64,000 nt of DNA from Nostoc sp. PCC 7524 (GTDB lineage: Bacteria > Cyanobacteriota > Cyanobacteriia > Cyanobacteriales > Nostocaceae). Below, in pieces: positions 1 to 64,000 of this stretch (its first letter is position 1; every line of letters begins with the position of its first letter). The notes under the pieces are model-generated. The model was not told where the DNA came from. It searched no databases and worked only from the letters and a program-made list of their open reading frames with translations. Where the stretch lies: positions 1,984,001-2,048,000 of the forward strand of contig NC_019684.1 of assembly GCF_000316645.1 (NCBI RefSeq), read 5' to 3'. The position numbers and the translations under genes are program-made.

Positions 1-354
1 ACCCTAGAACCTCAAGGCGGTGAAATATTGAGAAATTTGGTAGATCATAATCTCAATTCATTAACAGGTCAGCTGATTAGTGAAGCTGCCACCAAGGGAG
101 ATAATGTAGCTCAAGCAGTTTTGCAAAAGTCTGCTTGGGCATTGGGTACAGGTATTGGTAATGTCGCTAATCTGATGAATCCGCAGCGTTTTATCTTGGG
201 CGGTAGTGTCACCAAAGCAGGTGAAAACTGGTGGAATGTAGTACAGAAAACTGCCAGAGAAACAGCTTTACCAGAAGTGATGTTTGAAATTGTGCCAGCA
301 GCATTAGGGGATGATGCGCCATTATGGGGTGCTGTAGCCTTGGCCGAAGAATAG
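1..354 (+). CDS. ROK-family sugar kinase, C-terminal part (5' end outside window)
   Basis: The reading frame is open from base 1, so this is the 3' end of a longer gene; about 117 residues are visible. The sequence shows the C-terminal lobe of ROK kinases: an alternating helix region followed by NPQRFILGGSV, the usual NPE-xx-xGG-type segment, then a C-terminal GDDAPLWGAVALA motif (D-A-x-L-x-GA) typical of ROK glucokinases. Family knowledge suggests ATP-dependent phosphorylation of glucose or a related hexose in the cytoplasm. Substrate and N-terminal ATP-binding motifs cannot be judged because they lie upstream. A short GC hairpin follows the stop codon. Confidence 0.8.
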   Translation, partial: TLEPQGGEILRNLVDHNLNSLTGQLISEAATKGDNVAQAVLQKSAWALGTGIGNVANLMNPQRFILGGSVTKAGENWWNVVQKTARETALPEVMFEIVPAALGDDAPLWGAVALAEE

Positions 355-378
355 CCCTCTGGCATTAATTCTTAAAAC

Positions 379-400
379 CCCCGTAAACGAAGCTACGGGG
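379..400. terminator. GC-rich hairpin after ROK gene
   Basis: CCCCGTA and TACGGGG form a 7-bp perfect stem with an 8-nt loop, 24 bases after the ROK stop codon. There is no run of T on the + strand, so intrinsic termination is only a guess. Confidence 0.35.
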
Positions 401-534
401 TACACACAAGTTGAGAGAATCTTAACTTGTCTCTTACACCCTCTCAGACTCAGGCGATCGCAGACAGCAGAGTGTAGTTCATCACACGCTTTATTACAAC
501 AATAATATTAAGGGTATGTAACTGTGTATTAGCT

Positions 535-1122
535 ATGGGTTTATGCCGCATTGCCAAATTTGCTTCCCTAATAATTGCTTCTGTCTTGTTGATTTGGATA
601 TTATTTCCCGCAACTATCGTACCTCCTACTGACCCTGGTGAGGCGATCGCAATTTATGTTACAGACTACGGTTGGCATTCCAGACTGGTATTACCCAGTG
701 GTAACGGTGAATTAATTCAATATGCTTACGGTGATTGGAATTATTTTGCCCTCAACCAGCAGGACTGGAGAAATGGAGTAGCAGCACTTTTATTACCAAC
801 TCAAGGTACTCTCGGCCGGCGCAAGTTTAGTAATATAGCTGAATTTCAGCAAATCATGCAACAGCAAAATGTCAGCATATTAAGTTTACAAGTCGCACAA
901 ACCAATGTCACACGGCTACTGCAATTATTAGATGAACGTTTTAACCACAATATTGCAACGCGCATCAAAAATCTACAAACAGGTTTAAGTTTAGTCCAAG
1001 ATGACCAAGACTATACCATGTTACATAATAGCAATCATGAAATAGCTGCATGGCTAGAAGATTTAGGCTGCCGTATTCATGGCTTTATCATGTGGGCAAA
1101 TTTCCGAGTAAAAAGTCAATAA
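535..1122 (+). CDS. DUF2459 family protein, membrane-anchored
   Basis: The protein has 195 residues. An N-terminal hydrophobic segment (about residues 8-30) would act as a signal anchor. It is followed by a domain with WHSRLVLP and YGDWNYFALNQQDW, motifs I associate with the DUF2459 family, whose activity is not established. The conserved His and the Tyr-Gly-Asp-Trp motif are present, so the gene looks intact, and the length is close to the family's usual 180-220. It is monocistronic, with 180 bases to the upstream gene. Function is unknown; an envelope location is inferred from the N-terminus. Confidence 0.7.
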   Translation: MGLCRIAKFASLIIASVLLIWILFPATIVPPTDPGEAIAIYVTDYGWHSRLVLPSGNGELIQYAYGDWNYFALNQQDWRNGVAALLLPTQGTLGRRKFSNIAEFQQIMQQQNVSILSLQVAQTNVTRLLQLLDERFNHNIATRIKNLQTGLSLVQDDQDYTMLHNSNHEIAAWLEDLGCRIHGFIMWANFRVKSQ

Positions 1123-1391
1123 CAGGGTGTAGGGGGTAGGGAAGACGGTGATGTCAGGTTCTTGTATCCCCTACCAACACAATTGCCTTTAAGGGCAGGG
1201 CTTGTACCCAAGAGGTTGTTGAGGCTTTTTCTTTCCCCACACCCCACACCCGCCCCAACGGGGCTGGTCAATCCCTTCGGGGAATTCAAAACATGGTCAA
1301 TAGTCATTAGTTAATAGCAATTAGTATTCAGTATTAACAACAAGATTTTTCTCTAACAGAAAATAGGTATTCCCAAAAATAATTAGGTTTG

Positions 1392-1550
1392 ATGATGCGT
1401 TATAGTATTATGCTGCAATTAGTCGCCACTATTACATTGATTTTCCTTGGTACTGCTGCTTTATTTGCTTGGTTGCAGTATAGTCCTACTCCACAAGAAA
1501 TGAATACGCAGGGCAGTATTAAGACTGTTTTCAGAAGAGATTGGGACTAA
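1392..1550 (+). CDS. Small single-pass membrane protein, 52 aa
   Basis: An ATG-started frame of 52 codons ends with TAA at 1550, just before a heptamer repeat. The product has a hydrophobic segment at residues 8-29 (LQLVATITLIFLGTAALFAW), then a polar tail ending in FRRDWD. The composition is that of a real small membrane protein: positively charged start, one transmembrane helix, polar C-terminus. I do not recognise the family. A tandem ATG ATG begins the gene and no strong ribosome-binding site is visible. It may be a conserved small cyanobacterial protein; this is unproven. Confidence 0.5.
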   Translation: MMRYSIMLQLVATITLIFLGTAALFAWLQYSPTPQEMNTQGSIKTVFRRDWD

Positions 1551-1551
1551 T

Positions 1552-1603
1552 AGTCCCCAGTCCCCAGTCCCCAGTCCCCAGTCCCCAATCCCCAATCCCC
1601 AGT
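1552..1603. repeat. Heptamer tandem repeat (STRR)
   Basis: About seven copies of the 7-mer AGTCCCC, the last ones with AAT for AGT, lie directly between the stop codons of the small membrane protein and folB. This matches the short tandemly repeated repetitive sequences known from heterocystous cyanobacteria. Confidence 0.85.
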
Positions 1604-1971
1604 CACCTATCACCTTTCTTCCTAGTCAATTCAATACTAATTTTGCCGCCGAAATCGGGAATAGGCGCAGCTGGTTTAGTCACAATAACTTGAACTTGTG
1701 TGATTTGATGGCATTGTTCGAGAATAGAGTCAGCGATCGCACCTGCTAACCTTTCAATTAAAGCAAACTTAGAAGTCTTGACCAAATGTTGAATCAAGCT
1801 AATAACACTGCGGTAATCTAGAGTATCGGCGATCGCATCAGTTTTAGCAGCTTGAGCCAGATCTAACCATAACCTCACATCCACCTCAAACCATTGTCCT
1901 AGCACCTGTTCCTCTGCCAAATACCCAGTGTAGCCATAGCAGCGAATGCCTGTTAAGTGAATAGAGTCCAT
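1603..1971 (-). CDS. folB: Dihydroneopterin aldolase
   Basis: This cytosolic folate-pathway enzyme converts 7,8-dihydroneopterin to 6-hydroxymethyl-dihydropterin plus glycolaldehyde. The 123-residue protein shows the FolB layout: GIRCYGYTGYLAEEQVLGQ near the start with the substrate-binding Glu, F-E-V-D-V, D-T-L-D-Y-R-S-V, the L-I-E-R-L-A helix, and the late catalytic lysine in VTKPAAPIP. The length of about 120 residues is normal for the family. I chose the ATG whose product begins MDSIHL; another in-frame ATG lies 6 bases upstream (1977) within a TAGTCATT-type repeat. The gene is divergent from menD with a short intergenic space, and its 3' end abuts a heptamer repeat. Confidence 0.9.
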   Translation of the reverse strand: MDSIHLTGIRCYGYTGYLAEEQVLGQWFEVDVRLWLDLAQAAKTDAIADTLDYRSVISLIQHLVKTSKFALIERLAGAIADSILEQCHQITQVQVIVTKPAAPIPDFGGKISIELTRKKGDR

Positions 1972-2045
1972 AGTCATTAGTCATTAGTCAACAGCAAAGG
2001 AATGATACATTGAATTTCGCTAGATAAAATCTCCACTTTGCTGTT

Positions 2046-3905
2046 ATGTCTGATGCGATTCGGCTGGCCTATACAAATATTAATCAACTTTGGGCTTATA
2101 TCTTCACTGAAACCCTCAAACGTCTAGGATTAAGCTGTGCAGTGATTTGTCCTGGTTCTCGTTCCACACCCCTAGCCGTCGCCTTCGCCCAGCAAGTTCC
2201 TGAGATTGAAGCAATCTCCATTCTAGATGAACGTTCCGCCGCCTTTTTTGCTTTAGGAGTTGCCAAAGCCACCGGTCGTCCTGTAGCTATCGTTTGTACT
2301 TCCGGTACTGCGGGGGCTAACTTTTATCCGGCAGTCATTGAAGCTAAAGAAAGCCGTGTACCATTATTGATATTAACCACTGATAGACCGCCAGAATTGC
2401 GAGATTGTCACTCTGGACAAACCATAGATCAAGTAAAACTCTATGGTAGTTATCCCAACTGGCAAACAGAGTTAGCCATACCTTCCCCAGAAATAGGAAT
2501 GCTAGCGTATCTGCGGCAAACTCTAATTCATAGCTGGGAGAGAACCCAAACCCCAACACCGGGGCCTGTACATCTAAATATTCCCTTTCGTGATCCCCTT
2601 GCGCCCATCCCCCACACAGAGGCGTTGCAGGACAAGCTTCTACAATCATTACTATCAAAATTCGACCCCGAAGAATTCTTTGCCGACATCACCAATCCCC
2701 AATCCCCAATCCCCACTCCCTACTCCCCATTCCCCATTCCCCACTCCCACCGAGGAATCATCATTGCCGGAGTTGCCCAACCACAGCAACCACAGGAGTA
2801 TTGTAGAGCGATCGCTCACCTTTCTCGCACTCTCCAATGGCCTGTACTAGCAGAGGGACTTTCCCCTGTCAGAAATTATGCTCAACTCAACCCCTATCTA
2901 GTTTCTACCTATGACCTCATTTTGCGAAACCAGCAACTAGCCAAACAGCTAGCACCGGATATAGTGATTCAGATAGGGGATATGCCAACCAGTAAAGAAC
3001 TACGCACTTGGCTAAACACTCACCAACCCAGACGTTGGGTAATTGACTCCAGTCACCAAAATCTTGACCCCCTGCATGGGAGGACGACGCATTTGAGAAT
3101 GAAGGTTGAGCAGTTTTTGGAAGGAGTGGGGGAAGTGGGGGGAGATGGGGGAGTGGGGGAAGCTAAAACTACATCCCCCTCATCCCCCTCATCCCCCTCA
3201 TCCTCCTCATCCTCCTCATCTTCCTCATCCCCCTCATCCCCCGACTATCTGCAAATGTGGTGTCAAGCTGAAGCCAAAGTTAGGGCAAATGTAGACGCAA
3301 CTTTGGCGAATATCGAAGAATTAATTGAATGTAAAGCAGCTTGGCTAATTTCTCAGGTACTACCGCCGGGAACGCCATTATTTATCGCTAACAGTATGCC
3401 TGTGCGGGATGTGGAATATTTCTGGCAACTGAATAATTTAGGAGTGCGATCGCATTTTAACCGGGGTGCTAATGGTATTGATGGCACATTATCCACTGCT
3501 TTAGGAATTGCCCACCGTCAGCAAAGTAGTGTGATGTTAACAGGAGATTTGGCTTTACTACATGACACCAATGGTTTTTTAATCCGCAATAAATTTATTG
3601 GACACCTAACAATTGTCTTAATTAATAACAATGGTGGGGGAATTTTTGAAATGTTACCCATCGCCAAATTCGACCCACCATTTGAGGAGTTTTTCGGTAC
3701 TCCCCAAGATATTGATTTTGCTCAATTATCTACTACGTATGGTGTACAGCATGAATTAATTACTTCTTGGCAGCAATTACAGCAAAAATTGAATCCACTA
3801 CCAACACAAGGAATTCGAGTTTTAGAGTTGCGGACAAATCGCAAAATTGATGCTCAATGGCGACGGGATAATTTGGGTAAATTTGCAATGGATATTGTAA
3901 CTTAA
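2046..3905 (+). CDS. menD: 2-succinyl-5-enolpyruvyl-6-hydroxy-3-cyclohexene-1-carboxylate synthase, with repeat-derived inserts
   Basis: This ThDP-dependent enzyme of the menaquinone/phylloquinone pathway joins isochorismate and 2-oxoglutarate; in cyanobacteria it serves the photosystem I quinone. Visible family marks are CPGSRSTPLA near the start, LDERSAAFFALG with the ThDP-activating Glu, CTSGTAGANFYPAVIEA, and the C-terminal GDLALLHDTNG / INNNGGGIFEMLP cofactor-binding stretch. The length of 619 is about 40 above usual. Two low-complexity inserts explain this: a Pro-Ser-rich stretch near residues 217-236, encoded by heptamer repeats, and a Gly/Glu then Ser-rich stretch near residues 355-400, encoded by a nonamer repeat. 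Both lie in linkers between the three domains, so the enzyme probably still folds. The stop overlaps the convergent aminotransferase stop by 4 bases. Confidence 0.95.
   Translation: MSDAIRLAYTNINQLWAYIFTETLKRLGLSCAVICPGSRSTPLAVAFAQQVPEIEAISILDERSAAFFALGVAKATGRPVAIVCTSGTAGANFYPAVIEAKESRVPLLILTTDRPPELRDCHSGQTIDQVKLYGSYPNWQTELAIPSPEIGMLAYLRQTLIHSWERTQTPTPGPVHLNIPFRDPLAPIPHTEALQDKLLQSLLSKFDPEEFFADITNPQSPIPTPYSPFPIPHSHRGIIIAGVAQPQQPQEYCRAIAHLSRTLQWPVLAEGLSPVRNYAQLNPYLVSTYDLILRNQQLAKQLAPDIVIQIGDMPTSKELRTWLNTHQPRRWVIDSSHQNLDPLHGRTTHLRMKVEQFLEGVGEVGGDGGVGEAKTTSPSSPSSPSSSSSSSSSSSPSSPDYLQMWCQAEAKVRANVDATLANIEELIECKAAWLISQVLPPGTPLFIANSMPVRDVEYFWQLNNLGVRSHFNRGANGIDGTLSTALGIAHRQQSSVMLTGDLALLHDTNGFLIRNKFIGHLTIVLINNNGGGIFEMLPIAKFDPPFEEFFGTPQDIDFAQLSTTYGVQHELITSWQQLQQKLNPLPTQGIRVLELRTNRKIDAQWRRDNLGKFAMDIVT
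2691..2750. repeat. Heptamer repeat inside menD
   Basis: Degenerate tandem copies of AATCCCC/ACTCCCC/ATTCCCC occur within the menD coding frame and encode a P-x-S-P-type peptide. They are the same repeat family as the intergenic copies at 1552 and 4447. Confidence 0.8.
3171..3241. repeat. Nonamer tandem repeat inside menD
   Basis: About eight copies of the 9-mer CATCCCCCT, several with T for C changes, are in frame and encode repeated Ser-Pro-Ser and Ser-Ser-Ser units. They directly follow a G-rich stretch at 3121-3160 encoding a Gly/Glu/Val peptide. Confidence 0.85.
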
Positions 3906-5152
3906 AGAAACTCAGCCATTCTTTCTACGGCGGTTTCTAATACAGATGGTTCATGCACCAAAGCAAAGCGGACATATCCTTCCCCAGATTTGCCAAAACC
4001 AGCACCGGGAGAAGCCGCTACACCCGTTTGTTTAACTAATTGGGTACAGAAGTCTACAGAATTTTGACTCCAGGGTGAGGGTAATTTTGCCCAGATGTAC
4101 ATGGTGGCTTGAGGAGTGGGAACATACCAGCCGATGTGGTGTAAGGCTGTAATAAACGCATCACGACGCTGACGGAATTTAGCTACAGCCGCTTGTACTC
4201 CAATTTGGGAACCAGAAAGAGCTGCGATCGCCCCATTTAAAATTCCCCGATACTGATTAAAATCTACGGCTGCTTTGACTTGCCGTAAAGCCTGAATTAA
4301 CTCGGCATTCCCGATGGCGTAACCAATGCGGAAACCACCCATATTGTAAGACTTAGACAGCGTGAAAAACTCAATTGACACACTCTTATCTGGATCAGCT
4401 TGCAGAATAGAAGGCACAAGGGATTGAGCATGGGATAAATTCTTCTCCCAATCCCCAGTCCCCAATCCCCAGTCCCCAATCCCCAGTCCCCAATCCCCAA
4501 CCCCATCAAATACCAAATCTACGTAAGGGAAATCATGAACCAGGGCGATATTATGCTGCTGACAGAAAGCTACTGCTTCCTTAAAGAATGATAAAGGCGC
4601 GATCGCGGCTGTGGGATTATGAGGATAACTTAAAACCATCATCCGCGATTGGGCTAACACAGAGGCAGGAATGTCACTCAGTACAGGCAAAAAATCATTC
4701 TCTGCTTTCAATGGCATGGGGTAGATTTGCCCACTAGCTAGGTAGACTCCGCCCGCATGGGAAGGATAGCCTGGATCGAGCAGTAAAGCAAAATCTCCAG
4801 GATTGAGCAAAGCCAAGGGTAAATGGGCTGTACCTTCCTGGGAACCAATTAAAGGCAGTACCTCAGTTTCAGGATCAACTTTTATCCCAAACTTTTGTTC
4901 ATACCAATTCGCCGCCGCTTGCCGAAATCCTCGCGTACCGTGAAACAGTAAATAACCGTGGGTACTAGGATCATCAAGCGATTGCGCGATCGCCTCAATG
5001 ACGTGGGGTTCAGCCGGTAAATCAGAAGAACCCAGCGATAAATCAATCAACTCTTTACCTGCTGATAGAGCCAATGCTTTGGCTCTATCCATATCAGCAA
5101 AGACGTTAGATTGCAGGGGTTGTAACCGTTGTGCAAATTGCATAGTAGTCAA
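3902..5152 (-). CDS. Class I/II PLP-dependent aminotransferase (DapL/AspC-like) with repeat insert
   Basis: This fold-type I aminotransferase has 416 residues. Visible marks are GSSDLPAEPHVIEA at the start, GSQEGTAHLPLAL in the cofactor region, SYPHNPTAAIA (the Asn-Pro motif), HDFPYVDLVF with the pyridine-contacting Asp, and the Schiff-base lysine in TLSKSYNMGGFRIGYA. A C-terminal Arg (YVRFALV) would bind the substrate carboxylate. Sequence style is closest to LL-diaminopimelate or aspartate/alanine aminotransferases; the substrate cannot be fixed by eye. A Gly-Asp-Trp-Gly-Leu repeat of about 20 residues follows the PLP-binding Asp-Tyr segment, encoded by an in-frame heptamer array at 4447-4505. 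The insert lies close to the active site, so activity should be checked. Confidence 0.85.
   Translation of the reverse strand: MTTMQFAQRLQPLQSNVFADMDRAKALALSAGKELIDLSLGSSDLPAEPHVIEAIAQSLDDPSTHGYLLFHGTRGFRQAAANWYEQKFGIKVDPETEVLPLIGSQEGTAHLPLALLNPGDFALLLDPGYPSHAGGVYLASGQIYPMPLKAENDFLPVLSDIPASVLAQSRMMVLSYPHNPTAAIAPLSFFKEAVAFCQQHNIALVHDFPYVDLVFDGVGDWGLGIGDWGLGTGDWEKNLSHAQSLVPSILQADPDKSVSIEFFTLSKSYNMGGFRIGYAIGNAELIQALRQVKAAVDFNQYRGILNGAIAALSGSQIGVQAAVAKFRQRRDAFITALHHIGWYVPTPQATMYIWAKLPSPWSQNSVDFCTQLVKQTGVAASPGAGFGKSGEGYVRFALVHEPSVLETAVERMAEFL
4447..4505. repeat. Heptamer repeat inside aminotransferase gene
   Basis: Eight copies of alternating CCCCAGT and CCCCAAT occur inside the aminotransferase reading frame. 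On the coding strand they read as G-D-W-G-L-G units. The same heptamers occur at 1552, 44225, 51639 and 55015. Confidence 0.9.
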
Positions 5153-5280
5153 TGATTATTAGTCATGAGTGAGATAGTGCGTTCCTGTCGCCTTGCGTCG
5201 GAAAGCAACTATCGAACCCGTAAGGGTCGATAGTCAATAGTCAATGGTCATACTATGGACTATTAACTATTGGCTATTGA
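5153..5280. repeat. Intergenic degenerate TAGTCAA-type repeat
   Basis: The spacer between the thioredoxin and aminotransferase genes contains repeated TAGTCAA/TAGTCAT/CTATTGA units in both orientations (for example 5228-5284). Such units are able to form long imperfect hairpins. Similar units stand before folB (1971-1990) and at 1290-1320. No gene is seen here. Confidence 0.5.
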
Positions 5281-5616
5281 CTAATTATTATTTAAGTGCG
5301 TATCTAGGAGATTGAGTAATTTATCTTTACCGATTACTCCTTCAGTGGATGCTAGGAGTTTGTCTCCTTGAACCAGTCTCAGAGCTGGTACACCTTCTAC
5401 TTGGTACTGTTTCACCGTCACAGGGTTAGGATCTACTTCTAGTTTGACAACTTTCAGGCGATCGCTGTACGTATTAGCAGCTAGATTAATTAGTGGCGAC
5501 ATCAATTGACACGGCCCACACCAGGAAGCCCAAAAGTAAACTAATACAGGCTGCTCGGCTTGCAACACTTCAGTTTCAAACTCAGCATCAGTGATGGTGA
5601 TTACACCCTTACTCAT
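5281..5616 (-). CDS. Thioredoxin-family protein
   Basis: A cytosolic dithiol-disulfide oxidoreductase of 111 residues. It has the thioredoxin fold order: ITDAEFETEVL, VLVYFWASWCGPC with the WCGPC active site near residue 30, VVKLEVDPNPV, and the cis-Pro loop EGVPALRLV. The length is that of a stand-alone thioredoxin. I chose the ATG at 5616 because GGAGA lies 6 bases upstream; a longer frame reaches 5682 but adds an unlikely 22-residue leader. Residues around the cis-proline (Ala-Leu-Arg) differ from the classical P-T-L-I, so it may be a specialised thioredoxin rather than the main TrxA. Monocistronic. Confidence 0.88.
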   Translation of the reverse strand: MSKGVITITDAEFETEVLQAEQPVLVYFWASWCGPCQLMSPLINLAANTYSDRLKVVKLEVDPNPVTVKQYQVEGVPALRLVQGDKLLASTEGVIGKDKLLNLLDTHLNNN

Positions 5617-5774
5617 TGCAGTCTCCATTAGTTGGCATCGATCAAAGTTGACACACAAAATACTGTATCCCAAAGTTGTCAACAGTCCATAGTCTATAAT
5701 TCAGAGATATTGTCTTAGGTCACGATACCTTCACCAAAGTCATCACCCCTAATAGGGTGATCTATCGGCATTGA

Positions 5775-6725
5775 TTAAAAAGATAAATATTGCTCAATGG
5801 ATGGTTGTTGACGACGCAAAGCCGTCATTGCCTGTTGCTGGATTTGACGCACTCGCTCTCGACTGACATTTAACTTCTCCCCAATCTGAGCCAAACTTCG
5901 TTCTTGATTATCCAAAAGTCCAAAGCGCAAAATTAATACTTCACGCTGCACGGGTTTGAGTGATGCTAACAAATCACTTAAGTCTTGGCGTAGTAGTTCT
6001 TGGGTGATCTGTTCATTTGGTGATATACCTTCATCCGGTAAAAGTTCACTTAGTTCTGTATCTTGGTTATCCCCCACTTTTAAATCTAGAGAAATTGTCC
6101 CACTAGCGACACTCAGATATTCTCGAATTTGGCTTGGTTCTAAGTTCAATTTTTGAGCAATTTCTGTGACAGTGGCACGACGATTCAGTGTTTGAAATAA
6201 TTCTCGCTGTGCCTTCTTAATTTGATTGAGCTTTTCGTTGACGTGAACTGGTAGCCTCACTGTACGGGATTTTTCTGCGATCGCCCTGGTGATAGCCTGA
6301 CTAATCCACCAGTATGCGTAAGTGGATAACTTATAGCCCCGGTTGGGATCAAACTTTTCTATCCCTCTTTGTAAACCTATTGCCCCTTCTTGAACCAAAT
6401 CCAGAAACTCCAGATTGCGATGCTGGTATTTTTTAGCAACCGAAACCACTAGCCGCAGATTTGCTGTGATCATCTTTTGCTTGGCTCGTTGCCCTTGCTG
6501 AAGTATTTGATTGACTTCAGTTTCGCTTTTGTTTACAAAATCTGCTAATTCTGCTAGCGTTGGTTCCCGATGCAATTGTTGACTAAGCTGTTGTTTATGC
6601 TCCTCAATGGCAATCATTTGTTGTACTTGTCTGCCATAAGTTATTTCTTGGTCTGATGTTAATAAAGGGAACTGACCAATTTCTTGCAAATAAACACGCA
6701 CCATGTCAGAACTCAGGCTGGACAT
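5775..6725 (-). CDS. Sigma-70 factor, RpoD-like group 2
   Basis: The 316-residue protein starts with region 1.2 (DMVRVYLQEIGQFPLLT). Region 2 carries the core-binding and -10 recognition helices (NLRLVVSVAKKYQHRNLEF, DLVQEGAIGLQRGIEKFD, YAYWWISQAITRAI), followed by the region 3 motif RTVRLPVHV. Region 4 ends in an HTH (RSLAQIGEKLNVSRERVRQI) for -35 recognition. It lacks the long region 1.1 and non-conserved insert of the primary sigma factor, so it belongs to the non-essential group 2 sigmas (SigB/C/D/E type) that cyanobacteria use for carbon, nitrogen and stress responses. Which paralogue it is cannot be told by eye. Alone in its transcription unit. Confidence 0.93.
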   Translation of the reverse strand: MSSLSSDMVRVYLQEIGQFPLLTSDQEITYGRQVQQMIAIEEHKQQLSQQLHREPTLAELADFVNKSETEVNQILQQGQRAKQKMITANLRLVVSVAKKYQHRNLEFLDLVQEGAIGLQRGIEKFDPNRGYKLSTYAYWWISQAITRAIAEKSRTVRLPVHVNEKLNQIKKAQRELFQTLNRRATVTEIAQKLNLEPSQIREYLSVASGTISLDLKVGDNQDTELSELLPDEGISPNEQITQELLRQDLSDLLASLKPVQREVLILRFGLLDNQERSLAQIGEKLNVSRERVRQIQQQAMTALRRQQPSIEQYLSF

Positions 6726-6926
6726 ACAACTTTACCACTTCTCCACAATTAGACGAACTTAAAAGTATAAATCAAATAGCCCCATAAGTTTCTCCCCTCC
6801 TCGATAGTTAAAAAGGGAGTTTTTGCAGGAGTAGGTAAAACTTACTATCTTACCTATTCTTGCCCACAAATCTCAGACAGGGCAATCCCTTGTAAATTTA
6901 GCAGCCCGCACTCACTGCTTGTGGGA
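6726..6926. other. Intergenic region, no gene seen
   Basis: Upstream of the sigma factor gene. It is AT-rich and presumably holds that gene's promoter, but I could not single out boxes with confidence. Confidence 0.4.
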
Positions 6927-7073
6927 ATGTGGGTAGTTGACAGTAGTATTAGAGAGCAGATGGAGGAATTAACAGAGGATTCACCTGTAGTTTCAGAACG
7001 ACATTGGCAAAAAGCAAGAGCCGTACTTTCTGCACATGAAGCTAGTAAAAAGAAATTAGACGGTGCCAGTTAA
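6927..7073 (+). CDS. Possible small protein, 48 aa
   Basis: An ATG frame of 48 codons ends in TAA and overlaps the convergent histidine kinase stop by 18 bases. The product is charged and helix-prone (VVSERHWQKARAVLSAHEASKKK) with no transmembrane segment. A second in-frame ATG at codon 12 is preceded by GAGAGCAG. I recognise no family. It could be a real small protein or a decayed gene end; evidence is only an uninterrupted frame with protein-like composition. Confidence 0.3.
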   Translation: MWVVDSSIREQMEELTEDSPVVSERHWQKARAVLSAHEASKKKLDGAS

Positions 7074-10000
7074 TACCAATGAGAAAGTTTTTAATAATTC
7101 GTTGAGCGTATAAGGTTTTGAGAGAAATGCTTTCACCCCAAGGCTAGAAAATTCAGCTATTGTTTCATTTGATGGCAGCCCACTAGAGGCAATAACTTTG
7201 AGATGGGGGTTGATTCTATGTAATGTGCGGATGGTTGTGAGTCCATCCATATCTGGCATTGTCATATCTATGAACACCAGACTAATTTCAGCTTTATGTT
7301 CGACGTATAGAGCGATCGCTTCAATGCCATTATTAGCTGTTAGCACTTTGTAGTTATAGTTGGACAACAATACTTTTGCCGTTTCTCGAATCGACTTTTC
7401 GTCATCTACCAAAAGTATTAATTCTCCCTGCCCTTTGGGTAATTCTATTTCTCTTACGGGTTGCTGTTGTCCGTCTGTGACTGCTGGCAAATACACCTGG
7501 AACTGACTGCCTTTTCCTAATGTGCTTTCCACATTCACGAATCCGCCATGATGTTTGATGATACCCATAACAGTTGAAAGTCCCAGCCCTGTACCCTGAC
7601 CAACTTCTTTAGTGGTGAAAAATGGCTCAAAAATTCTCTCCAAAATTTCGGGAGCTATGCCACTGCCGGTATCTGCAACACTGACCATAACATATTCACC
7701 AACTTGGGCATCCAGATACCTACGGGCAGATGTTTCATCAATAAACAAATTGGTTGCATAGATACTTAAAGAACCGCCATGAGGCATAGCATCGCGGGCA
7801 TTGATACACAGGTTCATCAGCACTTGGTGTAACTGATTACCATCAGCGCAAATATTCCAAAGGTCTGGGGCTAGATTCGTAGAAAGTTTAATTGATTTGG
7901 GAAATGTTTCTTGGATAATATATTGAATTTCGCTAACTATATGTTTGATGTTAATAATCGTGTGTTTTCCGGATACGCCTCTGGAAAACGACAGCACTTG
8001 TTTGACTAAAGCAGATCCGCGTTTAACGTTACTTTCCAGCATCTTCAGCAATTGCTGACTTTTTTGATCAGGTAATTTCCTTTCTAATAATTCCAACGAC
8101 AGTAATATAGGTGACAAAATATTATTTAAATTGTGGGCGATACCACTAGCTAATGTCCCAACACTTTCTAGTCGTTGGGCGCGGAGAAATTGAGCTTCAA
8201 TTTGTTTTTTTTCGGTGATATCTTCAGCTATACCACCATAACGATAGATTTCTCCTTGGGCATTGCGAATAGGAAAGCTGCGATCGCGTAGCCAGCGAAT
8301 TTCTCCATCAGGACGTACAATGCGATACTCCACATCATAATGAGGATTTGTGACCGGTACTATAGACCTCACTTTTTCTAAATCTTCTGGATAGATGGCA
8401 TCAAAAAATGAATGAGGATTATCGTATACATCTTGAACATTTCTTCCCCAGATGCGAGTATAGGCATGGCTGACATAGATGATCTGAAAATGTCCTTTGG
8501 CGGCAATCCACAAGACGGCATCAATATTTTCTGCTAGCTGGCGGAAGCGTTCTTCACTTTCCTTCAGTGCGATTTCAGCTTGTTTACGCTCAGTAATATC
8601 TTGCACTGTCACATTTACCCCAACAACCTGCCCATCACTTCCTTTTAAGGGGTAGTAACTACTGAGCCAATCTTTTTCTACTCCTGGCTGGGCTGGTGTT
8701 GTACCGTGAGTTTCAACATCTAAAACAGGTAAGCCAGATTTAATCACTTGGAGATAGATTGGTTCTAGTTCATCAGCCAGTTCTGGTAAAACTTCCCGAA
8801 TCCTACGCCCAATCTGTGCTTTTACTGGTAAGCCGTTGATTTCAGCCAAGCGTTCGTTTATACGCACATACCGCAGATTTGTATCAACTACACACATTCC
8901 AATCGGAGTTGTGGCGTAGATAGCTTCAATCTCTGTGAGTTGTTGTTGAGCAATTTCCTGACTTTGGCGTAGAGCTACTTCCGCTAATTTGCGTTCAGTG
9001 ACATCTAATCCTGAACCAATGAGTTTAATAACTTGCCCTTGTGAATTGCAAATAGTCTCTCCTCTACCTTCAACAAACCGAATTGTTTGATCAGGGTGGA
9101 TAATCCGATAATCGAAGTCAACGCTGATTCCTGTTTGAATCATGCGCTCGGTCATATCGATCATTAATGCTCGATCATCAGGATGAACTAACTGGAGCAT
9201 TTCTTCATAAGTTGGTTCTGGCTGGGTGGGATCTAGCCCAAAAATGCGAAAGAGTTCTTCTGACCAAGTGATTTTGCGACTGAGTACATCAAATTCCCAA
9301 CTACCTAACCGAGCAACTCGTTGGGCAAATCGTAAACTAGCTTCGCTTCTTTTTAAAGCTACTTCTGCTTGTTTACGTTGCGTAATATCTTGTACAGCAC
9401 AGAGTGCATATACTATCTGCCCTTGTTCATTATAAATTGGTGTGCTGACAACTTCTAAGGAGATCACGCGATCGCCTTGATACAATTCCATATCATCAAT
9501 TGTTAATGTTTCGCCTGCCAAAGCACGTACAACTGGCAGTTGGCTAGTGGGATAGGGTGCTTGAGTTCCGGCTCGATAAAGTTTATAAGCTTGGGAAATT
9601 TCCTCAGAAGTCGCTTCCCGTACACTTTCATCCCCAGCTATTTGCATTGCTACTGAATTGGCGTAGATCATTTTTCCAGTGGTATCGTGCATGGCTACAC
9701 CCACAGGGAGTCCATCTAGTAATTGCGCTAGTTGGCTTTCCCGTTCCTTCACTTGGGTGTAGACTTGGGCATTGGTGATGGCGATTGCTGCTTGTCCAGA
9801 TAAAATTTCGATCAGTGCCAAGTGGTATGCACTAAAGTGTCCACTCTGCTGATTCTCTAGATACACTATGCCTTTTAGTTGCCTGTCATACACAAGTGGT
9901 ACACATAAAATCGATTGCGACTGATGGGCTTGAATGTAAGGATCAGTGGTAAATTCACCTGTTTGTGTGGCGTGGTTTAAATTTACACTGGTTTGTTTTA

Positions 10001-10292
10001 CACCTACATAGTTAATAATGCTATGGGGTAGGTGATGCACAATGGGGATTGATTGTAATAAGCTTGTGGTGCGAATTTCTGTGGAGTGCAACTCACCAGC
10101 CGCTTCTATCACCCATTCACCAGCTTTATCCATCACCAGAAAGCCGATATGCGCTCCTGTGTTCTCCATAAATATCTGGATTAAGGCAGGAAGTAACCGA
10201 GAAAGTACAATTTCCGCCGCTATTGCTTGGGATAGTTGTACTAGGGTAGTTAAATCTAATGTCAACTCTTGGTTACTACTGGTTAAATTCAT
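7056..10292 (-). CDS. Hybrid histidine kinase: GAF, four PAS domains, kinase core, receiver
   Basis: A large soluble sensor of about 1078 residues without transmembrane segments. Order: N-terminal helix, GAF domain (about 35-185), four PAS/PAC units (about 205-315, 330-445, 460-585, 595-710; each followed by D-I-T-E/Q-R/K-K-Q-A linkers), a phosphoacceptor helix (LASGIAHNLNNILSPI), an HATPase domain with N-box NLCINARDAM, G1 VADTGSGIAPEI and G2 GTGLGLSTVMGIIK, and a C-terminal receiver (LLVDDEKS; phosphoacceptor Asp in FIDMTMPDMDG; late Lys in FLSKPYT). Likely cytoplasmic sensing of a ligand, redox or light cue; no GAF cysteine of bilin-binding type is obvious. The frame extends upstream to 10334 with alternative ATGs; I chose the one before MNLTSSNQ. 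No partner regulator is adjacent. Confidence 0.93.
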   Translation of the reverse strand: MNLTSSNQELTLDLTTLVQLSQAIAAEIVLSRLLPALIQIFMENTGAHIGFLVMDKAGEWVIEAAGELHSTEIRTTSLLQSIPIVHHLPHSIINYVGVKQTSVNLNHATQTGEFTTDPYIQAHQSQSILCVPLVYDRQLKGIVYLENQQSGHFSAYHLALIEILSGQAAIAITNAQVYTQVKERESQLAQLLDGLPVGVAMHDTTGKMIYANSVAMQIAGDESVREATSEEISQAYKLYRAGTQAPYPTSQLPVVRALAGETLTIDDMELYQGDRVISLEVVSTPIYNEQGQIVYALCAVQDITQRKQAEVALKRSEASLRFAQRVARLGSWEFDVLSRKITWSEELFRIFGLDPTQPEPTYEEMLQLVHPDDRALMIDMTERMIQTGISVDFDYRIIHPDQTIRFVEGRGETICNSQGQVIKLIGSGLDVTERKLAEVALRQSQEIAQQQLTEIEAIYATTPIGMCVVDTNLRYVRINERLAEINGLPVKAQIGRRIREVLPELADELEPIYLQVIKSGLPVLDVETHGTTPAQPGVEKDWLSSYYPLKGSDGQVVGVNVTVQDITERKQAEIALKESEERFRQLAENIDAVLWIAAKGHFQIIYVSHAYTRIWGRNVQDVYDNPHSFFDAIYPEDLEKVRSIVPVTNPHYDVEYRIVRPDGEIRWLRDRSFPIRNAQGEIYRYGGIAEDITEKKQIEAQFLRAQRLESVGTLASGIAHNLNNILSPILLSLELLERKLPDQKSQQLLKMLESNVKRGSALVKQVLSFSRGVSGKHTIINIKHIVSEIQYIIQETFPKSIKLSTNLAPDLWNICADGNQLHQVLMNLCINARDAMPHGGSLSIYATNLFIDETSARRYLDAQVGEYVMVSVADTGSGIAPEILERIFEPFFTTKEVGQGTGLGLSTVMGIIKHHGGFVNVESTLGKGSQFQVYLPAVTDGQQQPVREIELPKGQGELILLVDDEKSIRETAKVLLSNYNYKVLTANNGIEAIALYVEHKAEISLVFIDMTMPDMDGLTTIRTLHRINPHLKVIASSGLPSNETIAEFSSLGVKAFLSKPYTLNELLKTFSLVLTGTV

Positions 10293-10486
10293 AGCTTTAC
10301 TTGGGGGCATATCTGCTCTAAGAGTTGCTCTCAACTATTATGAATTGTTTGTTTGTCAGATTTGCATAAGCTAGCCAAATTTTATTAGTGACGGATTTAG
10401 CAGGTTGCAAACAATGCTCACATAAAGAATCAGGCAATATCCTCAAATTTCTTGACTATGCTAAATATATAGTGTTAGTCTTAATC

Positions 10487-10500
10487 AGACCAATTGGTCT
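10487..10500. promoter_or_regulatory. Perfect palindrome, probable TetR operator
   Basis: AGACCAATTGGTCT is a perfect 14-bp palindrome ending 12 bases before the ATG of the TetR-family gene. Position and symmetry suit autorepression. A related site occurs before the next gene at 11237. Confidence 0.7.
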
Positions 10501-10512
10501 TAAATACTTTTA

Positions 10513-11100
10513 ATGTCTAAAGGCGAAGAAACAAAAGCTCGTATTATCCAACAAGCAGCAGAACTGTTTAACCAACAGGGGTATGCTGGTTCGTCTATTT
10601 CTGACATCATGCGGGTAACGGGATTAAAGAAAGGAGGAATTTATAATCACTTTCAAAGTAAAGATGAGTTAGCATTACAAGCTTTTGATTATGCGATCGC
10701 TTGTGTAAGTAAAAATTACAGATTAGCATTACGTAATGAACGTCATGCAATTGCCAGGTTAAAGGCGATAATTAATGTATTTAGCAGTTCTGTAGACAAT
10801 CCACCCGTCCCTGGAGGATGTCCGTTACTAAATACGGCTGTAGAAAGTGATGATACTCACCCTGTTTTAAAAGCACGCACACAGCAAGCTATGACTGCTT
10901 GGCTCAATCTCATTCGTCGGATTATTGAAAGTGGAATTGCCAAAGGTGAAATCAAGGCTGGAGTCAATGCAGATGAAATCGCTAGTATCATAACTGCAAC
11001 TTTAGAAGGTGCGATTATGATGACCAAGTTATATGAAGATAAGATTTATATGCAAAGAGCAGTTAATCATCTTTATCAATACATAGACACTCATCTGTAA
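10513..11100 (+). CDS. TetR/AcrR-family transcriptional regulator
   Basis: The protein has 195 residues. The N-terminal DNA-binding domain is plain: TKARIIQQAAELFNQQGYAG, then the HTH SISDIMRVTGLKKGGIYNHF and the K-D-E-L-A-L-Q-A-F helix. The C-terminal ligand domain contains GGCPLLNTAVESDD and LEGAIMMTKLY, as in TetR regulators that sense electrophiles or toxic compounds through this pocket; its two-residue neighbourhood has a Cys (PGGCP). It probably represses itself through the palindrome at 10487-10500 and the downstream glutathione S-transferase through a related half-conserved site. The effector is unknown; the GST suggests an electrophile. Confidence 0.92.
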   Translation: MSKGEETKARIIQQAAELFNQQGYAGSSISDIMRVTGLKKGGIYNHFQSKDELALQAFDYAIACVSKNYRLALRNERHAIARLKAIINVFSSSVDNPPVPGGCPLLNTAVESDDTHPVLKARTQQAMTAWLNLIRRIIESGIAKGEIKAGVNADEIASIITATLEGAIMMTKLYEDKIYMQRAVNHLYQYIDTHL

Positions 11101-11236
11101 ATTCATGGCACACAGGCTAATACCAATTCAAAATACAAAAGAATAGATATCACAAGGGTTTAATTCCTTGACTCTCTCCTAAACGTGGCTACCACCTTTC
11201 CTATACTATTTAGGTGGAATTTTTTTACGTCAAAAC

Positions 11237-11250
11237 AAACCTATCGGTCT
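11237..11250. promoter_or_regulatory. Second, imperfect TetR-type operator before GST
   Basis: AAACCTATCGGTCT matches 11 of 14 positions of the palindrome before the TetR gene, including the right half GGTCT. It lies 19 bases before the GST start codon, where a bound repressor would block transcription. Confidence 0.5.
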
Positions 11251-11269
11251 TTTTATCTAGGAGTTTTCT

Positions 11270-11953
11270 ATGCTGAAATTTTACTATGCTCCCCTTTCAC
11301 CTAATGCTCGGCGTGTGTGGATAACTTTATTAGAAAAGGAAATTGATTTTGAACCAATTCTATTCAAATTAAATGGTGATCAATTACAACCAGACTTTTT
11401 AGAAATCAACCCATTTCATCACATTCCAGTGATAGTAGATCAAGGTTTTAGAGTCATAGAATCATTGGCGATTTTAGATTATTTAGAAAGTAAATATCCC
11501 ACACCAACATTGTTACCAAGTGAGCCTCAAACATTGGCAAAAGTCAGAATGGTGCAAACGGTGACAGCTAATGAACTATTCCCAAAAACAATTTCACTCA
11601 TTTGTGATAGTCCTGATTCACCGCAGTTTCTCCAAGCAGTGCAGCATATAAAGATAGTGCTGCAATTTTTAACAGACATCATAGGCGATCGCACTTTCTT
11701 TGCAGGGGAACAATTAACCCTAGCAGATATTGTTGCAGGAACAGTTGTACCTTTTTTACCTAATTTGGGCGTGAGTCTGAATGATTACCCCCAACTACAA
11801 AACTGGTGCGAACAAATCAACCAGCGTCCAGCATGGCAGAAAACCAAACTCAGCGAAGCAGACTTTGAGGAATTCAAACGGCGGGTGAGATTTTTGGTGA
11901 GACTTCGTAGGCGTGAGATTAATCGAGACAATCAAGCTGATGAAAATAAATAA
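11270..11953 (+). CDS. Glutathione S-transferase family protein
   Basis: The protein has 227 residues. The N-terminal thioredoxin-like domain begins LKFYYAPLSPNARRVWITL, with the catalytic Ser in the usual S-P-N-A-R-R position of bacterial theta/beta-like GSTs. It continues with NPFHHIPVIVD (cis-Pro) and IESLAILDYLE, the E-S glutathione-contact pair. The C-terminal helical domain has the N-capping motif LTLADIVAG. Likely cytosolic conjugation or detoxification. AGGAG lies before the ATG. The TetR-family gene just upstream and the shared operator sequence suggest induction by a toxic compound. Confidence 0.9.
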   Translation: MLKFYYAPLSPNARRVWITLLEKEIDFEPILFKLNGDQLQPDFLEINPFHHIPVIVDQGFRVIESLAILDYLESKYPTPTLLPSEPQTLAKVRMVQTVTANELFPKTISLICDSPDSPQFLQAVQHIKIVLQFLTDIIGDRTFFAGEQLTLADIVAGTVVPFLPNLGVSLNDYPQLQNWCEQINQRPAWQKTKLSEADFEEFKRRVRFLVRLRRREINRDNQADENK

Positions 11954-12121
11954 ACTATAGAAACATCTGGTAGGGTGGGTATCTTGCGCGAAAAGACAAG
12001 ATACAGGATATGTTCTGGATACTACAGTATGAGGCGATCGCACTGACCAACAGTATCATCTATTATTGGTGATATGCACTCCCAGCAAATTTAACCTGGG
12101 TCAAATTGAGTATTGATATTT

Positions 12122-13435
12122 ATGGACAAACAACCGATACAAGTAATTGGAGGTGGACTAGCTGGGACAGAGGCAGCATGGCAAATAGCCCAGGCTGGAA
12201 TACCAGTAATCTTACATGAGATGCGTCCCCAACGCTTCAGCCCCGCCCATCATACAGAACATTTGGCAGAGTTAGTATGTAGTAATTCCTTTGGGGCGAT
12301 GGCAAGCGATCGCGCGGCGGGTTTGCTGCATGAAGAATTACGCCAACTCGGTTCTATCGTCATATCTAAAGCTGATGAACACGCAGTTCCGGCTGGGGGT
12401 GCGCTGGCTGTAGATAGAGGACAATTTGGGCAAGATTTAACCGCAACTTTAGCAAATCATCCTTTAATTGAGTTCCGGCGCGGGGAAGTTCCAGCTATTC
12501 CCGACGGAATTGTGGTTTTAGCCAGTGGCCCCTTAACCAGTCCCGATTTAGCGGCAGACTTGCACCGCTTCACCGGGATGGAATATATGAGTTTCTTTGA
12601 TGCAGCTAGCCCCATCATTGTGGGAGATTCCATTAATCGGGATATTGCCTTTATGGCATCACGCTATGACAAAGGTGAAGCCGCCTATCTCAACTGTCCC
12701 ATGAATAAGGAGCAATATCTGCGTTTCTGGTCAGCACTTTGTCAAGCTGAACAAACAGAACTCAAGGACTTTGAGAGAGAAACCGCCAAATTTTTTGAAG
12801 CCTGTCTCCCCATTGAAGAACTCGCACAACGGGGGGAAGACACCATGCGCTATGGCCCCTTAAAACCAGTAGGGTTGTCTGATAGCCGGACTGGGGAACG
12901 TCCCTATGCCGTAGTGCAGTTACGCCAAGAAGATAAAGCCGGTCAGTTGTGGAATATGGTTGGCTTCCAAACAAATCTGCGTTGGGGTGAACAAAAGCGC
13001 GTCTTCCAAATGATTCCCGGTTTGGAAAAGGCTGAATTTGTGCGGTTGGGAGTCATGCACCGCAACACCTTTATTAATGCACCTCAATTAATGCTACCGA
13101 CTCTGCAATTTAAACAGCGTCCTACATTGTTAGCGGCTGGACAGTTGATTGGCACTGAAGGTTACACAGCCGCCGCCGCCGGTGGTTGCTTGGCGGGAAT
13201 TAATGCGGCGCGGTTGGCTTTAGGAAAAGAACCATTGACGCTACCCAATACAACCATGATGGGGGCATTGTTTGATTTTATCAGTTCCGCCTCACCTAAA
13301 CACTTTCAACCAATGCCGCCGAATTTTGGGATTTTTCCCGATTTAGGGATGAAAATCAAAAATAAACAGGAACGCTACGGACGTTACCGCGATCGCTCCT
13401 TAGCTGATTTGGCTAGTTGGAAAGGAAATCTCTAG
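12122..13435 (+). CDS. trmFO: Methylenetetrahydrofolate--tRNA-(uracil-5-)-methyltransferase
   Basis: This folate- and FAD-dependent enzyme forms ribothymidine at position 54 of tRNA. The 437 residues begin with the dinucleotide-binding loop [17 protein letters not shown]. TrmFO signatures follow: [17 protein letters not shown] with the catalytic Cys, [33 protein letters not shown] with the second Cys, and [18 protein letters not shown]. The length is normal. The frame can be extended to a TTG at 12113, but the ATG at 12122 matches the family start. An inverted repeat between it and the convergent aldolase gene probably serves as a shared terminator. Confidence 0.97.
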
Positions 13436-13443
13436 GGGTATAG

Positions 13444-13489
13444 GGGTGTAGGGAGAAGAACAAAATAAATTCTTTCTTCCCTTACACCC
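13444..13489. terminator. Imperfect inverted repeat between convergent genes
   Basis: GGGTGTAGGG-AGAAGAA is mirrored by TTCTT-CCCTTACACCC across a short AT-rich loop, between the stops of trmFO and the aldolase gene. It could end transcription from both sides. Confidence 0.5.
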
Positions 13490-13494
13490 TTACA

Positions 13495-14271
13495 CTAATC
13501 CAACAAATCAGGTTCTTGACGCACAATCATGTCATATAGAGGTTGAAAACTAAACCAACCCATTTGTGCAGAACCTACTTGGCTGTGTGCCACACTAGCA
13601 AATTCTGGTTGGATTAATTTGGGTTTACCAGCAGCTTCCGCTAATAATTGGGCTTGACAAGAACGTTCCATAGCAATGAACCACCAAGCAGCCTCATCAA
13701 CGGTTTTTCCAACTGTTAACAAACCATGATTTTGTAGAATAATGGCTTTATGATTACCTAAAGTTTGGGCAATGCGTTGACCTTCTTGGGGGTCGAGAAC
13801 TACGCCGGTATAATCTGCAAAAATACTATGGTCTTGATAAAAAGAACAAGCATCTTGGGTGAGGGGATCAAGCAGACGACCAAGACTAGACCAGCTTTTA
13901 CCGTAAAGTGAATGAGCATGAGCCGCCGCTACTACATCGGGACGGGCTGCATGGATTTGGGAATGAATAGCAAAAGCAGCTTGATTGACAGGGCGATTGC
14001 CAAAAATTACGTCCCCTTCATGATTAACTAAAATTAAATCACTAACTTTAATTAAGCCAAAGTGCATTCCGAAAGGATTTACCCAAAAATGATTGGGGTT
14101 TTCTGGGTCACGGGCGGTAATATGGCCTGCGACACCTTCATCAAACCCAAACCGAGAAAATAGGCGAAAAGCTGCTGCTAGTCGTTGTTGGCGATGTAAC
14201 CTAGCTTCAGCAATAGAATTAAAAGTTGGTGGTTGAGGCGCATTTGGTTTTTCCCTAGTTGTAACTTGCAT
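13495..14271 (-). CDS. Class II aldolase/adducin-family protein
   Basis: The protein has 258 residues. Residues 20-240 form the class II aldolase domain: FGFDEGVAGHITARDP, a phosphate/substrate loop, the metal-binding HAHS near residue 118, and a third metal ligand in ILQNHGLLTVG near residue 180. The three-His Zn site is thus complete. Homologues cleave or epimerise sugar phosphates such as fuculose- or ribulose-phosphate, but many cyanobacterial members are uncharacterised. The N-terminal 20 residues are Pro/Thr-rich and probably disordered. Monocistronic and convergent with trmFO. Confidence 0.85.
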   Translation of the reverse strand: MQVTTREKPNAPQPPTFNSIAEARLHRQQRLAAAFRLFSRFGFDEGVAGHITARDPENPNHFWVNPFGMHFGLIKVSDLILVNHEGDVIFGNRPVNQAAFAIHSQIHAARPDVVAAAHAHSLYGKSWSSLGRLLDPLTQDACSFYQDHSIFADYTGVVLDPQEGQRIAQTLGNHKAIILQNHGLLTVGKTVDEAAWWFIAMERSCQAQLLAEAAGKPKLIQPEFASVAHSQVGSAQMGWFSFQPLYDMIVRQEPDLLD

Positions 14272-14522
14272 TTTGCCCCCAATTTATGTCAACGTAAATT
14301 GATACTTTAATCAAAAATAACGTTAATGTGCAATTCACAGCAGTTATTGACGATTATTTAGTAAATTAATTGAAATTAATTCCAAACTGGTCTAAGTAAG
14401 TCGGTGGGAAAAAACAAAACTGAGTTAAGAAAGGTAAACAAAGCTATAACCCTCTTCCCTTCTGCCTTCTGCCTCCTGCCTCCTGCCTTGCCATAGCGAT
14501 AATTTTTAACACTGAACTACTT
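14272..14522. other. Intergenic region with CTGCC repeats
   Basis: AT-rich upstream region of the aldolase gene. Near 14456-14490 there are several tandem copies of TTCTGCC/TCCTGCC, another short simple repeat. No gene is seen. Confidence 0.5.
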
Positions 14523-14618
14523 ATGAAACGTCGAGATATTTTAAATACTACTGCGATCGCTACAGCCACTACCGCTTTAGTTTCCTGCACCCGCACAGCC
14601 ACATCTCCTAGTAGCTAA
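14523..14618 (+). pseudogene. Remnant of a Tat-type lipoprotein gene
   Basis: An ATG frame of only 31 codons encodes a textbook export start: twin-arginine KRRDIL, an Ala/Thr-rich hydrophobic stretch, and lipobox ALVSC, then a Thr/Ser tail and a stop. Such a start normally leads into a substrate-binding protein of 350 or more residues. Just downstream (about 14719-14762) a different frame reads FGNNAIYAGNPLAEYNS, which also looks like protein end sequence but is preceded by a stop. I infer a largely deleted secreted-lipoprotein gene. A genuine mini-protein is less likely. Confidence 0.45.
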
Positions 14619-14762
14619 AAGCTGTAGAACCAGAGAGAATAAAGCACACGCAGCTCATCGCCCCGCTACCGCCAACACAACTCAGCACTCAACTGTTAGA
14701 TATGCTCGTGTTTTGGGAACAATGCTATTTATGCTGGCAATCCCTTGGCTGAATATAACAGC

Positions 14763-15953
14763 ATGAAAGCGCGATTTCTTCAACACGTAAAATTTTGGTG
14801 GTGTTTGCTGATACTTTGCTGGCTTCTGGTTTGGCTACCGGTATCTGCAACACCTGCACCCACAGTTAACAACCTCCGACAACAACAGCAACAAATTAAT
14901 CAAGAACGCCAGAACGTGATTCAGGAACGCGATCGCCTGACTAATTTACAACAGGCGGCGCAAAATCGCTTAACTGGGATAGCTAATAACCTACAAACTA
15001 CCAACAGCCAGATTCAAGACAGTGAAGCGCGATTACAAGCTGCTACCCAACGCCTCCAGCAATTAGAAGCTGATTTAGCCTTAGCAGAACAAGCCTATCA
15101 ACAACGACAATTAGCCACAATGGCTAGATTAAGGTATCTCCAGCGATCGCCAATCAGCCAAGGATGGGCAGTGTTATTACAAAGCCGAAATATCAGTGAC
15201 TTTATCAGTCGGCGCTATCAATTAAAGTTAGTGTATCAAGCAGACCAGAAAATGTTGGCAAAACTTGCAACTCAAGCCAACCTGATTAATCAGCAGAAAA
15301 CACAAGTAGAAGAACAAAAGAATGAAGTTGCTTTGATTAGGGAGCAATTATTAGCGCAAAAAGCCGATTATCAAGCTCAAGCGCAGTCTCAATCAGAATT
15401 AATTCAACGGCTAAATAGCGATCGCCTAGCCTTAGAAGCCGCACAAAACCAACTAGAGAGAGATTCCCAAAATTTAGAAGTCTTGATTCAACAAAAGATA
15501 GCCGAAGCTAGAGCCAGAGAAGCAGCCCAAGCAAAAGCCAATAACCGTAAAAACGACTTTATTGGCGGTACTGGATTATTTGCCATTCCTAGTAATGCAC
15601 CTACCAGTAGTCCCTTTGGCTGGCGTGTACATCCCATTTTAGGTTATCGTCGCTTTCATGCTGGCTTAGATTTTGCCGCTAGCTACGGGAGTACAATCCG
15701 CGCCGCCGATTCCGGGACAGTGATTTTTGCTGGTTGGTATGGCGGTTATGGCAAAGCTGTAATTATTGATCATGGTAGAGGGATAACTACACTCTATGCA
15801 CACAGCAGCGAATTATATGTAACAGAAGGGCAAACAGTACAAAGAGGACAGGCGATCGCGGCTGTTGGTTCTACAGGTTTATCTACCGGGCCACACCTGC
15901 ATTTTGAAGTCCGCCGTAACGGTACACCAGTCAACCCAGCCGATTATCTGTAA
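14763..15953 (+). CDS. M23-family murein peptidase with coiled coil (EnvC/NlpD type)
   Basis: The protein has 396 residues: an N-terminal signal peptide (FWWCLLILCWLLVWLPVSA), a long Gln/Glu-rich coiled coil (about residues 25-255), and a C-terminal LytM domain. The LytM zinc motifs are present: H-x-G-x-D in FHAGLDF, and HLH in GPHLHFEVRRNG, with NPADYL at the end. The gene belongs with envelope-located hydrolases or amidase activators used in cell separation; in filamentous cyanobacteria that could touch septal junctions (inference). The frame extends to a TTG at 14745, but the ATG at 14763 gives a proper signal peptide. Followed 40 bases later by tRNA-Arg. Confidence 0.92.
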   Translation: MKARFLQHVKFWWCLLILCWLLVWLPVSATPAPTVNNLRQQQQQINQERQNVIQERDRLTNLQQAAQNRLTGIANNLQTTNSQIQDSEARLQAATQRLQQLEADLALAEQAYQQRQLATMARLRYLQRSPISQGWAVLLQSRNISDFISRRYQLKLVYQADQKMLAKLATQANLINQQKTQVEEQKNEVALIREQLLAQKADYQAQAQSQSELIQRLNSDRLALEAAQNQLERDSQNLEVLIQQKIAEARAREAAQAKANNRKNDFIGGTGLFAIPSNAPTSSPFGWRVHPILGYRRFHAGLDFAASYGSTIRAADSGTVIFAGWYGGYGKAVIIDHGRGITTLYAHSSELYVTEGQTVQRGQAIAAVGSTGLSTGPHLHFEVRRNGTPVNPADYL

Positions 15954-15993
15954 CACCAAATGTCTGATATCGTGATATAATCACAAAGTACGA

Positions 15994-16066
15994 GGGCGCG
16001 TAGCTCAGTGGATAGAGCAACAGATTCCGGTTCTGTTGGCCGGGGGTTCAAATCCCTCCGCGCTCG
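15994..16066 (+). tRNA. tRNA-Arg (anticodon CCG)
   Basis: The cloverleaf folds by hand: acceptor GGGCGCG with CGCGCTC (one G-T pair), D-stem GCTC/GAGC, anticodon stem ACAGA/TCTGT with loop TTCCGGT (anticodon CCG, reads CGG), five-base variable loop, T-stem GGGGG/CCCTC with loop TTCAAAT, and discriminator G. CCA is not encoded. A T-run follows. It stands directly upstream of the restriction-modification island, a common edge for islands, but I found no copy of its 3' end downstream. Confidence 0.95.
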
Positions 16067-16202
16067 TTTTTCGTCGATTAACTAATTATTTGTCACTGTT
16101 AACACATTAGTGTCACTTTTAAGCAATTTAGAAGTGTGTTGGAGTGTCTCTCAACAAGATATATACTGACAAAGCATTAGTCTCCCAATCTCAGTATCTA
16201 CT

Positions 16203-17741
16203 ATGGGCAAACTCACGCTGCCACAACTAGAACGTCATCTTTTTTCTGCTGCGGATATTCTGCGGGGAAAGATGGACGCTTCAGAGTTTAAAGAATACAT
16301 CTTCGGGATGCTTTTTTTAAAACGCGCCTCGGATGTGTTTGAGCAGCAGTATGAGCAGGTTTTGCAGCAGAATTTGCAAAGGGGACGCACAGAAGAAGAG
16401 GCAAAAATGAGGGCAGAAAGCCCCATCAGTTATCAAGAAACTTTTTTTGTCCCAGAAAAAGCGCGGTGGGTATATATTCGGGATGAGCTACATAAAAACG
16501 TAGGGCAAGGGCTAACTGATGCTTTGACGGTATTAGAGGAAAGTAACAAATCCCTGGCAGGTGTATTTAAACATATTGATTTTAATCGTCAAGTCGGTAA
16601 AAGTCGGATTCCTGATGTCAAGTTGCGGGAATTAATTAAACACTTCAATAAATATCGTTTGCGAAATGAAGATTTTGTATTTCCTGATTTGTTGGGTGCT
16701 GCTTACGAATACCTGATTAAAGAATTTGCAGATTCGGCTGGTAAAAAAGGCGGTGAGTTTTATACCCCGCGTGAAGTCGTGCAACTGATGGTGCGGTTGC
16801 TAAAACCCCAAGCTGGGATGTCAGTTTACGATCCCTGTTGTGGTTCTGGGGGGATGTTAATTCAGGCGAAGCAATATGTAGAAGAATGCGGTAGTGATGC
16901 CAGAAATTTAGCATTATCCGGTCAGGATAATAATGGCGGTGTATGGGCAATTTGCAAGATTAATATGCTGCTGCACGGGATTCGAGATGCAGATATCCAC
17001 AATGACGACACCCTATTTAATCCCTTGCATACTGCTGACGGTGAACTGATACGCTTTGATAGAGTCATCAGTAATCCGCCTTTTTCGCAAAACTATACCC
17101 GTGAGGGAATTGCATTCCCTGGACGCTTTACGCATGGTTATTGTCCTGAGACGGGTAAAAAAGCAGATTTGATGTTTGCCCAACATATGTTAGCCGTTCT
17201 CAAAACTGATGGGATGATGGCGACAGTAATGCCGCATGGGGTGCTGTTTCGCGGTGGAGAAGAAAATAACATTCGGGAGAGTTTTATTAAAAATGATCAA
17301 TTAGAGGCTGTGATAGGCTTACCACCCAATTTGTTTTATGGTACAGGTATCCCCGCCTGTATTTTGGTGATGTGTCCCCCAGACGCGAAACCTGTAGAAC
17401 GTCAGGGAAAAGTTTTGTTTATTAATGCTGATGCTGAATATTATGCAGGTCGCGCGCAAAATTATTTGCGTCCTGAGCATATCGAAAAGATTTGCTGGGT
17501 GTTTGAAAATTTTGTGGCTTTACCTGGATATTCTGCTGTAGTCACTCAAGAACAATTAAAAGACAACGATTACAACTGTAATATCCGCCGCTATGCTGAT
17601 AATGCGCCACTACCAGAACCGCATGATGTACGGGCGCATTTGTTGGGGGGTATTCCTAAAGTAGAGGTAGAGGCTAAATCTTCTCTATTAGCTGCACATG
17701 GTTTTGATGCAACTAGGATTTTTGTGGGAAGAAAGACCTAA
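16203..17741 (+). CDS. hsdM: Type I restriction-modification methylase, N-terminal and catalytic part
   Basis: N6-adenine methyltransferase subunit of a type I RM complex, 512 residues. It has the N-terminal HsdM helical domain (about 10-150), then [18 protein letters not shown], the SAM-binding motif [11 protein letters not shown] near residue 210, and the catalytic SNPPF motif near residue 290. The frame stops after [13 protein letters not shown]. The gene at 18431 begins DYLDFIPTITERSQIK and reads like the direct continuation of this family's C-terminal part. The two pieces therefore seem to be one hsdM split by the intervening 0.7 kb with an Uma2 gene. Catalytic motifs are intact, so the halves may assemble. 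Confidence 0.93.
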
Positions 17742-17807
17742 CCCCCTACCCCCTTCCCTTGTAGGGAAGGGGGAATATGTAGAGACGTTGCCTGCAACGT
17801 CTCTACA
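17742..17807. repeat. Two palindromic interspersed repeats
   Basis: 17742-17774 is a copy of a C-rich element (CCCCCTTCCCTTGTAGGGAA core) also present at 22650 and 44042. 17778-17807 is a nearly perfect 30-bp palindrome beginning TGTAGAGACGTTGC, also present at 36567. Both lie at the left edge of the segment that separates the hsdM halves. Confidence 0.75.
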
Positions 17808-17851
17808 ATTGTAAGAGAGAGGTAAATATTTAGTTTTGACGGTGTTTAATT

Positions 17852-18430
17852 ATGACTGCTTTAACCTTACAATTACCTCCTAATCTGCAATTTACTGATG
17901 AGGAATTTGCCCAAATTGTCGCCGTGAATAAAGAATTACGGCTAGAGTTAACTGCTGAAGGGGAATTAATTATTATGTCACCTACTGGGGGAGAAACGGG
18001 AAACCGTAATTTTGAACTGTATCTTGATTTAGGAGTTTGGAACAGACAATATAAACTCGGAAAAGCTTTTGATTCTTCTACTGGGTTTAAACTACCAAAT
18101 GGGGCAACTCGTTCGCCTGATGCTTCTTGGATCAGGATAGAAAAATGGGAAGCACTGACACCACAACAAAGAAAGAAGTTTCTCCCTTTGTGTCCTGATT
18201 TCGCAGTGGAATTAGTTTCTGAAACTGATGATGTGGAAGATACTAAAGCTAAGATGCAAGAATATTTAGCCAATGGTTTACAACTTGGTTGGTTAATTAA
18301 TCCTAAAGATAAACAAGTAATAATCTATCGCCCCAATCAAGCACCAGAATTTTTACAATCTCCCACAAGTTTATCGGGTGAAGATGTTCTCCCTGATTTT
18401 GTTTTAAATTTACAGCAGATTTTTGCATAG
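17852..18430 (+). CDS. Uma2-family putative endonuclease
   Basis: A PD-(D/E)XK-fold nuclease family greatly expanded in cyanobacteria; 192 residues, normal length. Visible family marks are FTDEEFAQIVAVNKELRLEL, the GELIIMSPTGG motif, the SPDASWI acidic residue, and CPDFAVELVSETD with the second acidic pair. They are followed by K-A-K-M-Q-E-Y-L and GWLINPKDKQVIIYR. Its position is unusual: it stands between the two pieces of hsdM and its TAG touches the ATG of the C-terminal piece, so translation is probably coupled. The role of Uma2 proteins is not settled. Here it may be a mobile nuclease gene that inserted into hsdM. Confidence 0.9.
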   Translation: MTALTLQLPPNLQFTDEEFAQIVAVNKELRLELTAEGELIIMSPTGGETGNRNFELYLDLGVWNRQYKLGKAFDSSTGFKLPNGATRSPDASWIRIEKWEALTPQQRKKFLPLCPDFAVELVSETDDVEDTKAKMQEYLANGLQLGWLINPKDKQVIIYRPNQAPEFLQSPTSLSGEDVLPDFVLNLQQIFA

Positions 18431-19501
18431 ATGACTGATTATCTTGATTTTATTCCTACTATTACTGAGCGTTCTCAAATTAAAAGTTTTATCGAATCTG
18501 ATGCTGGTGTGCAGCAGCAAGAAAGCAAACTTTATAGTGTGTTTGCTGCATGGTGGCAAGTACACGCGCCTAGTTTGAGTGAGTTGCCTAAAACTAAAAA
18601 GGTGATGGAACTCCGGGCTGAGTTTTTGAGTTCTTTTGTGGATAGTTTACAACCTGTGGGGTTACTTGACCGCTTTAAAGTGGTGGGTGTGGTTGCTAGT
18701 TGGTGGAATGAACAGAGGTATGAACTGAGAACTTTATCAGAGTCAGATTTTGGTGGTTTAGTTGATAGTTGGGTAGATACGATTAAAGATGCTTTAGAGC
18801 AAGATGAGGATGAGAAGAAAAAGCAAGCAAAATTTGACCCTCTAAATCATAAATTGGTTGGGCGATTGATGCCGGATTATTTGCAAGATATTGCTGAGGC
18901 TGAAGCGAAAATTGCGGAATTAGAACAGCAAAAGGAAGCTTTTGAGCAGGGTGAGGAAGCTGAGGCGGATGCAGGGGAAGAAGGGGAAGAATCAGAAGCT
19001 GTTAATATTGTCAAGGATTTAGAGATAAAACTTAAGTATTTGAAAAATTTGATTAAAGAGCCGAAGAAGGAACTCAAAATTTTAAAGAAGTCACCTTTAT
19101 TGAATGCTGATAAAATTGCTGAACTTGAGGTTTTTATTCAAGAGCATGAAGTAGAAATTGCCGAGATAGAAACTCAATTAGAACCCTATAAGGAAATTGT
19201 GAAGCAGTTGCGGGAAGCGAAGGCAGAATTAAAGACATTAAAGGATGAATTGGTGAAGCGTTTGGAAGCTGCGCGGGCTGCTTTGAGTGATGAAGATTGT
19301 CGAGATTTGGTATTAGCAATTTTCAAGGATGGGTTAATTGCTGAATTGGAGCGATATGTTACCACACACCGTCAGCAGGTGATCGCGGCGGTAGAAAATT
19401 GGTGGGATAAGTATCGGGTGACGTTGCAGGATATTGAGACGGAACGGGATGCAGCAGCGCAGAAGTTAAATGAGTTTTTGCAGGGGTTGGGGTATGTTTA
19501 A
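18431..19501 (+). CDS. Detached C-terminal part of type I methylase (HsdM tail)
   Basis: The protein has 356 residues. The first 120 (ESKLYSVFAAWWQVHAPSL, EFLSSFVDSLQPVGLLDRF, VGVVASWWNEQRYEL, GFGGLVDSW-type segments) resemble the C-terminal extension of long type I HsdM proteins. Residues 140-290 form a charged coiled coil rich in Glu, Lys and Leu, and the end reads NWWDKYRVTL ... LNEFLQGLGYV. There is no methylase motif. It starts at an ATG that overlaps the Uma2 stop. I read it as the continuation of the 16203 frame after an insertion, now translated separately. The coiled coil would be the HsdS-contact region. A free-standing gene is a less likely alternative. Confidence 0.75.
   Translation: MTDYLDFIPTITERSQIKSFIESDAGVQQQESKLYSVFAAWWQVHAPSLSELPKTKKVMELRAEFLSSFVDSLQPVGLLDRFKVVGVVASWWNEQRYELRTLSESDFGGLVDSWVDTIKDALEQDEDEKKKQAKFDPLNHKLVGRLMPDYLQDIAEAEAKIAELEQQKEAFEQGEEAEADAGEEGEESEAVNIVKDLEIKLKYLKNLIKEPKKELKILKKSPLLNADKIAELEVFIQEHEVEIAEIETQLEPYKEIVKQLREAKAELKTLKDELVKRLEAARAALSDEDCRDLVLAIFKDGLIAELERYVTTHRQQVIAAVENWWDKYRVTLQDIETERDAAAQKLNEFLQGLGYV
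19471..19496. repeat. Direct repeat, copy 1 (hsdM tail end)
   Basis: The last codons of the hsdM tail recur in diverged form at 20590-20616. The 26/27-bp copies share TGAGTTTTTGCA, then GGG, GGG and TATG with two extra T in copy 2. The two copies bracket the toxin-antitoxin cassettes. Confidence 0.7.
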
Positions 19502-19549
19502 ATCGTGTCACCATAGAGGTAAATTTGAAAATTGGGCAATTTATTGTGT

Positions 19550-19825
19550 ATGGACAACCTAATTATTCTTGATGATGTAGCAATACCATCCGAATTATTA
19601 GCCGCGACTGATAAAGCTATCCAACAAGGAAAAGCTAAAAGTCGTAATGATTTTATTGCTAAAGCCTTGCGTCGGGAATTAGAAGCAATCAAACGGACAG
19701 AAATTGATGCTCAATTATCAGAAATGGTTAATGATGAGGATTATCAAAGGGATGTGTTGCAAATGGAAGCTGAATTTGCAACTGCTGAATGGGAAGCTTT
19801 TAAGTTAGCGGAATCTCAAGAATGA
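19550..19825 (+). CDS. Ribbon-helix-helix (CopG-like) antitoxin
   Basis: 91 residues from the ATG at 19550. The N-terminus has the RHH pattern: a short strand (NLIILDDVAIPSELLAATDKA), then QGKAKSRNDFIAKALRRELEAI. The C-terminal half is acidic (MVNDEDYQRDVLQMEAEF), typical of the toxin-neutralising tail. It overlaps by 4 bases (ATGA) with a very short frame that begins like a MazF toxin, the normal antitoxin-toxin arrangement. The likely role was autoregulation and toxin neutralisation; the toxin is now only a stub, so the gene may be a solitary remnant. Confidence 0.75.
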   Translation: MDNLIILDDVAIPSELLAATDKAIQQGKAKSRNDFIAKALRRELEAIKRTEIDAQLSEMVNDEDYQRDVLQMEAEFATAEWEAFKLAESQE

Positions 19826-19887
19826 AACGCGGCGAAGTATATGATGCACCACTAACAATTAAAGGTGCATTATTAAGACAGCGATAA
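19822..19887 (+). pseudogene. Truncated MazF/PemK-type toxin
   Basis: A 21-codon frame starts with MKRGEVYDAPL, the characteristic first strand of MazF-family toxins, then ends after TIKGALLRQR. Complete members are about 110 residues and continue with a conserved GSEQ/RPV-IIVS segment, which is absent here or in the following 70 bases. It overlaps the antitoxin stop in ATGA fashion. I read it as a toxin gene deleted after its first strand. Confidence 0.6.
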
Positions 19888-19957
19888 TGAACCCTACAGT
19901 TTAATTTTATTAACTGGGATATGCTTGATATAGAGTATTGATGAGGATTAATAGCTG

Positions 19958-20173
19958 ATGAAAGTCAAAGTTACAGAACAAGGTGTAGTGATTCCTAAAG
20001 AATTTTTAGAGGGAGTTCAAGAGGTAGAAATTCGCAAGGAAAATAATTTAATTGTAGTAATCACAACTATTAAAGACGATCCGATTTTTCAAATGGGGAT
20101 AAACCCTGTATCTTGTGGTGTTACTGATGCTTCTGAAGAAACTGATGTTTATATTTACGGTTCTGGTGAATGA
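19958..20173 (+). CDS. Antitoxin of a PIN-toxin pair (VapB-like)
   Basis: 71 residues. The N-terminus MKVKVTEQGVVIPKEFL is AbrB/SpoVT-like (swapped-hairpin type), followed by VEIRKENNLIVVITT. The acidic tail ends TDVYIYGSGE. The stop overlaps the start of a PIN-domain gene by 4 bases, the hallmark of a vapBC operon. It probably binds its own promoter and covers the toxin active site. Confidence 0.75.
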   Translation: MKVKVTEQGVVIPKEFLEGVQEVEIRKENNLIVVITTIKDDPIFQMGINPVSCGVTDASEETDVYIYGSGE

Positions 20174-20577
20174 CTAATGTTTTTTTAGATACGAGCTATA
20201 TCATTTCCTTGGAAACATCTGATGATATTAATCATGATGTGACATTAAAACATTGGCAAAGTTTTATTCAGAAATTACCTCGACTGGTAACTACATCTTA
20301 TGTTTTTGATGAGATAGTTACCTTTTTTAATAGTCGAAATCGTCATGCTAAAGCTGTTGAAATTGGTAATCGTTTGCTAAGTAGCCCATCAGTGCAGTTT
20401 ATTCATGTTGATGAAGTGTTGTTTTTTGAGGGTTGGCGATTATTCCAGCAGTATGATGATAAATCTTATTCACTAACTGATTGTGTTTCGTTTGTGGTAA
20501 TGAAACAGTTGGGAATTTCTACAGCTTTAAGTTTTGACAAGCATTTTGTTCAGGCTGGTTTTGAAAAGCTACCCTGA
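20170..20577 (+). CDS. PIN-domain toxin (VapC-like ribonuclease)
   Basis: 135 residues. The PIN acidic residues are visible: FLDTSYIISLE (Asp near residue 7), YVFDEIVTFF (Glu near residue 50), SLTDCVSFVVM (Asp near residue 103) and SFDKHFVQAGF (Asp near residue 124). All four carboxylates are present, so the nuclease looks active. Family members cut tRNA or rRNA. It is coupled to the upstream antitoxin gene and stands just before hsdS. Confidence 0.85.
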   Translation: MTNVFLDTSYIISLETSDDINHDVTLKHWQSFIQKLPRLVTTSYVFDEIVTFFNSRNRHAKAVEIGNRLLSSPSVQFIHVDEVLFFEGWRLFQQYDDKSYSLTDCVSFVVMKQLGISTALSFDKHFVQAGFEKLP

Positions 20578-20589
20578 AAGCTGGTTGAG

Positions 20590-20616
20590 TGAGTTTTTGC
20601 AAGGGTTTGGGTTATG
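20590..20616. repeat. Direct repeat, copy 2 (at hsdS start)
   Basis: Diverged copy of 19471-19496. In one frame it reads SEFLQGFGL, matching the hsdM-tail end NEFLQGLGY. Its final ATG is the hsdS start codon. Confidence 0.7.
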
Positions 20617-21936
20617 CGTGAGGTTTTGGTTAAGAATGAGGAGTTTAAGGATTCGCCTGTTGGGAAGATTCCGCAGGATTGGGACGTTGAGCTTTTATCA
20701 ACAGTCTCTAAAAAAATCCAAGATGGAACACATTTCTCGCCAAAAAGTAAAGAAGGGAACTTTAGATATATCACTTCAAAAAATATTCGTTTTGGATATT
20801 TAGATTTAACAGATTGTGGATGGATTTCCAAGGAAGAACACGAAAAAATCTATTCTAGATGTGATGTTCATTATGAGGATGTTTTATTAACCAAAGATGG
20901 TGTGAACACTGGTAATGCAGCAATTAATACCTTAAGTGAACCATTTAGTTTGTTATCAAGTGTTGCTTTTATTCGACCTGATAAAAATCAATTAAATGCA
21001 AAGTATCTTTTACAATATATTCTTTCTCCAATTGGGCAACGTCGGCTAACTGATATGATGTCGGGGCTAGCTATTACAAGGCTAACTCTTCAAAAAATCC
21101 AATCTTTTGAAATTCCCATTCCTTCACTATCTGAACAACAGCGTATTGCTGAGATTTTGGATACGGTGGATGAAGCGATCGCCCGCACATCTTCCCTTAT
21201 TATAAAACTTAAACAAACCAAAGCCGGACTACTGCAAGACTTACTCACACGCGGCTTGGATGAAGATGGCAAATTGAGAGATCCAGAAGCACATCCTGAA
21301 CAGTTCAAAGACTCGCCACTGGGTAAAATTCCGCAAGATTGGGAAGTAGTAAGCTTAGTATCTTTATGTCATAGAATTACTGATGGTTCACATCAATCAG
21401 TTAAAACATCAGATAACGGTGTTCCATTTCTGTATGTTTCTTGTGTGAGAGATGGAAAAATATTATGGGAACAAGCAGCGAAAATACCTGAAAACACTTA
21501 TGCAGAGATTTCAAAAGGACGTGAACCTGTACCTGGATTAATTTTGTATACTGCTGTTGGCTCTTATGGACACGCTGCTCTAGTTCGAGAGAATTATAAG
21601 TTTAGTTTTCAGCGACATATTGCTTATGTTCTTCCTAATAAAGAAACTATAGCTCCTGAATATTTAGTTACATTTTTAAATAGTCCACAGTGCAGAAAAT
21701 ACTCTGATCAAGTGGCTTTAGGTAATGCTCAAAAAACAGTTACACTCACCGCTCTATGTGGTTTTCCTATTGCATTACCAGAATTAACAGAGCAACTACG
21801 CATTGCTGAAATTTTAGATATTCATGACACCCGCATTCGCACAGAAGAAGCCTACCTTAACAAGCTCAAACTCCAAAAACAGGGGCTAATGCAAGACTTA
21901 TTAACAGGCAAAGTGCGAGTTAGGAAAATCAAATAA
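20614..21936 (+). CDS. hsdS: Type I restriction-modification specificity subunit
   Basis: 440 residues with the usual two half-sites. Each half opens with nearly the same box, FKDSPVGKIPQDW near residue 10 and FKDSPLGKIPQDW near residue 230. Each then has a target-recognition domain and closes with a conserved helix (SEQQRIAEILDTVDEAI and TEQLRIAEILDIHDTRI, followed by LLQDLLTRG and LMQDLLTGKVRV). These pairs set the bipartite DNA sequence recognised by the methylase and restriction complex. The two homologous boxes could allow recombination that swaps specificity. The start codon lies in the direct repeat that also ends the hsdM tail. Confidence 0.95.
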   Translation: MREVLVKNEEFKDSPVGKIPQDWDVELLSTVSKKIQDGTHFSPKSKEGNFRYITSKNIRFGYLDLTDCGWISKEEHEKIYSRCDVHYEDVLLTKDGVNTGNAAINTLSEPFSLLSSVAFIRPDKNQLNAKYLLQYILSPIGQRRLTDMMSGLAITRLTLQKIQSFEIPIPSLSEQQRIAEILDTVDEAIARTSSLIIKLKQTKAGLLQDLLTRGLDEDGKLRDPEAHPEQFKDSPLGKIPQDWEVVSLVSLCHRITDGSHQSVKTSDNGVPFLYVSCVRDGKILWEQAAKIPENTYAEISKGREPVPGLILYTAVGSYGHAALVRENYKFSFQRHIAYVLPNKETIAPEYLVTFLNSPQCRKYSDQVALGNAQKTVTLTALCGFPIALPELTEQLRIAEILDIHDTRIRTEEAYLNKLKLQKQGLMQDLLTGKVRVRKIK

Positions 21937-21945
21937 TCCAACAGT

Positions 21946-22209
21946 ATGAGCCAGAAGCTAACAGCAGCAAGAGTACCAACACCAGGAAAAATTCTAAGTA
22001 GAGAACTAGAAGCGCGTGGCTGGACACAGAAAGATTTAGCCGAAATTATGAGTCGTCCAGTTCAAACCATCAACGAAATTATCAGGGGAACTAAGCAAAT
22101 TACCCCAGAAACAGCTATCGAACTCTCCCAAGCCTTGGGAACTTCCCCTGAGTTCTGGACAAACCTAGAAGCAAAATATCGTCTTCACTTAGCGGGAAAA
22201 GACTCATAA
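21946..22209 (+). CDS. HigA-family antitoxin, apparently without toxin
   Basis: 87 residues with an XRE-type HTH: PTPGKILSRELEARGWTQKDLAEIM, then RPVQTINEIIRGTKQITPETAIELSQALGTSPEFW. This is the usual HigA pattern. It begins 9 bases after hsdS, so it may be cotranscribed with the RM operon. No HigB-like toxin of about 90 residues is found on either side. It could regulate the RM operon or be a solitary antitoxin. Its 3' end overlaps the convergent gene by 25 bases. Confidence 0.85.
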   Translation: MSQKLTAARVPTPGKILSRELEARGWTQKDLAEIMSRPVQTINEIIRGTKQITPETAIELSQALGTSPEFWTNLEAKYRLHLAGKDS

Positions 22210-22547
22210 CTAACAGTAACCTGCTGCTGATGTTCTAAACTTTTATCTCGATTTTGAAACTCATCTAACAACCGATAGAAAGCATTAAAACCCTCTTGCT
22301 CACTTCCACAGTGCAGCATAATAATCTTTGCCCAAGAGTTAGAAGTTGACACATGATATTTTTTCTGCACCCAAGGCTGAAACTCTCGATAAAAATCCAT
22401 TTCCTCCTCAGTTGCTTTAACTTCTAATTCTCTTAAAGCAGTTTTAAAACCAACTAAAAAATGAAACAAATCACTAACAGAAGCACGCCCAATGTACATA
22501 CCTGGCTTAGATTTAATCTTATGCAATATTTCAAATAATTTACTCAT
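22185..22547 (-). CDS. Uncharacterised 120-aa protein
   Basis: The product begins MSKLFEILHKIKSKPGMYIGRASVSDLF, a pattern (K-P-x-M-Y-I-G) I have seen in small uncharacterised proteins. It is followed by FLVGFKTALRELE, FYREFQPWVQKKYHV and NSWAKIIMLHCGSEQEGFNAFYRLLDEF. It is soluble, mixed helix/strand and acidic. It lies between an orphan HigA and a HicAB pair in a defence island. An immunity or antitoxin-like function is possible, but nothing in the sequence proves it. Confidence 0.6.
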   Translation of the reverse strand: MSKLFEILHKIKSKPGMYIGRASVSDLFHFLVGFKTALRELEVKATEEEMDFYREFQPWVQKKYHVSTSNSWAKIIMLHCGSEQEGFNAFYRLLDEFQNRDKSLEHQQQVTVSYESFPAK

Positions 22548-22595
22548 TTTAATTTTTGATTAACAGGATGTTTGAAAAGTCGCAAAGTATACTAG

Positions 22596-22690
22596 AAACC
22601 TCTCTCCAAACCTCTCCCCTTGTAGGGGAGAGGCTTTGAAACCCCCATTCCCTTGTAGGGAAGGGGGGTAGGGGGGTTAGGTTTCCGAGG
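22596..22690. repeat. Interspersed palindromic repeats
   Basis: Two elements in tandem: CCTCTCCCCTTGTAGGGGAG (a stem with GTA-type loop) and TTCCCTTGTAGGGAAGGGG followed by TAGGGGGGTTAGG, the latter an inverted copy of the element at 17742 and 44042. No gene is seen. Confidence 0.75.
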
Positions 22691-22725
22691 TTTTGGTGTT
22701 AGCTATAATACTTTTAAAACATCCT

Positions 22726-22923
22726 CTAAAATGCTTTAGGTAGTCCTGCTTGTTTCAAAACAGCATTAGCAGTATGACGCGACTTGATAGAACCATCTAC
22801 CACAAACCTATGCTCTGAAATTGGACTATACCAAATTTCATGATCTCCCTTGCCTTGTCGTTCAAAATAACAACCAGCCTCAGTCAGAATCTTTTTCAAT
22901 TCAGGAGTAAAAGACGCACCCAT
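22726..22923 (-). CDS. hicA: HicA-family mRNA interferase toxin
   Basis: 65 residues, normal for HicA. Order: FTPELKKILTEAGCYFERQGKGDHEIW with the catalytic His of the G-D/S-H motif, then a strand region and IKSRHTANAVLKQAGL, the conserved C-terminal helix. HicA is a dsRBD-like ribonuclease acting on mRNA. It lies 3 bases after its HicB-like partner gene on the same strand. Toxin downstream of antitoxin is the less common hic order. Confidence 0.85.
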   Translation of the reverse strand: MGASFTPELKKILTEAGCYFERQGKGDHEIWYSPISEHRFVVDGSIKSRHTANAVLKQAGLPKAF

Positions 22924-22926
22924 TGA

Positions 22927-23169
22927 TCAAGCCACCTGAATTAACTCTTGTCGATGGCTGATTAACTCAAAAGTAATTGAGCCTACATAGTCAGAAGCTA
23001 TTATTCCATTCAAAACAATAAGTTCAGGAATCATGACTCGAAGCTTTTGCGTGAGAATTTCCATACTAGAGGCTTCTGTTGCTAAACCTGGCACATCTTC
23101 GCTAGTTGCAACCCAAACTTCAGCATCTTTATCCCAAAAGGCTTGAACTTTTAAGGTGATTTGTGACAT
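22927..23169 (-). CDS. HicB-like antitoxin (DUF1902 type)
   Basis: 80 residues from the ATG at 23169. The core VQAFWDKDAEVWVATSEDVPGL has the HicB-like partial RNase H fold signature (D-x-E-x-x-x-W-V-A-x-S-x-D-V-P-G-L). MEILTQKLRVMIPELI follows. No DNA-binding tail is present. The longer frame to 23250 adds a Lys/Tyr leader unlike the family, so the shorter start is preferred. It forms an operon with hicA. Confidence 0.8.
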   Translation of the reverse strand: MSQITLKVQAFWDKDAEVWVATSEDVPGLATEASSMEILTQKLRVMIPELIVLNGIIASDYVGSITFELISHRQELIQVA

Positions 23170-23374
23170 TATCAAGCGTTTTGTTGAATTTGCAACGGGA
23201 TAGTTATATTTTACAGCAGCTTTTACTTGGATAGACCACAGGCATAACATAGAATAAAACTGATTTAAAGGTAAGTTCTATTACAGTAATCTCCTCAAAC
23301 TTATGATTGTGGGTTTACTCTTAATTTGGATATATTGCCCTTAATTATCGTAATTAACCCAAAATATTGCCTCT

Positions 23375-26300
23375 ATGCCCCAACAAACTCCTGAGTATAT
23401 TCATGTAGAAAAACCCACCATTGAACAACTCACGGGCATGGGATGGCAATATATAGAAGGCAATTGGGACAACCCCGCAATTACCGAACGCGACAACTTT
23501 AAGCAAGTTCTACTGACACAACGCCTTAAAGCCGCCATTAAACGCATCAACTTAGATGACAACGGCAACCCTTGGCTAGATGATATCCAAGTTCAAACCG
23601 CAGTCAGTCAGTTAGAACGCCTGGGTGCAAACAAATTAATGGAAGCCAACCAAGCCGCCACAGAATTGCTACTTAAAGGCACTACTGTTTTAGGGCAAGA
23701 CGGCAAACAGCACACCGTGCATTTTATTGAATTTAATCCTGAATATTGGCAGCATAACGATTTTCTCGTCATCAATCAATACAGATTAGATCCGCCTTGG
23801 GCAACAGGTAATCGGGGGTTCATCGTCCCAGACATCGTACTACTTGTTAACGGCATCCCATTAGTAGTAATTGAATGCAAAAGCCCCAATTTAGATAACC
23901 CCATAACCGAAGCAATTCAAGACTTATTAAAATACTCCAATCAACGGGGTAGCAGTCAACCAGAAGGCGCAGAAAAATTATTCCACTACAATTTGCTGAT
24001 GATAGCAGCCTCTAGAGGACGGGCAGCAGCCGGAACTATTGGCGCAAATTATGAACATTATGTTGAGTGGAAAGATACCATTCCTAGCCCGCAAGGGGAA
24101 ATTGCTGCACAATTAGGCGTTTCTGAATTAAATTCTCGCCAAACCCTCATCGCCGGAATGTTGAACCCAGCTAATCTTATCGACATCCTGCATAATTTTA
24201 CTCTGTTTAAAACCAGTGGCGGACGCACTATCAAAATTGTCCCCCGTTACCAACAATATCGGGCAGTTCATAAAGCCTTACACCGACTGCAACACAATCA
24301 AACCCGCGCCCAACATGGCACAGATGACCAACGCGGTGGGATTATCTGGCATACTCAAGGTTCAGGTAAAAGCCTGACAATGGTTTATCTAATTCGGAAA
24401 ATTCGCACTATTCCAGAATTACGCCGCTTTAAAATTGTAGTCGTTACTGACCGCCGAGACTTAGAAAGACAACTTGCAGATACCGCCGTCCTCACAGGAG
24501 AACCATTACAAAAAGCGAAAAAAGTTAGAACATTAGAAAATTACTTGCAACAACCAGGTGCTGGCTTAGTCTTCGGAATGATTCAGAAATTTAAAGGCGG
24601 AGAAGATTCTGAAGAAGAAGCAGAAATTGAACCAATTCCCAAAAACCTCAATCCTTCCGAAAATATCTTAGTGCTAATTGACGAAGCACACCGTTCTCAC
24701 GCCAAAACTCTCCACACCAATTTATTAGAAGCCTTACCTAACTGTGTGCGTATTGGCTTTACTGGTACACCCATCGTCAAAGCTGCCAAAAAAACCACGC
24801 TGCAAATTTTTGGTTCATTTATCGACGAATACAATATCCGCAAATCCCAAGAAGATAAAGTCACTTTACCTATTATCTACGAAGGATTAGAAGCTAGAGG
24901 GACTGTAACCCAAGGTGATGACCTCGACCAACTTTTTGAAATTATCTTTGCTGATAAAACCCCGGAAGAACGGGCGTTAATTAAAGCCAAATACGCAACT
25001 AAAACCCAAGTTGGCGAAGCACGGGAACTAATTAAAGCCAAAGCTAAAAGTATGTTGTTTCATTATATTGAGCGCATTTTAGCAGGAGGCTTTAAGGCGC
25101 AAGTCGTCGCCTCTACCCGTCTCGCCGCAGTCCGTTACCAAGAAGCATTTGTGGAAGCGCAACGGGAAATTGTGCAGCAGTTAGAACACCGCGCCCCCAT
25201 TCTGCAAAGTCTTGACGCGGAGGCTTTAGAATTGCGTGATGCCGAAACTCGTTTTTTTGCTCAAGCACTACCACATCTTGAAATCATCCGCAAATTAGAA
25301 TTTGCTACTGTCATTTCTGGTGATAAGGGCGATGATCCTAGTTGGAAAAAGTGGACAGATAAAAGTCAACAAGAAATTAATATTGAGAAATTTAAAAAGT
25401 CTTTAGACCAAGATTGTTTAGCAATTTTAATCGTCAAAAATATGCTGTTGACGGGTTTTGATGCACCGTTAGAACAAGTTTTATATTTAGACAGGTCACT
25501 GAAAGAATACGAATTGCTGCAAGCGATCGCTCGCGTTAACCGAGTATATAATGACAAAAAAACAGAGGGGTTAGTAGTAGATTATTACGGTGTTGATATC
25601 GCTGCTGCACTCTCGGTTTACGAGAACGTAGATACAGAATTAGCTTTGTTTGATATTCGTGCAGAATTACCAAAATTGCGCGACAGACACCAGCAAGTTA
25701 TGGCTCTATTCACTGAAAAAGGCTGCACAATCGATGATGTAGACGCTTGCGTAGACTTGCTCAGAGATGAACGGCTGAGAGTCGAATTTAATGATTGTTT
25801 CAAAGATTTTCTCAACACTCTCGATACAATACTGCCACGACCAGAAGCACGTCAGCCCTATAATTTTGTGCGAGATGCCAAAAAAATTGGCTTTATTAAA
25901 AAAGCTGTTGCTGACCTTTACAGAGATGAAAAACTTAACATTGTTAGTGCAAAGGAGAAAGTTAGGGCATTAATAGACCAATATATTGAATCTCAAGGGA
26001 TTGACCCCAAAGTGCCACCAATTGATATCATGTCCCTGGATTTTAAAACCCATGTCCAGCGTCATAGCTCAATTAAAGCACAAGCCGCAGAAATGGAATT
26101 TGCTGCCCGTCACCATATCAACGTAAACTATGAAGAAGACCCAGTTTACTATAGAAATTTAAGTGAAAGACTGACAGAAATTCTGGAATCTTTAGCTGAT
26201 AATTGGGAAGCAAAAGTTGAAGCTTTGCGGAAGTATATAGAACAAATCCAAGCTGGTAGGACTACAAATGAGACTGGATTAGATCCTAAAACTCAAATGC

Positions 26301-26557
26301 CATTTCTTAACATTTTAGGTGAACATTCACAAAAACCACTCCCCGAACTTGCTCAAGCGACTGTGGAAATTGTGGAACATATCCGCCAAGAAGTAAAACG
26401 GATAAATTGGAGTAACCAAATTATCCAAGAAGATTTAAGAAAGTGGATAGCAGGTTATTTAGATGAGCATGATTTAGTAAGTTACGAACAACTAGAAGAA
26501 GTGGCGGATAAATTAGTCCAGTTAGCTACGAGAAATCGTGATAATTTAATGGTATGA
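23375..26557 (+). CDS. hsdR: Type I restriction enzyme, R subunit
   Basis: 1060 residues, the usual length. The N-terminal nuclease domain has the PD-(D/E)XK pattern in GFIVPDIVLLVNGIPLVVIE followed by C-K-S (about residues 150-172). Two helicase lobes follow: Walker A TQGSGKSLTM near residue 330, DEAH box LVLIDEAHRSH near residue 440, TGTPI, and late motif LLTGFDAP / ARVNRVY. A helical C-terminal region (about 830-1060) docks to the methylase. It cleaves DNA after translocation when unmethylated sites are met. The gene is separated from hsdMS by the higA and hicAB modules but shares strand and family. The stop overlaps the next gene by 4 bases. Confidence 0.96.
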   Translation: MPQQTPEYIHVEKPTIEQLTGMGWQYIEGNWDNPAITERDNFKQVLLTQRLKAAIKRINLDDNGNPWLDDIQVQTAVSQLERLGANKLMEANQAATELLLKGTTVLGQDGKQHTVHFIEFNPEYWQHNDFLVINQYRLDPPWATGNRGFIVPDIVLLVNGIPLVVIECKSPNLDNPITEAIQDLLKYSNQRGSSQPEGAEKLFHYNLLMIAASRGRAAAGTIGANYEHYVEWKDTIPSPQGEIAAQLGVSELNSRQTLIAGMLNPANLIDILHNFTLFKTSGGRTIKIVPRYQQYRAVHKALHRLQHNQTRAQHGTDDQRGGIIWHTQGSGKSLTMVYLIRKIRTIPELRRFKIVVVTDRRDLERQLADTAVLTGEPLQKAKKVRTLENYLQQPGAGLVFGMIQKFKGGEDSEEEAEIEPIPKNLNPSENILVLIDEAHRSHAKTLHTNLLEALPNCVRIGFTGTPIVKAAKKTTLQIFGSFIDEYNIRKSQEDKVTLPIIYEGLEARGTVTQGDDLDQLFEIIFADKTPEERALIKAKYATKTQVGEARELIKAKAKSMLFHYIERILAGGFKAQVVASTRLAAVRYQEAFVEAQREIVQQLEHRAPILQSLDAEALELRDAETRFFAQALPHLEIIRKLEFATVISGDKGDDPSWKKWTDKSQQEINIEKFKKSLDQDCLAILIVKNMLLTGFDAPLEQVLYLDRSLKEYELLQAIARVNRVYNDKKTEGLVVDYYGVDIAAALSVYENVDTELALFDIRAELPKLRDRHQQVMALFTEKGCTIDDVDACVDLLRDERLRVEFNDCFKDFLNTLDTILPRPEARQPYNFVRDAKKIGFIKKAVADLYRDEKLNIVSAKEKVRALIDQYIESQGIDPKVPPIDIMSLDFKTHVQRHSSIKAQAAEMEFAARHHINVNYEEDPVYYRNLSERLTEILESLADNWEAKVEALRKYIEQIQAGRTTNETGLDPKTQMPFLNILGEHSQKPLPELAQATVEIVEHIRQEVKRINWSNQIIQEDLRKWIAGYLDEHDLVSYEQLEEVADKLVQLATRNRDNLMV

Positions 26558-27252
26558 CAACTATCACCTTTGGCGACCTGAGTTTTGAAATTCGCCACAG
26601 TTCCAAACGCCGCACCGTAGGCATTACCGTTGAACGTGACGGCAAATTAGTCTTGGCTTCTCCCCCAGAAGTACCAATAGAAACATTAGAAAAAATTGTT
26701 AGTGATAAACGTTATTGGATTTATAGTAAACTTCTAAAAAAAGAGTTATTTAACCACCCAGTTAACCTTAAAGAATACGTTTCAGGTGAAGGTTTCTATT
26801 ATTTAGGACGTAGTTATCGTCTCAAAATAGTCGATGAGGTTCAAAAACAACCAATCTTAAGACTATACCAAAGCCGCTTTGAATTACAGAGACACGCACA
26901 ATCTCAAGGTCGAGAAAACTTTATTCAGTGGTATCGCCAACATCTTCAGGCAATACTAGAACAACAAATCGCCACACTAATTAAACGAGTTAGTGCTTCA
27001 CCTCGTTCTATCCAAGTACGTGAGTTAGGTAATCATTGGGGTTCTTGCGGACACAAAGGAGATTTATATTTTCACTGGCGAGTGGCGATGCTACCGCGAA
27101 CGATGATTGAGTATTTGGCAGTTCATGAGTTAGTGCATCTAATTGAACCGCATCACAGCAGTGCATTTTGGGAGAGAGTTGAACGGATTGTGCCAAATTA
27201 TCAAGAACGTAAACAGTGGTTAGCAGAGAATGGAGCAATTTATAATCTATAG
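26554..27252 (+). CDS. YgjP/WLM-type metallopeptidase (DUF45)
   Basis: 232 residues. The zinc motif HELVH near residue 188 is followed by the third ligand in HHSSAFWERV, as in YgjP-like (DUF45) metallohydrolases. A conserved NHWGSCGHKGDLYFHW precedes it. The N-terminus reads ITFGDLSFEIRHSSKRRTVGI. Translational coupling to hsdR (ATGA overlap) agrees with the frequent association of these proteases with type I RM loci. A role in proteolytic control of restriction is plausible but unproven here. Confidence 0.88.
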   Translation: MTTITFGDLSFEIRHSSKRRTVGITVERDGKLVLASPPEVPIETLEKIVSDKRYWIYSKLLKKELFNHPVNLKEYVSGEGFYYLGRSYRLKIVDEVQKQPILRLYQSRFELQRHAQSQGRENFIQWYRQHLQAILEQQIATLIKRVSASPRSIQVRELGNHWGSCGHKGDLYFHWRVAMLPRTMIEYLAVHELVHLIEPHHSSAFWERVERIVPNYQERKQWLAENGAIYNL

Positions 27253-27658
27253 AAATCGTGGAATAATGGGAGCGATCGCATTTAGACGAAATTAAAATTA
27301 CACCTCATACCCGGATTGCTGCTTCTCTCAGTATCATGTCCAGCAAACCAATATAACCCTTACCGAGTAAAGGTTTTAAGGTAAATATTTTCAAAGACAT
27401 CAATTTGTCAAGTGGTCACATAATTTGGCGATCGACAGAATCAAATCGATAGGCATCTGCATTTATAGCAGTCGCCATATAGATTAGGACATCAAGCAAT
27501 CATAAAACCGTTACACGAAGAAGCTTTGGAGTCTGTCACCTGTCACCTGTCCCCTGCTATATTGGCGGATTTGTCAATAGTTTCAATAACAGATTGGGAT
27601 ATTGTTGAAATAGTTTGTAAAAAATTGAGTCTCGCCGCATAAATAATTCAGATTTTAC
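27253..27658. other. Intergenic region at the end of the RM island
   Basis: 406 bases without a gene. It contains one HIP1 octamer near 27283 and a short tandem GTCACCT repeat at 27535-27556, similar to bases beside the heptamer array at 1603. No copy of the tRNA-Arg 3' end is present. Confidence 0.5.
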
Positions 27659-30600
27659 TTAAGAGCAAGTACCACTAGATACAGACAAACCACGAGGAGT
27701 AGTATTCGGTACTTGAGCTACTAGAGATACATTACCGTTTTTATCGACAATCCAGCCTTGCACCTCCACTATTTTTGGTGGGGAAGATGGCAGAATTTCA
27801 TTCATGACATGACGATTTTGATCAGCATCGACTGTATCTAATGTTATCCATCGTGCTGTAGATACATCACCTTGAAACGGTTCTATGGGACTGCGGGAAA
27901 TTCCTCCCCGTCCTGTGACGGTGAAAGAACTACGCCTAGCAGCACTACCGGGGTTACAACTAGAAACAATTTGTTGTGACGCATCCGTGAAATTACTAGG
28001 TAGCTCTACCAAACCGCGACTAGGATCTATATCAGGTGTATTAATTGTGACTGTACCTGTTAAGCCAAACTGTGAACTAGCATCAATATCGTTAGTATTA
28101 TTAGGCGGAGTTGATGGGCGTTGTTCTAGATTAAAAATACTCCGAGCATTGATATTGATATTGCCACCTTGCCCTTGAAAAGCATTGGCAGTGATATCAC
28201 TATTTTCATTAGGGACGGCAACAATAAAGCCACTATCAATCAAGATGTTACCACCATCTCCACCAGCCTGATCGATGCCTGCGGTAGTCGAGATTTGACT
28301 GTTGCGGCGTAATAGCAAGATATCGGCAATTTGGAGCGTCATATTGCCGCCCTGACCTGATGTAGTTGTGGCTGAGAGAACCGCTTGGTTGTCTAACAAC
28401 AGGTTACGAGCTGCCACTTCTAAATTACCCGCATCTCCTAATCCCTGATTGTTCACACCAATTGTGGCACCATCTCGCAGCGTTAACTTATCGCTTTCAA
28501 TCCTCAACTTTCCCGCCGTGCCTGTACCTTGAGAGCCAGTAAACAAACCGCTAGGAAACTGCTGACCTGATTGATTTCGAAAAAATCTTAGATTGGGAAC
28601 CTGTGGAACTGTGCCAATTAGTTCAATTGAATCAGAAGCTTTGATCAAAACATTTCCACCTTGACCGCTACTAAAAGTCCCAACCCCTATTTGCGCTCCG
28701 TTTTGAACGATTAATCGAGCAGTGTCAATCTTGATTTCGCCTGCGTCGCCCTTACCGCCAGTAGTAGCAAACACAATGGTAGGATTGCCATTATCAGAGG
28801 TGCCAGTTAATTGGATCTCAGAAGCATGGATGTTAATGTTTCCCCCCTTGCCTGTACCGCTTGGAAAAACAGCAGCTAAAATTTGTGCGCCTTTGCTAGC
28901 GAGAAACCTGCTCGTCTTTACTGTCACAGTACCAGCGTTGCCAGAACCTTGGGTCTGCGCTCTCAAACCGCTATCAGAGCCAGCTATCACTACCTCTGAA
29001 GCATCTATGAATATATTGCCGCCGCTACCCACATTAGTAGTTCTGACATTTACCCTTGCCCCATCCTGGATAATTAGCCTTCCTGTGTTAACTGTGATAT
29101 TACCACCGTTGCCAGTCCCTAAAGTCTGTGCGTCTAAGCTACTGATAAACCGGCCATTTTGAGCAAGAATTTCTACTGACTCTGCCGCATTTACAAGCAC
29201 ATCGCCGCCGCTACCCGCATTGATAGTTCTATTGATAGTTCTGGAGCTTACCTGTCCGCCATTCTGGAGTATTAACTTCCCCGTAGTGATCTCTACTGTA
29301 CCGCCTTTTCCACTCCCCTCTGTCTGTGCTGTCAAGCTACTGGCAAAATTGCCATTTTGAGCAATGCCCATCACTTCCACTAATTCCCTAGCATTGACGA
29401 GTATATCGCCTCCATTACCTTGACTAGAAGCTGTGACACTTACCAGCCCACCATCCTTAAGTATCAGCTTTCCTGTAGTGATCTCTACTGTACCGCCTTT
29501 CCCATTCCCCTCTGTCTGTGCTGTCAAACTACTGGCAAAATTGCCATTTTGAGCAATGCCAATTACTTCTACTGATTCCCTGGCATTGATAATTATATTG
29601 TCTCCACTACCCTGATTAAATGTGGCGGCACTTACCTGTCCACCATTCTGGAGTATCAACTTTCCTGTATGAATCTCTACTCTGCCACTGTTTCCGGTAC
29701 CTTGAGTCTGTGATAACAAAGAACTGGCAACAAAGTTGCCATTTTGAGGAATGCCGCCAATCACTTCCACTAATTTCCTGGCATTAACAAATACATCACC
29801 CCCATTACCTTGACTAAAAGCTAGGGTACTTACCTGTGCGCCATCCTGGAGTATCAGTTTTCCTGTATCTATCTCTACTGTGCCACCCTCACCTGTACTT
29901 TGACTGGCAGCAAATAAGCCACTAGAACCAATTGGCGCAATACCAATAGCCTCCACTGACTCTGAAGCGTTTACCAGTACATTTCCTCCTCGCCCCTGAC
30001 TAAAAGTTGTAGCACTTACCTGCGCCCCATCTCTGAGTACCAGTCGCTTAGTTGTTACCTCCACTGTGCCGCCCTCACCAGTACCGTTACGGGCTACAGA
30101 AAATAAGCCACTGGCAAAATTGCCAGTGGCAGTGATTCCTGTTGCTTCGACTAAATCTGAGGCGTTAACAATAATCTTGCCACCATTACCTTGATTAAAA
30201 GTGCTAGATGATACTTGCGCCCCATTTTGGAGAATCAATTTTTTGGTATTAAGTTCTACATCACCAGCTTTTCCAAGACCTATTGTTTCTGTGAAAAAGG
30301 AACTAGCCTCGCCATTGGGGGCATTGCCACGGGCTTCAATAGACTCAGACGCTCTGATGCTTAAAGTTCCTCCAGTTCCGTTACCTCGCGTCAGAGACAA
30401 AATAAATGAACCATCTTGTAGTGCTACTCGCCGTCCCTGCATTTGAATATTGCCACCTCCAACACCACTGGTGTCAATAGCAGCAGTTTGGGAGAGGAGG
30501 ATGTCTTGGAAGTTCTGCACGCTTTTATTGGTCAATTCCCAGCCTGGGTTGGTTGGGGTAAGACCTACTAATCCCTCTCCCTGAACACTCCAAACGGCAA

Positions 30601-31330
30601 CTCGCCCTGATTCCGCACTCAAACTTCCGCCTTTCAGCACGACTTCACCACCAGCCAGAGCCAAGGTTTGACCGGGGTCAACCTCCAGACCACCAGTACG
30701 ATTGACCTCAAGTACCTCACCAGTTTCCTGATTAACTCTCAATTCATTACCCTGCCCCTGGACGAGAATTCTGCCTGCATTTTGTCCATATTGCAAGCCA
30801 ATGGGAACATTGAGCGTTAGGAAAGGAGGTGCAGAGGGGTTAGTAGTGCTAAATTCTATACCATCATTAAACTTGATGCTCTGGGCTGTACTGGCCAAAA
30901 AAGAACCACGCAGGTCAAGCCTCGCATTAGGGCCAAAAATAATGCCATTAGGATTTAGTAAAAATAGATTGGCTCCACCGTTGACACCAAGTGTCCCCAA
31001 AATTGTTGATGGGTTAGTTCCAGTGACTCGACTGAAAATGTTTTCAATTCCCCCAGGATTAGTAAACAGAACTCGTTGTCCATCCCCAACATTGAATTCT
31101 TGAAAACTATGAAATAGGCTTGTACCTCTTATGGCTCCGCCATCAACTTGAACAGCAGGAAGACCGCCTATACTAACATTTGGAGTCAGCATAGAACGGT
31201 CAACACCTAAGAAGGAATCAGGGGTAATCTGAGCTTGGGCAAAATCTCCGGATGCAGTGTATGCTGCACACACTGCTAACAAACTGGCTACCTTAAATTG
31301 CCAGATGCAATTTGACCAGCTTAGACCCAT
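27659..31330 (-). CDS. Two-partner-secretion exoprotein (filamentous-haemagglutinin type)
   Basis: 1223 residues from the ATG at 31330. A signal peptide (about 1-33, ending SGDFAQA) precedes the TPS domain: SFLGVDRSML, QEFNVGDGQRVLFTN, NIFSRVTGTNPSTILGTLGV, NLFLLNPNGIIFGPNARLD (N-P-N-G-I motif). The rest is a right-handed beta-helix of at least nine units of about 75 residues. Each unit carries GTVEITTGKLILQDGAQVS and GGDVLVNASESVEV-like pieces. A C-terminal Cys-containing region (SSCNPGS ... SSGTCS) closes it. Family knowledge: it is secreted through an outer-membrane TpsB pore and used in adhesion. No tpsB is in the window. A small leader-peptide gene lies 96 bases upstream on the same strand. 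The longer frame to 31417 is not needed. Confidence 0.9.
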   Translation of the reverse strand: MGLSWSNCIWQFKVASLLAVCAAYTASGDFAQAQITPDSFLGVDRSMLTPNVSIGGLPAVQVDGGAIRGTSLFHSFQEFNVGDGQRVLFTNPGGIENIFSRVTGTNPSTILGTLGVNGGANLFLLNPNGIIFGPNARLDLRGSFLASTAQSIKFNDGIEFSTTNPSAPPFLTLNVPIGLQYGQNAGRILVQGQGNELRVNQETGEVLEVNRTGGLEVDPGQTLALAGGEVVLKGGSLSAESGRVAVWSVQGEGLVGLTPTNPGWELTNKSVQNFQDILLSQTAAIDTSGVGGGNIQMQGRRVALQDGSFILSLTRGNGTGGTLSIRASESIEARGNAPNGEASSFFTETIGLGKAGDVELNTKKLILQNGAQVSSSTFNQGNGGKIIVNASDLVEATGITATGNFASGLFSVARNGTGEGGTVEVTTKRLVLRDGAQVSATTFSQGRGGNVLVNASESVEAIGIAPIGSSGLFAASQSTGEGGTVEIDTGKLILQDGAQVSTLAFSQGNGGDVFVNARKLVEVIGGIPQNGNFVASSLLSQTQGTGNSGRVEIHTGKLILQNGGQVSAATFNQGSGDNIIINARESVEVIGIAQNGNFASSLTAQTEGNGKGGTVEITTGKLILKDGGLVSVTASSQGNGGDILVNARELVEVMGIAQNGNFASSLTAQTEGSGKGGTVEITTGKLILQNGGQVSSRTINRTINAGSGGDVLVNAAESVEILAQNGRFISSLDAQTLGTGNGGNITVNTGRLIIQDGARVNVRTTNVGSGGNIFIDASEVVIAGSDSGLRAQTQGSGNAGTVTVKTSRFLASKGAQILAAVFPSGTGKGGNINIHASEIQLTGTSDNGNPTIVFATTGGKGDAGEIKIDTARLIVQNGAQIGVGTFSSGQGGNVLIKASDSIELIGTVPQVPNLRFFRNQSGQQFPSGLFTGSQGTGTAGKLRIESDKLTLRDGATIGVNNQGLGDAGNLEVAARNLLLDNQAVLSATTTSGQGGNMTLQIADILLLRRNSQISTTAGIDQAGGDGGNILIDSGFIVAVPNENSDITANAFQGQGGNININARSIFNLEQRPSTPPNNTNDIDASSQFGLTGTVTINTPDIDPSRGLVELPSNFTDASQQIVSSCNPGSAARRSSFTVTGRGGISRSPIEPFQGDVSTARWITLDTVDADQNRHVMNEILPSSPPKIVEVQGWIVDKNGNVSLVAQVPNTTPRGLSVSSGTCS

Positions 31331-31426
31331 GATTGCGATCCTCAACAATATTAAGACTTCATTTTCACATAATTCTGCATTTCTCAAAGAAAAACTGATG
31401 GTGGCAATTGAAATCAAGAGATTCTC

Positions 31427-31654
31427 TTAATATAAGTAACCTGATGTTCGTGTTGGTGAGCCGTCTCTCCAACCATCATCATCTTCGGGTGGTGGTGGTG
31501 GTGGCGGTGTAGCAGTACCTGATGGCGTAGAGGAACCACCACCAGTACCCCTAGATACAGTAGTAAGATCCCCCCCATTGATTTTTCCTTGCTCACTAAG
31601 AGTAAGTTTAGTGAGAAAATCGATATCTTTCAGTTTTTTTAGTTTGTTTTTCAT
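31427..31654 (-). CDS. Small secreted peptide with double-glycine leader
   Basis: 75 residues. The N-terminal 28 residues are a basic helix ending in LTLSEQGKINGG, a classic double-glycine leader (hydrophobic residues at -4, -7 and further, cut after Gly-Gly). The core of 47 residues begins DLTTVSRGTGGGSS, runs through seven prolines in a row and an acidic EDDDGW patch, and ends TSGYLY. AAAGGT stands before the ATG. Leaders of this kind are cut and exported by peptidase-containing ABC transporters. Many belong to bacteriocins or other ribosomal peptides. No maturation enzyme or transporter is nearby. A structural or signalling peptide tied to the downstream exoprotein is an alternative. Confidence 0.65.
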   Translation of the reverse strand: MKNKLKKLKDIDFLTKLTLSEQGKINGGDLTTVSRGTGGGSSTPSGTATPPPPPPPEDDDGWRDGSPTRTSGYLY

Positions 31655-31860
31655 CTTTACCTTTTTTGTTTCTTTAGTTGCTTACTAGCAGATGCAGTTT
31701 CCGAAGCAATTAGCTTCTAGTAAAGCTTTCACTCGACTTCATTTATCTAATAAAATTAAGAACTTGGGGATCTTCCTGCCTGACATTTCCGAATCCATGT
31801 GATGCTTCACAATGTTGGCTTTAATATTTATAGAGGTTTCAGCTCTGACTGCCTATGTAT

Positions 31861-31891
31861 AAAAGTTAAGTATTTTTCTGACTTAACTTTT
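31861..31891. promoter_or_regulatory. Inverted repeat AAAAGTTAAG-N11-CTTAACTTTT
   Basis: Ten-base-pair perfect arms with an 11-base loop. It could be a hairpin or a regulator site upstream of the peptide/exoprotein genes. Confidence 0.5.
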
Positions 31892-32021
31892 ATTGATAGC
31901 GTGGACGCTTTTGAGCGGTTTGCCGCAGGCATCGCATTGTCAACAATGTTGAGCAATTTTTATCGCCTAAGTTCTTCGATAGTTTTAATTTACTTCTAAG
32001 CAACCTTAGTAAACATCTAAT

Positions 32022-32048
32022 AAATGTCATGACTCAGCCATGACATTT
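32022..32048. promoter_or_regulatory. Inverted repeat AAATGTCATG-N7-CATGACATTT
   Basis: Perfect 10-bp arms; a third TGTCATGA half-site follows at 32048-32055. It lies between the NarL-type regulator gene's end and the leader-peptide gene, so it may be an operator or a terminator for the regulator gene. Confidence 0.55.
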
Positions 32049-32131
32049 GTCATGATTCAGTAAGACGGCAAGAAAAACACAACTATGTTAAGAAAAATCA
32101 GCTAGGCTCAAATTCTGATGTTTATGTCAAC

Positions 32132-32812
32132 TTACCCAAGTTTTCGGTCTAGAGAAGATAGAAAAGAATTGGCAAAAATAGCAGCTTGAGTGCGATCGCG
32201 TAAGTTCAATCGTGTCAAAATATTAGTAATATGGTTTCTCACAGTTCCTTCTGAAAGGTGGAGATGTTGAGCAATTTCTCGATTACTGTAGCCACTTGCA
32301 ATCAGCTGTAAAACTTCCAGTTCCCTGGATGTGAGTTCTGCAAGTTCAGGTGGTTGCTCTTTTGGTGCTTCTGTCCCAGGAGTGGGTACAACACTCAGCA
32401 TCTTTTCCAAAATTCCGGGGCCAAAGTGAGTATAGCCTTTGTAAATTGAACGAATTGCTTCTGCAAGTTCTTGTGCTGGCGTATCCTTGAGTAAGTAGCC
32501 CTTAGCTCCAAAACGTAATGCCTCAGAGATGTATTGCACATCATCAAATGTTGTTAAAATCAGGATTTTCGTGTCTGGAAACTGCTGACATAACTTTTGG
32601 GTAGCTACTACTCCATCCATGACAGGCATACGGATATCCATTAATACAATATTCGGTGCAGCATTCCCTACATACAGGCTTTCCATCTGATCAATTGCTT
32701 GTTGACCGTTTTCTGCTTCTGCCACTACTTGCAAATCGGGTTGAATCTCTAGTAAAGTTTTCAACCCACGACGCACAATTTCTTGGTCTTCAACAAGTAA
32801 CACCCGAATCAT
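32132..32812 (-). CDS. NarL/FixJ-type response regulator
   Basis: 226 residues from the ATG before IRVLLVEDQ. Receiver domain 1-125: acidic pocket VEDQE, phosphoacceptor Asp in [13 protein letters not shown] in ILTTFDD, Lys in GYLLKDTP. A LuxR-type HTH follows at the C-terminus ([40 protein letters not shown]). Two other ATGs lie up to 12 bases upstream. A histidine kinase of the matching HisKA_3 type lies 260 bases upstream on the same strand, so they probably form a two-component pair. Targets may include the neighbouring peptide and exoprotein genes; that is inference. Confidence 0.93.
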
Positions 32813-33071
32813 AAATGACATCATTCATTAGGTTAAATATTTATAAGAATCAGGTTTGATTACTGAGATTAATCCTAAAGGCACGAAATAGGGAAAGGAG
32901 GAACTGCTTATGTACCGAGTTTTTCTAAAAATCAAATGATGATATGAGTCTTCTATTCAATTTAGCCATTACAAAAACATCATATCAGTTACCAGAGCCG
33001 CCGTAAAATTACTAAGGATAATTTTAGATTCTGGAATATAATTTATCAACAAAATAAAAGGCTGGTAATTG

Positions 33072-34187
33072 TTAGCAATTGTTCGTATTTTTATATCGGA
33101 ACATAGCAGTAATTCTACAACCTGCATTTGGTTTACTGGTAATTTCTAAGTCACCACCTAATGCTGTAACCCGTTCTTGCATTCCCCTCAGACCAAATCC
33201 TTTAGTATTTTCCGTTACTTGGAAACCTTTACCATTATCTTGCAGTGTGAGTATTGTATGAGAATCTGTACTCTGAATCTGAATTGTAACTATCGTAGCT
33301 TCAGCATACTTGCAGATATTAGTCAAGCCCTCTTGTAAAATCCGATAAATAGTTGTGTTGACTGCATGGGGTAAGTTGGGTGGGATATGAATGTTACATT
33401 CTGGTAAGATACCAGTCAGGCGATAAAATTCTTCTGTCAGGTTAGCGATCGCAGTTGCTAAAAGTTGACTTTGTAGGGGTTGTGATCTGATTAACCCCAC
33501 AGATTCACGTACAGCTTTTAAAGCTTCTGAACCCAAATGTTTCGCTTCTAACAAACATTCATAAGCTTTGGTAGAGTTATCTGGCCACAAAGCCATAGCA
33601 GCTTCTAGTTGAATGTTCAATGCTACCAATGAATGACCTAGAGAATCGTGAATATCACGGGCAATGCGATGGCGTTCTTCTATAGTTGCCATTTCTTGAA
33701 GTCGTAGATTGAGTTCTCGTTCTTGTTCTAAAGCTTTGAGTAACTCTGCTTCCGCTTGCTGCAACCGGGTATTTTGCACCTGAAGTTGCGCTTGTAATCT
33801 CCGATTTGTCAGATGTGTTTCAATCCGAACAAACACTTCCTGCAACTGAAAAGGCTTACTAATGTAATCTACACCTCCAACTGAGAAGGCTTTGACTTTA
33901 TCAAATGTTTCATTTAAAGCACTGATAAAAATTACCGGAATTTCACAGGTGCGAGAGTCTGTTTTTAACTGCTGACAAACTTCATAGCCATTTAATCCTG
34001 GCATGGTGATATCTAATAAAATTAAATCTGGTGGTTGAGCCTGAGATCCTATCAATGCTGTTGCTCCATTGGTTACACACCGTACCTCATACCCTTGATT
34101 AGTCAGCATTTTTGATAAAAGGCGCAGGTTATCGAGGGTATCATCAACAATGAGAATATCTCCCTTGTGTAATTGACTGCCATCCAT
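33072..34187 (-). CDS. Receiver-histidine kinase fusion (NarX/DesK-like)
   Basis: 371 residues: an N-terminal receiver (ILIVDDTLDNLRLL, Asp in LILLDITMPGLNG, Lys in YISKPFQ), a coiled-coil linker (about 130-165), then a HisKA_3 dimerisation helix with phosphoacceptor His in HRIARDIHDSLGHSL. The HATPase domain has N-box ILQEGLTNICKYA and G boxes LQDNGKGF and GFGLRGMQERV. It lacks transmembrane segments, so the input probably comes through its receiver. The partner is most likely the NarL-type regulator encoded downstream. Confidence 0.92.
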   Translation of the reverse strand: MDGSQLHKGDILIVDDTLDNLRLLSKMLTNQGYEVRCVTNGATALIGSQAQPPDLILLDITMPGLNGYEVCQQLKTDSRTCEIPVIFISALNETFDKVKAFSVGGVDYISKPFQLQEVFVRIETHLTNRRLQAQLQVQNTRLQQAEAELLKALEQERELNLRLQEMATIEERHRIARDIHDSLGHSLVALNIQLEAAMALWPDNSTKAYECLLEAKHLGSEALKAVRESVGLIRSQPLQSQLLATAIANLTEEFYRLTGILPECNIHIPPNLPHAVNTTIYRILQEGLTNICKYAEATIVTIQIQSTDSHTILTLQDNGKGFQVTENTKGFGLRGMQERVTALGGDLEITSKPNAGCRITAMFRYKNTNNC

Positions 34188-34317
34188 AAAATCTTAGCTT
34201 CCTGAACTTCTGTATTCTTGTTTAAGAAATTTGCATAAATTGAGACAGAAAGACTGTATATCATTTAAAGTTATGTTTGTTTCTTAACCAATACTATTTA
34301 AACATCAAAGCATAGTT

Positions 34318-34665
34318 ATGAAAAGTTTCCAGCAAATGCAGTTAGAAACTGAACTGCCAGTGATTATTACTGACCAAGAAGGATTTATTACTGATATCAA
34401 CGAGGCTTTCAAAACTATTTATGGTTGGACTTCTGAGGAAATCATTGGGTTGCCTTTAGAAGTCATTATTCCCCAGAGCCTACATGATTCTCATCGGCTG
34501 AGTTTTTCCCGGTTTGTGATGACTGAAAAAGCAAAAGTTCTCAATCATCCTCTTTTATTAAAAACTGTAACAAAGGCTGGGATAGAAGTAGAAAGCGAAC
34601 ATTTCATTACAGCAGAAAAACAGGGAGAAACTTGGTTTTTTGCAGCGACAATTTCTCCTCTATAA
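34318..34665 (+). CDS. Single PAS-domain protein
   Basis: 115 residues made of one PAS domain (PVIITDQEGFITDINEAFKTIYGWTSEEIIGLPLEVIIP, then SFSRFVMTEKAKVLNHPLLL and TWFFAATISPL). No output domain is present. It starts 130 bases from the divergent kinase gene and ends 34 bases before a hybrid kinase gene on the same strand, so it may deliver its signal to that kinase. A bound cofactor cannot be told from sequence. Confidence 0.85.
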   Translation: MKSFQQMQLETELPVIITDQEGFITDINEAFKTIYGWTSEEIIGLPLEVIIPQSLHDSHRLSFSRFVMTEKAKVLNHPLLLKTVTKAGIEVESEHFITAEKQGETWFFAATISPL

Positions 34666-34699
34666 AAAATAATATTATTTTCAATCAGGTTATATTTTT

Positions 34700-36547
34700 A
34701 TGGATAGAGATCCTGCCCTTCAGTTAAACCTGCTGCGTTCAACTTTAGGTAAAATGGAAGTAGCATTAGGGGCTATTGATGATGCAATTGTTTGGACTGG
34801 TGAAGACACCAAGGTGCAATGGTGCAATACAGCATTTGATCGCTTAGTTGGTAGACCTCATATTAGAATTTTGGGTAGCCCACTAATTCAACTACTACCA
34901 CTAATACAACAGGGTCAAATAATTGCCAATGAAGAACATCCGGTGCTAATAGCACTGCAAGAACACTTGCAAGCTACTGAATATGAGTTTAAACAATCTC
35001 AAAAAACACTAATTTTGGAAATTTCAGGAAGCTCTATCGAATTTGTTAACGGAGAGAAATGTGCTGTTTTAGCAATTCGTGATATTACGGCTCGTAAACA
35101 AACAGAAGCAGCACTTCAGCAAGCTAAAGAAGCAGCAGATGTAGCCAATATTGCTAAAAGTCAGTTTTTAGCAAACATGAGCCATGAACTACGAACTCCC
35201 TTGAATATTATTTTGGGTTTTACCCAATTACTAACTAGATATGGTTCTCTTGATACCCATCAACAAGAGTATTTAGATACTATTTCCCGCAGTGGTGAAC
35301 ATCTGTTAAAATTAATTGATGATGTTCTAGAAATGTCCAAAATAGAAGCTGGTAAAACCACATTGAATCCAACTGGGTTTGATTTAAAACATCTTTTGGA
35401 AACACTGTACCAGATGTTAAGTTTAAAATCCCAATCGAAAGGATTACAATTAATATTTAAACTTGCCCCAGACTTACCCCAATATATCTGCGCTGATGAA
35501 AGTAAACTGCGCCAAGTTTTAATTAATTTATTAGGCAATGCCATCAAATTTACCCAAATCGGTAGTGTGACTCTGCGCGTCTGGCAAGACACAGAAGCGA
35601 TAGACACAGGGATACGGCTATTATTTGAAGTTGAAGATACTGGATCTGGTATTGAATTAATGGACATGGAAAGGTTATTTGAACCTTTTGTGCAAACTCA
35701 AACAGGCGAAAATTCTCAAGAAGGAACTGGATTAGGTTTACCCATTAGTCAAAAATTCGTCCGACTCATGGGGGGAGAGATGACTGCGAACAGTCAGGTA
35801 GGGGTGGGAACAATTTTTAGGTTCGATATCCACACCCAACAAATTCGATCTGATCAAGTAGAGACGGCAAAATCTAGCCAGCAAGTGATTGCTTTGGCAG
35901 TCGGACAGCCAAAATATCGGATTCTGGTAGCAGAAGATAAACCAGAGATTCGCCAAATCATGATTAAGTTGCTGCAACCAGTTGGCTTTGACGTACGGGA
36001 AGTTAATAATGGAGAAGAAGCGATCGCCTTATGTAAAAGTTGGTGTCCTGACTTAGTGTGGATGGATATGCGAATGCCAGTGATGGATGGCTATGAGGCA
36101 ACTAAACGCATTAAGACAGCAATTGATTCACCGCCAGTCGTCATTGCTTTAACTGGTAGTGCATTTGAAGAAGACCGGATTGTAGCTTTATCTACAGGTT
36201 GTGATGACTTTGTACGTAAGCCATTTCGAGTGGAAGTGATTTTTGACAAGATGGCAGAATACTTGGGTGTGAAATATATATATGCAACTGAACAAATTAA
36301 ACTGCCAACACAGCCACAATCGGCAGATATTCCCGTAAATGAATTAAGTAATGCAATGCTCCAAATGCCTCCGGAATGGGTGGAACAATTGCATCAAGCA
36401 GCGAGGCGAGTTAATTCTAAGCATATTCTCCAACTGATTGAGGAAATTCCATCATCCCAGGCTGGTTTAGCTAAAACGCTAACAAATCTCGTCAATGATT
36501 TTTGTTTTGAAGAGATTATTAATTTAACTGATACCAATTCTCTATGA
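34700..36547 (+). CDS. Hybrid histidine kinase (PAS, HisKA, HATPase, receiver)
   Basis: 615 residues: PAS (about 15-130), coiled linker, HisKA with [17 protein letters not shown] near residue 160, HATPase (N-box [12 protein letters not shown]1 [10 protein letters not shown]2 [13 protein letters not shown]), receiver (about 410-530; ILVAEDKPE, Asp in [12 protein letters not shown], Lys in FVRKPFR). A helical tail of about 80 residues ([16 protein letters not shown]) often ends cyanobacterial kinases of this kind. Cytoplasmic. Probably cotranscribed with the PAS protein. Confidence 0.93.
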
Positions 36548-36566
36548 AGTTGCATCAAATAAATGA

Positions 36567-36596
36567 TGTAGAGACGTTGCATGCAACGTCTCTACA
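36567..36596. repeat. 30-bp perfect palindrome, interspersed
   Basis: Arms TGTAGAGACGTTGC and GCAACGTCTCTACA meet at a central AT. The same element with one central change is at 17778-17807; a related GAGACGCG palindrome is at 49973-49994. It follows the hybrid kinase stop by 19 bases and may act as its terminator. Confidence 0.85.
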
Positions 36597-36867
36597 TTCA
36601 TTTTCGGAGAGGTCTAGTACAGAATAAAGTGCATCTTGATCAAGAAACGGTATGAGAGGCTGCCGTAAACAACTTGATGTTGTTAGTTGCAATCTACTGC
36701 TTGACGTAAAAACTTAAGCATCTGATAATTTGCTGTTGAACTGACACAGGTAGTTTTGTGCATTAGGAAAATCTTGTGGTGCAGACAAGATGCCCCACCA
36801 CAAGAAATATTGAATTATATTTTATGTTTGCCCTATTTTAGTCCGGTCACGCTACTACAACTATTGT
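36597..36867. other. Intergenic region, no gene seen
   Basis: Between the hybrid kinase and the RTX gene's stop. No frame with protein-like content and no further repeat. Confidence 0.4.
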
Positions 36868-38244
36868 TTAGCCAACAGCTAACGAGACAAACGTAAAGTC
36901 TTGTTGTAAGCTGACCGTGGTTGTGTCTCGCACAACACCAATCAAATCTCCGTTGTAGAAGATTCCGGTGTCTAGCGCACTGCTACCTCCCCAGTTGCCA
37001 GATCCGAGGCTGTATTGATTATTATCCGGCAAGTACAAAAGTTGGATTTTGTCACCTTCTGCTCTGCTAAAGTCGGTAATTGTAGCGTAGCCCAACCCAG
37101 TATACTGAACACCATTGCCAGAACCCACTGCAAATGTGTCCGCTCCTAAACCACCAGTGAGGAGATCATATTCTTGACCGGAACCGAAACCGTTCAGATA
37201 ATCGTTGCCACCACCACCGATGAGGGTGTCGTTGCCACCGTTACCGTAGAGGTAGTTGTTGGAACTGTTACCAGAGATGACGTTATTGAGGCTGTTGCCA
37301 TATCCTCTTTCGGCACTACCAGTCAGCGTTAGGTTTTCAACGTTAGAGCCGAGGGTATAGGAAAAGATGGAAGAATATACTCTATCAGTACCTTGGGAAG
37401 CATACTCAATAACTACATCTCCAGCATTATCAACGTAATAGTTGTCGTTGCCAGTACCGCCATACATTGTGTCTGCGCCAGTACCACCACTGAGGGTATC
37501 ATTGCCATCGTTACCGTAAAGGGTGTCGTTGCCAGAATTACCGAAGAGGTAGTTGTTAGAACTGTTGCCGGAGATAACGTTGTTGAGGCTGTTGCCGTAT
37601 CCACCGTAGGCAGTACCAGTCAGCGTTAGGTTTTCAACGTTAGAGCCGAGGGTATAGGAGATGGAAGAATAAACTCTATCAGTACCTTGGGAAGCATACT
37701 CAATAACTACATCTCCAGCATTATCAACGTAATAGTTGTCGTTGCCAGTGCCGCCATACATTGTGTCTGCGCCAGTACCACCACTGAGGGTATCATTACC
37801 ACCGTTACCGTAAAGGGTATCGTTGCCAGAACTACCAAAGAGGTAGTTGTTAGAATCGTTGCCAGAGATAACGTTATTGAGACTGTTGCCGTATCCACCG
37901 TAGGCAGTACCAATCAGCGTCAGGTTTTCAACGTTTGCACCAAGGGTATAGGAGATGGAAGAATATACTGTATCAGTACCTTGGAAAGCATACTCGGTAA
38001 CTACATCCCCAAGATTATCAACGTAATAGTTGTCGTTGCCAGTGCCGCCATACATTGTGTCTGCACCAGTGCCACCATTGAGGGTGTCATTACCATCGTT
38101 GCCGTATAAGATGTCGTTACCAGCAAGCCCGGAAATGTAGTCATCTAGTGCAGTGCCTACTAGAGATGGCAGATACACAAGTACGCCATTAACGTATTGA
38201 AAAGAATTGTTATCGTTGTATTGAGTTCCTGTAATGTTAGCCAC
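36868..38244 (-). CDS. RTX-type calcium-binding repeat protein
   Basis: 458 residues from a GTG start with AAGGA upstream. The body is made of Ca-binding nonapeptides (GNDTLYGNDGNDTLSGG, GTGADTMYGGTGND) alternating with NYYVDNAGDVVIEYASQGTD and YTLGSNVENLTLTGTA units. Three long units of 98 residues are almost identical, with a DNA spacing of 294 bases. A C-terminal region (about 375-458; TDFSRAEGDKIQLL) resembles the type I secretion signal region of RTX proteins. It has no Sec signal, so type I export is likely. Role: surface or extracellular matrix protein. Divergent from the sigma factor operon at 38554. Confidence 0.88.
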   Translation of the reverse strand: MANITGTQYNDNNSFQYVNGVLVYLPSLVGTALDDYISGLAGNDILYGNDGNDTLNGGTGADTMYGGTGNDNYYVDNLGDVVTEYAFQGTDTVYSSISYTLGANVENLTLIGTAYGGYGNSLNNVISGNDSNNYLFGSSGNDTLYGNGGNDTLSGGTGADTMYGGTGNDNYYVDNAGDVVIEYASQGTDRVYSSISYTLGSNVENLTLTGTAYGGYGNSLNNVISGNSSNNYLFGNSGNDTLYGNDGNDTLSGGTGADTMYGGTGNDNYYVDNAGDVVIEYASQGTDRVYSSIFSYTLGSNVENLTLTGSAERGYGNSLNNVISGNSSNNYLYGNGGNDTLIGGGGNDYLNGFGSGQEYDLLTGGLGADTFAVGSGNGVQYTGLGYATITDFSRAEGDKIQLLYLPDNNQYSLGSGNWGGSSALDTGIFYNGDLIGVVRDTTTVSLQQDFTFVSLAVG

Positions 38245-38553
38245 GTAATTTTTTCCTTAGAGAGTGTGATTTTCGTGTGTAAGCTAGATAAGTATTGAAG
38301 AAATTAGTTACTGTGAACCTCGTACATCACTAAGTTATGAAAAAGGGGTTAGAGGCTAGTAATTTTTCCTCAGCACTTAGCTTTTAGTGTTGTCTCAGTG
38401 AACTTTCCTTCTGAGCATTACTACGATGGTTTTGAGTTTTTATGCACCTAATAAAAAGATTTTTGGTAAAAATGTGGACAATACCTGGAATGCTGTGTAT
38501 TACAATTAGGTAGAAACTCGTAAGCTCTTAATTTTCTATACTCACAAAATTTT
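38245..38553. other. Divergent promoter region
   Basis: 309 bases between the RTX gene and the sigma-like gene, AT-rich, probably holding both promoters. No gene and no clear operator is seen. Confidence 0.45.
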
Positions 38554-39714
38554 ATGCAACCCCGACAGGGTATTCTTGAAACCTTCTCTACCTTTGTGCA
38601 GTTTGATGCAGATAGGTTCAGTGTTTGGGTGACAGATAGCAAACTAAACCGAAGTATCAAAAAATGCGTAGAACAATACCCGCAACAAATATCTGATCAT
38701 TTCTGGGTGCTTTACTGGTACAAAATTTGGCAAATAGAATCCAGCCCTTTAGCAGTAGGACATATTTCCGCTTATTTGCAAGAGGTATGCTACTGGGTTG
38801 CGAGAAAAATAGCTGTAAATTTTACGAGTCAATTTTCTGTTGCAGATTGCTTTCAGATTGCTATTTCCTGCATTTATAAAATTCTTAAAAACTTTAATCC
38901 TGAATACAGCACAAATTTAAAAAGCTATGCTGAATACGCTTTTGAGCGTTTCCTCAAAGACTCATTACGTTTGGGAAAGGAAGCAGATATCTGCACTGAC
39001 TGGGCTTTACTGCATAAAATTAGTCGCAAGCGGTTGGTAAATGCTTTAGAAAACGCTGGTTGTAATAGTCAAATTATCAATAATTATGTCTTAGCTTGGG
39101 AATGTTTTAAGGAACTCTACACCAGTGATAGTAAAACTGTTCGTCAATTGGTAAAACCGGATATTGCCACATGGCAAGCAATTACTCAGCTTTATAATAG
39201 ACAAAGCTTGAGTCAACTGACTCCAGACATTTTAGAAAAATGGCTGAGTACCTCCGCTAAAGCTGTACGAGATTTTCTTTACCCCAAATTTGTGTCTGTA
39301 GATGCTCCTATTCTTGGGCAAGAATCAGGTAATCTATTAGATACATTACCCGCAGATTTACCTGCATCATTACTGACAGAAATTATTGCCCAAGAGGAAG
39401 CTACAGCTAGACAAACACAACAAGCACAATTAAACCAAGTGTTGACGGATGCTTTAGCGGCGTTGGATACGCAGTCGCAGAAATTACTCCAAGCTTATTA
39501 TCAGCAACAGCTGACTCAACAACAAATCGCCCAACAGTTAGAAATTAAGCAATATACAGTTTCTCGCCGTTTGAGCAGCATTAAACGCTCATTACTCACT
39601 ACCCTAACGCAGTGGAGCATTGATAGTTTGCATATCTCCCCTACGCCTGTCGTAGTGGATGCGGTAAGCAAAAGTCTAGAAGAATGGCTTAACAATTACT
39701 ATAGAACTTCTTGA
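38554..39714 (+). CDS. Sigma-70-like factor of the DUF1822/CHAT operon
   Basis: 386 residues. Residues 60-190 resemble a diverged region 2 (AYLQEVCYWVARKIAVNF, SVADCFQIAISCIYKILKNFNPEYSTNLKSY-type helices). The C-terminal region 4 HTH is clearer: LDTQSQKLLQAYYQQQLTQQ, then QIAQQLEIKQYTVSRRLSSI. The middle is longer and more helical than in ordinary sigmas. A role as an alternative sigma or a sigma-derived regulator is likely. The next gene begins 4 bases after its stop, so all three genes to 43448 form one operon. Confidence 0.8.
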   Translation: MQPRQGILETFSTFVQFDADRFSVWVTDSKLNRSIKKCVEQYPQQISDHFWVLYWYKIWQIESSPLAVGHISAYLQEVCYWVARKIAVNFTSQFSVADCFQIAISCIYKILKNFNPEYSTNLKSYAEYAFERFLKDSLRLGKEADICTDWALLHKISRKRLVNALENAGCNSQIINNYVLAWECFKELYTSDSKTVRQLVKPDIATWQAITQLYNRQSLSQLTPDILEKWLSTSAKAVRDFLYPKFVSVDAPILGQESGNLLDTLPADLPASLLTEIIAQEEATARQTQQAQLNQVLTDALAALDTQSQKLLQAYYQQQLTQQQIAQQLEIKQYTVSRRLSSIKRSLLTTLTQWSIDSLHISPTPVVVDAVSKSLEEWLNNYYRTS

Positions 39715-39718
39715 GATT

Positions 39719-40876
39719 ATGTTTGATCATGCTGTGGGTTTCGCTGTTGATAATGACTTGGTTTTAGAATTGATTCCGACATCACCAAATCTAGAACGTA
39801 AATATTCTACGTCTGGTGGTTGTCAGCGTGCTTGGCTTAATCACATTTGTTTAACTACATTTTTAGATTGGTTACAAGGGGAAGTTACACCCAATGCTAG
39901 AGTGCATCCCAACACAGCTGCTCTGCCCAGTTTTTGGGAAGTAGTCAACGGTACAGCTATGAGTTGTGATAACTCCCGCTTGGTTCTGATTCCTACCTTA
40001 GCAATGGATGTAGATGAGTTACGTGTACCTCAAGAATGGGTGGATATTCCGGAATGGGTGGCTGATTATTACTTAGCGGTGCAGATAAATACAGATGAAG
40101 GCTGGATGCGAGTTTTTGGTTACACAACGCATCAACAACTGAAAACTTTAGGAGTTTATGATCCAGGCGATCGCACTTACAGTTTAGAATCTGATCAGCT
40201 CATCGCAGATTTGAATGTGCTATGGGTAACTCGTCAATTGTCTCCGGAAGAAATCACCCGTGCGTCGGTTGCTCCCATACCACCTTTACCCCAAACCCAA
40301 GCAGACAATTTACTGCAAAGATTAAGTAACGCAGATATCAAATTTCCCCGCTTAGAAGTTCCCTTTCCTCTTTGGGGAGCGTTAATCGCACATGGTGGTT
40401 GGCGACAACGTTTGTATGAATTGCGCCAAGGAATTGTGCAACCAGTATCAATTGGGCAATGGCTTCAAGAAGGGGTATCGAATTTTGCTCAACAACTAGG
40501 CTGGGAACGGCGACAGTTTTTTGCTGTCTCTTCAGGGATGAGGAGTTTAGAAAGCCAAACTCCTATTGTCGGCTTATCTCGACAAATTTTGGTATCTGGT
40601 ATTACTTATGAGTTACGATTTTTCCCTAAAGGCAATCCAGACGAAAAAATTTGGCGGTTTGAATTACTTAATTCCACTCCTGACAATCTAATTCCTACGG
40701 GGTTTCAACTCAGGCTGCTTACGGAAGATTTACAAGCATTTCCTAATAATGAAGATGCAGCCACAACGCCTGTAGAACAATTGTATGTAGAAGTGATGTT
40801 AGAACCCGGTGAAGGTTTAGTTTGGGAAGTCACACCTTTACCAGCAGAATATGAGCGCGAAATTTTACGTTTTTAG
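39719..40876 (+). CDS. DUF1822-family protein
   Basis: 385 residues. The sequence matches the DUF1822 pattern as I know it: CQRAWLNHICLTTFLDWLQ at the start, LVLIPTLAMDVDELRVPQEWVDIPEWVADYYLAVQI, GYTTHQQLK, and a C-terminal beta-rich half with LRLLTEDLQAFPNNEDAAT and LYVEVMLEPGEGLVWEV. The function is unknown. It is almost confined to cyanobacteria and is often encoded with sigma-like and CHAT genes. The tight spacing on both sides supports a functional link. Confidence 0.85.
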   Translation: MFDHAVGFAVDNDLVLELIPTSPNLERKYSTSGGCQRAWLNHICLTTFLDWLQGEVTPNARVHPNTAALPSFWEVVNGTAMSCDNSRLVLIPTLAMDVDELRVPQEWVDIPEWVADYYLAVQINTDEGWMRVFGYTTHQQLKTLGVYDPGDRTYSLESDQLIADLNVLWVTRQLSPEEITRASVAPIPPLPQTQADNLLQRLSNADIKFPRLEVPFPLWGALIAHGGWRQRLYELRQGIVQPVSIGQWLQEGVSNFAQQLGWERRQFFAVSSGMRSLESQTPIVGLSRQILVSGITYELRFFPKGNPDEKIWRFELLNSTPDNLIPTGFQLRLLTEDLQAFPNNEDAATTPVEQLYVEVMLEPGEGLVWEVTPLPAEYEREILRF

Positions 40877-40898
40877 TTGCAGGGGGGATTGGGGAGTG

Positions 40899-43448
40899 GT
40901 GAAGAAGAAAATTATTAATTTTTGTTTGCTGGCTGTGCTAACTATATTTATATGTGTTTTAGTGACTCCAGCCTTCGCAAATATTTCTCAAAAGACAATT
41001 ATTAATCAAGATTCACAATCTAAAATTGTCGAAAGCCAAACATTATATGAAAGTGGTAGATTTGCTGAAGCTGTGCAGATTTTACAGCAAGCAGTCCAAG
41101 AGTATCAACAACAGGGAGATACTTTAAAACAAGCTGTAGCCTTGGGTAATCTATCGCTGGCTTATCAACAAATTGGTAATTGGCAACAAGCTCAATTAGC
41201 TATTACCAATAGCTTAGATTTACAAGAATTTAATAATAAAAATTTAGCAATTTTAGCTCAAACTCTAGATATTCAAGGACGCTTACAACTTTTAACAGGT
41301 AAGCCAGAATTAGCTCTGACGACTTGGAAACAGACTGAAGATATTTACACCAAGATAGGAAACAAAAACAGTATTGCTTTGGCACTACTTTATCAAGCTC
41401 AAGCATTACGTAATCAAGGTTTTAATAAGCAAGCTATTGAGAAACTAGAACAGGTAAATCAAACTCTAAAATCTCAAGGTGATTCTTTGGCGAAGGCAGC
41501 AGTTTTACTATCCCTTGGAGATACATTAGAAAATGTAGGAGAATTAGAAAAATCTCGCTTAGCTTTAGAACAAAGTTTAGCAATTCATCAAAGGCTTAAA
41601 TCTTCAGAAAATATTGCTTTAAGTCTGTTAAGTTTAGGTAATAATGCGCGGATTCAACAAAAAAATTCCCAGGCAGTTGCATTTTATCAACAAACATTTG
41701 ACACCTCATCTTTACCCATCACAAAAGTTAAAGCACGACTCAATCATCTCAATTTATTAATTACAGAAAAAAAATTTGCAGCAGCACAAACCTTAATTCC
41801 AGAAATTCAATCTCTACTTATACAACTTCCACCCTCTCGCCCATCGATTTACGCCCACATTAACTTGGCTCACAGTTTGGGTGGTTTAAACACCCCCAAA
41901 TCCCAAATTGCTCAACTACTGGCTACGGGTGTACAAGCAGCGCGGAGTTTAAACGATATCCGCGCCGAAGCCTATGCTTTGGGTAATCTGGGTAACTTGT
42001 ATGAAAAAACACAACAATTTGCTGAAGCGATTAACCTGACACAACAGGCTTTAATATTGGCGCAAAGTAGCAACGCACCGGAAATTACTTATTTGTGGCA
42101 ATGGCAGATGGGTAGATTATTCAAAGCCCAAGGTAATTTTACAGGAGCGATCGCAGCCTATGATGCAGCCGTAGAAACATTGGAGTCGCTGCGTACTGAC
42201 TTAGTAGCAGTCAATCAGGATATCCAGTTTAATTTCCGCGACAATGTAGAACCAGTTTATCGTGAGTCAGTAGCTTTATTGCTGCAAAATTCTGGCAAAA
42301 AACCCGATATTCAAACCTTAGATAAAGCGAGAACACGCATAGAGGCACTACAGTTAGCAGAACTCGATAACTTTTTTAGAGAAGCTTGTTTACAAGGGCA
42401 GAGGGTACTTTTAGATCAAGTAGTAGACAAAGACAATCCCAACACTGCCATACTCTATCCCATTATTCTGCCAGAACAACTCCAAGTAATTGTTAAAATT
42501 CCTCAGCAACCACTGCGCCATTATACAGTTAACAAATCCCAGGTTGAAGTGGAACGCACCTTGGCAGAACTGCGGGAATACATTTTAGAACCGGATAGAA
42601 CTGAGGAAGTACAAACCCTTTCCCAAGAAGTCTATAACTGGTTAATTAAACCTATGGCATCTGATTTAGCCACAAGTCAAGTTAATACCCTGGTATTCGT
42701 ACTAGATGGGGCATTAAGAAATATACCCCTAGCTGCGCTTTACGACGGCGAGAAATATTTAGTAGAGAAATACGCCATTGCTTTGAGTTTAGGGCTTCAG
42801 CTATTAGCTCCCAAACCTCTGACTCAAAAACCTGTGAGTATACTAGCTGCGGGTTTAGTGCAACCACCGCCAGAGTTTCCCACATTCCCACCCTTACCAG
42901 GAATCAAGTTAGAATTTGACCTCATTGCTCAAACAGGAGCATCTACCAAAAAACTACTAGATCAAGACTTTACCAGTAGCACTCTAGGAAAAAACGTTAA
43001 TACTCTTCCTTTTAATGTCTTACATTTGGCAACTCACGGACAATTTAGCTCTCGTTCGGAAGATACTTTCATTTTAGCCAATGATGGTTCTATCAATGTT
43101 TTAGAATTCGATAAATTACTCCGCTCTCAGAGTGAAACTAATACGCAAATCTTAGAATTATTAGTTTTGAGTGCTTGTCAAACTGCCACAGGTGACAACC
43201 GTGCAACATTAGGGTTGGCAGGCACAGCCATCAAAGCAGGCGCACGTAGCACAGTTGCCTCACTGTGGCACATCAACGATCAATCCACTGCCGTCTTGAT
43301 TGGTGAATTTTACAATGAATTAGTCAATAGTAAAGTGACTAAAGCAGAAGCCTTACGTCGCGCTCAAGTCAAATTATTAACAAAGTATCCTAATTATAAT
43401 CGCCCCGGTTACTGGGCTGCTTATGTATTAGTTGGTAATTGGTTTTAG
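40899..43448 (+). CDS. Secreted TPR-CHAT protease-like protein
   Basis: About 849 residues from the GTG at 40899 (GGGGAG upstream); the frame is open from 40851 but earlier codons overlap the DUF1822 gene. A signal peptide (KKKIINFCLLAVLTIFICVLVTPAFA) is followed by a series of TPR repeats (about 35-440; QAVALGNLSLAYQQIGNWQ, EAYALGNLGNLYEKTQQFA). A C-terminal CHAT domain follows (about 530-849). Caspase-type catalytic residues are visible: His in NVLHLATHGQFS and Cys in LVLSACQTATGDN, with TVASLWHINDQST and GYWAAYVLVGNW after them. Likely a periplasmic or exported peptidase activated through its TPRs. The substrate is unknown; TPS exoproteins are a reasonable guess. Confidence 0.9.
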   Translation: MKKKIINFCLLAVLTIFICVLVTPAFANISQKTIINQDSQSKIVESQTLYESGRFAEAVQILQQAVQEYQQQGDTLKQAVALGNLSLAYQQIGNWQQAQLAITNSLDLQEFNNKNLAILAQTLDIQGRLQLLTGKPELALTTWKQTEDIYTKIGNKNSIALALLYQAQALRNQGFNKQAIEKLEQVNQTLKSQGDSLAKAAVLLSLGDTLENVGELEKSRLALEQSLAIHQRLKSSENIALSLLSLGNNARIQQKNSQAVAFYQQTFDTSSLPITKVKARLNHLNLLITEKKFAAAQTLIPEIQSLLIQLPPSRPSIYAHINLAHSLGGLNTPKSQIAQLLATGVQAARSLNDIRAEAYALGNLGNLYEKTQQFAEAINLTQQALILAQSSNAPEITYLWQWQMGRLFKAQGNFTGAIAAYDAAVETLESLRTDLVAVNQDIQFNFRDNVEPVYRESVALLLQNSGKKPDIQTLDKARTRIEALQLAELDNFFREACLQGQRVLLDQVVDKDNPNTAILYPIILPEQLQVIVKIPQQPLRHYTVNKSQVEVERTLAELREYILEPDRTEEVQTLSQEVYNWLIKPMASDLATSQVNTLVFVLDGALRNIPLAALYDGEKYLVEKYAIALSLGLQLLAPKPLTQKPVSILAAGLVQPPPEFPTFPPLPGIKLEFDLIAQTGASTKKLLDQDFTSSTLGKNVNTLPFNVLHLATHGQFSSRSEDTFILANDGSINVLEFDKLLRSQSETNTQILELLVLSACQTATGDNRATLGLAGTAIKAGARSTVASLWHINDQSTAVLIGEFYNELVNSKVTKAEALRRAQVKLLTKYPNYNRPGYWAAYVLVGNWF

Positions 43449-43602
43449 AGATTAAGCAGCTGACAGAGAAATTGCCACTAAATCGGAAAAAGGAATAGAT
43501 CCCACTCTCTACTCCTATATGGGCGGGTTGATTAAGAATTCCGTCTATCCACAAATTTACTGCTGAAACCCGCCCCTAGCTATTCCCTACTCCCCACTTT
43601 TT

Positions 43603-43833
43603 TTAAGGGGTAGTTGGAGTCTGTGGAGGTGTAGCTTCTGGCGTTGTGGCTGGTGGAACAGCTTCTGGGGTGGTAGGTGCTGGCGTTGTGGCTGGTGGAA
43701 CCACTTCTGGGGTGATAGGCGCTGGCGTTGTGACTGGTGGTGCAGTTGTTGGGGTTTCAGTAGCAGGCGCACAGGCTCCTACAAGGATACTCAGTCCAAA
43801 AGCTGAAGCTAAAAAACAGACTTTTCTGCTCAT
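43603..43833 (-). CDS. Small Pro/Thr-rich lipoprotein
   Basis: 76 residues from the ATG at 43833, chosen because a perfect AGGAGG lies 5-10 bases upstream. A lipoprotein signal peptide ends in LVGAC. The mature part is wholly low complexity: repeated TTPAPTTPE-VVPPA units, about 16 residues each, three times. It has no folded domain. Probably a membrane-anchored spacer or wall-crossing peptide. DNA repeats within it (CTGGCGTTGTGGCTGGTGGA at 43640 and 43681) make its length prone to change. Confidence 0.7.
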   Translation of the reverse strand: MSRKVCFLASAFGLSILVGACAPATETPTTAPPVTTPAPITPEVVPPATTPAPTTPEAVPPATTPEATPPQTPTTP

Positions 43834-44041
43834 AAATCCTCCTATGAGAATTAACCCTGAAAAGCTAGAGTGTTGATTCAATCAAAGCCTTAGCAATGAA
43901 AGCCCTTACTGACTGGCAGTGGGGCTAACGTATCCCAAAGTAAATTACCAAATCGAAAATTCTTACTCAAACGCCTGCAAAGGGTACATTTTAGGTATAC
44001 ACAAGATGTTACCTATTAGAGCATCGATTCAGTAATGGAAA

Positions 44042-44127
44042 ACCTAACCCCCCAACCCCCTTCCCTACTAGGGAAGGGGGAGCAAAACTCCCCTCTCCTT
44101 GCAGGGGAGGGGCTGGGGGAGGGGTTC
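44042..44127. repeat. Interspersed C-rich palindromic element
   Basis: CCTAACCCCCCAACCCCC, then CTTCCCTACTAGGGAAGGGG, then CCCCTCTCCTTGCAGGGGAG. It is related to the copies at 17742 and 22596-22690 and may be a non-autonomous mobile repeat. Confidence 0.7.
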
Positions 44128-44224
44128 TTCTAGGAATACTGAATTGGTGTTCTAGAAAAATTGTTGCCAGGTTTGGCTTTATCCTGAGTGATTTAGTCAG
44201 CTTTTACATCCGTCGTTAGTTATA

Positions 44225-44291
44225 GGGGGATTGGGGATTGGGGACTGGGGACTGGGGATTGGGGATTGGGGACTGGGGATTGGGGATTGGG
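44225..44291. repeat. Heptamer tandem repeat (STRR)
   Basis: About nine copies of GGGGATT/GGGGACT, the reverse complement of the unit at 1552. Confidence 0.9.
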
Positions 44292-44312
44292 TAAAACTTC
44301 TACCTTGTCTCC

Positions 44313-44380
44313 TCTGCTCCCCTGCTCCCCTGCTTCCCCTGCTTCCCCTACTTCCCCTGCTTCCCCTGCTTCCCCTGCTC
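44313..44380. repeat. Nonamer tandem repeat GCTTCCCCT
   Basis: About seven copies of CTGCTCCCC/GCTTCCCCT. The same unit occurs at 51690-51775. Confidence 0.85.
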
Positions 44381-44417
44381 ACCAAAGCGATTGGATATTT
44401 TTTTAGTTGGAAGTCCC

Positions 44418-46628
44418 TTACACCCCACCTCGTGTAATGATGTCGCGGTAAACTTCGGTGGCTATTGTTGGCTTGCGCTTTAATTCTGGGTCATGATCTA
44501 AGTCAATGTGATATACACCAAAATCGCTATCGGGGCCAAACTTCAAACCCCATTCGCGGTTCGAGGTGATACACCAACAAACATAACCCACCACATTCAC
44601 ACCATCCTGGCGCGCACGCTGTACTTCTCGGATATGGCGACGCAGGTAATCTTCTCGCTTGACACCTTGTGTGGCTTTATCTGCCATATCAACGCAGCCA
44701 TTCTCAACAATCATAATTTCCTTACCTGGGAATAGTTGGGCGTGGAACTTGAGCATATCGTAAAGTACCTCAGACCACACTGGCGCATTACTAAAACGCC
44801 CAAAACCCGCTTCCATTAACTGTTGGACGCGGTTGATGCGTAAATTACTAATTCCCCAATAGTAATCAAATCCAACAAAATCCTGCTGATCTACGCACTC
44901 TTCTGGACAGAGGAATGTCGGTAACTTCCCAGCCATACCCAAATGCCACCAGTTACTTGTCAAAGAGGTAGAGAGGGCGCTATAAATCTTTAAAACTGGG
45001 TCAAAAATTTGTGTGAGCGATCGCAATATCGGCAATCGTTCTTGAGTCGAAACGGCTTGAAACTTAATTTTATCGGGATCTCCGAAAATTAGCTTGGCGA
45101 TAAAACGGGCTAAATCGATTTCTAAGCCGCTAAATTCCCCAGTTTTCGGGTCACGGTAGCCAAATCCAGGTACATTGTCTTTAACTGCCACAATCAAATA
45201 ACCCCTGTCTTGGATGCGGCGTAGTGGTGTCCCTGGTTGGGCTAAAGGTAACTCAAAACTAGCCGAGGAGCCTTTGGTGATGTCAGCCAAAGTTGAACGT
45301 CTGCCGATTTTGGGAGGTTCAGGAATGGGTTGATTGGGGAAGTGATGACTGTAGCTGGCTTGCCAAGCACCAGAATCTTTAAACTGTCGCACCGCTACAT
45401 CTATAGCATTGAGTAAAGCGCGATCGCCTTTAACTACCGCCGCCCCATAATTTTCCTCTGTTAACCCTTCCCCATTTCTACCTACTAGCCGATACTGGTC
45501 TGGATGCTGCTTCATGATGCCCAACAGGATAGTATCATCCGCTAAGATGGCGTTCACCTGTTCGTAATCCAACATTTGCAAGGCATCATCATATTCTGCG
45601 ACTACCTTCACCGCAGCTTTAGGTAGTTGACTAACTGTAGATTCCGCAGTAGAACTTTTAACTACAGCCACCTGCGCCACATCTTCGGGTTGTTGAATAG
45701 CACTTTTAGCTTTCACCAAGAGATATTGACCGGCCTGATAATAAGCTTCAGAAAAAGCTACTTCTTGGTGTCGCTCTTGGGTGACAGTTAAAGTAGCAAT
45801 AACTACATCAACTTTGCCCTTTTCTAGTAAACCACGCTCGGTAAATCGTTGTCCTTGGGCAATCAAATCTTCGGGACGACGCAGATTAGTCACATTGCGG
45901 TCTACGATTTTTTGCAACCATAAAGGTAAACCTAATAACATCGGATTAGCACCCACCTGCGCCTCTGGATTCACCTCTTTAATAATATTTCTAGCTCTAG
46001 TGTGGGCGACAAATAAATTATTCATCAACTTAGCGATCGCACTCATCTGATCCGCCATGCTTGCGCCTCGTTCCAAACCGGGGGGCATAAAATAAGCTCT
46101 TTCCCACCAAGGTTTAACATAGCCGTAAATCAGTTGACTAGGTTCATTAAACGTAATCCAATAGCGGGACAAATCACCCAAACGTTTCGCTACTTCCGTC
46201 GCATACTTAGCAAACATCACTGGGAAGTCGGGAGCAATTAAACCGCCTCTAGCTTCCACATGGATGGGATGGGTGAAATGATGGAGAGTTACCATTGGTT
46301 CCATTCCATGCGATCGGATAGTTTCAATCACTTGGCGATAATGCTCAAAGGCTTCTTCACTAAACTGACCAGGTTGAGGTTCTACCCGCGACCAAGCAAT
46401 AGAAAAGCGGAACATCTTACAACCGAGAGACTTAGCCAAAGCAATATCTTCAGGGTAGCGATGCCAAAAATCCGTAGCGCGATCGCGAACAGTTAGACCA
46501 CGCCGGCGTTCCCACACATCCCGAATATCTTCATAACGCTCATCATAAGCTTCGCATTGGTGGTCAGCTGTCGCCACACCAAACATGAATGATTCTGGTA
46601 AAGGTGCTAGTTTGCTCAGTTTGGACAT
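44418..46628 (-). CDS. GH1 glycosidase with a circularly permuted solute-binding domain inside
   Basis: 736 residues without signal peptide, so cytoplasmic. GH1 parts are residues 1-250 and about 540-736: FMFGVATADHQCEAYDERYE at the start, acid/base Glu162 in WITFNEP, nucleophile Glu642 in MIVENG, and CWCITSNREWGLKFG near the end. Between them sits a family-3 amino-acid/solute-binding domain in swapped order. Residues 262-432 are its second half (GKVDVVIATLTVTQERHQEV, AFSEAYYQAGQYLLV, NAILADDTILLG, FKDSGAW). After a linker of about 36 residues, residues 469-537 are its first half (DRGYLIVAVKDNVPGFGYRD, SGLEIDLARFIAKLIFGD, STQERLPIL). Both GH1 catalytic residues remain, so ligand binding may gate glycoside cleavage. 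Last gene of the minus-strand cluster. Confidence 0.88.
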   Translation of the reverse strand: MSKLSKLAPLPESFMFGVATADHQCEAYDERYEDIRDVWERRRGLTVRDRATDFWHRYPEDIALAKSLGCKMFRFSIAWSRVEPQPGQFSEEAFEHYRQVIETIRSHGMEPMVTLHHFTHPIHVEARGGLIAPDFPVMFAKYATEVAKRLGDLSRYWITFNEPSQLIYGYVKPWWERAYFMPPGLERGASMADQMSAIAKLMNNLFVAHTRARNIIKEVNPEAQVGANPMLLGLPLWLQKIVDRNVTNLRRPEDLIAQGQRFTERGLLEKGKVDVVIATLTVTQERHQEVAFSEAYYQAGQYLLVKAKSAIQQPEDVAQVAVVKSSTAESTVSQLPKAAVKVVAEYDDALQMLDYEQVNAILADDTILLGIMKQHPDQYRLVGRNGEGLTEENYGAAVVKGDRALLNAIDVAVRQFKDSGAWQASYSHHFPNQPIPEPPKIGRRSTLADITKGSSASFELPLAQPGTPLRRIQDRGYLIVAVKDNVPGFGYRDPKTGEFSGLEIDLARFIAKLIFGDPDKIKFQAVSTQERLPILRSLTQIFDPVLKIYSALSTSLTSNWWHLGMAGKLPTFLCPEECVDQQDFVGFDYYWGISNLRINRVQQLMEAGFGRFSNAPVWSEVLYDMLKFHAQLFPGKEIMIVENGCVDMADKATQGVKREDYLRRHIREVQRARQDGVNVVGYVCWCITSNREWGLKFGPDSDFGVYHIDLDHDPELKRKPTIATEVYRDIITRGGV

Positions 46629-46669
46629 GAATATAACTCCTAAAGTAGTGATAGTAAAAGTGCCAATAA

Positions 46670-47500
46670 CTACACAGAAACGATACTGCGTTCCGCTAAC
46701 CGCAAAGCTGCGTCCGGGTCATGACTGGGAAGATAAACCGTAGGAAATTCTTGTACGTACTGCAAAATTAACTGTAGTGTTTGGCGAGATTTGGCTTCAT
46801 CTTGAGCCACACCATCCACAATCTGATCTAACAAGAGTTGCTGTGTATAAGAAGCATCTCCAGCAAAAAATAAGGATAGTCCATCCAATTGCACCAGAAC
46901 TGATAAATGCCCCCCAGTATGCCCTGCTGTGGGAATTAAGCAAACATCTCCAGCCTTTGTCAGCGTGAAACTTTCGGCAAAAGGCCCAATCGGTTTTGGC
47001 TCATACTCGATTAAGCAAGGGTCAAGCCAATCAGGCCAACGCTGAGTTAAATAGCCTCTTAGCTGTCCTCCCCAACCACCAGTCAACTCATACTCTCGGC
47101 GAGAAATGATAATTTCAGCATTAGGAAAATGGTGTAGACCGCCGATATGGTCTGTGTGCATATGGGTTAGAATCACCCACCTGACATCTTCTGGTGCAAT
47201 CCCCACAGCACGCAACCGAGAATTCACCTCATCTTCTGGTTGCAAACATGGTTTAATGCTGAATTGAAAATAAGGATTCCACCAAGGAAAGTAACCCGGT
47301 TCTAAAGTGCGTGCTGTTTCACCTGTATCAATTAAGATAATTCCTTCTGGATGTTCAATTGCCCAGCTATAAATCGGTAAAGGTGCAGTCCAATTGCGGT
47401 CAAGGATGGTATTGACTAGACGCATGGCACCGTGACCTTTGCTGTAACATTGACAGGTTTTGATACTTACCAGTCCACTTTGAATGGCGTGAATCCGCAT
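46670..47500 (-). CDS. MBL-fold hydrolase, N-acyl-homoserine-lactonase type
   Basis: 276 residues. The metallo-beta-lactamase Zn sites are complete: HMHTDHIGG near residue 112, AGHTGGHLSVL near residue 187, FAGDASY (Asp), and a late His in YLPSHDPDA. The layout, with IILIDTGE before and a short insert after the HxHxDH, resembles AttM/AiiA-type lactonases that open lactone rings. Its place in an oxidative cluster suggests a lactone substrate made by the pathway, or a quenching role. It lies 10 bases after the upstream hydrolase gene. Confidence 0.85.
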   Translation of the reverse strand: MRIHAIQSGLVSIKTCQCYSKGHGAMRLVNTILDRNWTAPLPIYSWAIEHPEGIILIDTGETARTLEPGYFPWWNPYFQFSIKPCLQPEDEVNSRLRAVGIAPEDVRWVILTHMHTDHIGGLHHFPNAEIIISRREYELTGGWGGQLRGYLTQRWPDWLDPCLIEYEPKPIGPFAESFTLTKAGDVCLIPTAGHTGGHLSVLVQLDGLSLFFAGDASYTQQLLLDQIVDGVAQDEAKSRQTLQLILQYVQEFPTVYLPSHDPDAALRLAERSIVSV

Positions 47501-47510
47501 TTTCCCTCAT

Positions 47511-48434
47511 TTAGAGATACTGCTTGAAAAAATTTAGTACCGTGTCTGGGTGATCTACTACGTATTGATAAGCACCAAAACGGTGGTCTGTTTCTGGATA
47601 AAGAGGTTCTACGGCATTGGGTGTAACTGCTACCATACTAGCTACATCGGCAACACTACCCCACTGATCACCAGTTCCTTGTACATAAAATACAGGAGTA
47701 TTGCGGATAGCGGCAGCAGCATAAACAGGCTGGAGGTAGGCAGTTTTGGGAGCGCCTGCTAAACGATAGAGCATTTCCACGGGGATGTTAATTAATTTAC
47801 CTAACATCCCAAATCGATCAGCGCGGTAGCGTTCCCCAAATACGGAGGAAGTGTTAGGCTGTACAGTCACCGCAGCTTTGATATCTGTGGTTTCGGGCAG
47901 GGTATAGATGACGGTGTTGCCTCCCATAGAAAAGCCAACGGTGACGATGCTCTTGGGGTCTACATCAGAGCGACTTTTAACGTAGCGGATGGCTCCCAAC
48001 AAATCACGCTTTTCTAATACGCCATAGGTGACAGGAATTCTTGCTTCACTTTCACCAAAATTGCTGAGGTCAAACATCAGGACGTTATAGTTTTGGTCAT
48101 GTAAGGCTTTAGTCAAAGGAAAAATATTAATGGCTTTACTGCCGGGTAAATCTCCGATGGGGTCGTTGGCTTGAGTGCCAATGCGGTTCCAAGGCCAACC
48201 ATGTAAAATAATCGCAGTTGCCGTTGGGGTGTGAGTCGCAGGGATGAACCAACCTTTGAGACGGATACCATCTTGGGCAGGAAACTCCACATCTTCATAA
48301 CCCAAACCTAATGCTTGCTTGGGGTTAGTCCAAAGTCGCTGCCGTTTGGGTGCAATCACTAACCGGGCCGAATTAGCGATCGCCAACACAGCCCCCAGTA
48401 CAATCATCACAATCAGCCCAATTATTATGTTCAC
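47511..48434 (-). CDS. Membrane-anchored alpha/beta hydrolase
   Basis: 307 residues with an N-terminal hydrophobic anchor (about 3-22). The hydrolase fold shows an oxyanion segment IILHGWPWN, nucleophile Ser in VGFSMGGNTV near residue 168, an acid in YVQGTGDQWG or PETDHRF, and the catalytic His in TDHRFGAY. The family includes esterases and C-C hydrolases; the substrate is unknown. It is 14 bases after the P450 gene and 10 before the lactonase gene, so it is surely in the same operon. Confidence 0.82.
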   Translation of the reverse strand: MNIIIGLIVMIVLGAVLAIANSARLVIAPKRQRLWTNPKQALGLGYEDVEFPAQDGIRLKGWFIPATHTPTATAIILHGWPWNRIGTQANDPIGDLPGSKAINIFPLTKALHDQNYNVLMFDLSNFGESEARIPVTYGVLEKRDLLGAIRYVKSRSDVDPKSIVTVGFSMGGNTVIYTLPETTDIKAAVTVQPNTSSVFGERYRADRFGMLGKLINIPVEMLYRLAGAPKTAYLQPVYAAAAIRNTPVFYVQGTGDQWGSVADVASMVAVTPNAVEPLYPETDHRFGAYQYVVDHPDTVLNFFKQYL

Positions 48435-48448
48435 GGTGATCTTTTCCT

Positions 48449-49894
48449 CTAAACTGCCTGTTGATGAATCCCAAACTTGACCTTTAAGCCATCTTTTGGA
48501 GTGGGAAATAAATCTTGGTTAAATTCCAAATTCTGTGGTGGTAGTTCCCAGGTATATCGACGTAGCAAATATACCCCCATCACTTGTAACAGCACAGTCA
48601 CTAAATCTTCACCAGCGCAACGATGACCATCTCGCGGGCCACCCCCTTGGGGAACGTAGCTATTTTCTGGTAAAGTCGCAAAATTTTCTGGGGCAAAGCG
48701 ACAGGGTTTAAAAGTCTGTGGTTCAGCAAACACTTGGGGCATTTGCATAGTGGTATGAATTCCGGCAACAGCACCCCAACCTTTGGGAATACGGAAGTTA
48801 TGAAACTCACAGTCTTGTTTTACCTGACCAAAAAAGGTTGCGGCGTTAATGGGGTAGAAGCGGCGGATTTCTTTGGTGATTTGTTCTAGATACACCAGCT
48901 TTTGCAACTTGGCCATATCCAGCGCCCCATCAGGCACATATTGATTCACCTCTTTTCTAGCGCGTGCGGTCATCTCTGGATATTTGGCTAGGGTGAGAGA
49001 CAGCAGTGTCAGGGCTACGTAAAAACCGGAATAAGCCGCAAAAAATAGGTGCATCACCTCCCGGCGGAGTTGGTCATCTGTGAGGGTACTACCATCCTCA
49101 CCGCGAGATGTTAATACCAAACCCAGCAAATCCTTACGGGGTTGCTGACGATGTTGCTCAATTGCTTGGTCAATATAATTAAGTAACCAATCCCGGTTTT
49201 TTAGTGCTTTGCCATAGGCATTAAAACCTAAGTTAATGGGTATGGCAGAGAAACCTTTGATAAAGGTGTCGGTGATTTCGCCTACAGCCTCACTGCTTGC
49301 CCCTGGCGCTGTGCCAATAAATAAGGCATTGGTTAAAGAGGCGCTGAATTTGCGGTATTCAGTTAACCAGACAAAACTACCTAACTTTTCCCAACGGGGG
49401 AGGTAGTAATTAGCTGTTTGTTCAATCAGGGGGATGTATTGATCAAAGGCTTGGGGTGTAAAAGCTTGGAGAATGATCCGTTTGCGTCGCCGGTGTTCAT
49501 CACCATCTAATAAGGGTAAGGCATCCCAGGCTAATAGTTCTTGTATGGGTTTGGGGCTAGCATTGGCACGGGTGAAATATTCTTGGTTGAGAAAGAAGGT
49601 AAAAGCTTCTGGGCCGTTAAAGATGATGACGGGTTTACCGAAGAGGTGGGTTTTGAAGATGGGGCCATACTTCTGCACGCGTTCGCGGTAAAAGCTATGG
49701 ATATCTAGGGCTAGGGGAATGGTTTCACCGATGAGGGGAAGACCATAGGAGCCTGGGGGTAGGTTTGGGTTGCTGCCTTTGGGGAAGTAGTGCGATCGCA
49801 TGAGTAAGGCTACTATGGACAAAACAGCAACAAGACCTAAACTTTCAGCCAATTTATCTGGTTGTATTAAATTAATTTCTAAGAAAATGAACAT
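48449..49894 (-). CDS. Cytochrome P450 with atypical I-helix
   Basis: 481 residues from the ATG at 49894; a longer frame reaches 49954. The N-terminal membrane helix (about 15-33) is followed by PPGSYGLPLIGETIPLALDI, as in CYP120-like cyanobacterial P450s. The K-helix ExxR is in KEIRRFYP. The haem cysteine is Cys426 in PQGGGPRDGHRCAGEDL, which is closer to CYP152 fatty-acid peroxygenases. The I-helix reads MHLFFAAYSGFYVALTLL and lacks the acid-alcohol pair (D/E-T) needed for normal oxygen activation. It may therefore use peroxide or catalyse an isomerase-type reaction. The likely substrate is a lipid or terpenoid. Confidence 0.9.
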   Translation of the reverse strand: MFIFLEINLIQPDKLAESLGLVAVLSIVALLMRSHYFPKGSNPNLPPGSYGLPLIGETIPLALDIHSFYRERVQKYGPIFKTHLFGKPVIIFNGPEAFTFFLNQEYFTRANASPKPIQELLAWDALPLLDGDEHRRRKRIILQAFTPQAFDQYIPLIEQTANYYLPRWEKLGSFVWLTEYRKFSASLTNALFIGTAPGASSEAVGEITDTFIKGFSAIPINLGFNAYGKALKNRDWLLNYIDQAIEQHRQQPRKDLLGLVLTSRGEDGSTLTDDQLRREVMHLFFAAYSGFYVALTLLSLTLAKYPEMTARARKEVNQYVPDGALDMAKLQKLVYLEQITKEIRRFYPINAATFFGQVKQDCEFHNFRIPKGWGAVAGIHTTMQMPQVFAEPQTFKPCRFAPENFATLPENSYVPQGGGPRDGHRCAGEDLVTVLLQVMGVYLLRRYTWELPPQNLEFNQDLFPTPKDGLKVKFGIHQQAV

Positions 49895-49972
49895 AAGAGG
49901 AAAGTTCGCGCAAAGGCGCAAAGGAGCAAAGAATACCGCTAAAAAATTTTGCAATGATTGATATCTCTTGTA

Positions 49973-49994
49973 GAGACGCGATTAATCGCGTCTC
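49973..49994. repeat. Perfect 22-bp palindrome
   Basis: GAGACGCGATT and AATCGCGTCTC, related by its GAGACG ends to the 30-bp palindromes at 17778 and 36567. It lies just upstream of the P450 gene. Confidence 0.7.
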
Positions 49995-50021
49995 CCAAGG
50001 TGTGTGTTGCTAGCAAAGATT

Positions 50022-51605
50022 TTAAAGAGTCTTGAGATACTCTAATAAATCTTCTAGTGCTGCTTTGTCCCAACCTGTTCCGTGATAAGGCCAGGGGTAG
50101 TCATGTCCTTGGTTGGAGTTGCCTTTAACGCTGGTGTCTAATTTAAAGTAGTGTTGGTCATCGGGTGCGTCTGGTGATGCCAAGCCCACGTTTACTGGGT
50201 CGTAAACATTGTCTCCGCGATAAACAATGTTGCGCCGGGGTTTGAGATTAATTAGTTCTGCTAAGGTCAAGACGCTGCCATTGTGCAAGTAGGGAGCGCG
50301 GGCAAATACTGATTCCAAGGGAGCATTAATATAACCTTTGGTATCTCCGGCTGGGCCTGGTCTGATGTTTTCCCGTTTGGGTCGGAAAGGATGACCTTCA
50401 GGAAAGTAATTCACTACTGCATCTGGGAGTTCATCGTAATAGCGATATTTCAAGCGTTCGGGGTCGGTTTTAATGGCGGCGATGGGTACAACCTGCCCTT
50501 GGAGTTCGCCAGGAATCCAACTGTTATCTTCTTGATTGCGATATCCATGACAAGTAGCGCAATTTTGTTGATAGACAGCACGACCACGTTCTACTTTCTG
50601 GGGGTCAATTTTTGCAGCCTGTTCGGGAAAGACTTCAGCATATTTCGGCCCTTGCAAGTCCAGGGTGTATTCAATGGCTTGGGTAACGTTATGGGAAATT
50701 TCCGGTACTAATAGGTTATCTGGGGTAGCTCCGGCTGCGACAGCTGCTAAAACGCTGCGGCTGAGGCGGTCTTTAATGCTACCGTCATATTGCGCCCACT
50801 CACGATTTTTCTGTTCGTACAATGATGGCAACTTGGAATAAGACTTATCAGAAGCACCAGGGCGATCCATCGTAAAGTGTACCAACTCTTTAAAAGGTTG
50901 GGTACGAGCCGGGCCAATGGGTTCTAACTCGGAGTTTCGTAAGTCTTTACCACTATAAGGAGCATCCCATTTAGGTAGTGTGGCTGTGACTTGACTTCGT
51001 GCAGTTGATAACCAAAAACTAATGACGGTTTTATCGATAATGCCTAGAGGTTTTTGGAACTTGGCTTCATAGGCTTGAGCGATGTTTTCTAGGGTAAGGC
51101 GTTTTTCATCCAAAATGGCGGTTTTAAATGCGTCTACCCAAGCAAACAAGTCTAATGTTGTACTCCCCATACCTGTGACAATTACGCCCTGGTCTTCAGG
51201 AGTTCTTCTAATTTTCGATGTATGACACAATGCACAGCTAAAACCAACAAATCTGACAGGGGAGGGCTTTCCCGATTGAGGTTGATAGTTGGAAATACTA
51301 AAACCTACGGGTAAGCCTTCGTTTTCTCCCGGCTTACTTTTGATAAATCCAAATTGCTGTGTCCAATCCCCAGCTGCTTCCCCTGCGGGCTGAAATTGGT
51401 CAGGGAATAAATCTGGCAACACTTGAAAAACTGGTAAAGGTGCTAACTCAGTACCGATAGTGCCGTGGATAAATGCGTCTTGGGGTGTCCGAAATACGGG
51501 TTTAGCCCAAGTTGATTCTAGGTATAAAAATCCGAGAAACCCCACTAGCAATATCGATACAAGGGAGATAGCAGCAATCTTAATTCCTTTAAACTCTTTA
51601 AACAT
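50022..51605 (-). CDS. Membrane-anchored di-haem c-type cytochrome
   Basis: 527 residues. An N-terminal anchor (about 9-29) would place the protein on the periplasmic or lumenal side. Two haem c motifs are present: CALCH at residue 124, and CATCH near residue 350 after RGRAVYQQN. The C-terminal third (RAPYLHNGSVLTLAELI) is typical of di-haem peroxidase-like cytochromes, with possible Met ligands further on. Its middle is unusual for classic CcpA/MauG. It could supply or accept electrons for the P450 or the GMC oxidoreductase in this cluster. Confidence 0.85.
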   Translation of the reverse strand: MFKEFKGIKIAAISLVSILLVGFLGFLYLESTWAKPVFRTPQDAFIHGTIGTELAPLPVFQVLPDLFPDQFQPAGEAAGDWTQQFGFIKSKPGENEGLPVGFSISNYQPQSGKPSPVRFVGFSCALCHTSKIRRTPEDQGVIVTGMGSTTLDLFAWVDAFKTAILDEKRLTLENIAQAYEAKFQKPLGIIDKTVISFWLSTARSQVTATLPKWDAPYSGKDLRNSELEPIGPARTQPFKELVHFTMDRPGASDKSYSKLPSLYEQKNREWAQYDGSIKDRLSRSVLAAVAAGATPDNLLVPEISHNVTQAIEYTLDLQGPKYAEVFPEQAAKIDPQKVERGRAVYQQNCATCHGYRNQEDNSWIPGELQGQVVPIAAIKTDPERLKYRYYDELPDAVVNYFPEGHPFRPKRENIRPGPAGDTKGYINAPLESVFARAPYLHNGSVLTLAELINLKPRRNIVYRGDNVYDPVNVGLASPDAPDDQHYFKLDTSVKGNSNQGHDYPWPYHGTGWDKAALEDLLEYLKTL

Positions 51606-51638
51606 TAGTGTTTAGACAAAATTAAATTTATTGGTGGG

Positions 51639-51775
51639 GATTGGGGATTGGGTATTGGGTATTGGGGATTGGTCATAGGGCATGGGATTTCTCTCCCCCT
51701 GCTTCCCCTGCTTCCCCTGCCTCCCCTGCCTCCCCTGCCCCTCTGCCCCTCTGCTCCTCTACTCCCCTGCTTCTT
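51639..51775. repeat. Heptamer and nonamer repeats
   Basis: 51639-51674 holds GGGGATT/GGGTATT units. 51690-51775 holds CTTCCCCTG/CTCCCCTG units. They separate the cytochrome and nitroreductase-like genes and overlap the latter's 3' edge slightly. Confidence 0.8.
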
Positions 51776-53219
51776 ACTGCTTGCCCCAAAGCTCATCATG
51801 TTGAGCTTGGCGACTGAATAAAGCGGGATCGTAATATTTTTGGTAATATTCCAACTCTAGGTTGCTAAATTGCAGCCAGATGCCAGGAACAAAGAAGGCA
51901 TCGATATGGGCAGGGAAGCGCCCGTAGGTTTCGTAGATATAGTTACAGATATCTTTGGTGTACTGAATTGTCTCTTTGGAGTGGGGTTCGGCTTTCCGGA
52001 GAAAGGCTTCGGCACTGGATTGGTTTTGATAGGAACGGGCGAATACTTCTTTGTCGCCGTAGGCTCCTTGGTTGCCGTATTTGGCCTCAAGCACGCGATC
52101 AACAGCTTCATCCATAGACTTAACGTAGGGGGGGCAAAGTCCCTCTAATACGCCATCAATACCAACGGGGTTGGGTTGAGTTGCAGGTGGTGGGGCCCAA
52201 ATGTTATTTTTGGGGGTTGGTGGTTCCATACGGAATCCTAAGCCGTACCACTCTTTGGCGGGGTTACGTTCCAGAATATAGGGTTGGAAGACTGCGCCAT
52301 GTACCCAACCGCCAAGACCCATAGCCTGACCGATGAGCATTAAGTTTTGTAACAGAAAGAAACACTCATGGTCAGTACGCATGACGTGGGCGAGTCCCAA
52401 GGGGACGGTGTTGTTGGGATTGACGAAGCCGCCTTGGGCGCGGTCAATTCCACCAATGGGTTGATAAGGAATTTTGGGACTGATACCTAAGTGCATTCCA
52501 ATCCAAGCTTTCCAGTCTGCCCAAGTTCTGGGGCGGAATTTTTGCCAGTCATCGATAAATAAAGGTTTTTGTCCTTCTGGTTCGGAAAGGAGGATGAGTA
52601 GGACGTTGATATATTGCCATGTGCAGTCCACGACTGGGAAAAATAGGGTTGTACCAGGAAGGTTAGAAATTTGTTTGTTCCAGCCTAAGTAATAAGGATA
52701 GTCTCTAGGGAAATCGAGACGGCGATCGCTAATTCGATGTTTGACGGCCGCTGCCGCTTTCAGCCAGTGTTCTTCTGACCAATCCTGCCATCTGGGTGGT
52801 AAATCCCCCAGGGCGGCTAAGGCTTCCCGTCCTTTGAGTCGTCTGATTAGCCAAATCCCTTCATCGTTGATCATGAAAAAGGATGTGGCTTGGCAGTTAT
52901 CGGCACTACTACCAGAACGGGCAATGATATTGAGAAAGGGTGTACCTAATTCTTTCCCGCCTTCTGGTTTATCCAAGGGGCCATCGTGGGTGGTGATGCC
53001 GGTCATCCCTGTGGATACGACTAAAATTGCTTCTTCTAGGGGGCTGAGAGGTTCTGGTTGATTGGGGCTGGTATAGCTGAGTTCTCCGGCTGAGATGGAA
53101 GCACCACGGGCTAATCGACGGGTGCGGCGTTCTGCGATCGCGCTCATCAATGGGTAGTTAAATAGTTCTTTTAAGCCGGGGTGTTGTTTGGTATCGGGTG
53201 TTAGAGGTTCAGCGACCAT
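51774..53219 (-). CDS. Nitroreductase-fold-like protein, uncharacterised
   Basis: 481 residues, no signal peptide. Residues 10-60 (LFNYPLMSAIAERRTRRLARG, ISAGELSYTSPN, SPLEEAILVV) and 275-310 (MRTDHECFFLLQNLMLIGQA, MGLGGWVHG) resemble the FMN-binding parts of nitroreductase/SagB-type proteins (N-terminal arginines and central helix). The protein is about twice as long as ordinary nitroreductases, and the C-terminal third (YNQNSS, GRFPAHIDAFFVPGIWLQF) is unfamiliar. FMN-dependent redox chemistry is a tentative inference. It lies between the cytochrome and hydrolase genes, all on the same strand. Confidence 0.6.
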   Translation of the reverse strand: MVAEPLTPDTKQHPGLKELFNYPLMSAIAERRTRRLARGASISAGELSYTSPNQPEPLSPLEEAILVVSTGMTGITTHDGPLDKPEGGKELGTPFLNIIARSGSSADNCQATSFFMINDEGIWLIRRLKGREALAALGDLPPRWQDWSEEHWLKAAAAVKHRISDRRLDFPRDYPYYLGWNKQISNLPGTTLFFPVVDCTWQYINVLLILLSEPEGQKPLFIDDWQKFRPRTWADWKAWIGMHLGISPKIPYQPIGGIDRAQGGFVNPNNTVPLGLAHVMRTDHECFFLLQNLMLIGQAMGLGGWVHGAVFQPYILERNPAKEWYGLGFRMEPPTPKNNIWAPPPATQPNPVGIDGVLEGLCPPYVKSMDEAVDRVLEAKYGNQGAYGDKEVFARSYQNQSSAEAFLRKAEPHSKETIQYTKDICNYIYETYGRFPAHIDAFFVPGIWLQFSNLELEYYQKYYDPALFSRQAQHDELWGKQ

Positions 53220-53294
53220 GTTGAGTTACCTTTTGGGGTTGGAGATGAGGGAATGGAGAAAAACGCAAAGGGGCGCGGAGAGTTGATTATGAGA

Positions 53295-54989
53295 CTAATT
53301 AAACTTTTCTAATTCGGTTAGGATGGTGGGGAAGATGTCTTTGGCGGCGTTTTTGCCCATGAAGCAGTCCATGTGTGCGTAGCCGGGAATGACATGACGC
53401 ACGTATAAGTCGCTACCGTTTTTCTCACACAAGACTTTGTAAGTGGTTTCTGAACCTTCAGGGAGGAAAAAGTTGTTATCTGCGCCGTGAATTAAGGCGA
53501 TGGGAATGGCTAGACGTTCCAGGTGGGGCAGGTAAACATCTTTACCATCTTTGTTGACAATGTGACCCTCTCGGATGATTAAGGATATGTGTCTGAAGAA
53601 GGTTAAATTAGCAAGACCGAATATTTCATGGACTGCATCATGGGTGGCTTCATTGAGTTGGGCAATTTTGTAAACTTCGCCGTACATGAACAAAATCCGG
53701 CGGTCAACTGGGTTATTGTAGGGTTCTTTGGTGGGATATAGTCTTAAAGCCGCATCGTAAAGTTTATCTTGCCAATTGGCATTGGTATCGTAGTCTGGGT
53801 CAAGAGTGTCTACCCCTAACACTGTGAGAAAAGAAGCGAGGCGCAAACCTGCTCTGACTTCGTTGAGTGTTGCGGATTTGGGATGGGTGGTGAGTTGGGA
53901 ACAGACGGCGGAACGCACGCCTTGCAGTCCGGCTAGCATGGCCATAAAAAAGGACATGGAACCCACGCAGTGACCTACTACCTGCACTGTTTCTGCTCCG
54001 GTAATGGTACGTACTTGCTCAACTGCTGCTGGCCAATCGTAAAGAGCGATTTCATCGGCGGAAAACTGAGTGCTGGCTGAGGGTAAATCGGCACTGGCTC
54101 GATAATCAAATAGCCAAACATCGTAGCCATGAGCGTAAAGGAACTCTGGTAGGTTGGTTTCTACGGTATCAATGGAAAATGCCAAGGTGGAAGTTCCAAA
54201 ACCGGGTGCTAGCATCACAGGCCCTTTTGTCCCGCCTTGATAGCGAATCAGTCGCAGTTGCACTCCATCTGTAGTGTTGAAAAAATGCACTTGGGGCGCA
54301 GACATCCGCAAAGGACGTTTTTGGCGGGGTGGTGCATCGGGGTTAAATATTTTTGAGGGGGCAAATATACCACCATAAAGGTTAAACAGGACACCAGCAA
54401 AGAACTTACCAAAGCGTGCAGTTGCTTCTATTTTTTGTGTAATGCTGCTGGTGTTCGTAACTTCCAAGGTGGACATCTGGCGCAGAAAGTCTGCTGGTTG
54501 AATATGTAAAATGCCTTGTCCAAAAATGGGGCTGTTGAGGCTGTCACCGTCATATACAGTGATGTAAAGTGTGGTGGTGTCTGACCAGATGTCAAACCCA
54601 GGATCGTTGTGTATGACTTTGAAACCATTTAAGTAATAAACTTTACCATCTTGGGCAGTCATGGTCATGTTGTAGACCATGCGGCGTGTGTTGACGCTGT
54701 TGGGATCAACAATAAATAAGTTAAATTCGCCATCAGTAACTTTTAGGGGTGCAGATGCTAAAGCAGGCGCAGTGACGCTGCCAACCATTTTGGCTGAGTG
54801 TCCTTCTTCCTGAAGCATCTTGTCTAAATCATCGGAAGTGACTGTGAGGGTGAATTCAAAGGGGGAATTTTCTTGTTTTCCTTGCTGGGCTGCTTTTTGA
54901 TAGTCGTCGTTTTTAACGGCAGTGGAAAAATAGCCACGCATGGTTTCGGTGAACTGAATTCCTACTTTTTTGGTGGTAGTTGTGACCAT
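53295..54989 (-). CDS. Two-domain alpha/beta hydrolase with Cys nucleophile, sharing a domain with the GMC enzyme
   Basis: 564 residues from the ATG at 54989, chosen because GAGG lies upstream; the frame runs on through a heptamer array to 55103, which would add a Pro-Ser leader. Residues 8-207 ([14 protein letters not shown] ... [20 protein letters not shown] ... [13 protein letters not shown]) are homologous to residues 576-774 of the GMC oxidoreductase at 56224. The C-terminal half is an alpha/beta hydrolase: [14 protein letters not shown], nucleophile elbow [11 protein letters not shown] with Cys near residue 343, acid in [11 protein letters not shown], His in [11 protein letters not shown] GxCxG elbow is known from PHA synthases and dienelactone hydrolases. 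It may cleave or transfer an acyl product of the oxidoreductase. Confidence 0.88.
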
Positions 54990-55014
54990 TAGATACCTCG
55001 CTGATGAAAAAGTT

Positions 55015-55098
55015 TTGGGGATTGGGGATTGGGGATTGGGGATTGGGGACTGGGGACTGGGGACTGGGGACTGGGGATTGGGGACTGGGGACTGGGGA
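55015..55098. repeat. Heptamer tandem repeat (STRR)
   Basis: About twelve copies of GGGGATT/GGGGACT immediately upstream of the hydrolase ribosome-binding site. This is the longest array in the window. Confidence 0.9.
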
Positions 55099-55146
55099 GA
55101 CAAGGAAGAATTTACTTCCTCTGCTCCCCTGCTCCCCTACAAATAA

Positions 55147-56211
55147 TCAGGCAACGCAGATCCCATACTTGGGTAATAAATCGTGGACGATGTAGAAGTG
55201 ATGGGCTTCTAATGCGTCGTGAAATAGTTTCCAATTACTGGTTAAAAAGCTGGGATGATAGAGAAATTTTTCGTCGCCTCTGTCTATGGCTTTTTCTGTG
55301 CCGAGAGACTGGAATTTCCATGAACCTTTGCCTTTAGGAATGTAGTTAATTTCGGCTTGGCCAAAGCTGAATTTACCGTCTGCGATCGCAGATTGCCATT
55401 TTTGATGCCGCACATGACCGTTATCGTCTGTGATGTTCTCTAGCAGCAGGGCAATGAGGGTTTTGTCTGGTTCTGGTAGTCCGGGAACTTGGGCTTCTGG
55501 ATTGCCTGCTATGTACCGTTGCAAGGCTCTGCACATTTGGTTGGCAGCTTCTAAGAAGTCTTTGGGGTTATTTCTGGTGATTTGTTCGCCGCGGCCGTTG
55601 AAGTAACCCCAACGTAAAAAGGGTTTGTCAGGATGGCTGAGAACTGCACCATGTCCGAGGGGTAAGGCTTCATTCACGAAGTAGTTTTTGAGTCTATCCA
55701 TGAGGCTGCGATCGGGTTTTCCATCTCCATCGATAAGGTTTCTGGCATCGTTGACGCGATGATTGACTCCCGCAAAACCTTGGTGCGCCCAAGTATCAAC
55801 ATATACGTGCATGGTTATGCCTAGGCGATGTAGTGCATAGGGAAGATGACGGCGGTCTATGGCCTCCTTGACCATTTCTTGTGCTACGTAGCTGTTGGGA
55901 CGACAAATCAGCTTCTCGATAAAGTTTCCTGGTGGGTCTTGCCCTGCGGGTAATCCTCCATTTCCCGGTAAAAAATGAAACGGAATCCAAACGCGGTAAT
56001 TGGCTAGTTGCTCAAAGTTCCGGTAGTCGAGCATTTTATGGGCGGAACTCATCCGGCTGAACATGGCTCCGTTATCAAACTGGATGAAGCCGTCGTTGGT
56101 GGCATCATCTACATATTGTGCGCTGTAAGCAATAATACTAGCAGCGTCATGTTCAAATCCAGCGAGTCGGGCGACAACGTAGGTAACACCGTGATGAAAG
56201 TCAATTTGCAT
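55147..56211 (-). CDS. DUF6765-family protein
   Basis: 354 residues. The start MQIDFHHGVTYVVARLAGF, YSAQYVDDAT and ITMHVYVDTWAHQGFAGV, rich in His/Asp, resemble what I know as DUF6765, whose His-Asp pattern is like the metal-binding helices of Zn-dependent phospholipase C/S1-P1 nucleases. A late His-rich end (FHDALEAHHFYIVHDLL) may add metal ligands. No signal peptide. The function is unknown. It starts 12 bases after the GMC gene, so it probably belongs to the same pathway, perhaps as a hydrolase. Confidence 0.75.
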   Translation of the reverse strand: MQIDFHHGVTYVVARLAGFEHDAASIIAYSAQYVDDATNDGFIQFDNGAMFSRMSSAHKMLDYRNFEQLANYRVWIPFHFLPGNGGLPAGQDPPGNFIEKLICRPNSYVAQEMVKEAIDRRHLPYALHRLGITMHVYVDTWAHQGFAGVNHRVNDARNLIDGDGKPDRSLMDRLKNYFVNEALPLGHGAVLSHPDKPFLRWGYFNGRGEQITRNNPKDFLEAANQMCRALQRYIAGNPEAQVPGLPEPDKTLIALLLENITDDNGHVRHQKWQSAIADGKFSFGQAEINYIPKGKGSWKFQSLGTEKAIDRGDEKFLYHPSFLTSNWKLFHDALEAHHFYIVHDLLPKYGICVA

Positions 56212-56223
56212 ATTAAATATTTG

Positions 56224-58548
56224 TTAGATATAAACTTCAGACAATACACCAGCAAAAAAGCGGCTGAATCGGTCTACGGCTTGCAGGCGTTCCCCGACAC
56301 TAGAGGCGTTGGTAATTTTGAGGGTAGTTATTTGTTTAATGAAATCTAAAGGCTGAATTTTGAGAATGCCTTGACCTAAGACGGGATGATTGTCGCTGTC
56401 CCCATCATGAATTGTGATAAATAAGGTGGTGGTATCAGACCAAACATCAAATCCTGGGTCATCATGGATATGCTTAAAGCCTTTTAAATAATATGTTTGT
56501 CCTGTTTGGGAGGTCATATTTAACCGATATAGCATTTGTCGTGTTTTGTATTGGTTTTCATCCACAACAAACAGGTTGAATTCGCTGTTTTTGACTGTAA
56601 GCGGTTCTGCCGATAGCATGGGAGCTTTCACTGTACCGATGACTTTGGCAGGATGGTCGGGGTGATCGAGGAAATGATCCAAATCATCAGAGATGACTGT
56701 GATGGTAAAGTCTAGTGGTGAGTTTTCTTGTTTTCCTTGCTGTGCGCCCCGTTGGTAGTCGTTGTCTTGCACTGTGCGGGAAAAGTAGCCACGCATGGTT
56801 TCTGTGAATTGAATTCCCACTTTGGCTGGTGTTTTGGGGAGGCTCGGCACAGTAGACAAATCATAGTTAATTGTCCAGCCTCGGTCTTGGGCAATTAGGG
56901 CGCAACAACGTTCAGCTATGGCGGAGATGGTTAGTAGTGGATTTACTCCTAATGTCCGGGGAATTACTGAACCATCGGCAACATAGAGGTTTTCGTAGAC
57001 GTTTGTGCCTTGATTGCTGGCAAATACTTGTCCTTTATGGTTGACTACACCTTGTTCGGCATCCTCGGCTAAGATGCAGCCGCCCAATGGATGGACTGTA
57101 ACTAGGTCATGACCAAAGAAATCAGTCCAGATGGGGTTGGGAATTTGTGTACCGCCTAGGGGTTGGGTGGCTTCTGTGAGGCGATTATTGACTCGTTGAA
57201 AAATAGGTTGGCTGCCTACTCCCTGCCATTGAATGCGGAGACGGTCATTTTCTAGATACATCCGTCCGGCTGCATCATCGTGAGTCATGACTAGGTAGGT
57301 TTGGGTATTACGGACTGCACCGGTGTAAGCACCACGAGTTAAACTCTCGACTTCGCGCATTTTTTCTCCGATGCGATCGCCTAAACCTTGGTCAGTATCT
57401 TTACCTAGTAATCGGGCAGCAGCTGCAAAGGTTTGGGGTAATATCCGCGCTAGTCCACCGGGAATTGACCCTTCTTCAATCACTAGGCCGTTATCTAGTT
57501 GCGGTTGTTCGCGCATATCGATAATGCCTGTGATACAAGGCCCTACAGGTTCTCGTTGATCGGCTGGGCGATCGCCAAAACCAACGCCGTTAATTACTTG
57601 TTCGTTGTTATAAGCAAAGGCTAAGACATCGCCATTACCTGTGAAGTTATGCCCTAATTTGTCGGACAGGGCTAAACCTGCGGCTTGAGAACGAAGTAAA
57701 ATTTCTGTGCTACCTAGTGTACCAGCCGCCAAAATCACCATATCGGCACTGACAAACATGGTGGGGGCGTTAAATTTTTCGTTGCCAGCATTGAGGATTT
57801 GGTAGTGAACTAGCCAGCGTTCACCTTGTCTTTCAATTTGCTTGACTGATACCTGGGTATAAATTTCAGCCCCGTGGTTTTTCGCATCCGGTAGATAATT
57901 CATCAACACGGTGTTTTTGGCTTTATGGTTGCAACCTGAAACGCAATCACCGCAGAGATTACATTGCTTTTGTTCTACACCGACATGATTCACTCCATCT
58001 TGGAATGTCACATTGATGGGGGGACGATAAAACTTTTCATTCAAGTATTCAGAAGACTTTTCTAAAGCTTCTAGTTTTGGTAAAGCCGGAAAATTGGAGG
58101 GATATGGGGTAGGTTTGAGCATTTCCTCTGCCCGATGATACCCTTGGGCTAATAAGGTATCGACATCATCACGCAATGCTTTCGGCCAGCGTTGATCTGC
58201 AAACACACGGGGTTCAGCTTGTAATGATACGTTGGCATTAACTAGGGATGTACCACCCAATCCACAACCCACGAAGACGTTAATATCTGGATTCACATGA
58301 AAGTCATATAACCCTGTACGCGAACCTAGGTGTTTATGGGGTAAATCTACTTGCATTTCTGCCAAGGCTTTGACTTCGTTACTGGGGTATTCTCCTGGTT
58401 GAAATTCTTTGCCCCGTTCTAAAATACATACTTGCTGCCCAGCCCGTGCAAGGCGCGAAGCCGCAATACTACCACCATAGCCAGAACCCACAATGACAAC
58501 AGTATAGTGATTTTTTAAATTTTCAATTGGGCTTGATAAACGAGTCAT
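56224..58548 (-). CDS. GMC oxidoreductase with [4Fe-4S]-type Cys motif and extra C-terminal domain
   Basis: 774 residues. The FAD-binding loop VIVGSGYGGSIAASRLARAG is at residues 17-36, followed by FVGCGLGGTSLVNANV. Cys196, 199, 202 and 206 (CNLCGDCVSGC) form a ferredoxin-like motif seen in cholesterol-oxidase-like members. The C-terminal GMC region has DLVTVHPLGGCILAEDAEQG and DGSVIPRTLGVNPLLTISA. Residues 576-774 are an added domain of unknown role, duplicated in the hydrolase at 53295. It probably oxidises an alcohol of a sterol-, terpenoid- or lipid-like substrate and passes electrons through an Fe-S centre. First gene of the cluster. Confidence 0.92.
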   Translation of the reverse strand: MTRLSSPIENLKNHYTVVIVGSGYGGSIAASRLARAGQQVCILERGKEFQPGEYPSNEVKALAEMQVDLPHKHLGSRTGLYDFHVNPDINVFVGCGLGGTSLVNANVSLQAEPRVFADQRWPKALRDDVDTLLAQGYHRAEEMLKPTPYPSNFPALPKLEALEKSSEYLNEKFYRPPINVTFQDGVNHVGVEQKQCNLCGDCVSGCNHKAKNTVLMNYLPDAKNHGAEIYTQVSVKQIERQGERWLVHYQILNAGNEKFNAPTMFVSADMVILAAGTLGSTEILLRSQAAGLALSDKLGHNFTGNGDVLAFAYNNEQVINGVGFGDRPADQREPVGPCITGIIDMREQPQLDNGLVIEEGSIPGGLARILPQTFAAAARLLGKDTDQGLGDRIGEKMREVESLTRGAYTGAVRNTQTYLVMTHDDAAGRMYLENDRLRIQWQGVGSQPIFQRVNNRLTEATQPLGGTQIPNPIWTDFFGHDLVTVHPLGGCILAEDAEQGVVNHKGQVFASNQGTNVYENLYVADGSVIPRTLGVNPLLTISAIAERCCALIAQDRGWTINYDLSTVPSLPKTPAKVGIQFTETMRGYFSRTVQDNDYQRGAQQGKQENSPLDFTITVISDDLDHFLDHPDHPAKVIGTVKAPMLSAEPLTVKNSEFNLFVVDENQYKTRQMLYRLNMTSQTGQTYYLKGFKHIHDDPGFDVWSDTTTLFITIHDGDSDNHPVLGQGILKIQPLDFIKQITTLKITNASSVGERLQAVDRFSRFFAGVLSEVYI

Positions 58549-58961
58549 TAGTATTAATCCTTGATAATTATGGACATAACAAAATAGGCTTCATCTGGAT
58601 TCAAGACGAAGGCAAAAACTGATTTACTAGCCAGGATGTTGTCGCAATGCTAATGTTGCTCTTCAATCCCCATCAAGATGATTCCTGAAAATCAGCAAAT
58701 CTAAGGAGGGGTTAGTAATAATAAATAGGGAAAAATCAACCTACAATTTGGGTTGTGTGGACTTGATCGATTTATCAGTGTTAATTAGGGTTTTATGCCA
58801 GTTCGTAAATAATTTTACGTTTTGTTACTTTATCTCAGGATTGAGTAAAGCCAATTCAGAAAGCTAATTACATAGGTGGTCAATGGAAAATTGATACCTT
58901 GGTAATTTTAGACAACAGATTAACACCATAAACACCTTTTTGGGTAGAAAAACGTTAATTT
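58549..58961. other. Intergenic region upstream of the GMC gene
   Basis: 413 AT-rich bases without a gene. It should hold the promoter of the nine-gene cluster. No repeat or clear operator is seen. Confidence 0.45.
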
Positions 58962-59765
58962 TTATGATTTACTATTTATACTTCTGGAAATTTTTACTAC
59001 CAAGTTTCTGGGTGTAAATCTGACGGCTTCTGCAAGTAACTTATTTTTAATACCGGGAATAACTACCCTTTGGTTAGACATGAAGCCACGATAGCCAATC
59101 TTAGCTACAGTTTCAGCATCCATACTCTTTTGGCTAGTCACTAATTTAGATTCTTCCATTGCTGCTTTTTTCTGAAAACCAGAGACTGTAGGCCCAGGAC
59201 AAAGTGCTGTGACGGTGACACCGGTACCTTCTAATTCATTGGCGATCGCTTCTGAAAATGATAATACATAAGCTTTGGTAGCAAAGTAAACCGCCATTAA
59301 AGGACCTGGTTGAAAGGCAGCACCAGAGGAAACATTTAAGATTTTGCCAGAGCCTTGTTGCACCATGTCTTGGAGAAATAGCTTTGTTAAATGGGTGAGT
59401 CCCACCACATTTACCTGTAGCATTTCTAGTTCGTTGGTGAGGTCAGTTTCATGAAAGAATCCGTAAGAGCCAAAACCAGCATTATTTACTAATACATCAA
59501 CTTTGATCCCGGCTTGTTGTAGTTTTGTAAAAATCTCTGTGGGTGCTGTGGGTATTGCTAAATCCTTAACAATAATTTCAACTTTGATGCCAAATTTAGC
59601 TGTGAATTCTTCAGCAATTTGCAATAGCTTTTCAGCACTTCTGGCTACTAATATAAGATTGTAACCATCATGAGCAAATAATTTCGCTAATTCATATCCA
59701 ATCCCTCCAGATGCACCCGTGATCAGAGCCGTCTTTCCCCTGCTTAAATGCTCTGTTTCGTTCAT
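58962..59765 (-). CDS. Short-chain dehydrogenase/reductase
   Basis: 267 residues, classical SDR length. Cofactor loop TGASGGIGYELAKLF near residue 15, NNAGFGSYG near residue 92, catalytic Ser in NVSSGAAF, and YFATK (Y-x-x-x-K) near residue 160. An R in LVARSAEK after strand 2 favours NADP(H). Sequence style fits the DltE-like group of acyl or sterol SDRs. It lies on the same strand, 413 bases upstream of the GMC gene, and may act on the same or a related substrate. Confidence 0.92.
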   Translation of the reverse strand: MNETEHLSRGKTALITGASGGIGYELAKLFAHDGYNLILVARSAEKLLQIAEEFTAKFGIKVEIIVKDLAIPTAPTEIFTKLQQAGIKVDVLVNNAGFGSYGFFHETDLTNELEMLQVNVVGLTHLTKLFLQDMVQQGSGKILNVSSGAAFQPGPLMAVYFATKAYVLSFSEAIANELEGTGVTVTALCPGPTVSGFQKKAAMEESKLVTSQKSMDAETVAKIGYRGFMSNQRVVIPGIKNKLLAEAVRFTPRNLVVKISRSINSKS

Positions 59766-60105
59766 AAAACAGGAAACTCTTGGATTTAATGTATGGAATT
59801 TATCTATTTCTTATAGCGTATAAATACAATGATTTGGTAATTTGTAAAGTAAATATAACAACATCTAGGGTGGGGGAGATCATCTTGAGTTTTGTCAACA
59901 AGAAAGCAGGGGGAGCAGGAGAGTATGTCACGAGCATATTTTCTTCCTCCCCCCCTGCTCTCTTCAATGAGATTACTATTAATTGCACAGCCCCTAGCAT
60001 AGCGAATGCGATGGGCTACGGCGGGGCGGAGCATCGTCGCTCATGCCACAGGTTGTAGACTCCGCCAATTACCCATGACACCTGAAAGAGTTTGGCAAGC
60101 AATTC
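59766..60105. other. Intergenic region, no gene seen
   Basis: 340 bases between divergent genes. A G-rich/C-rich inverted repeat (AGCAGGGGG with CCCCCCCTGCT, about 59905-59963) stands in the middle. Overlapping frames on both strands are low in protein character. Confidence 0.5.
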
Positions 60106-61062
60106 ATGCTTGATTTCTACCAACAACTAGCCGCAGCCTTAAAACAAGGTGCTGTAGTTTTAGCCACTGTCACCAGTACCACAGGTTCCGTACCCAGAGA
60201 AGTCGGCGCGAAAATGTTCATCAGTACCGATGGCAAAACTTACGGTACAGTTGGCGGCGGTGCAGGAGAAGGCAAAGTTTATCAAACAGCCTTGCAAGTA
60301 TTAGCTACTGGTGCAAAACAATTGGTGGAAATTGATTTATCTGGCGCATCCCATCGCGAAATTCAAGGCGTTTGTGGTGGCACAATGTTGGTATGGTTGG
60401 AGTTATGGTCTGGTGATCACAGCTTAAACTTAGTTAACCAAATTATCGATAGTTTAACATCTGGGAAATCGGCGACAATTATTACGCCGTTAAATTTAGA
60501 TGAACAACCCTATTTAGCAACAGATAATATTCCCGATTTACCCCAGTTAAACAATAATATTTTAATTGAACCATTACTACCACCACCAACATTATTAATT
60601 ATTGGTGCTGGACATATAGCTGTTTTTCTAGCCAAGATTGCCAAAATAGCAGGTTTTCAAATCATTGTACAAGACGATCGCCCAGATTTCGCCACCCAAG
60701 AAAGATTCCCTGACGCTGCTTTGGTATTAGCAAAACCCATCCAGGAAATTCCGAAAATTATCCAACAAATTCCTAATTTATATATTGCCTTAGTCACTAG
60801 AGGTTACTTACAAGATTTAGAAGCATTACCTATACTCAGTCAAATTAATGCACAATACATTGGGATGGTTGGTAGCCAAAAACGAGTCCGTACAGTTTAC
60901 AAAACTTTAGATAATCAGAGTGAATTCCACAAAATATATGCACCCATTGGTTTAGATATTGGTGCTTTAACGCCAGAAGAAATCGCAGTTAGTATCTGTG
61001 CGGAATTAATTAAAGTGCGTCGCGGTGGTACTGGTTTATCGTTATCTGAAAACATTAATTAG
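60106..61062 (+). CDS. XdhC/CoxI-family protein
   Basis: 318 residues. The N-terminal XdhC/CoxI domain (about 5-85) has LATVTSTTGSVPREVGAKM, the GTVGGGAGEGKVY loop and the later GVCGGTMLVWLE. The C-terminal Rossmann domain (about 160-290) begins LLIIGAGHIAVFLAKIAKIAG and has YIGMVGSQKR, with ICAELIKVRRGGTG at the end. XdhC proteins sulfurate or insert the molybdenum cofactor of xanthine dehydrogenase-type enzymes. No such enzyme is encoded in the window, so the client is unknown. A 15-bp hairpin after the stop may terminate it. Confidence 0.88.
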   Translation: MLDFYQQLAAALKQGAVVLATVTSTTGSVPREVGAKMFISTDGKTYGTVGGGAGEGKVYQTALQVLATGAKQLVEIDLSGASHREIQGVCGGTMLVWLELWSGDHSLNLVNQIIDSLTSGKSATIITPLNLDEQPYLATDNIPDLPQLNNNILIEPLLPPPTLLIIGAGHIAVFLAKIAKIAGFQIIVQDDRPDFATQERFPDAALVLAKPIQEIPKIIQQIPNLYIALVTRGYLQDLEALPILSQINAQYIGMVGSQKRVRTVYKTLDNQSEFHKIYAPIGLDIGALTPEEIAVSICAELIKVRRGGTGLSLSENIN

Positions 61063-61067
61063 ATCTT

Positions 61068-61132
61068 GTAGGGTGCGTCAGTGCAAGAAAACCTAGCTGT
61101 ACCAAGAAATTATTTATACTGACGCACCCTAC
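61068..61132. repeat. Long hairpin element with 15-bp perfect arms
   Basis: GTAGGGTGCGTCAGT and ACTGACGCACCCTAC flank a 35-base AT-rich loop just after the XdhC-family stop. GTAGGGTGCGTCA elements are common interspersed repeats in cyanobacteria; this one may also serve as a terminator. Confidence 0.75.
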
Positions 61133-61489
61133 GAATGTGGTATTTGGTAAGTCCTGATATTTACCTACTCTTTACAAAAAATTAGCAAATACTTTGTGGC
61201 TAACACAGTATAATCTCTATTGTTTAGTGTAAATTCGCACTTATTTTTATTTGTACACATATAAATACGGAAAGCTGATTACTTCAATTTTTCGGATTTA
61301 CATGGTTGTTTGTCATGTGGATTCAAACTCGAAGCTTTGTGAGGTAACACCTGGCAACGTCTCTGGTTCATCCACAAATTGACAAATAATCAGGATTGAA
61401 GGCATTTATAGCATCAATCAAACAGTACCTCAAAAAGTGCAGACGCTTTCTCATAGCGATGTAACCAGACACTAGGGTGGGAATCCCAA
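61133..61489. other. Intergenic region upstream of the giant surface-protein gene
   Basis: 357 bases, AT-rich, no gene. It probably holds the promoter of the next gene. No operator is evident. Confidence 0.45.
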
Positions 61490-64000
61490 ATGTATAACGA
61501 ATTGAACGTTTTTGACCAAGGTAACTCCTCCCTTGCTCCTCAAAATTCACCTTTGGATCAATCTTTATTTCCGTCGCCTGAAAAACTGGGAGGACTGCTT
61601 TCTGAAAATATAGAGATTCCGGCACCTACGCCTACAACCCTAGTACCGAATTTCCCTATTCACACTAATCTTTCTGGGTTACATTCGCTAGTAGATCCTC
61701 TGGTGGAAACATCACCAGCAGTTAATTTGGTTAACGAAATTGTTGGGACAGGTGGACGTGATGTTTTAACAGGTACACCATTGAGCGATCGCATTATTGG
61801 CGGGTTTGGTGCAGACATCATCACAGGGGGATTGGGTAGTGATATCTTCGTTTATCAAAGCATCAGGGATGCAGGTGATACCATCACCGACTTTGAACTA
61901 AGAATAGATGCCTTTGATTTTAGTACAGTATTAAGCAGTGTAGGATATCAAGGTTTAAACCCCATAGCTGATGGTTACATCAAATTCAACACCTATGCAA
62001 ATGGTACAGTCATCCTTTTAGATACCGATGGTCACGGTTCACTTTCTCCCAGACCATATATATATGTAGAAAACGTCACCCCAGAAGAACTTAGTAGCTA
62101 TCCCAATCACTTTATTCCCAATCCTGGAGAACCACCACAAATCCAAGCCAGGTTAATCAATGATACCGGAATTAGTGAGAGCGATCGCCTCACCTTTGAC
62201 CCCAGTATTAACGGGACAATCAACTTCACCAGTGATTTAGTTAGTTTTCAAGCCGGGTTAAACGCTCAACCAATCACAGCAGACATTCTCGACAGCTTAC
62301 AATCAGATGGCACATTTGTCTTAACCGCAGCACAACTAGCACAAATTAATGGTGGGACACTCAACGATGGAGCTTACACCTTAAAACTTCAAGCCGCAGA
62401 TAGCAAAGGCAATCTTTCTAGTGTTTATACTATAGAGTTTGTATTAGATACAACACCACCAATATTTAACCTACAACTCGATCCAGACTTTGATTCTCCA
62501 CCAATAGGGGATTTGCAGACGACATTTCCCATAGTCAACTTAGTGGGAACAACAGAACCAAACATTACTGTCACCCTACAAACCACAGGATTAAGTACCA
62601 CTGCTAATGAATTAGGACAGTTTACCTTTAGTGATGTTTCCCTAGAGTTAGGAAGTAATCTGTTTACTGTAGTAGCGACAGATTTAGCAGGAAATCAAGG
62701 AGAATTTAGTCAAACATTCCAGCTATTACCCCAGCAAGTTAACCAACCACCGACAGCGTTAAATCTGAGTAACAATATCATCGCTGAGAATGTACCAGAT
62801 AATAATCTCATTGGCACATTTACCACAGATGACCGTGACACCGCCGATATTCATACTTACACCTTGGTAAATGGGGAAGGTGATACAGATAACACAGCAT
62901 TTACCATCGTTGATAATGAACTAAGAATCATCGACTCGCCAGACTTTGAAACCCAGTCTGTATATAGCATCCGGGTGAAAACAACAGACGTGGGTGGATT
63001 GTTCTTTGAACAGATATTTACTATTAATATCGCTGATATCAATGAAGCGCCAACGGATATTCTACTGGATGGGGATAGTGTAGAGGAAAATGTAGTTGGT
63101 GCGGTAGTAGGGACAATTTCAGTCATTGACCCCGATACAATCCCTGCTTTTTTAAACAACACTGTCACTGTCAATGATAATCGCTTTGAAGTGGTCATCG
63201 ACAACGGGACGCTTCTATTGAAACTCAAAGATGAGCGCAGCTTAGATCACGGAGTCGAAACTACAGTTAACCTAACCCTCACAGCTACAGATGCCAGTGA
63301 TAGTTCCCTTACTTACAGCAAAAACTTTATTATCAATGTCAATGAAAATATTCCACCTCCAGATATTAATGCAACTCTTGCTAATGATACTGGAGTTAGT
63401 AACAGCGATCGCCTGACTTTTAACCCCACTGTCATTGGACAAACACAAGGTGCAACTGCTTTACTAGGGAATCTCAACGGCAATGGTTTTGTTGATATTA
63501 GCAATGCTTTAAATGAAGATGGTAGTTTTACCATCTTTTTAGCAGAGTACGAAATCTTAGGTAACGGTGCTTTACCAGATGGGGAATACAGCCTGGAATT
63601 AAAAGCTATAAATAGCACTGGTCAAGAATCTGACATAGCAATAGTAAACTTTATCCTTGACCTCACACCCCCTCCTGTAGATTTTGCTTTAGCTCCTGAA
63701 AGTGATACGGGAGTTTTAGGAGATGGTATTACCACGGAAAGATTTGTCACTCTGTTAGGACAAACTGAGCCAGAGTTAACCGTAGTATTGTTAGAAACCG
63801 AACAAATCACTACATCAGATAGTCAAGGCAACTTTAGCTTTAGTGATGTGACCATGCCAGTGGCAGGTCAAGCCCCATTTACAGTCATAGCAGTAGATTT
63901 AGCAGGAAATCAAGGGCGATCGCTGCAATTTTTCACCAGGGAAGGAATTAACGGCGCACCAGAGATTATCAGTACCCCTGAAACGATATTTGATACTGCA
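61490..64000 (+). CDS. Giant RTX/cadherin-like surface protein, N-terminal part (runs off the window)
   Basis: A frame from the ATG at 61490 is open to the last base: 837 codons without a stop. Residues 1-75 are Ser/Pro/Leu-rich. Residues about 80-200 hold a short RTX unit (TGTPLSDRIIGGFGADIITG, then GLGSDIFVYQSIRDAGDTIT). Afterwards come repeated beta-sandwich modules: Ig-like units opening with ARLINDTGISESDRLTFDPS and again ATLANDTGVSNSDRLTFNPT, and cadherin-like modules (DFETQSVYSIRVKTTDVGG; INEAPTDILLDG). Acidic D-x-D loops suggest calcium binding. Probably a very large exported adhesin or matrix protein. There is no Sec signal, so type I secretion is likely. Its C-terminus is not visible. 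Confidence 0.85.
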   Translation, partial: MYNELNVFDQGNSSLAPQNSPLDQSLFPSPEKLGGLLSENIEIPAPTPTTLVPNFPIHTNLSGLHSLVDPLVETSPAVNLVNEIVGTGGRDVLTGTPLSDRIIGGFGADIITGGLGSDIFVYQSIRDAGDTITDFELRIDAFDFSTVLSSVGYQGLNPIADGYIKFNTYANGTVILLDTDGHGSLSPRPYIYVENVTPEELSSYPNHFIPNPGEPPQIQARLINDTGISESDRLTFDPSINGTINFTSDLVSFQAGLNAQPITADILDSLQSDGTFVLTAAQLAQINGGTLNDGAYTLKLQAADSKGNLSSVYTIEFVLDTTPPIFNLQLDPDFDSPPIGDLQTTFPIVNLVGTTEPNITVTLQTTGLSTTANELGQFTFSDVSLELGSNLFTVVATDLAGNQGEFSQTFQLLPQQVNQPPTALNLSNNIIAENVPDNNLIGTFTTDDRDTADIHTYTLVNGEGDTDNTAFTIVDNELRIIDSPDFETQSVYSIRVKTTDVGGLFFEQIFTINIADINEAPTDILLDGDSVEENVVGAVVGTISVIDPDTIPAFLNNTVTVNDNRFEVVIDNGTLLLKLKDERSLDHGVETTVNLTLTATDASDSSLTYSKNFIINVNENIPPPDINATLANDTGVSNSDRLTFNPTVIGQTQGATALLGNLNGNGFVDISNALNEDGSFTIFLAEYEILGNGALPDGEYSLELKAINSTGQESDIAIVNFILDLTPPPVDFALAPESDTGVLGDGITTERFVTLLGQTEPELTVVLLETEQITTSDSQGNFSFSDVTMPVAGQAPFTVIAVDLAGNQGRSLQFFTREGINGAPEIISTPETIFDTA

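Follow-up and report, generated by a model that had tools for sequence, protein, structure and literature searches.

Judging from its sequence, the protein described here is probably a cytosolic, retaining beta-glycosidase of glycoside hydrolase family 1 (GH1), regulated in cis by a Venus-flytrap domain that would bind acidic amino acids. This domain is a family-3 solute-binding protein (SBP), which interrupts the GH1 barrel between strands 5 and 6; we will refer to the whole as the GH1-SBP protein. Regulation is the best reading of the data because the ligand anchors are conserved, the domain is under purifying selection, and its repeated loss has left the catalytic residues in place. The open reading frame (ORF), supported by Pfam matches and an AlphaFold2 model, encodes 736 amino acids and occupies positions 44418..46628 of the window (the whole 64,000-nucleotide stretch of DNA analysed). 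The preliminary description had given these coordinates correctly, and the strand is the minus one: the ATG lies at 46628 and the stop at 44418, with an AGGAG sequence 8 bases 5' of the ATG.

The GH1 profile of Pfam (PF00232) matches the ORF in two stretches (E 2.4e-59). The first part of the enzyme (residues 1-263; 45840..46628, minus strand) contains barrel strands 1-5 and the acid/base Glu162; the chain starts MSKLSKLAPLPESFMFG and reaches barrel strand 1 at residue 15. The second part (residues 538-736; 44421..45017, minus strand) contains a long helix (538-565), strands 6-8 and the nucleophile Glu642, both parts being delimited by Pfam, AlphaFold2 and structure search. The motifs that had been read at both ends of the protein are indeed present, and alignment places Glu162 in TFNEP (46143..46145, minus strand) and Glu642 in VENG (44703..44705, minus strand). 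The AlphaFold2 model of the whole chain is confident (pLDDT 92, pTM 0.91), and its (beta/alpha)8 barrel resembles solved GH1 structures by structure comparison; GH1 beta-glucosidases (PDB 5xgz, 1e4i, 6z1m) are the closest enzyme class, and no inserted SBP is apparent by title in the best 60 of 302 PDB chains or in the 50 listed structure-search entries. The Gln, His, Asn, Trp and Glu-Trp residues of the GH1 glycone site are present as Q24, H117, N161, W685, E692 and W693, which we take to play their customary glycone-site roles; His117 is followed by Phe118 at a position where Trp is usual. The Glu-Trp pair 692-693 is the type found in plain beta-glycosidases, so that a 6-phospho-glycosidase identity is not favoured. 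Hydrolysis of beta-glycosides is the predicted activity. With 201 bits, the ORF falls below the 478-bit cut-off of the NCBIfam equivalog for GH1 beta-glucosidase. Inspection of the N-terminus revealed neither a signal peptide, in keeping with the initial reading, nor a lipobox, and on this basis the protein would be cytosolic.

The SBP_bac_3 profile (PF00497) also matches the ORF in two stretches (E 7.9e-23). From the N-terminal side, the insert comprises the second half of the SBP (residues 264-432; 45333..45839, minus strand; NCBIfam, Pfam, AlphaFold2 and structure search), which holds part of lobe 1 and all of lobe 2, a linker between the old termini (residues 433-467; 45228..45332, minus strand; NCBIfam and AlphaFold2), and the first half of the SBP with the rest of lobe 1 (residues 468-537; 45018..45227, minus strand; NCBIfam and Pfam). 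Lobe 2 corresponds by alignment to about residues 297-391 (45456..45740, minus strand), the part missing in a lobe-1-only clade described below. That the second half precedes the first follows from the positions of two NCBIfam matches: model positions 30-98 of NF008885 (259 positions) fall on residues 468-536, and positions 78-247 of TIGR01096 (250 positions) on residues 267-427. In its native order (residues 262-541) the insert gives two SBP_bac_3 stretches (85.2 bits), and with the halves swapped a single one, 17-240 on profile positions 1-131 of 132 (92.8 bits); the swapped piece joins 462-537 to 268-461, so that its ends differ slightly from those of the native piece. The swap likewise improves the best match to PDB sequences, 5eyf, which scores 127.3 bits in one stretch vs 114.7 bits in two before it. 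Both the NCBIfam positions and the single Pfam stretch bear out the claim that the SBP was opened at the RLPIL/SGxVD junction, and its old termini are joined by a linker at about the residues proposed.

Since the whole-chain structure search listed GH1 chains only, the SBP fold was checked with the insert by itself, which AlphaFold2 folds confidently (pTM 0.83). In the best structure alignments it is the second half that is covered, including parts of both lobes, whereas the NCBIfam and Pfam matches served to assign the first half; taken together, the sequence and fold match to SBP_bac_3 spans both lobes, with the N-to-C order of the halves reversed. Sequence matches and models thereby confirm the insert as a predicted type II SBP circularly permuted within lobe 1. 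The earlier view that residues 250-540 form one folded domain agrees with the confident models of both the insert and the whole chain, and the latter, together with the two-stretch GH1 match, agrees with its placement inside the barrel; neither the absence of a compact two-lobed domain nor an ordinary order of the halves was seen in the AlphaFold2 models or the alignments. A Pfam scan of ten genes around it in the window revealed no ABC permease or ATPase.

The putative ligand pocket was mapped through the printed alignment to GlnH of M. tuberculosis, with residue roles from the excerpted text of PMC6069109. There, GlnH S164, R169 and D250 bind the amine and carboxyl groups of the ligand, and R147, T162 and W232 its side-chain carboxylate. 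The former align to T281, R286 and D364 of the GH1-SBP protein, and the latter to R531, T279 and Y346. Arg286 (45771..45773, minus strand), at the position of GlnH Arg169, is kept in 180/180 sequences with a full insert, and Asp364 (45537..45539, minus strand), at that of GlnH Asp250, is Asp in 178/180 and Glu in the other 2; these two amine/carboxyl contacts face the ligand from opposite lobes. Position 281 is Thr or Ser in 170/180. Arg531 (45036..45038, minus strand), aligned to the Arg147 that binds the side-chain carboxylate of Asp, is kept in 174/180 and lies 7 residues ahead of the helix where the chain re-enters the barrel. Position 279 is Thr in 112/180 and position 346 is Tyr in 127/180; the 17 rows farthest from the query (mostly Eremiobacterota, also unnamed MAGs) have Gln279 and never Tyr346, so specificity probably differs between clades. 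The candidate ligand class would be Asp, Glu or Asn. Free cytosolic glutamate is usually abundant and would saturate a micromolar sensor, a point against the proposed regulation. A GlnH with Kd values of 0.55 mM (Asp) and 2 mM (Glu) is, however, on record (PMC6069109, excerpt).

The architecture is widespread. The homologue search returned 1044 proteins, and all 120 among the matches listed, own protein included, carry GH1 and SBP_bac_3; the closest relatives among these belong to Nostoc and its kin, with 77-81% identity. A scan of genome contigs yielded 58 loci, many of them from MAGs (18 Cyanobacteria, 17 Eremiobacterota, 8 Chloroflexi, 4 Verrucomicrobiota, 1 Proteobacteria, 1 Deinococcales and 9 without phylum). 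Within the genus, family and class of the window's own organism the distribution is patchy, with matches in 2/13, 22/145 and 2/388 genomes, respectively, the last being drawn from the class. One of the 22 matches in the family is truncated and another is split between frames; the latter is probably the Westiellopsis copy (L026, about 8001-10201), whose reading frame breaks in two close to the SBP linker, possibly through inactivation or through a sequencing error.

With an insert-free relative as the starting point, a further search returned 1485 proteins, 120 of them among the matches listed. The 165 proteins listed in both searches were aligned and classified together with the ORFs from 56/58 loci (L061 and L063 gave none). 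Among the resulting 221 sequences there are 180 with the full insert, 27 insert-free, 3 lobe-1-only, 10 partial and 1 mixed, counts that follow the search design and not abundances, some loci encoding proteins already listed so that the rows overlap and are not all independent; the 11 partial or mixed sequences were left out of the residue counts. The same insertion, sought in homologues as had been suggested, is therefore present in full in 180/221, across several phyla and with identical site and order of the halves. The eight GH1 residues Q24, H117, N161, E162, E642, W685, E692 and W693 are invariant in 180/180 full and 3/3 lobe-1-only sequences, and occur in 27/27 insert-free ones, bar one gap at Q24. 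Seven loci (L083, L084, L085 and L088-L091) belong to a cyanobacterial GH1 subfamily of its own, in which strands 5 and 6 are also separated by a long stretch; no SBP was seen there in the rows read, and an ITSKWWDW motif occurs in all four printed rows.

A search with the swapped-halves SBP returned 24 proteins, 13 of them with a GH1 Pfam match and too short for whole members of the family. P0169 starts inside GH1. Other matches are ordinary SBPs, such as P0175 (36% identity over 97% of the query) and P0180 and P0182, which are cyanobacterial by name. No other enzyme with a permuted SBP appeared among these 24 matches, 8 of which were read, within a length window that misses large enzymes. 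Such proteins go by "family 1 glycosylhydrolase" in public databases, and the automatic name from one source combines a beta-glucosidase with an ABC-type amino-acid transport subunit, so both the sequences and the double annotation are already on record. Searches of open-licence PMC full text found no description of a GH1 enzyme with an SBP insert or of the permuted insertion among the papers listed. We found no earlier description of the combination of parts known separately from MltF, TpMglB-2 and engineered switches.

Both lobes of the SBP are under purifying selection. In a codon comparison with fifteen relatives, dN/dS against L006 is 0.067 for GH1; lobes 1 and 2 have values of 0.122 and 0.075, respectively, and the linker one of 0.355. 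The nine remaining Nostocales pairs give 0.055-0.153 for the lobes, where defined, vs 0.061-0.092 for GH1, silent-site saturation leaving several estimates undefined, mostly in distant pairs. GH1 is better conserved than either lobe in most pairs, and lobe 2 is the lowest in identity.

In trees of the GH1 part the insert-free rows are scattered among the insert-bearing ones. The first tree has 7 insert changes and the second has 6, of which branches supported at 95 or above require at least 5 and at least 4, respectively; both come from short searches on a thinned set with SH-aLRT as the sole support measure, many inner branches being poorly supported and the outgroup very distant. The second tree comprises 85 rows (56/180 full, 22/27 insert-free, 3 lobe-1-only and 4 outgroup, these being four rows of the cyanobacterial GH1 subfamily mentioned above), and monophyly of its insert-bearing rows (59 vs 22) was rejected, with a log-likelihood 180.9 lower and a p-AU of 3.1e-5. 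Long-branch joining was considered as a cause, since the first tree had joined L035 with L058; both were omitted from the second and the conclusions held.

As site and permutation are identical in all aligned rows, the simple reading would be one gain of the insert followed by several losses, and vestiges at the site support repeated loss. The insert-free P0133 keeps a piece of SBP there, GQLERGAVDVAMAALTRTP, vs GPTEHGAVDVVIATLTQTP in its full relative P0094 (60 points, reached in 0/2000 shuffles), and P0127 keeps a shorter and weaker one vs L057 (38 points, 1/2000 shuffles as high), the pieces for both tests having been chosen by eye; no remnant is visible by eye in the other 25/27 insert-free rows. 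These remnants, and the nesting among insert-bearing rows, rule out that the insert-free relatives represent the state before insertion. Three Eremiobacterota MAGs (L054, 4444-6288; L056, 6831-8606; L062, 7980-9797) lack lobe 2 alone, from hinge to hinge; they form one clade with support 97 and keep the catalytic residues, together with R286 in 2/3 and R531 in 3/3.

How the two domains may work together can be proposed from this architecture. A glutamate/aspartate-type SBP, permuted inside lobe 1, would have been inserted once in the loop that connects barrel strand 5 with helix 5, which the strand order places on the active-site face. Both chain crossings fall in lobe 1, so lobe 1 should be anchored on the barrel, leaving lobe 2 free to swing; furthermore, the position of Arg531 just before the re-entry helix means that ligand binding could pull directly on the rim of the active site. 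Closure on an acidic amino acid would then shift the strand-5 loop and helix 5, altering the active site. Lineages without the clamp keep the catalytic residues, which suggests that the GH1 core is probably competent alone, and the empty clamp may restrain this otherwise competent enzyme. Such allosteric coupling is what we infer from the sequences, its sign being a guess. Whether the family represents a widespread set of natural glycosidases in the cytosol that acidic amino acids would gate through the permuted clamp, coupling the release of glycosylated metabolites to nitrogen status, is a tentative extension to which we give slightly less than even chances.

The conservation of order and site across homologues excludes chance or misassembly, and a chimeric ORF has next to no probability: the unusual domain order itself is all that speaks for such an artefact, vs its recurrence in 180/221 sequences of several phyla, the matches in 22/145 genomes of the family and a confident single-chain AlphaFold2 model. 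Two functional alternatives carry more weight, both of them unlikely in our judgement. The SBP could be a module for substrate or product capture, the clamp holding the amino-acid part of a sugar-amino-acid conjugate or of an amino-acid-bearing glycoside without any allostery. The matches cited for this role are, however, no better than the ordinary amino-acid binders in the same list, and the glycone residues of a plain beta-glycosidase are, one gap aside, unchanged in the insert-free relatives, so substrate recognition seems independent of the clamp. A little less probable still, the SBP could have ceased to sense any ligand and serve as a scaffold, whether in folding, in oligomerisation or in the binding of a partner. 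The several losses of the insert would suit this role, and so would the clade reduced to lobe 1, which alone cannot clamp, and the lower conservation of both lobes in most pairs, that of lobe 2 above all in identity. Repeated loss is also compatible with a domain of little value, a point against cis-regulation. The near-complete retention of R286 and D364 on opposite lobes and the purifying selection on both argue against a scaffold, and in favour of cis-regulation by a ligand-binding clamp.

Several known systems share some of these traits. The GlnH/PEB1-type Asp/Glu SBPs (6h1u, 5eyf, 2v25) have the fold and ligand-anchor residues in common with the insert, but they are exported, unpermuted and free-standing, whereas the insert is permuted, cytosolic by inspection and within an enzyme. 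Another case is the lytic transglycosylase MltF, a natural glycan-cleaving enzyme with a fused regulatory domain, as regulation would make the GH1-SBP protein; the excerpt of PMC10746161 states that its N-terminal domain switches the catalytic domain in response to muropeptides. The MltF family model matches the SBP weakly (E 5.4e-7), and MltF, as described there, differs in its tandem domains, cell-envelope location, muropeptide ligand and catalytic family. TpMglB-2 (Tp0684) is, like the insert, a naturally permuted two-lobed binding protein according to PMC4990184, unlike it in being a free-standing lipoprotein of the sugar-binding type I fold, outside any enzyme.

Ligand-switchable enzymes have been engineered through random permutation and insertion. 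In the excerpts of PMC6335823 and PMC4896006, the MBP-beta-lactamase RG13 and XynA-XBP271, respectively, combine a binding protein and a hydrolase through two connections, and ligand alters their activity. The parallel with designed switches drawn in the preliminary description stands as to this fusion; its direction does not, as in the excerpt of PMC6335823 the permuted enzyme or GFP goes into the binding protein. Besides being lab-made and from other enzyme families, these constructs carry the enzyme, permuted or not, inside the binding protein; the GH1-SBP protein is the reverse, with a permuted binding protein inside the enzyme, and opening a single circle at one place or another yields both topologies. 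The GH1-SBP protein thus resembles a natural counterpart of hand-built switchable enzymes, and comes with natural control cases in the lineages without the whole clamp and the clade without the moving lobe only. If the proposal is true, its many diverged sequences, clean losses and half-clamp would offer a natural case of how a sensor becomes wired into a barrel in the course of evolution, and would show which contacts carry the signal between clamp and barrel; it would also mean that amino acids act as an input to the glycoside metabolism of cyanobacteria, Chloroflexi and Eremiobacterota, and provide a ready-made switch scaffold for protein engineering.

The GH1-SBP gene is the last of a one-strand run whose upstream part spans 46670-58548 on the minus strand (Pfam, NCBIfam and locus comparison), with upstream gaps of 41, 10 and 14 bp. 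Its direct neighbour, across the 41 bp gap, encodes an AttM-like, lactonase-like protein of the metallo-beta-lactamase fold (46670..47500, minus strand; Pfam and NCBIfam), a relative of which lies directly upstream of the GH1-SBP gene in 9/18 Nostocales loci; this gene is a probable operon partner. The run reads, in order, a GMC oxidoreductase (cholesterol-oxidase-like), DUF6765, an alpha/beta hydrolase, an unassigned protein, a di-haem cytochrome c peroxidase with a RoxA-like motif, a CYP152-like P450, a second alpha/beta hydrolase, the lactonase-like protein and GH1-SBP. Several Nostocales loci share the segment that extends from the unassigned protein to the lactonase, other arrangements also existing in this order; GMC oxidoreductases are encoded close to the GH1-SBP gene in Nostocales, as well as in L022, L024 and L050, and protein cluster 1, in which single linkage had merged GMC, patatin and hydrolase proteins, was excluded from the counts. 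The run resembles a pathway for the oxidation of lipids or terpenoids, and its genes would suit a substrate whose aglycone is an oxidised lipid or terpenoid, too loosely for a claim. A protein of 481 amino acids (51774-53219, minus strand), without a Pfam or NCBIfam match, is 84-88% identical in eight related Nostocales loci, and on the other side the GH1-SBP gene is adjoined by a plus-strand gene for a TPR-CHAT protein of 865 amino acids (40851-43448).
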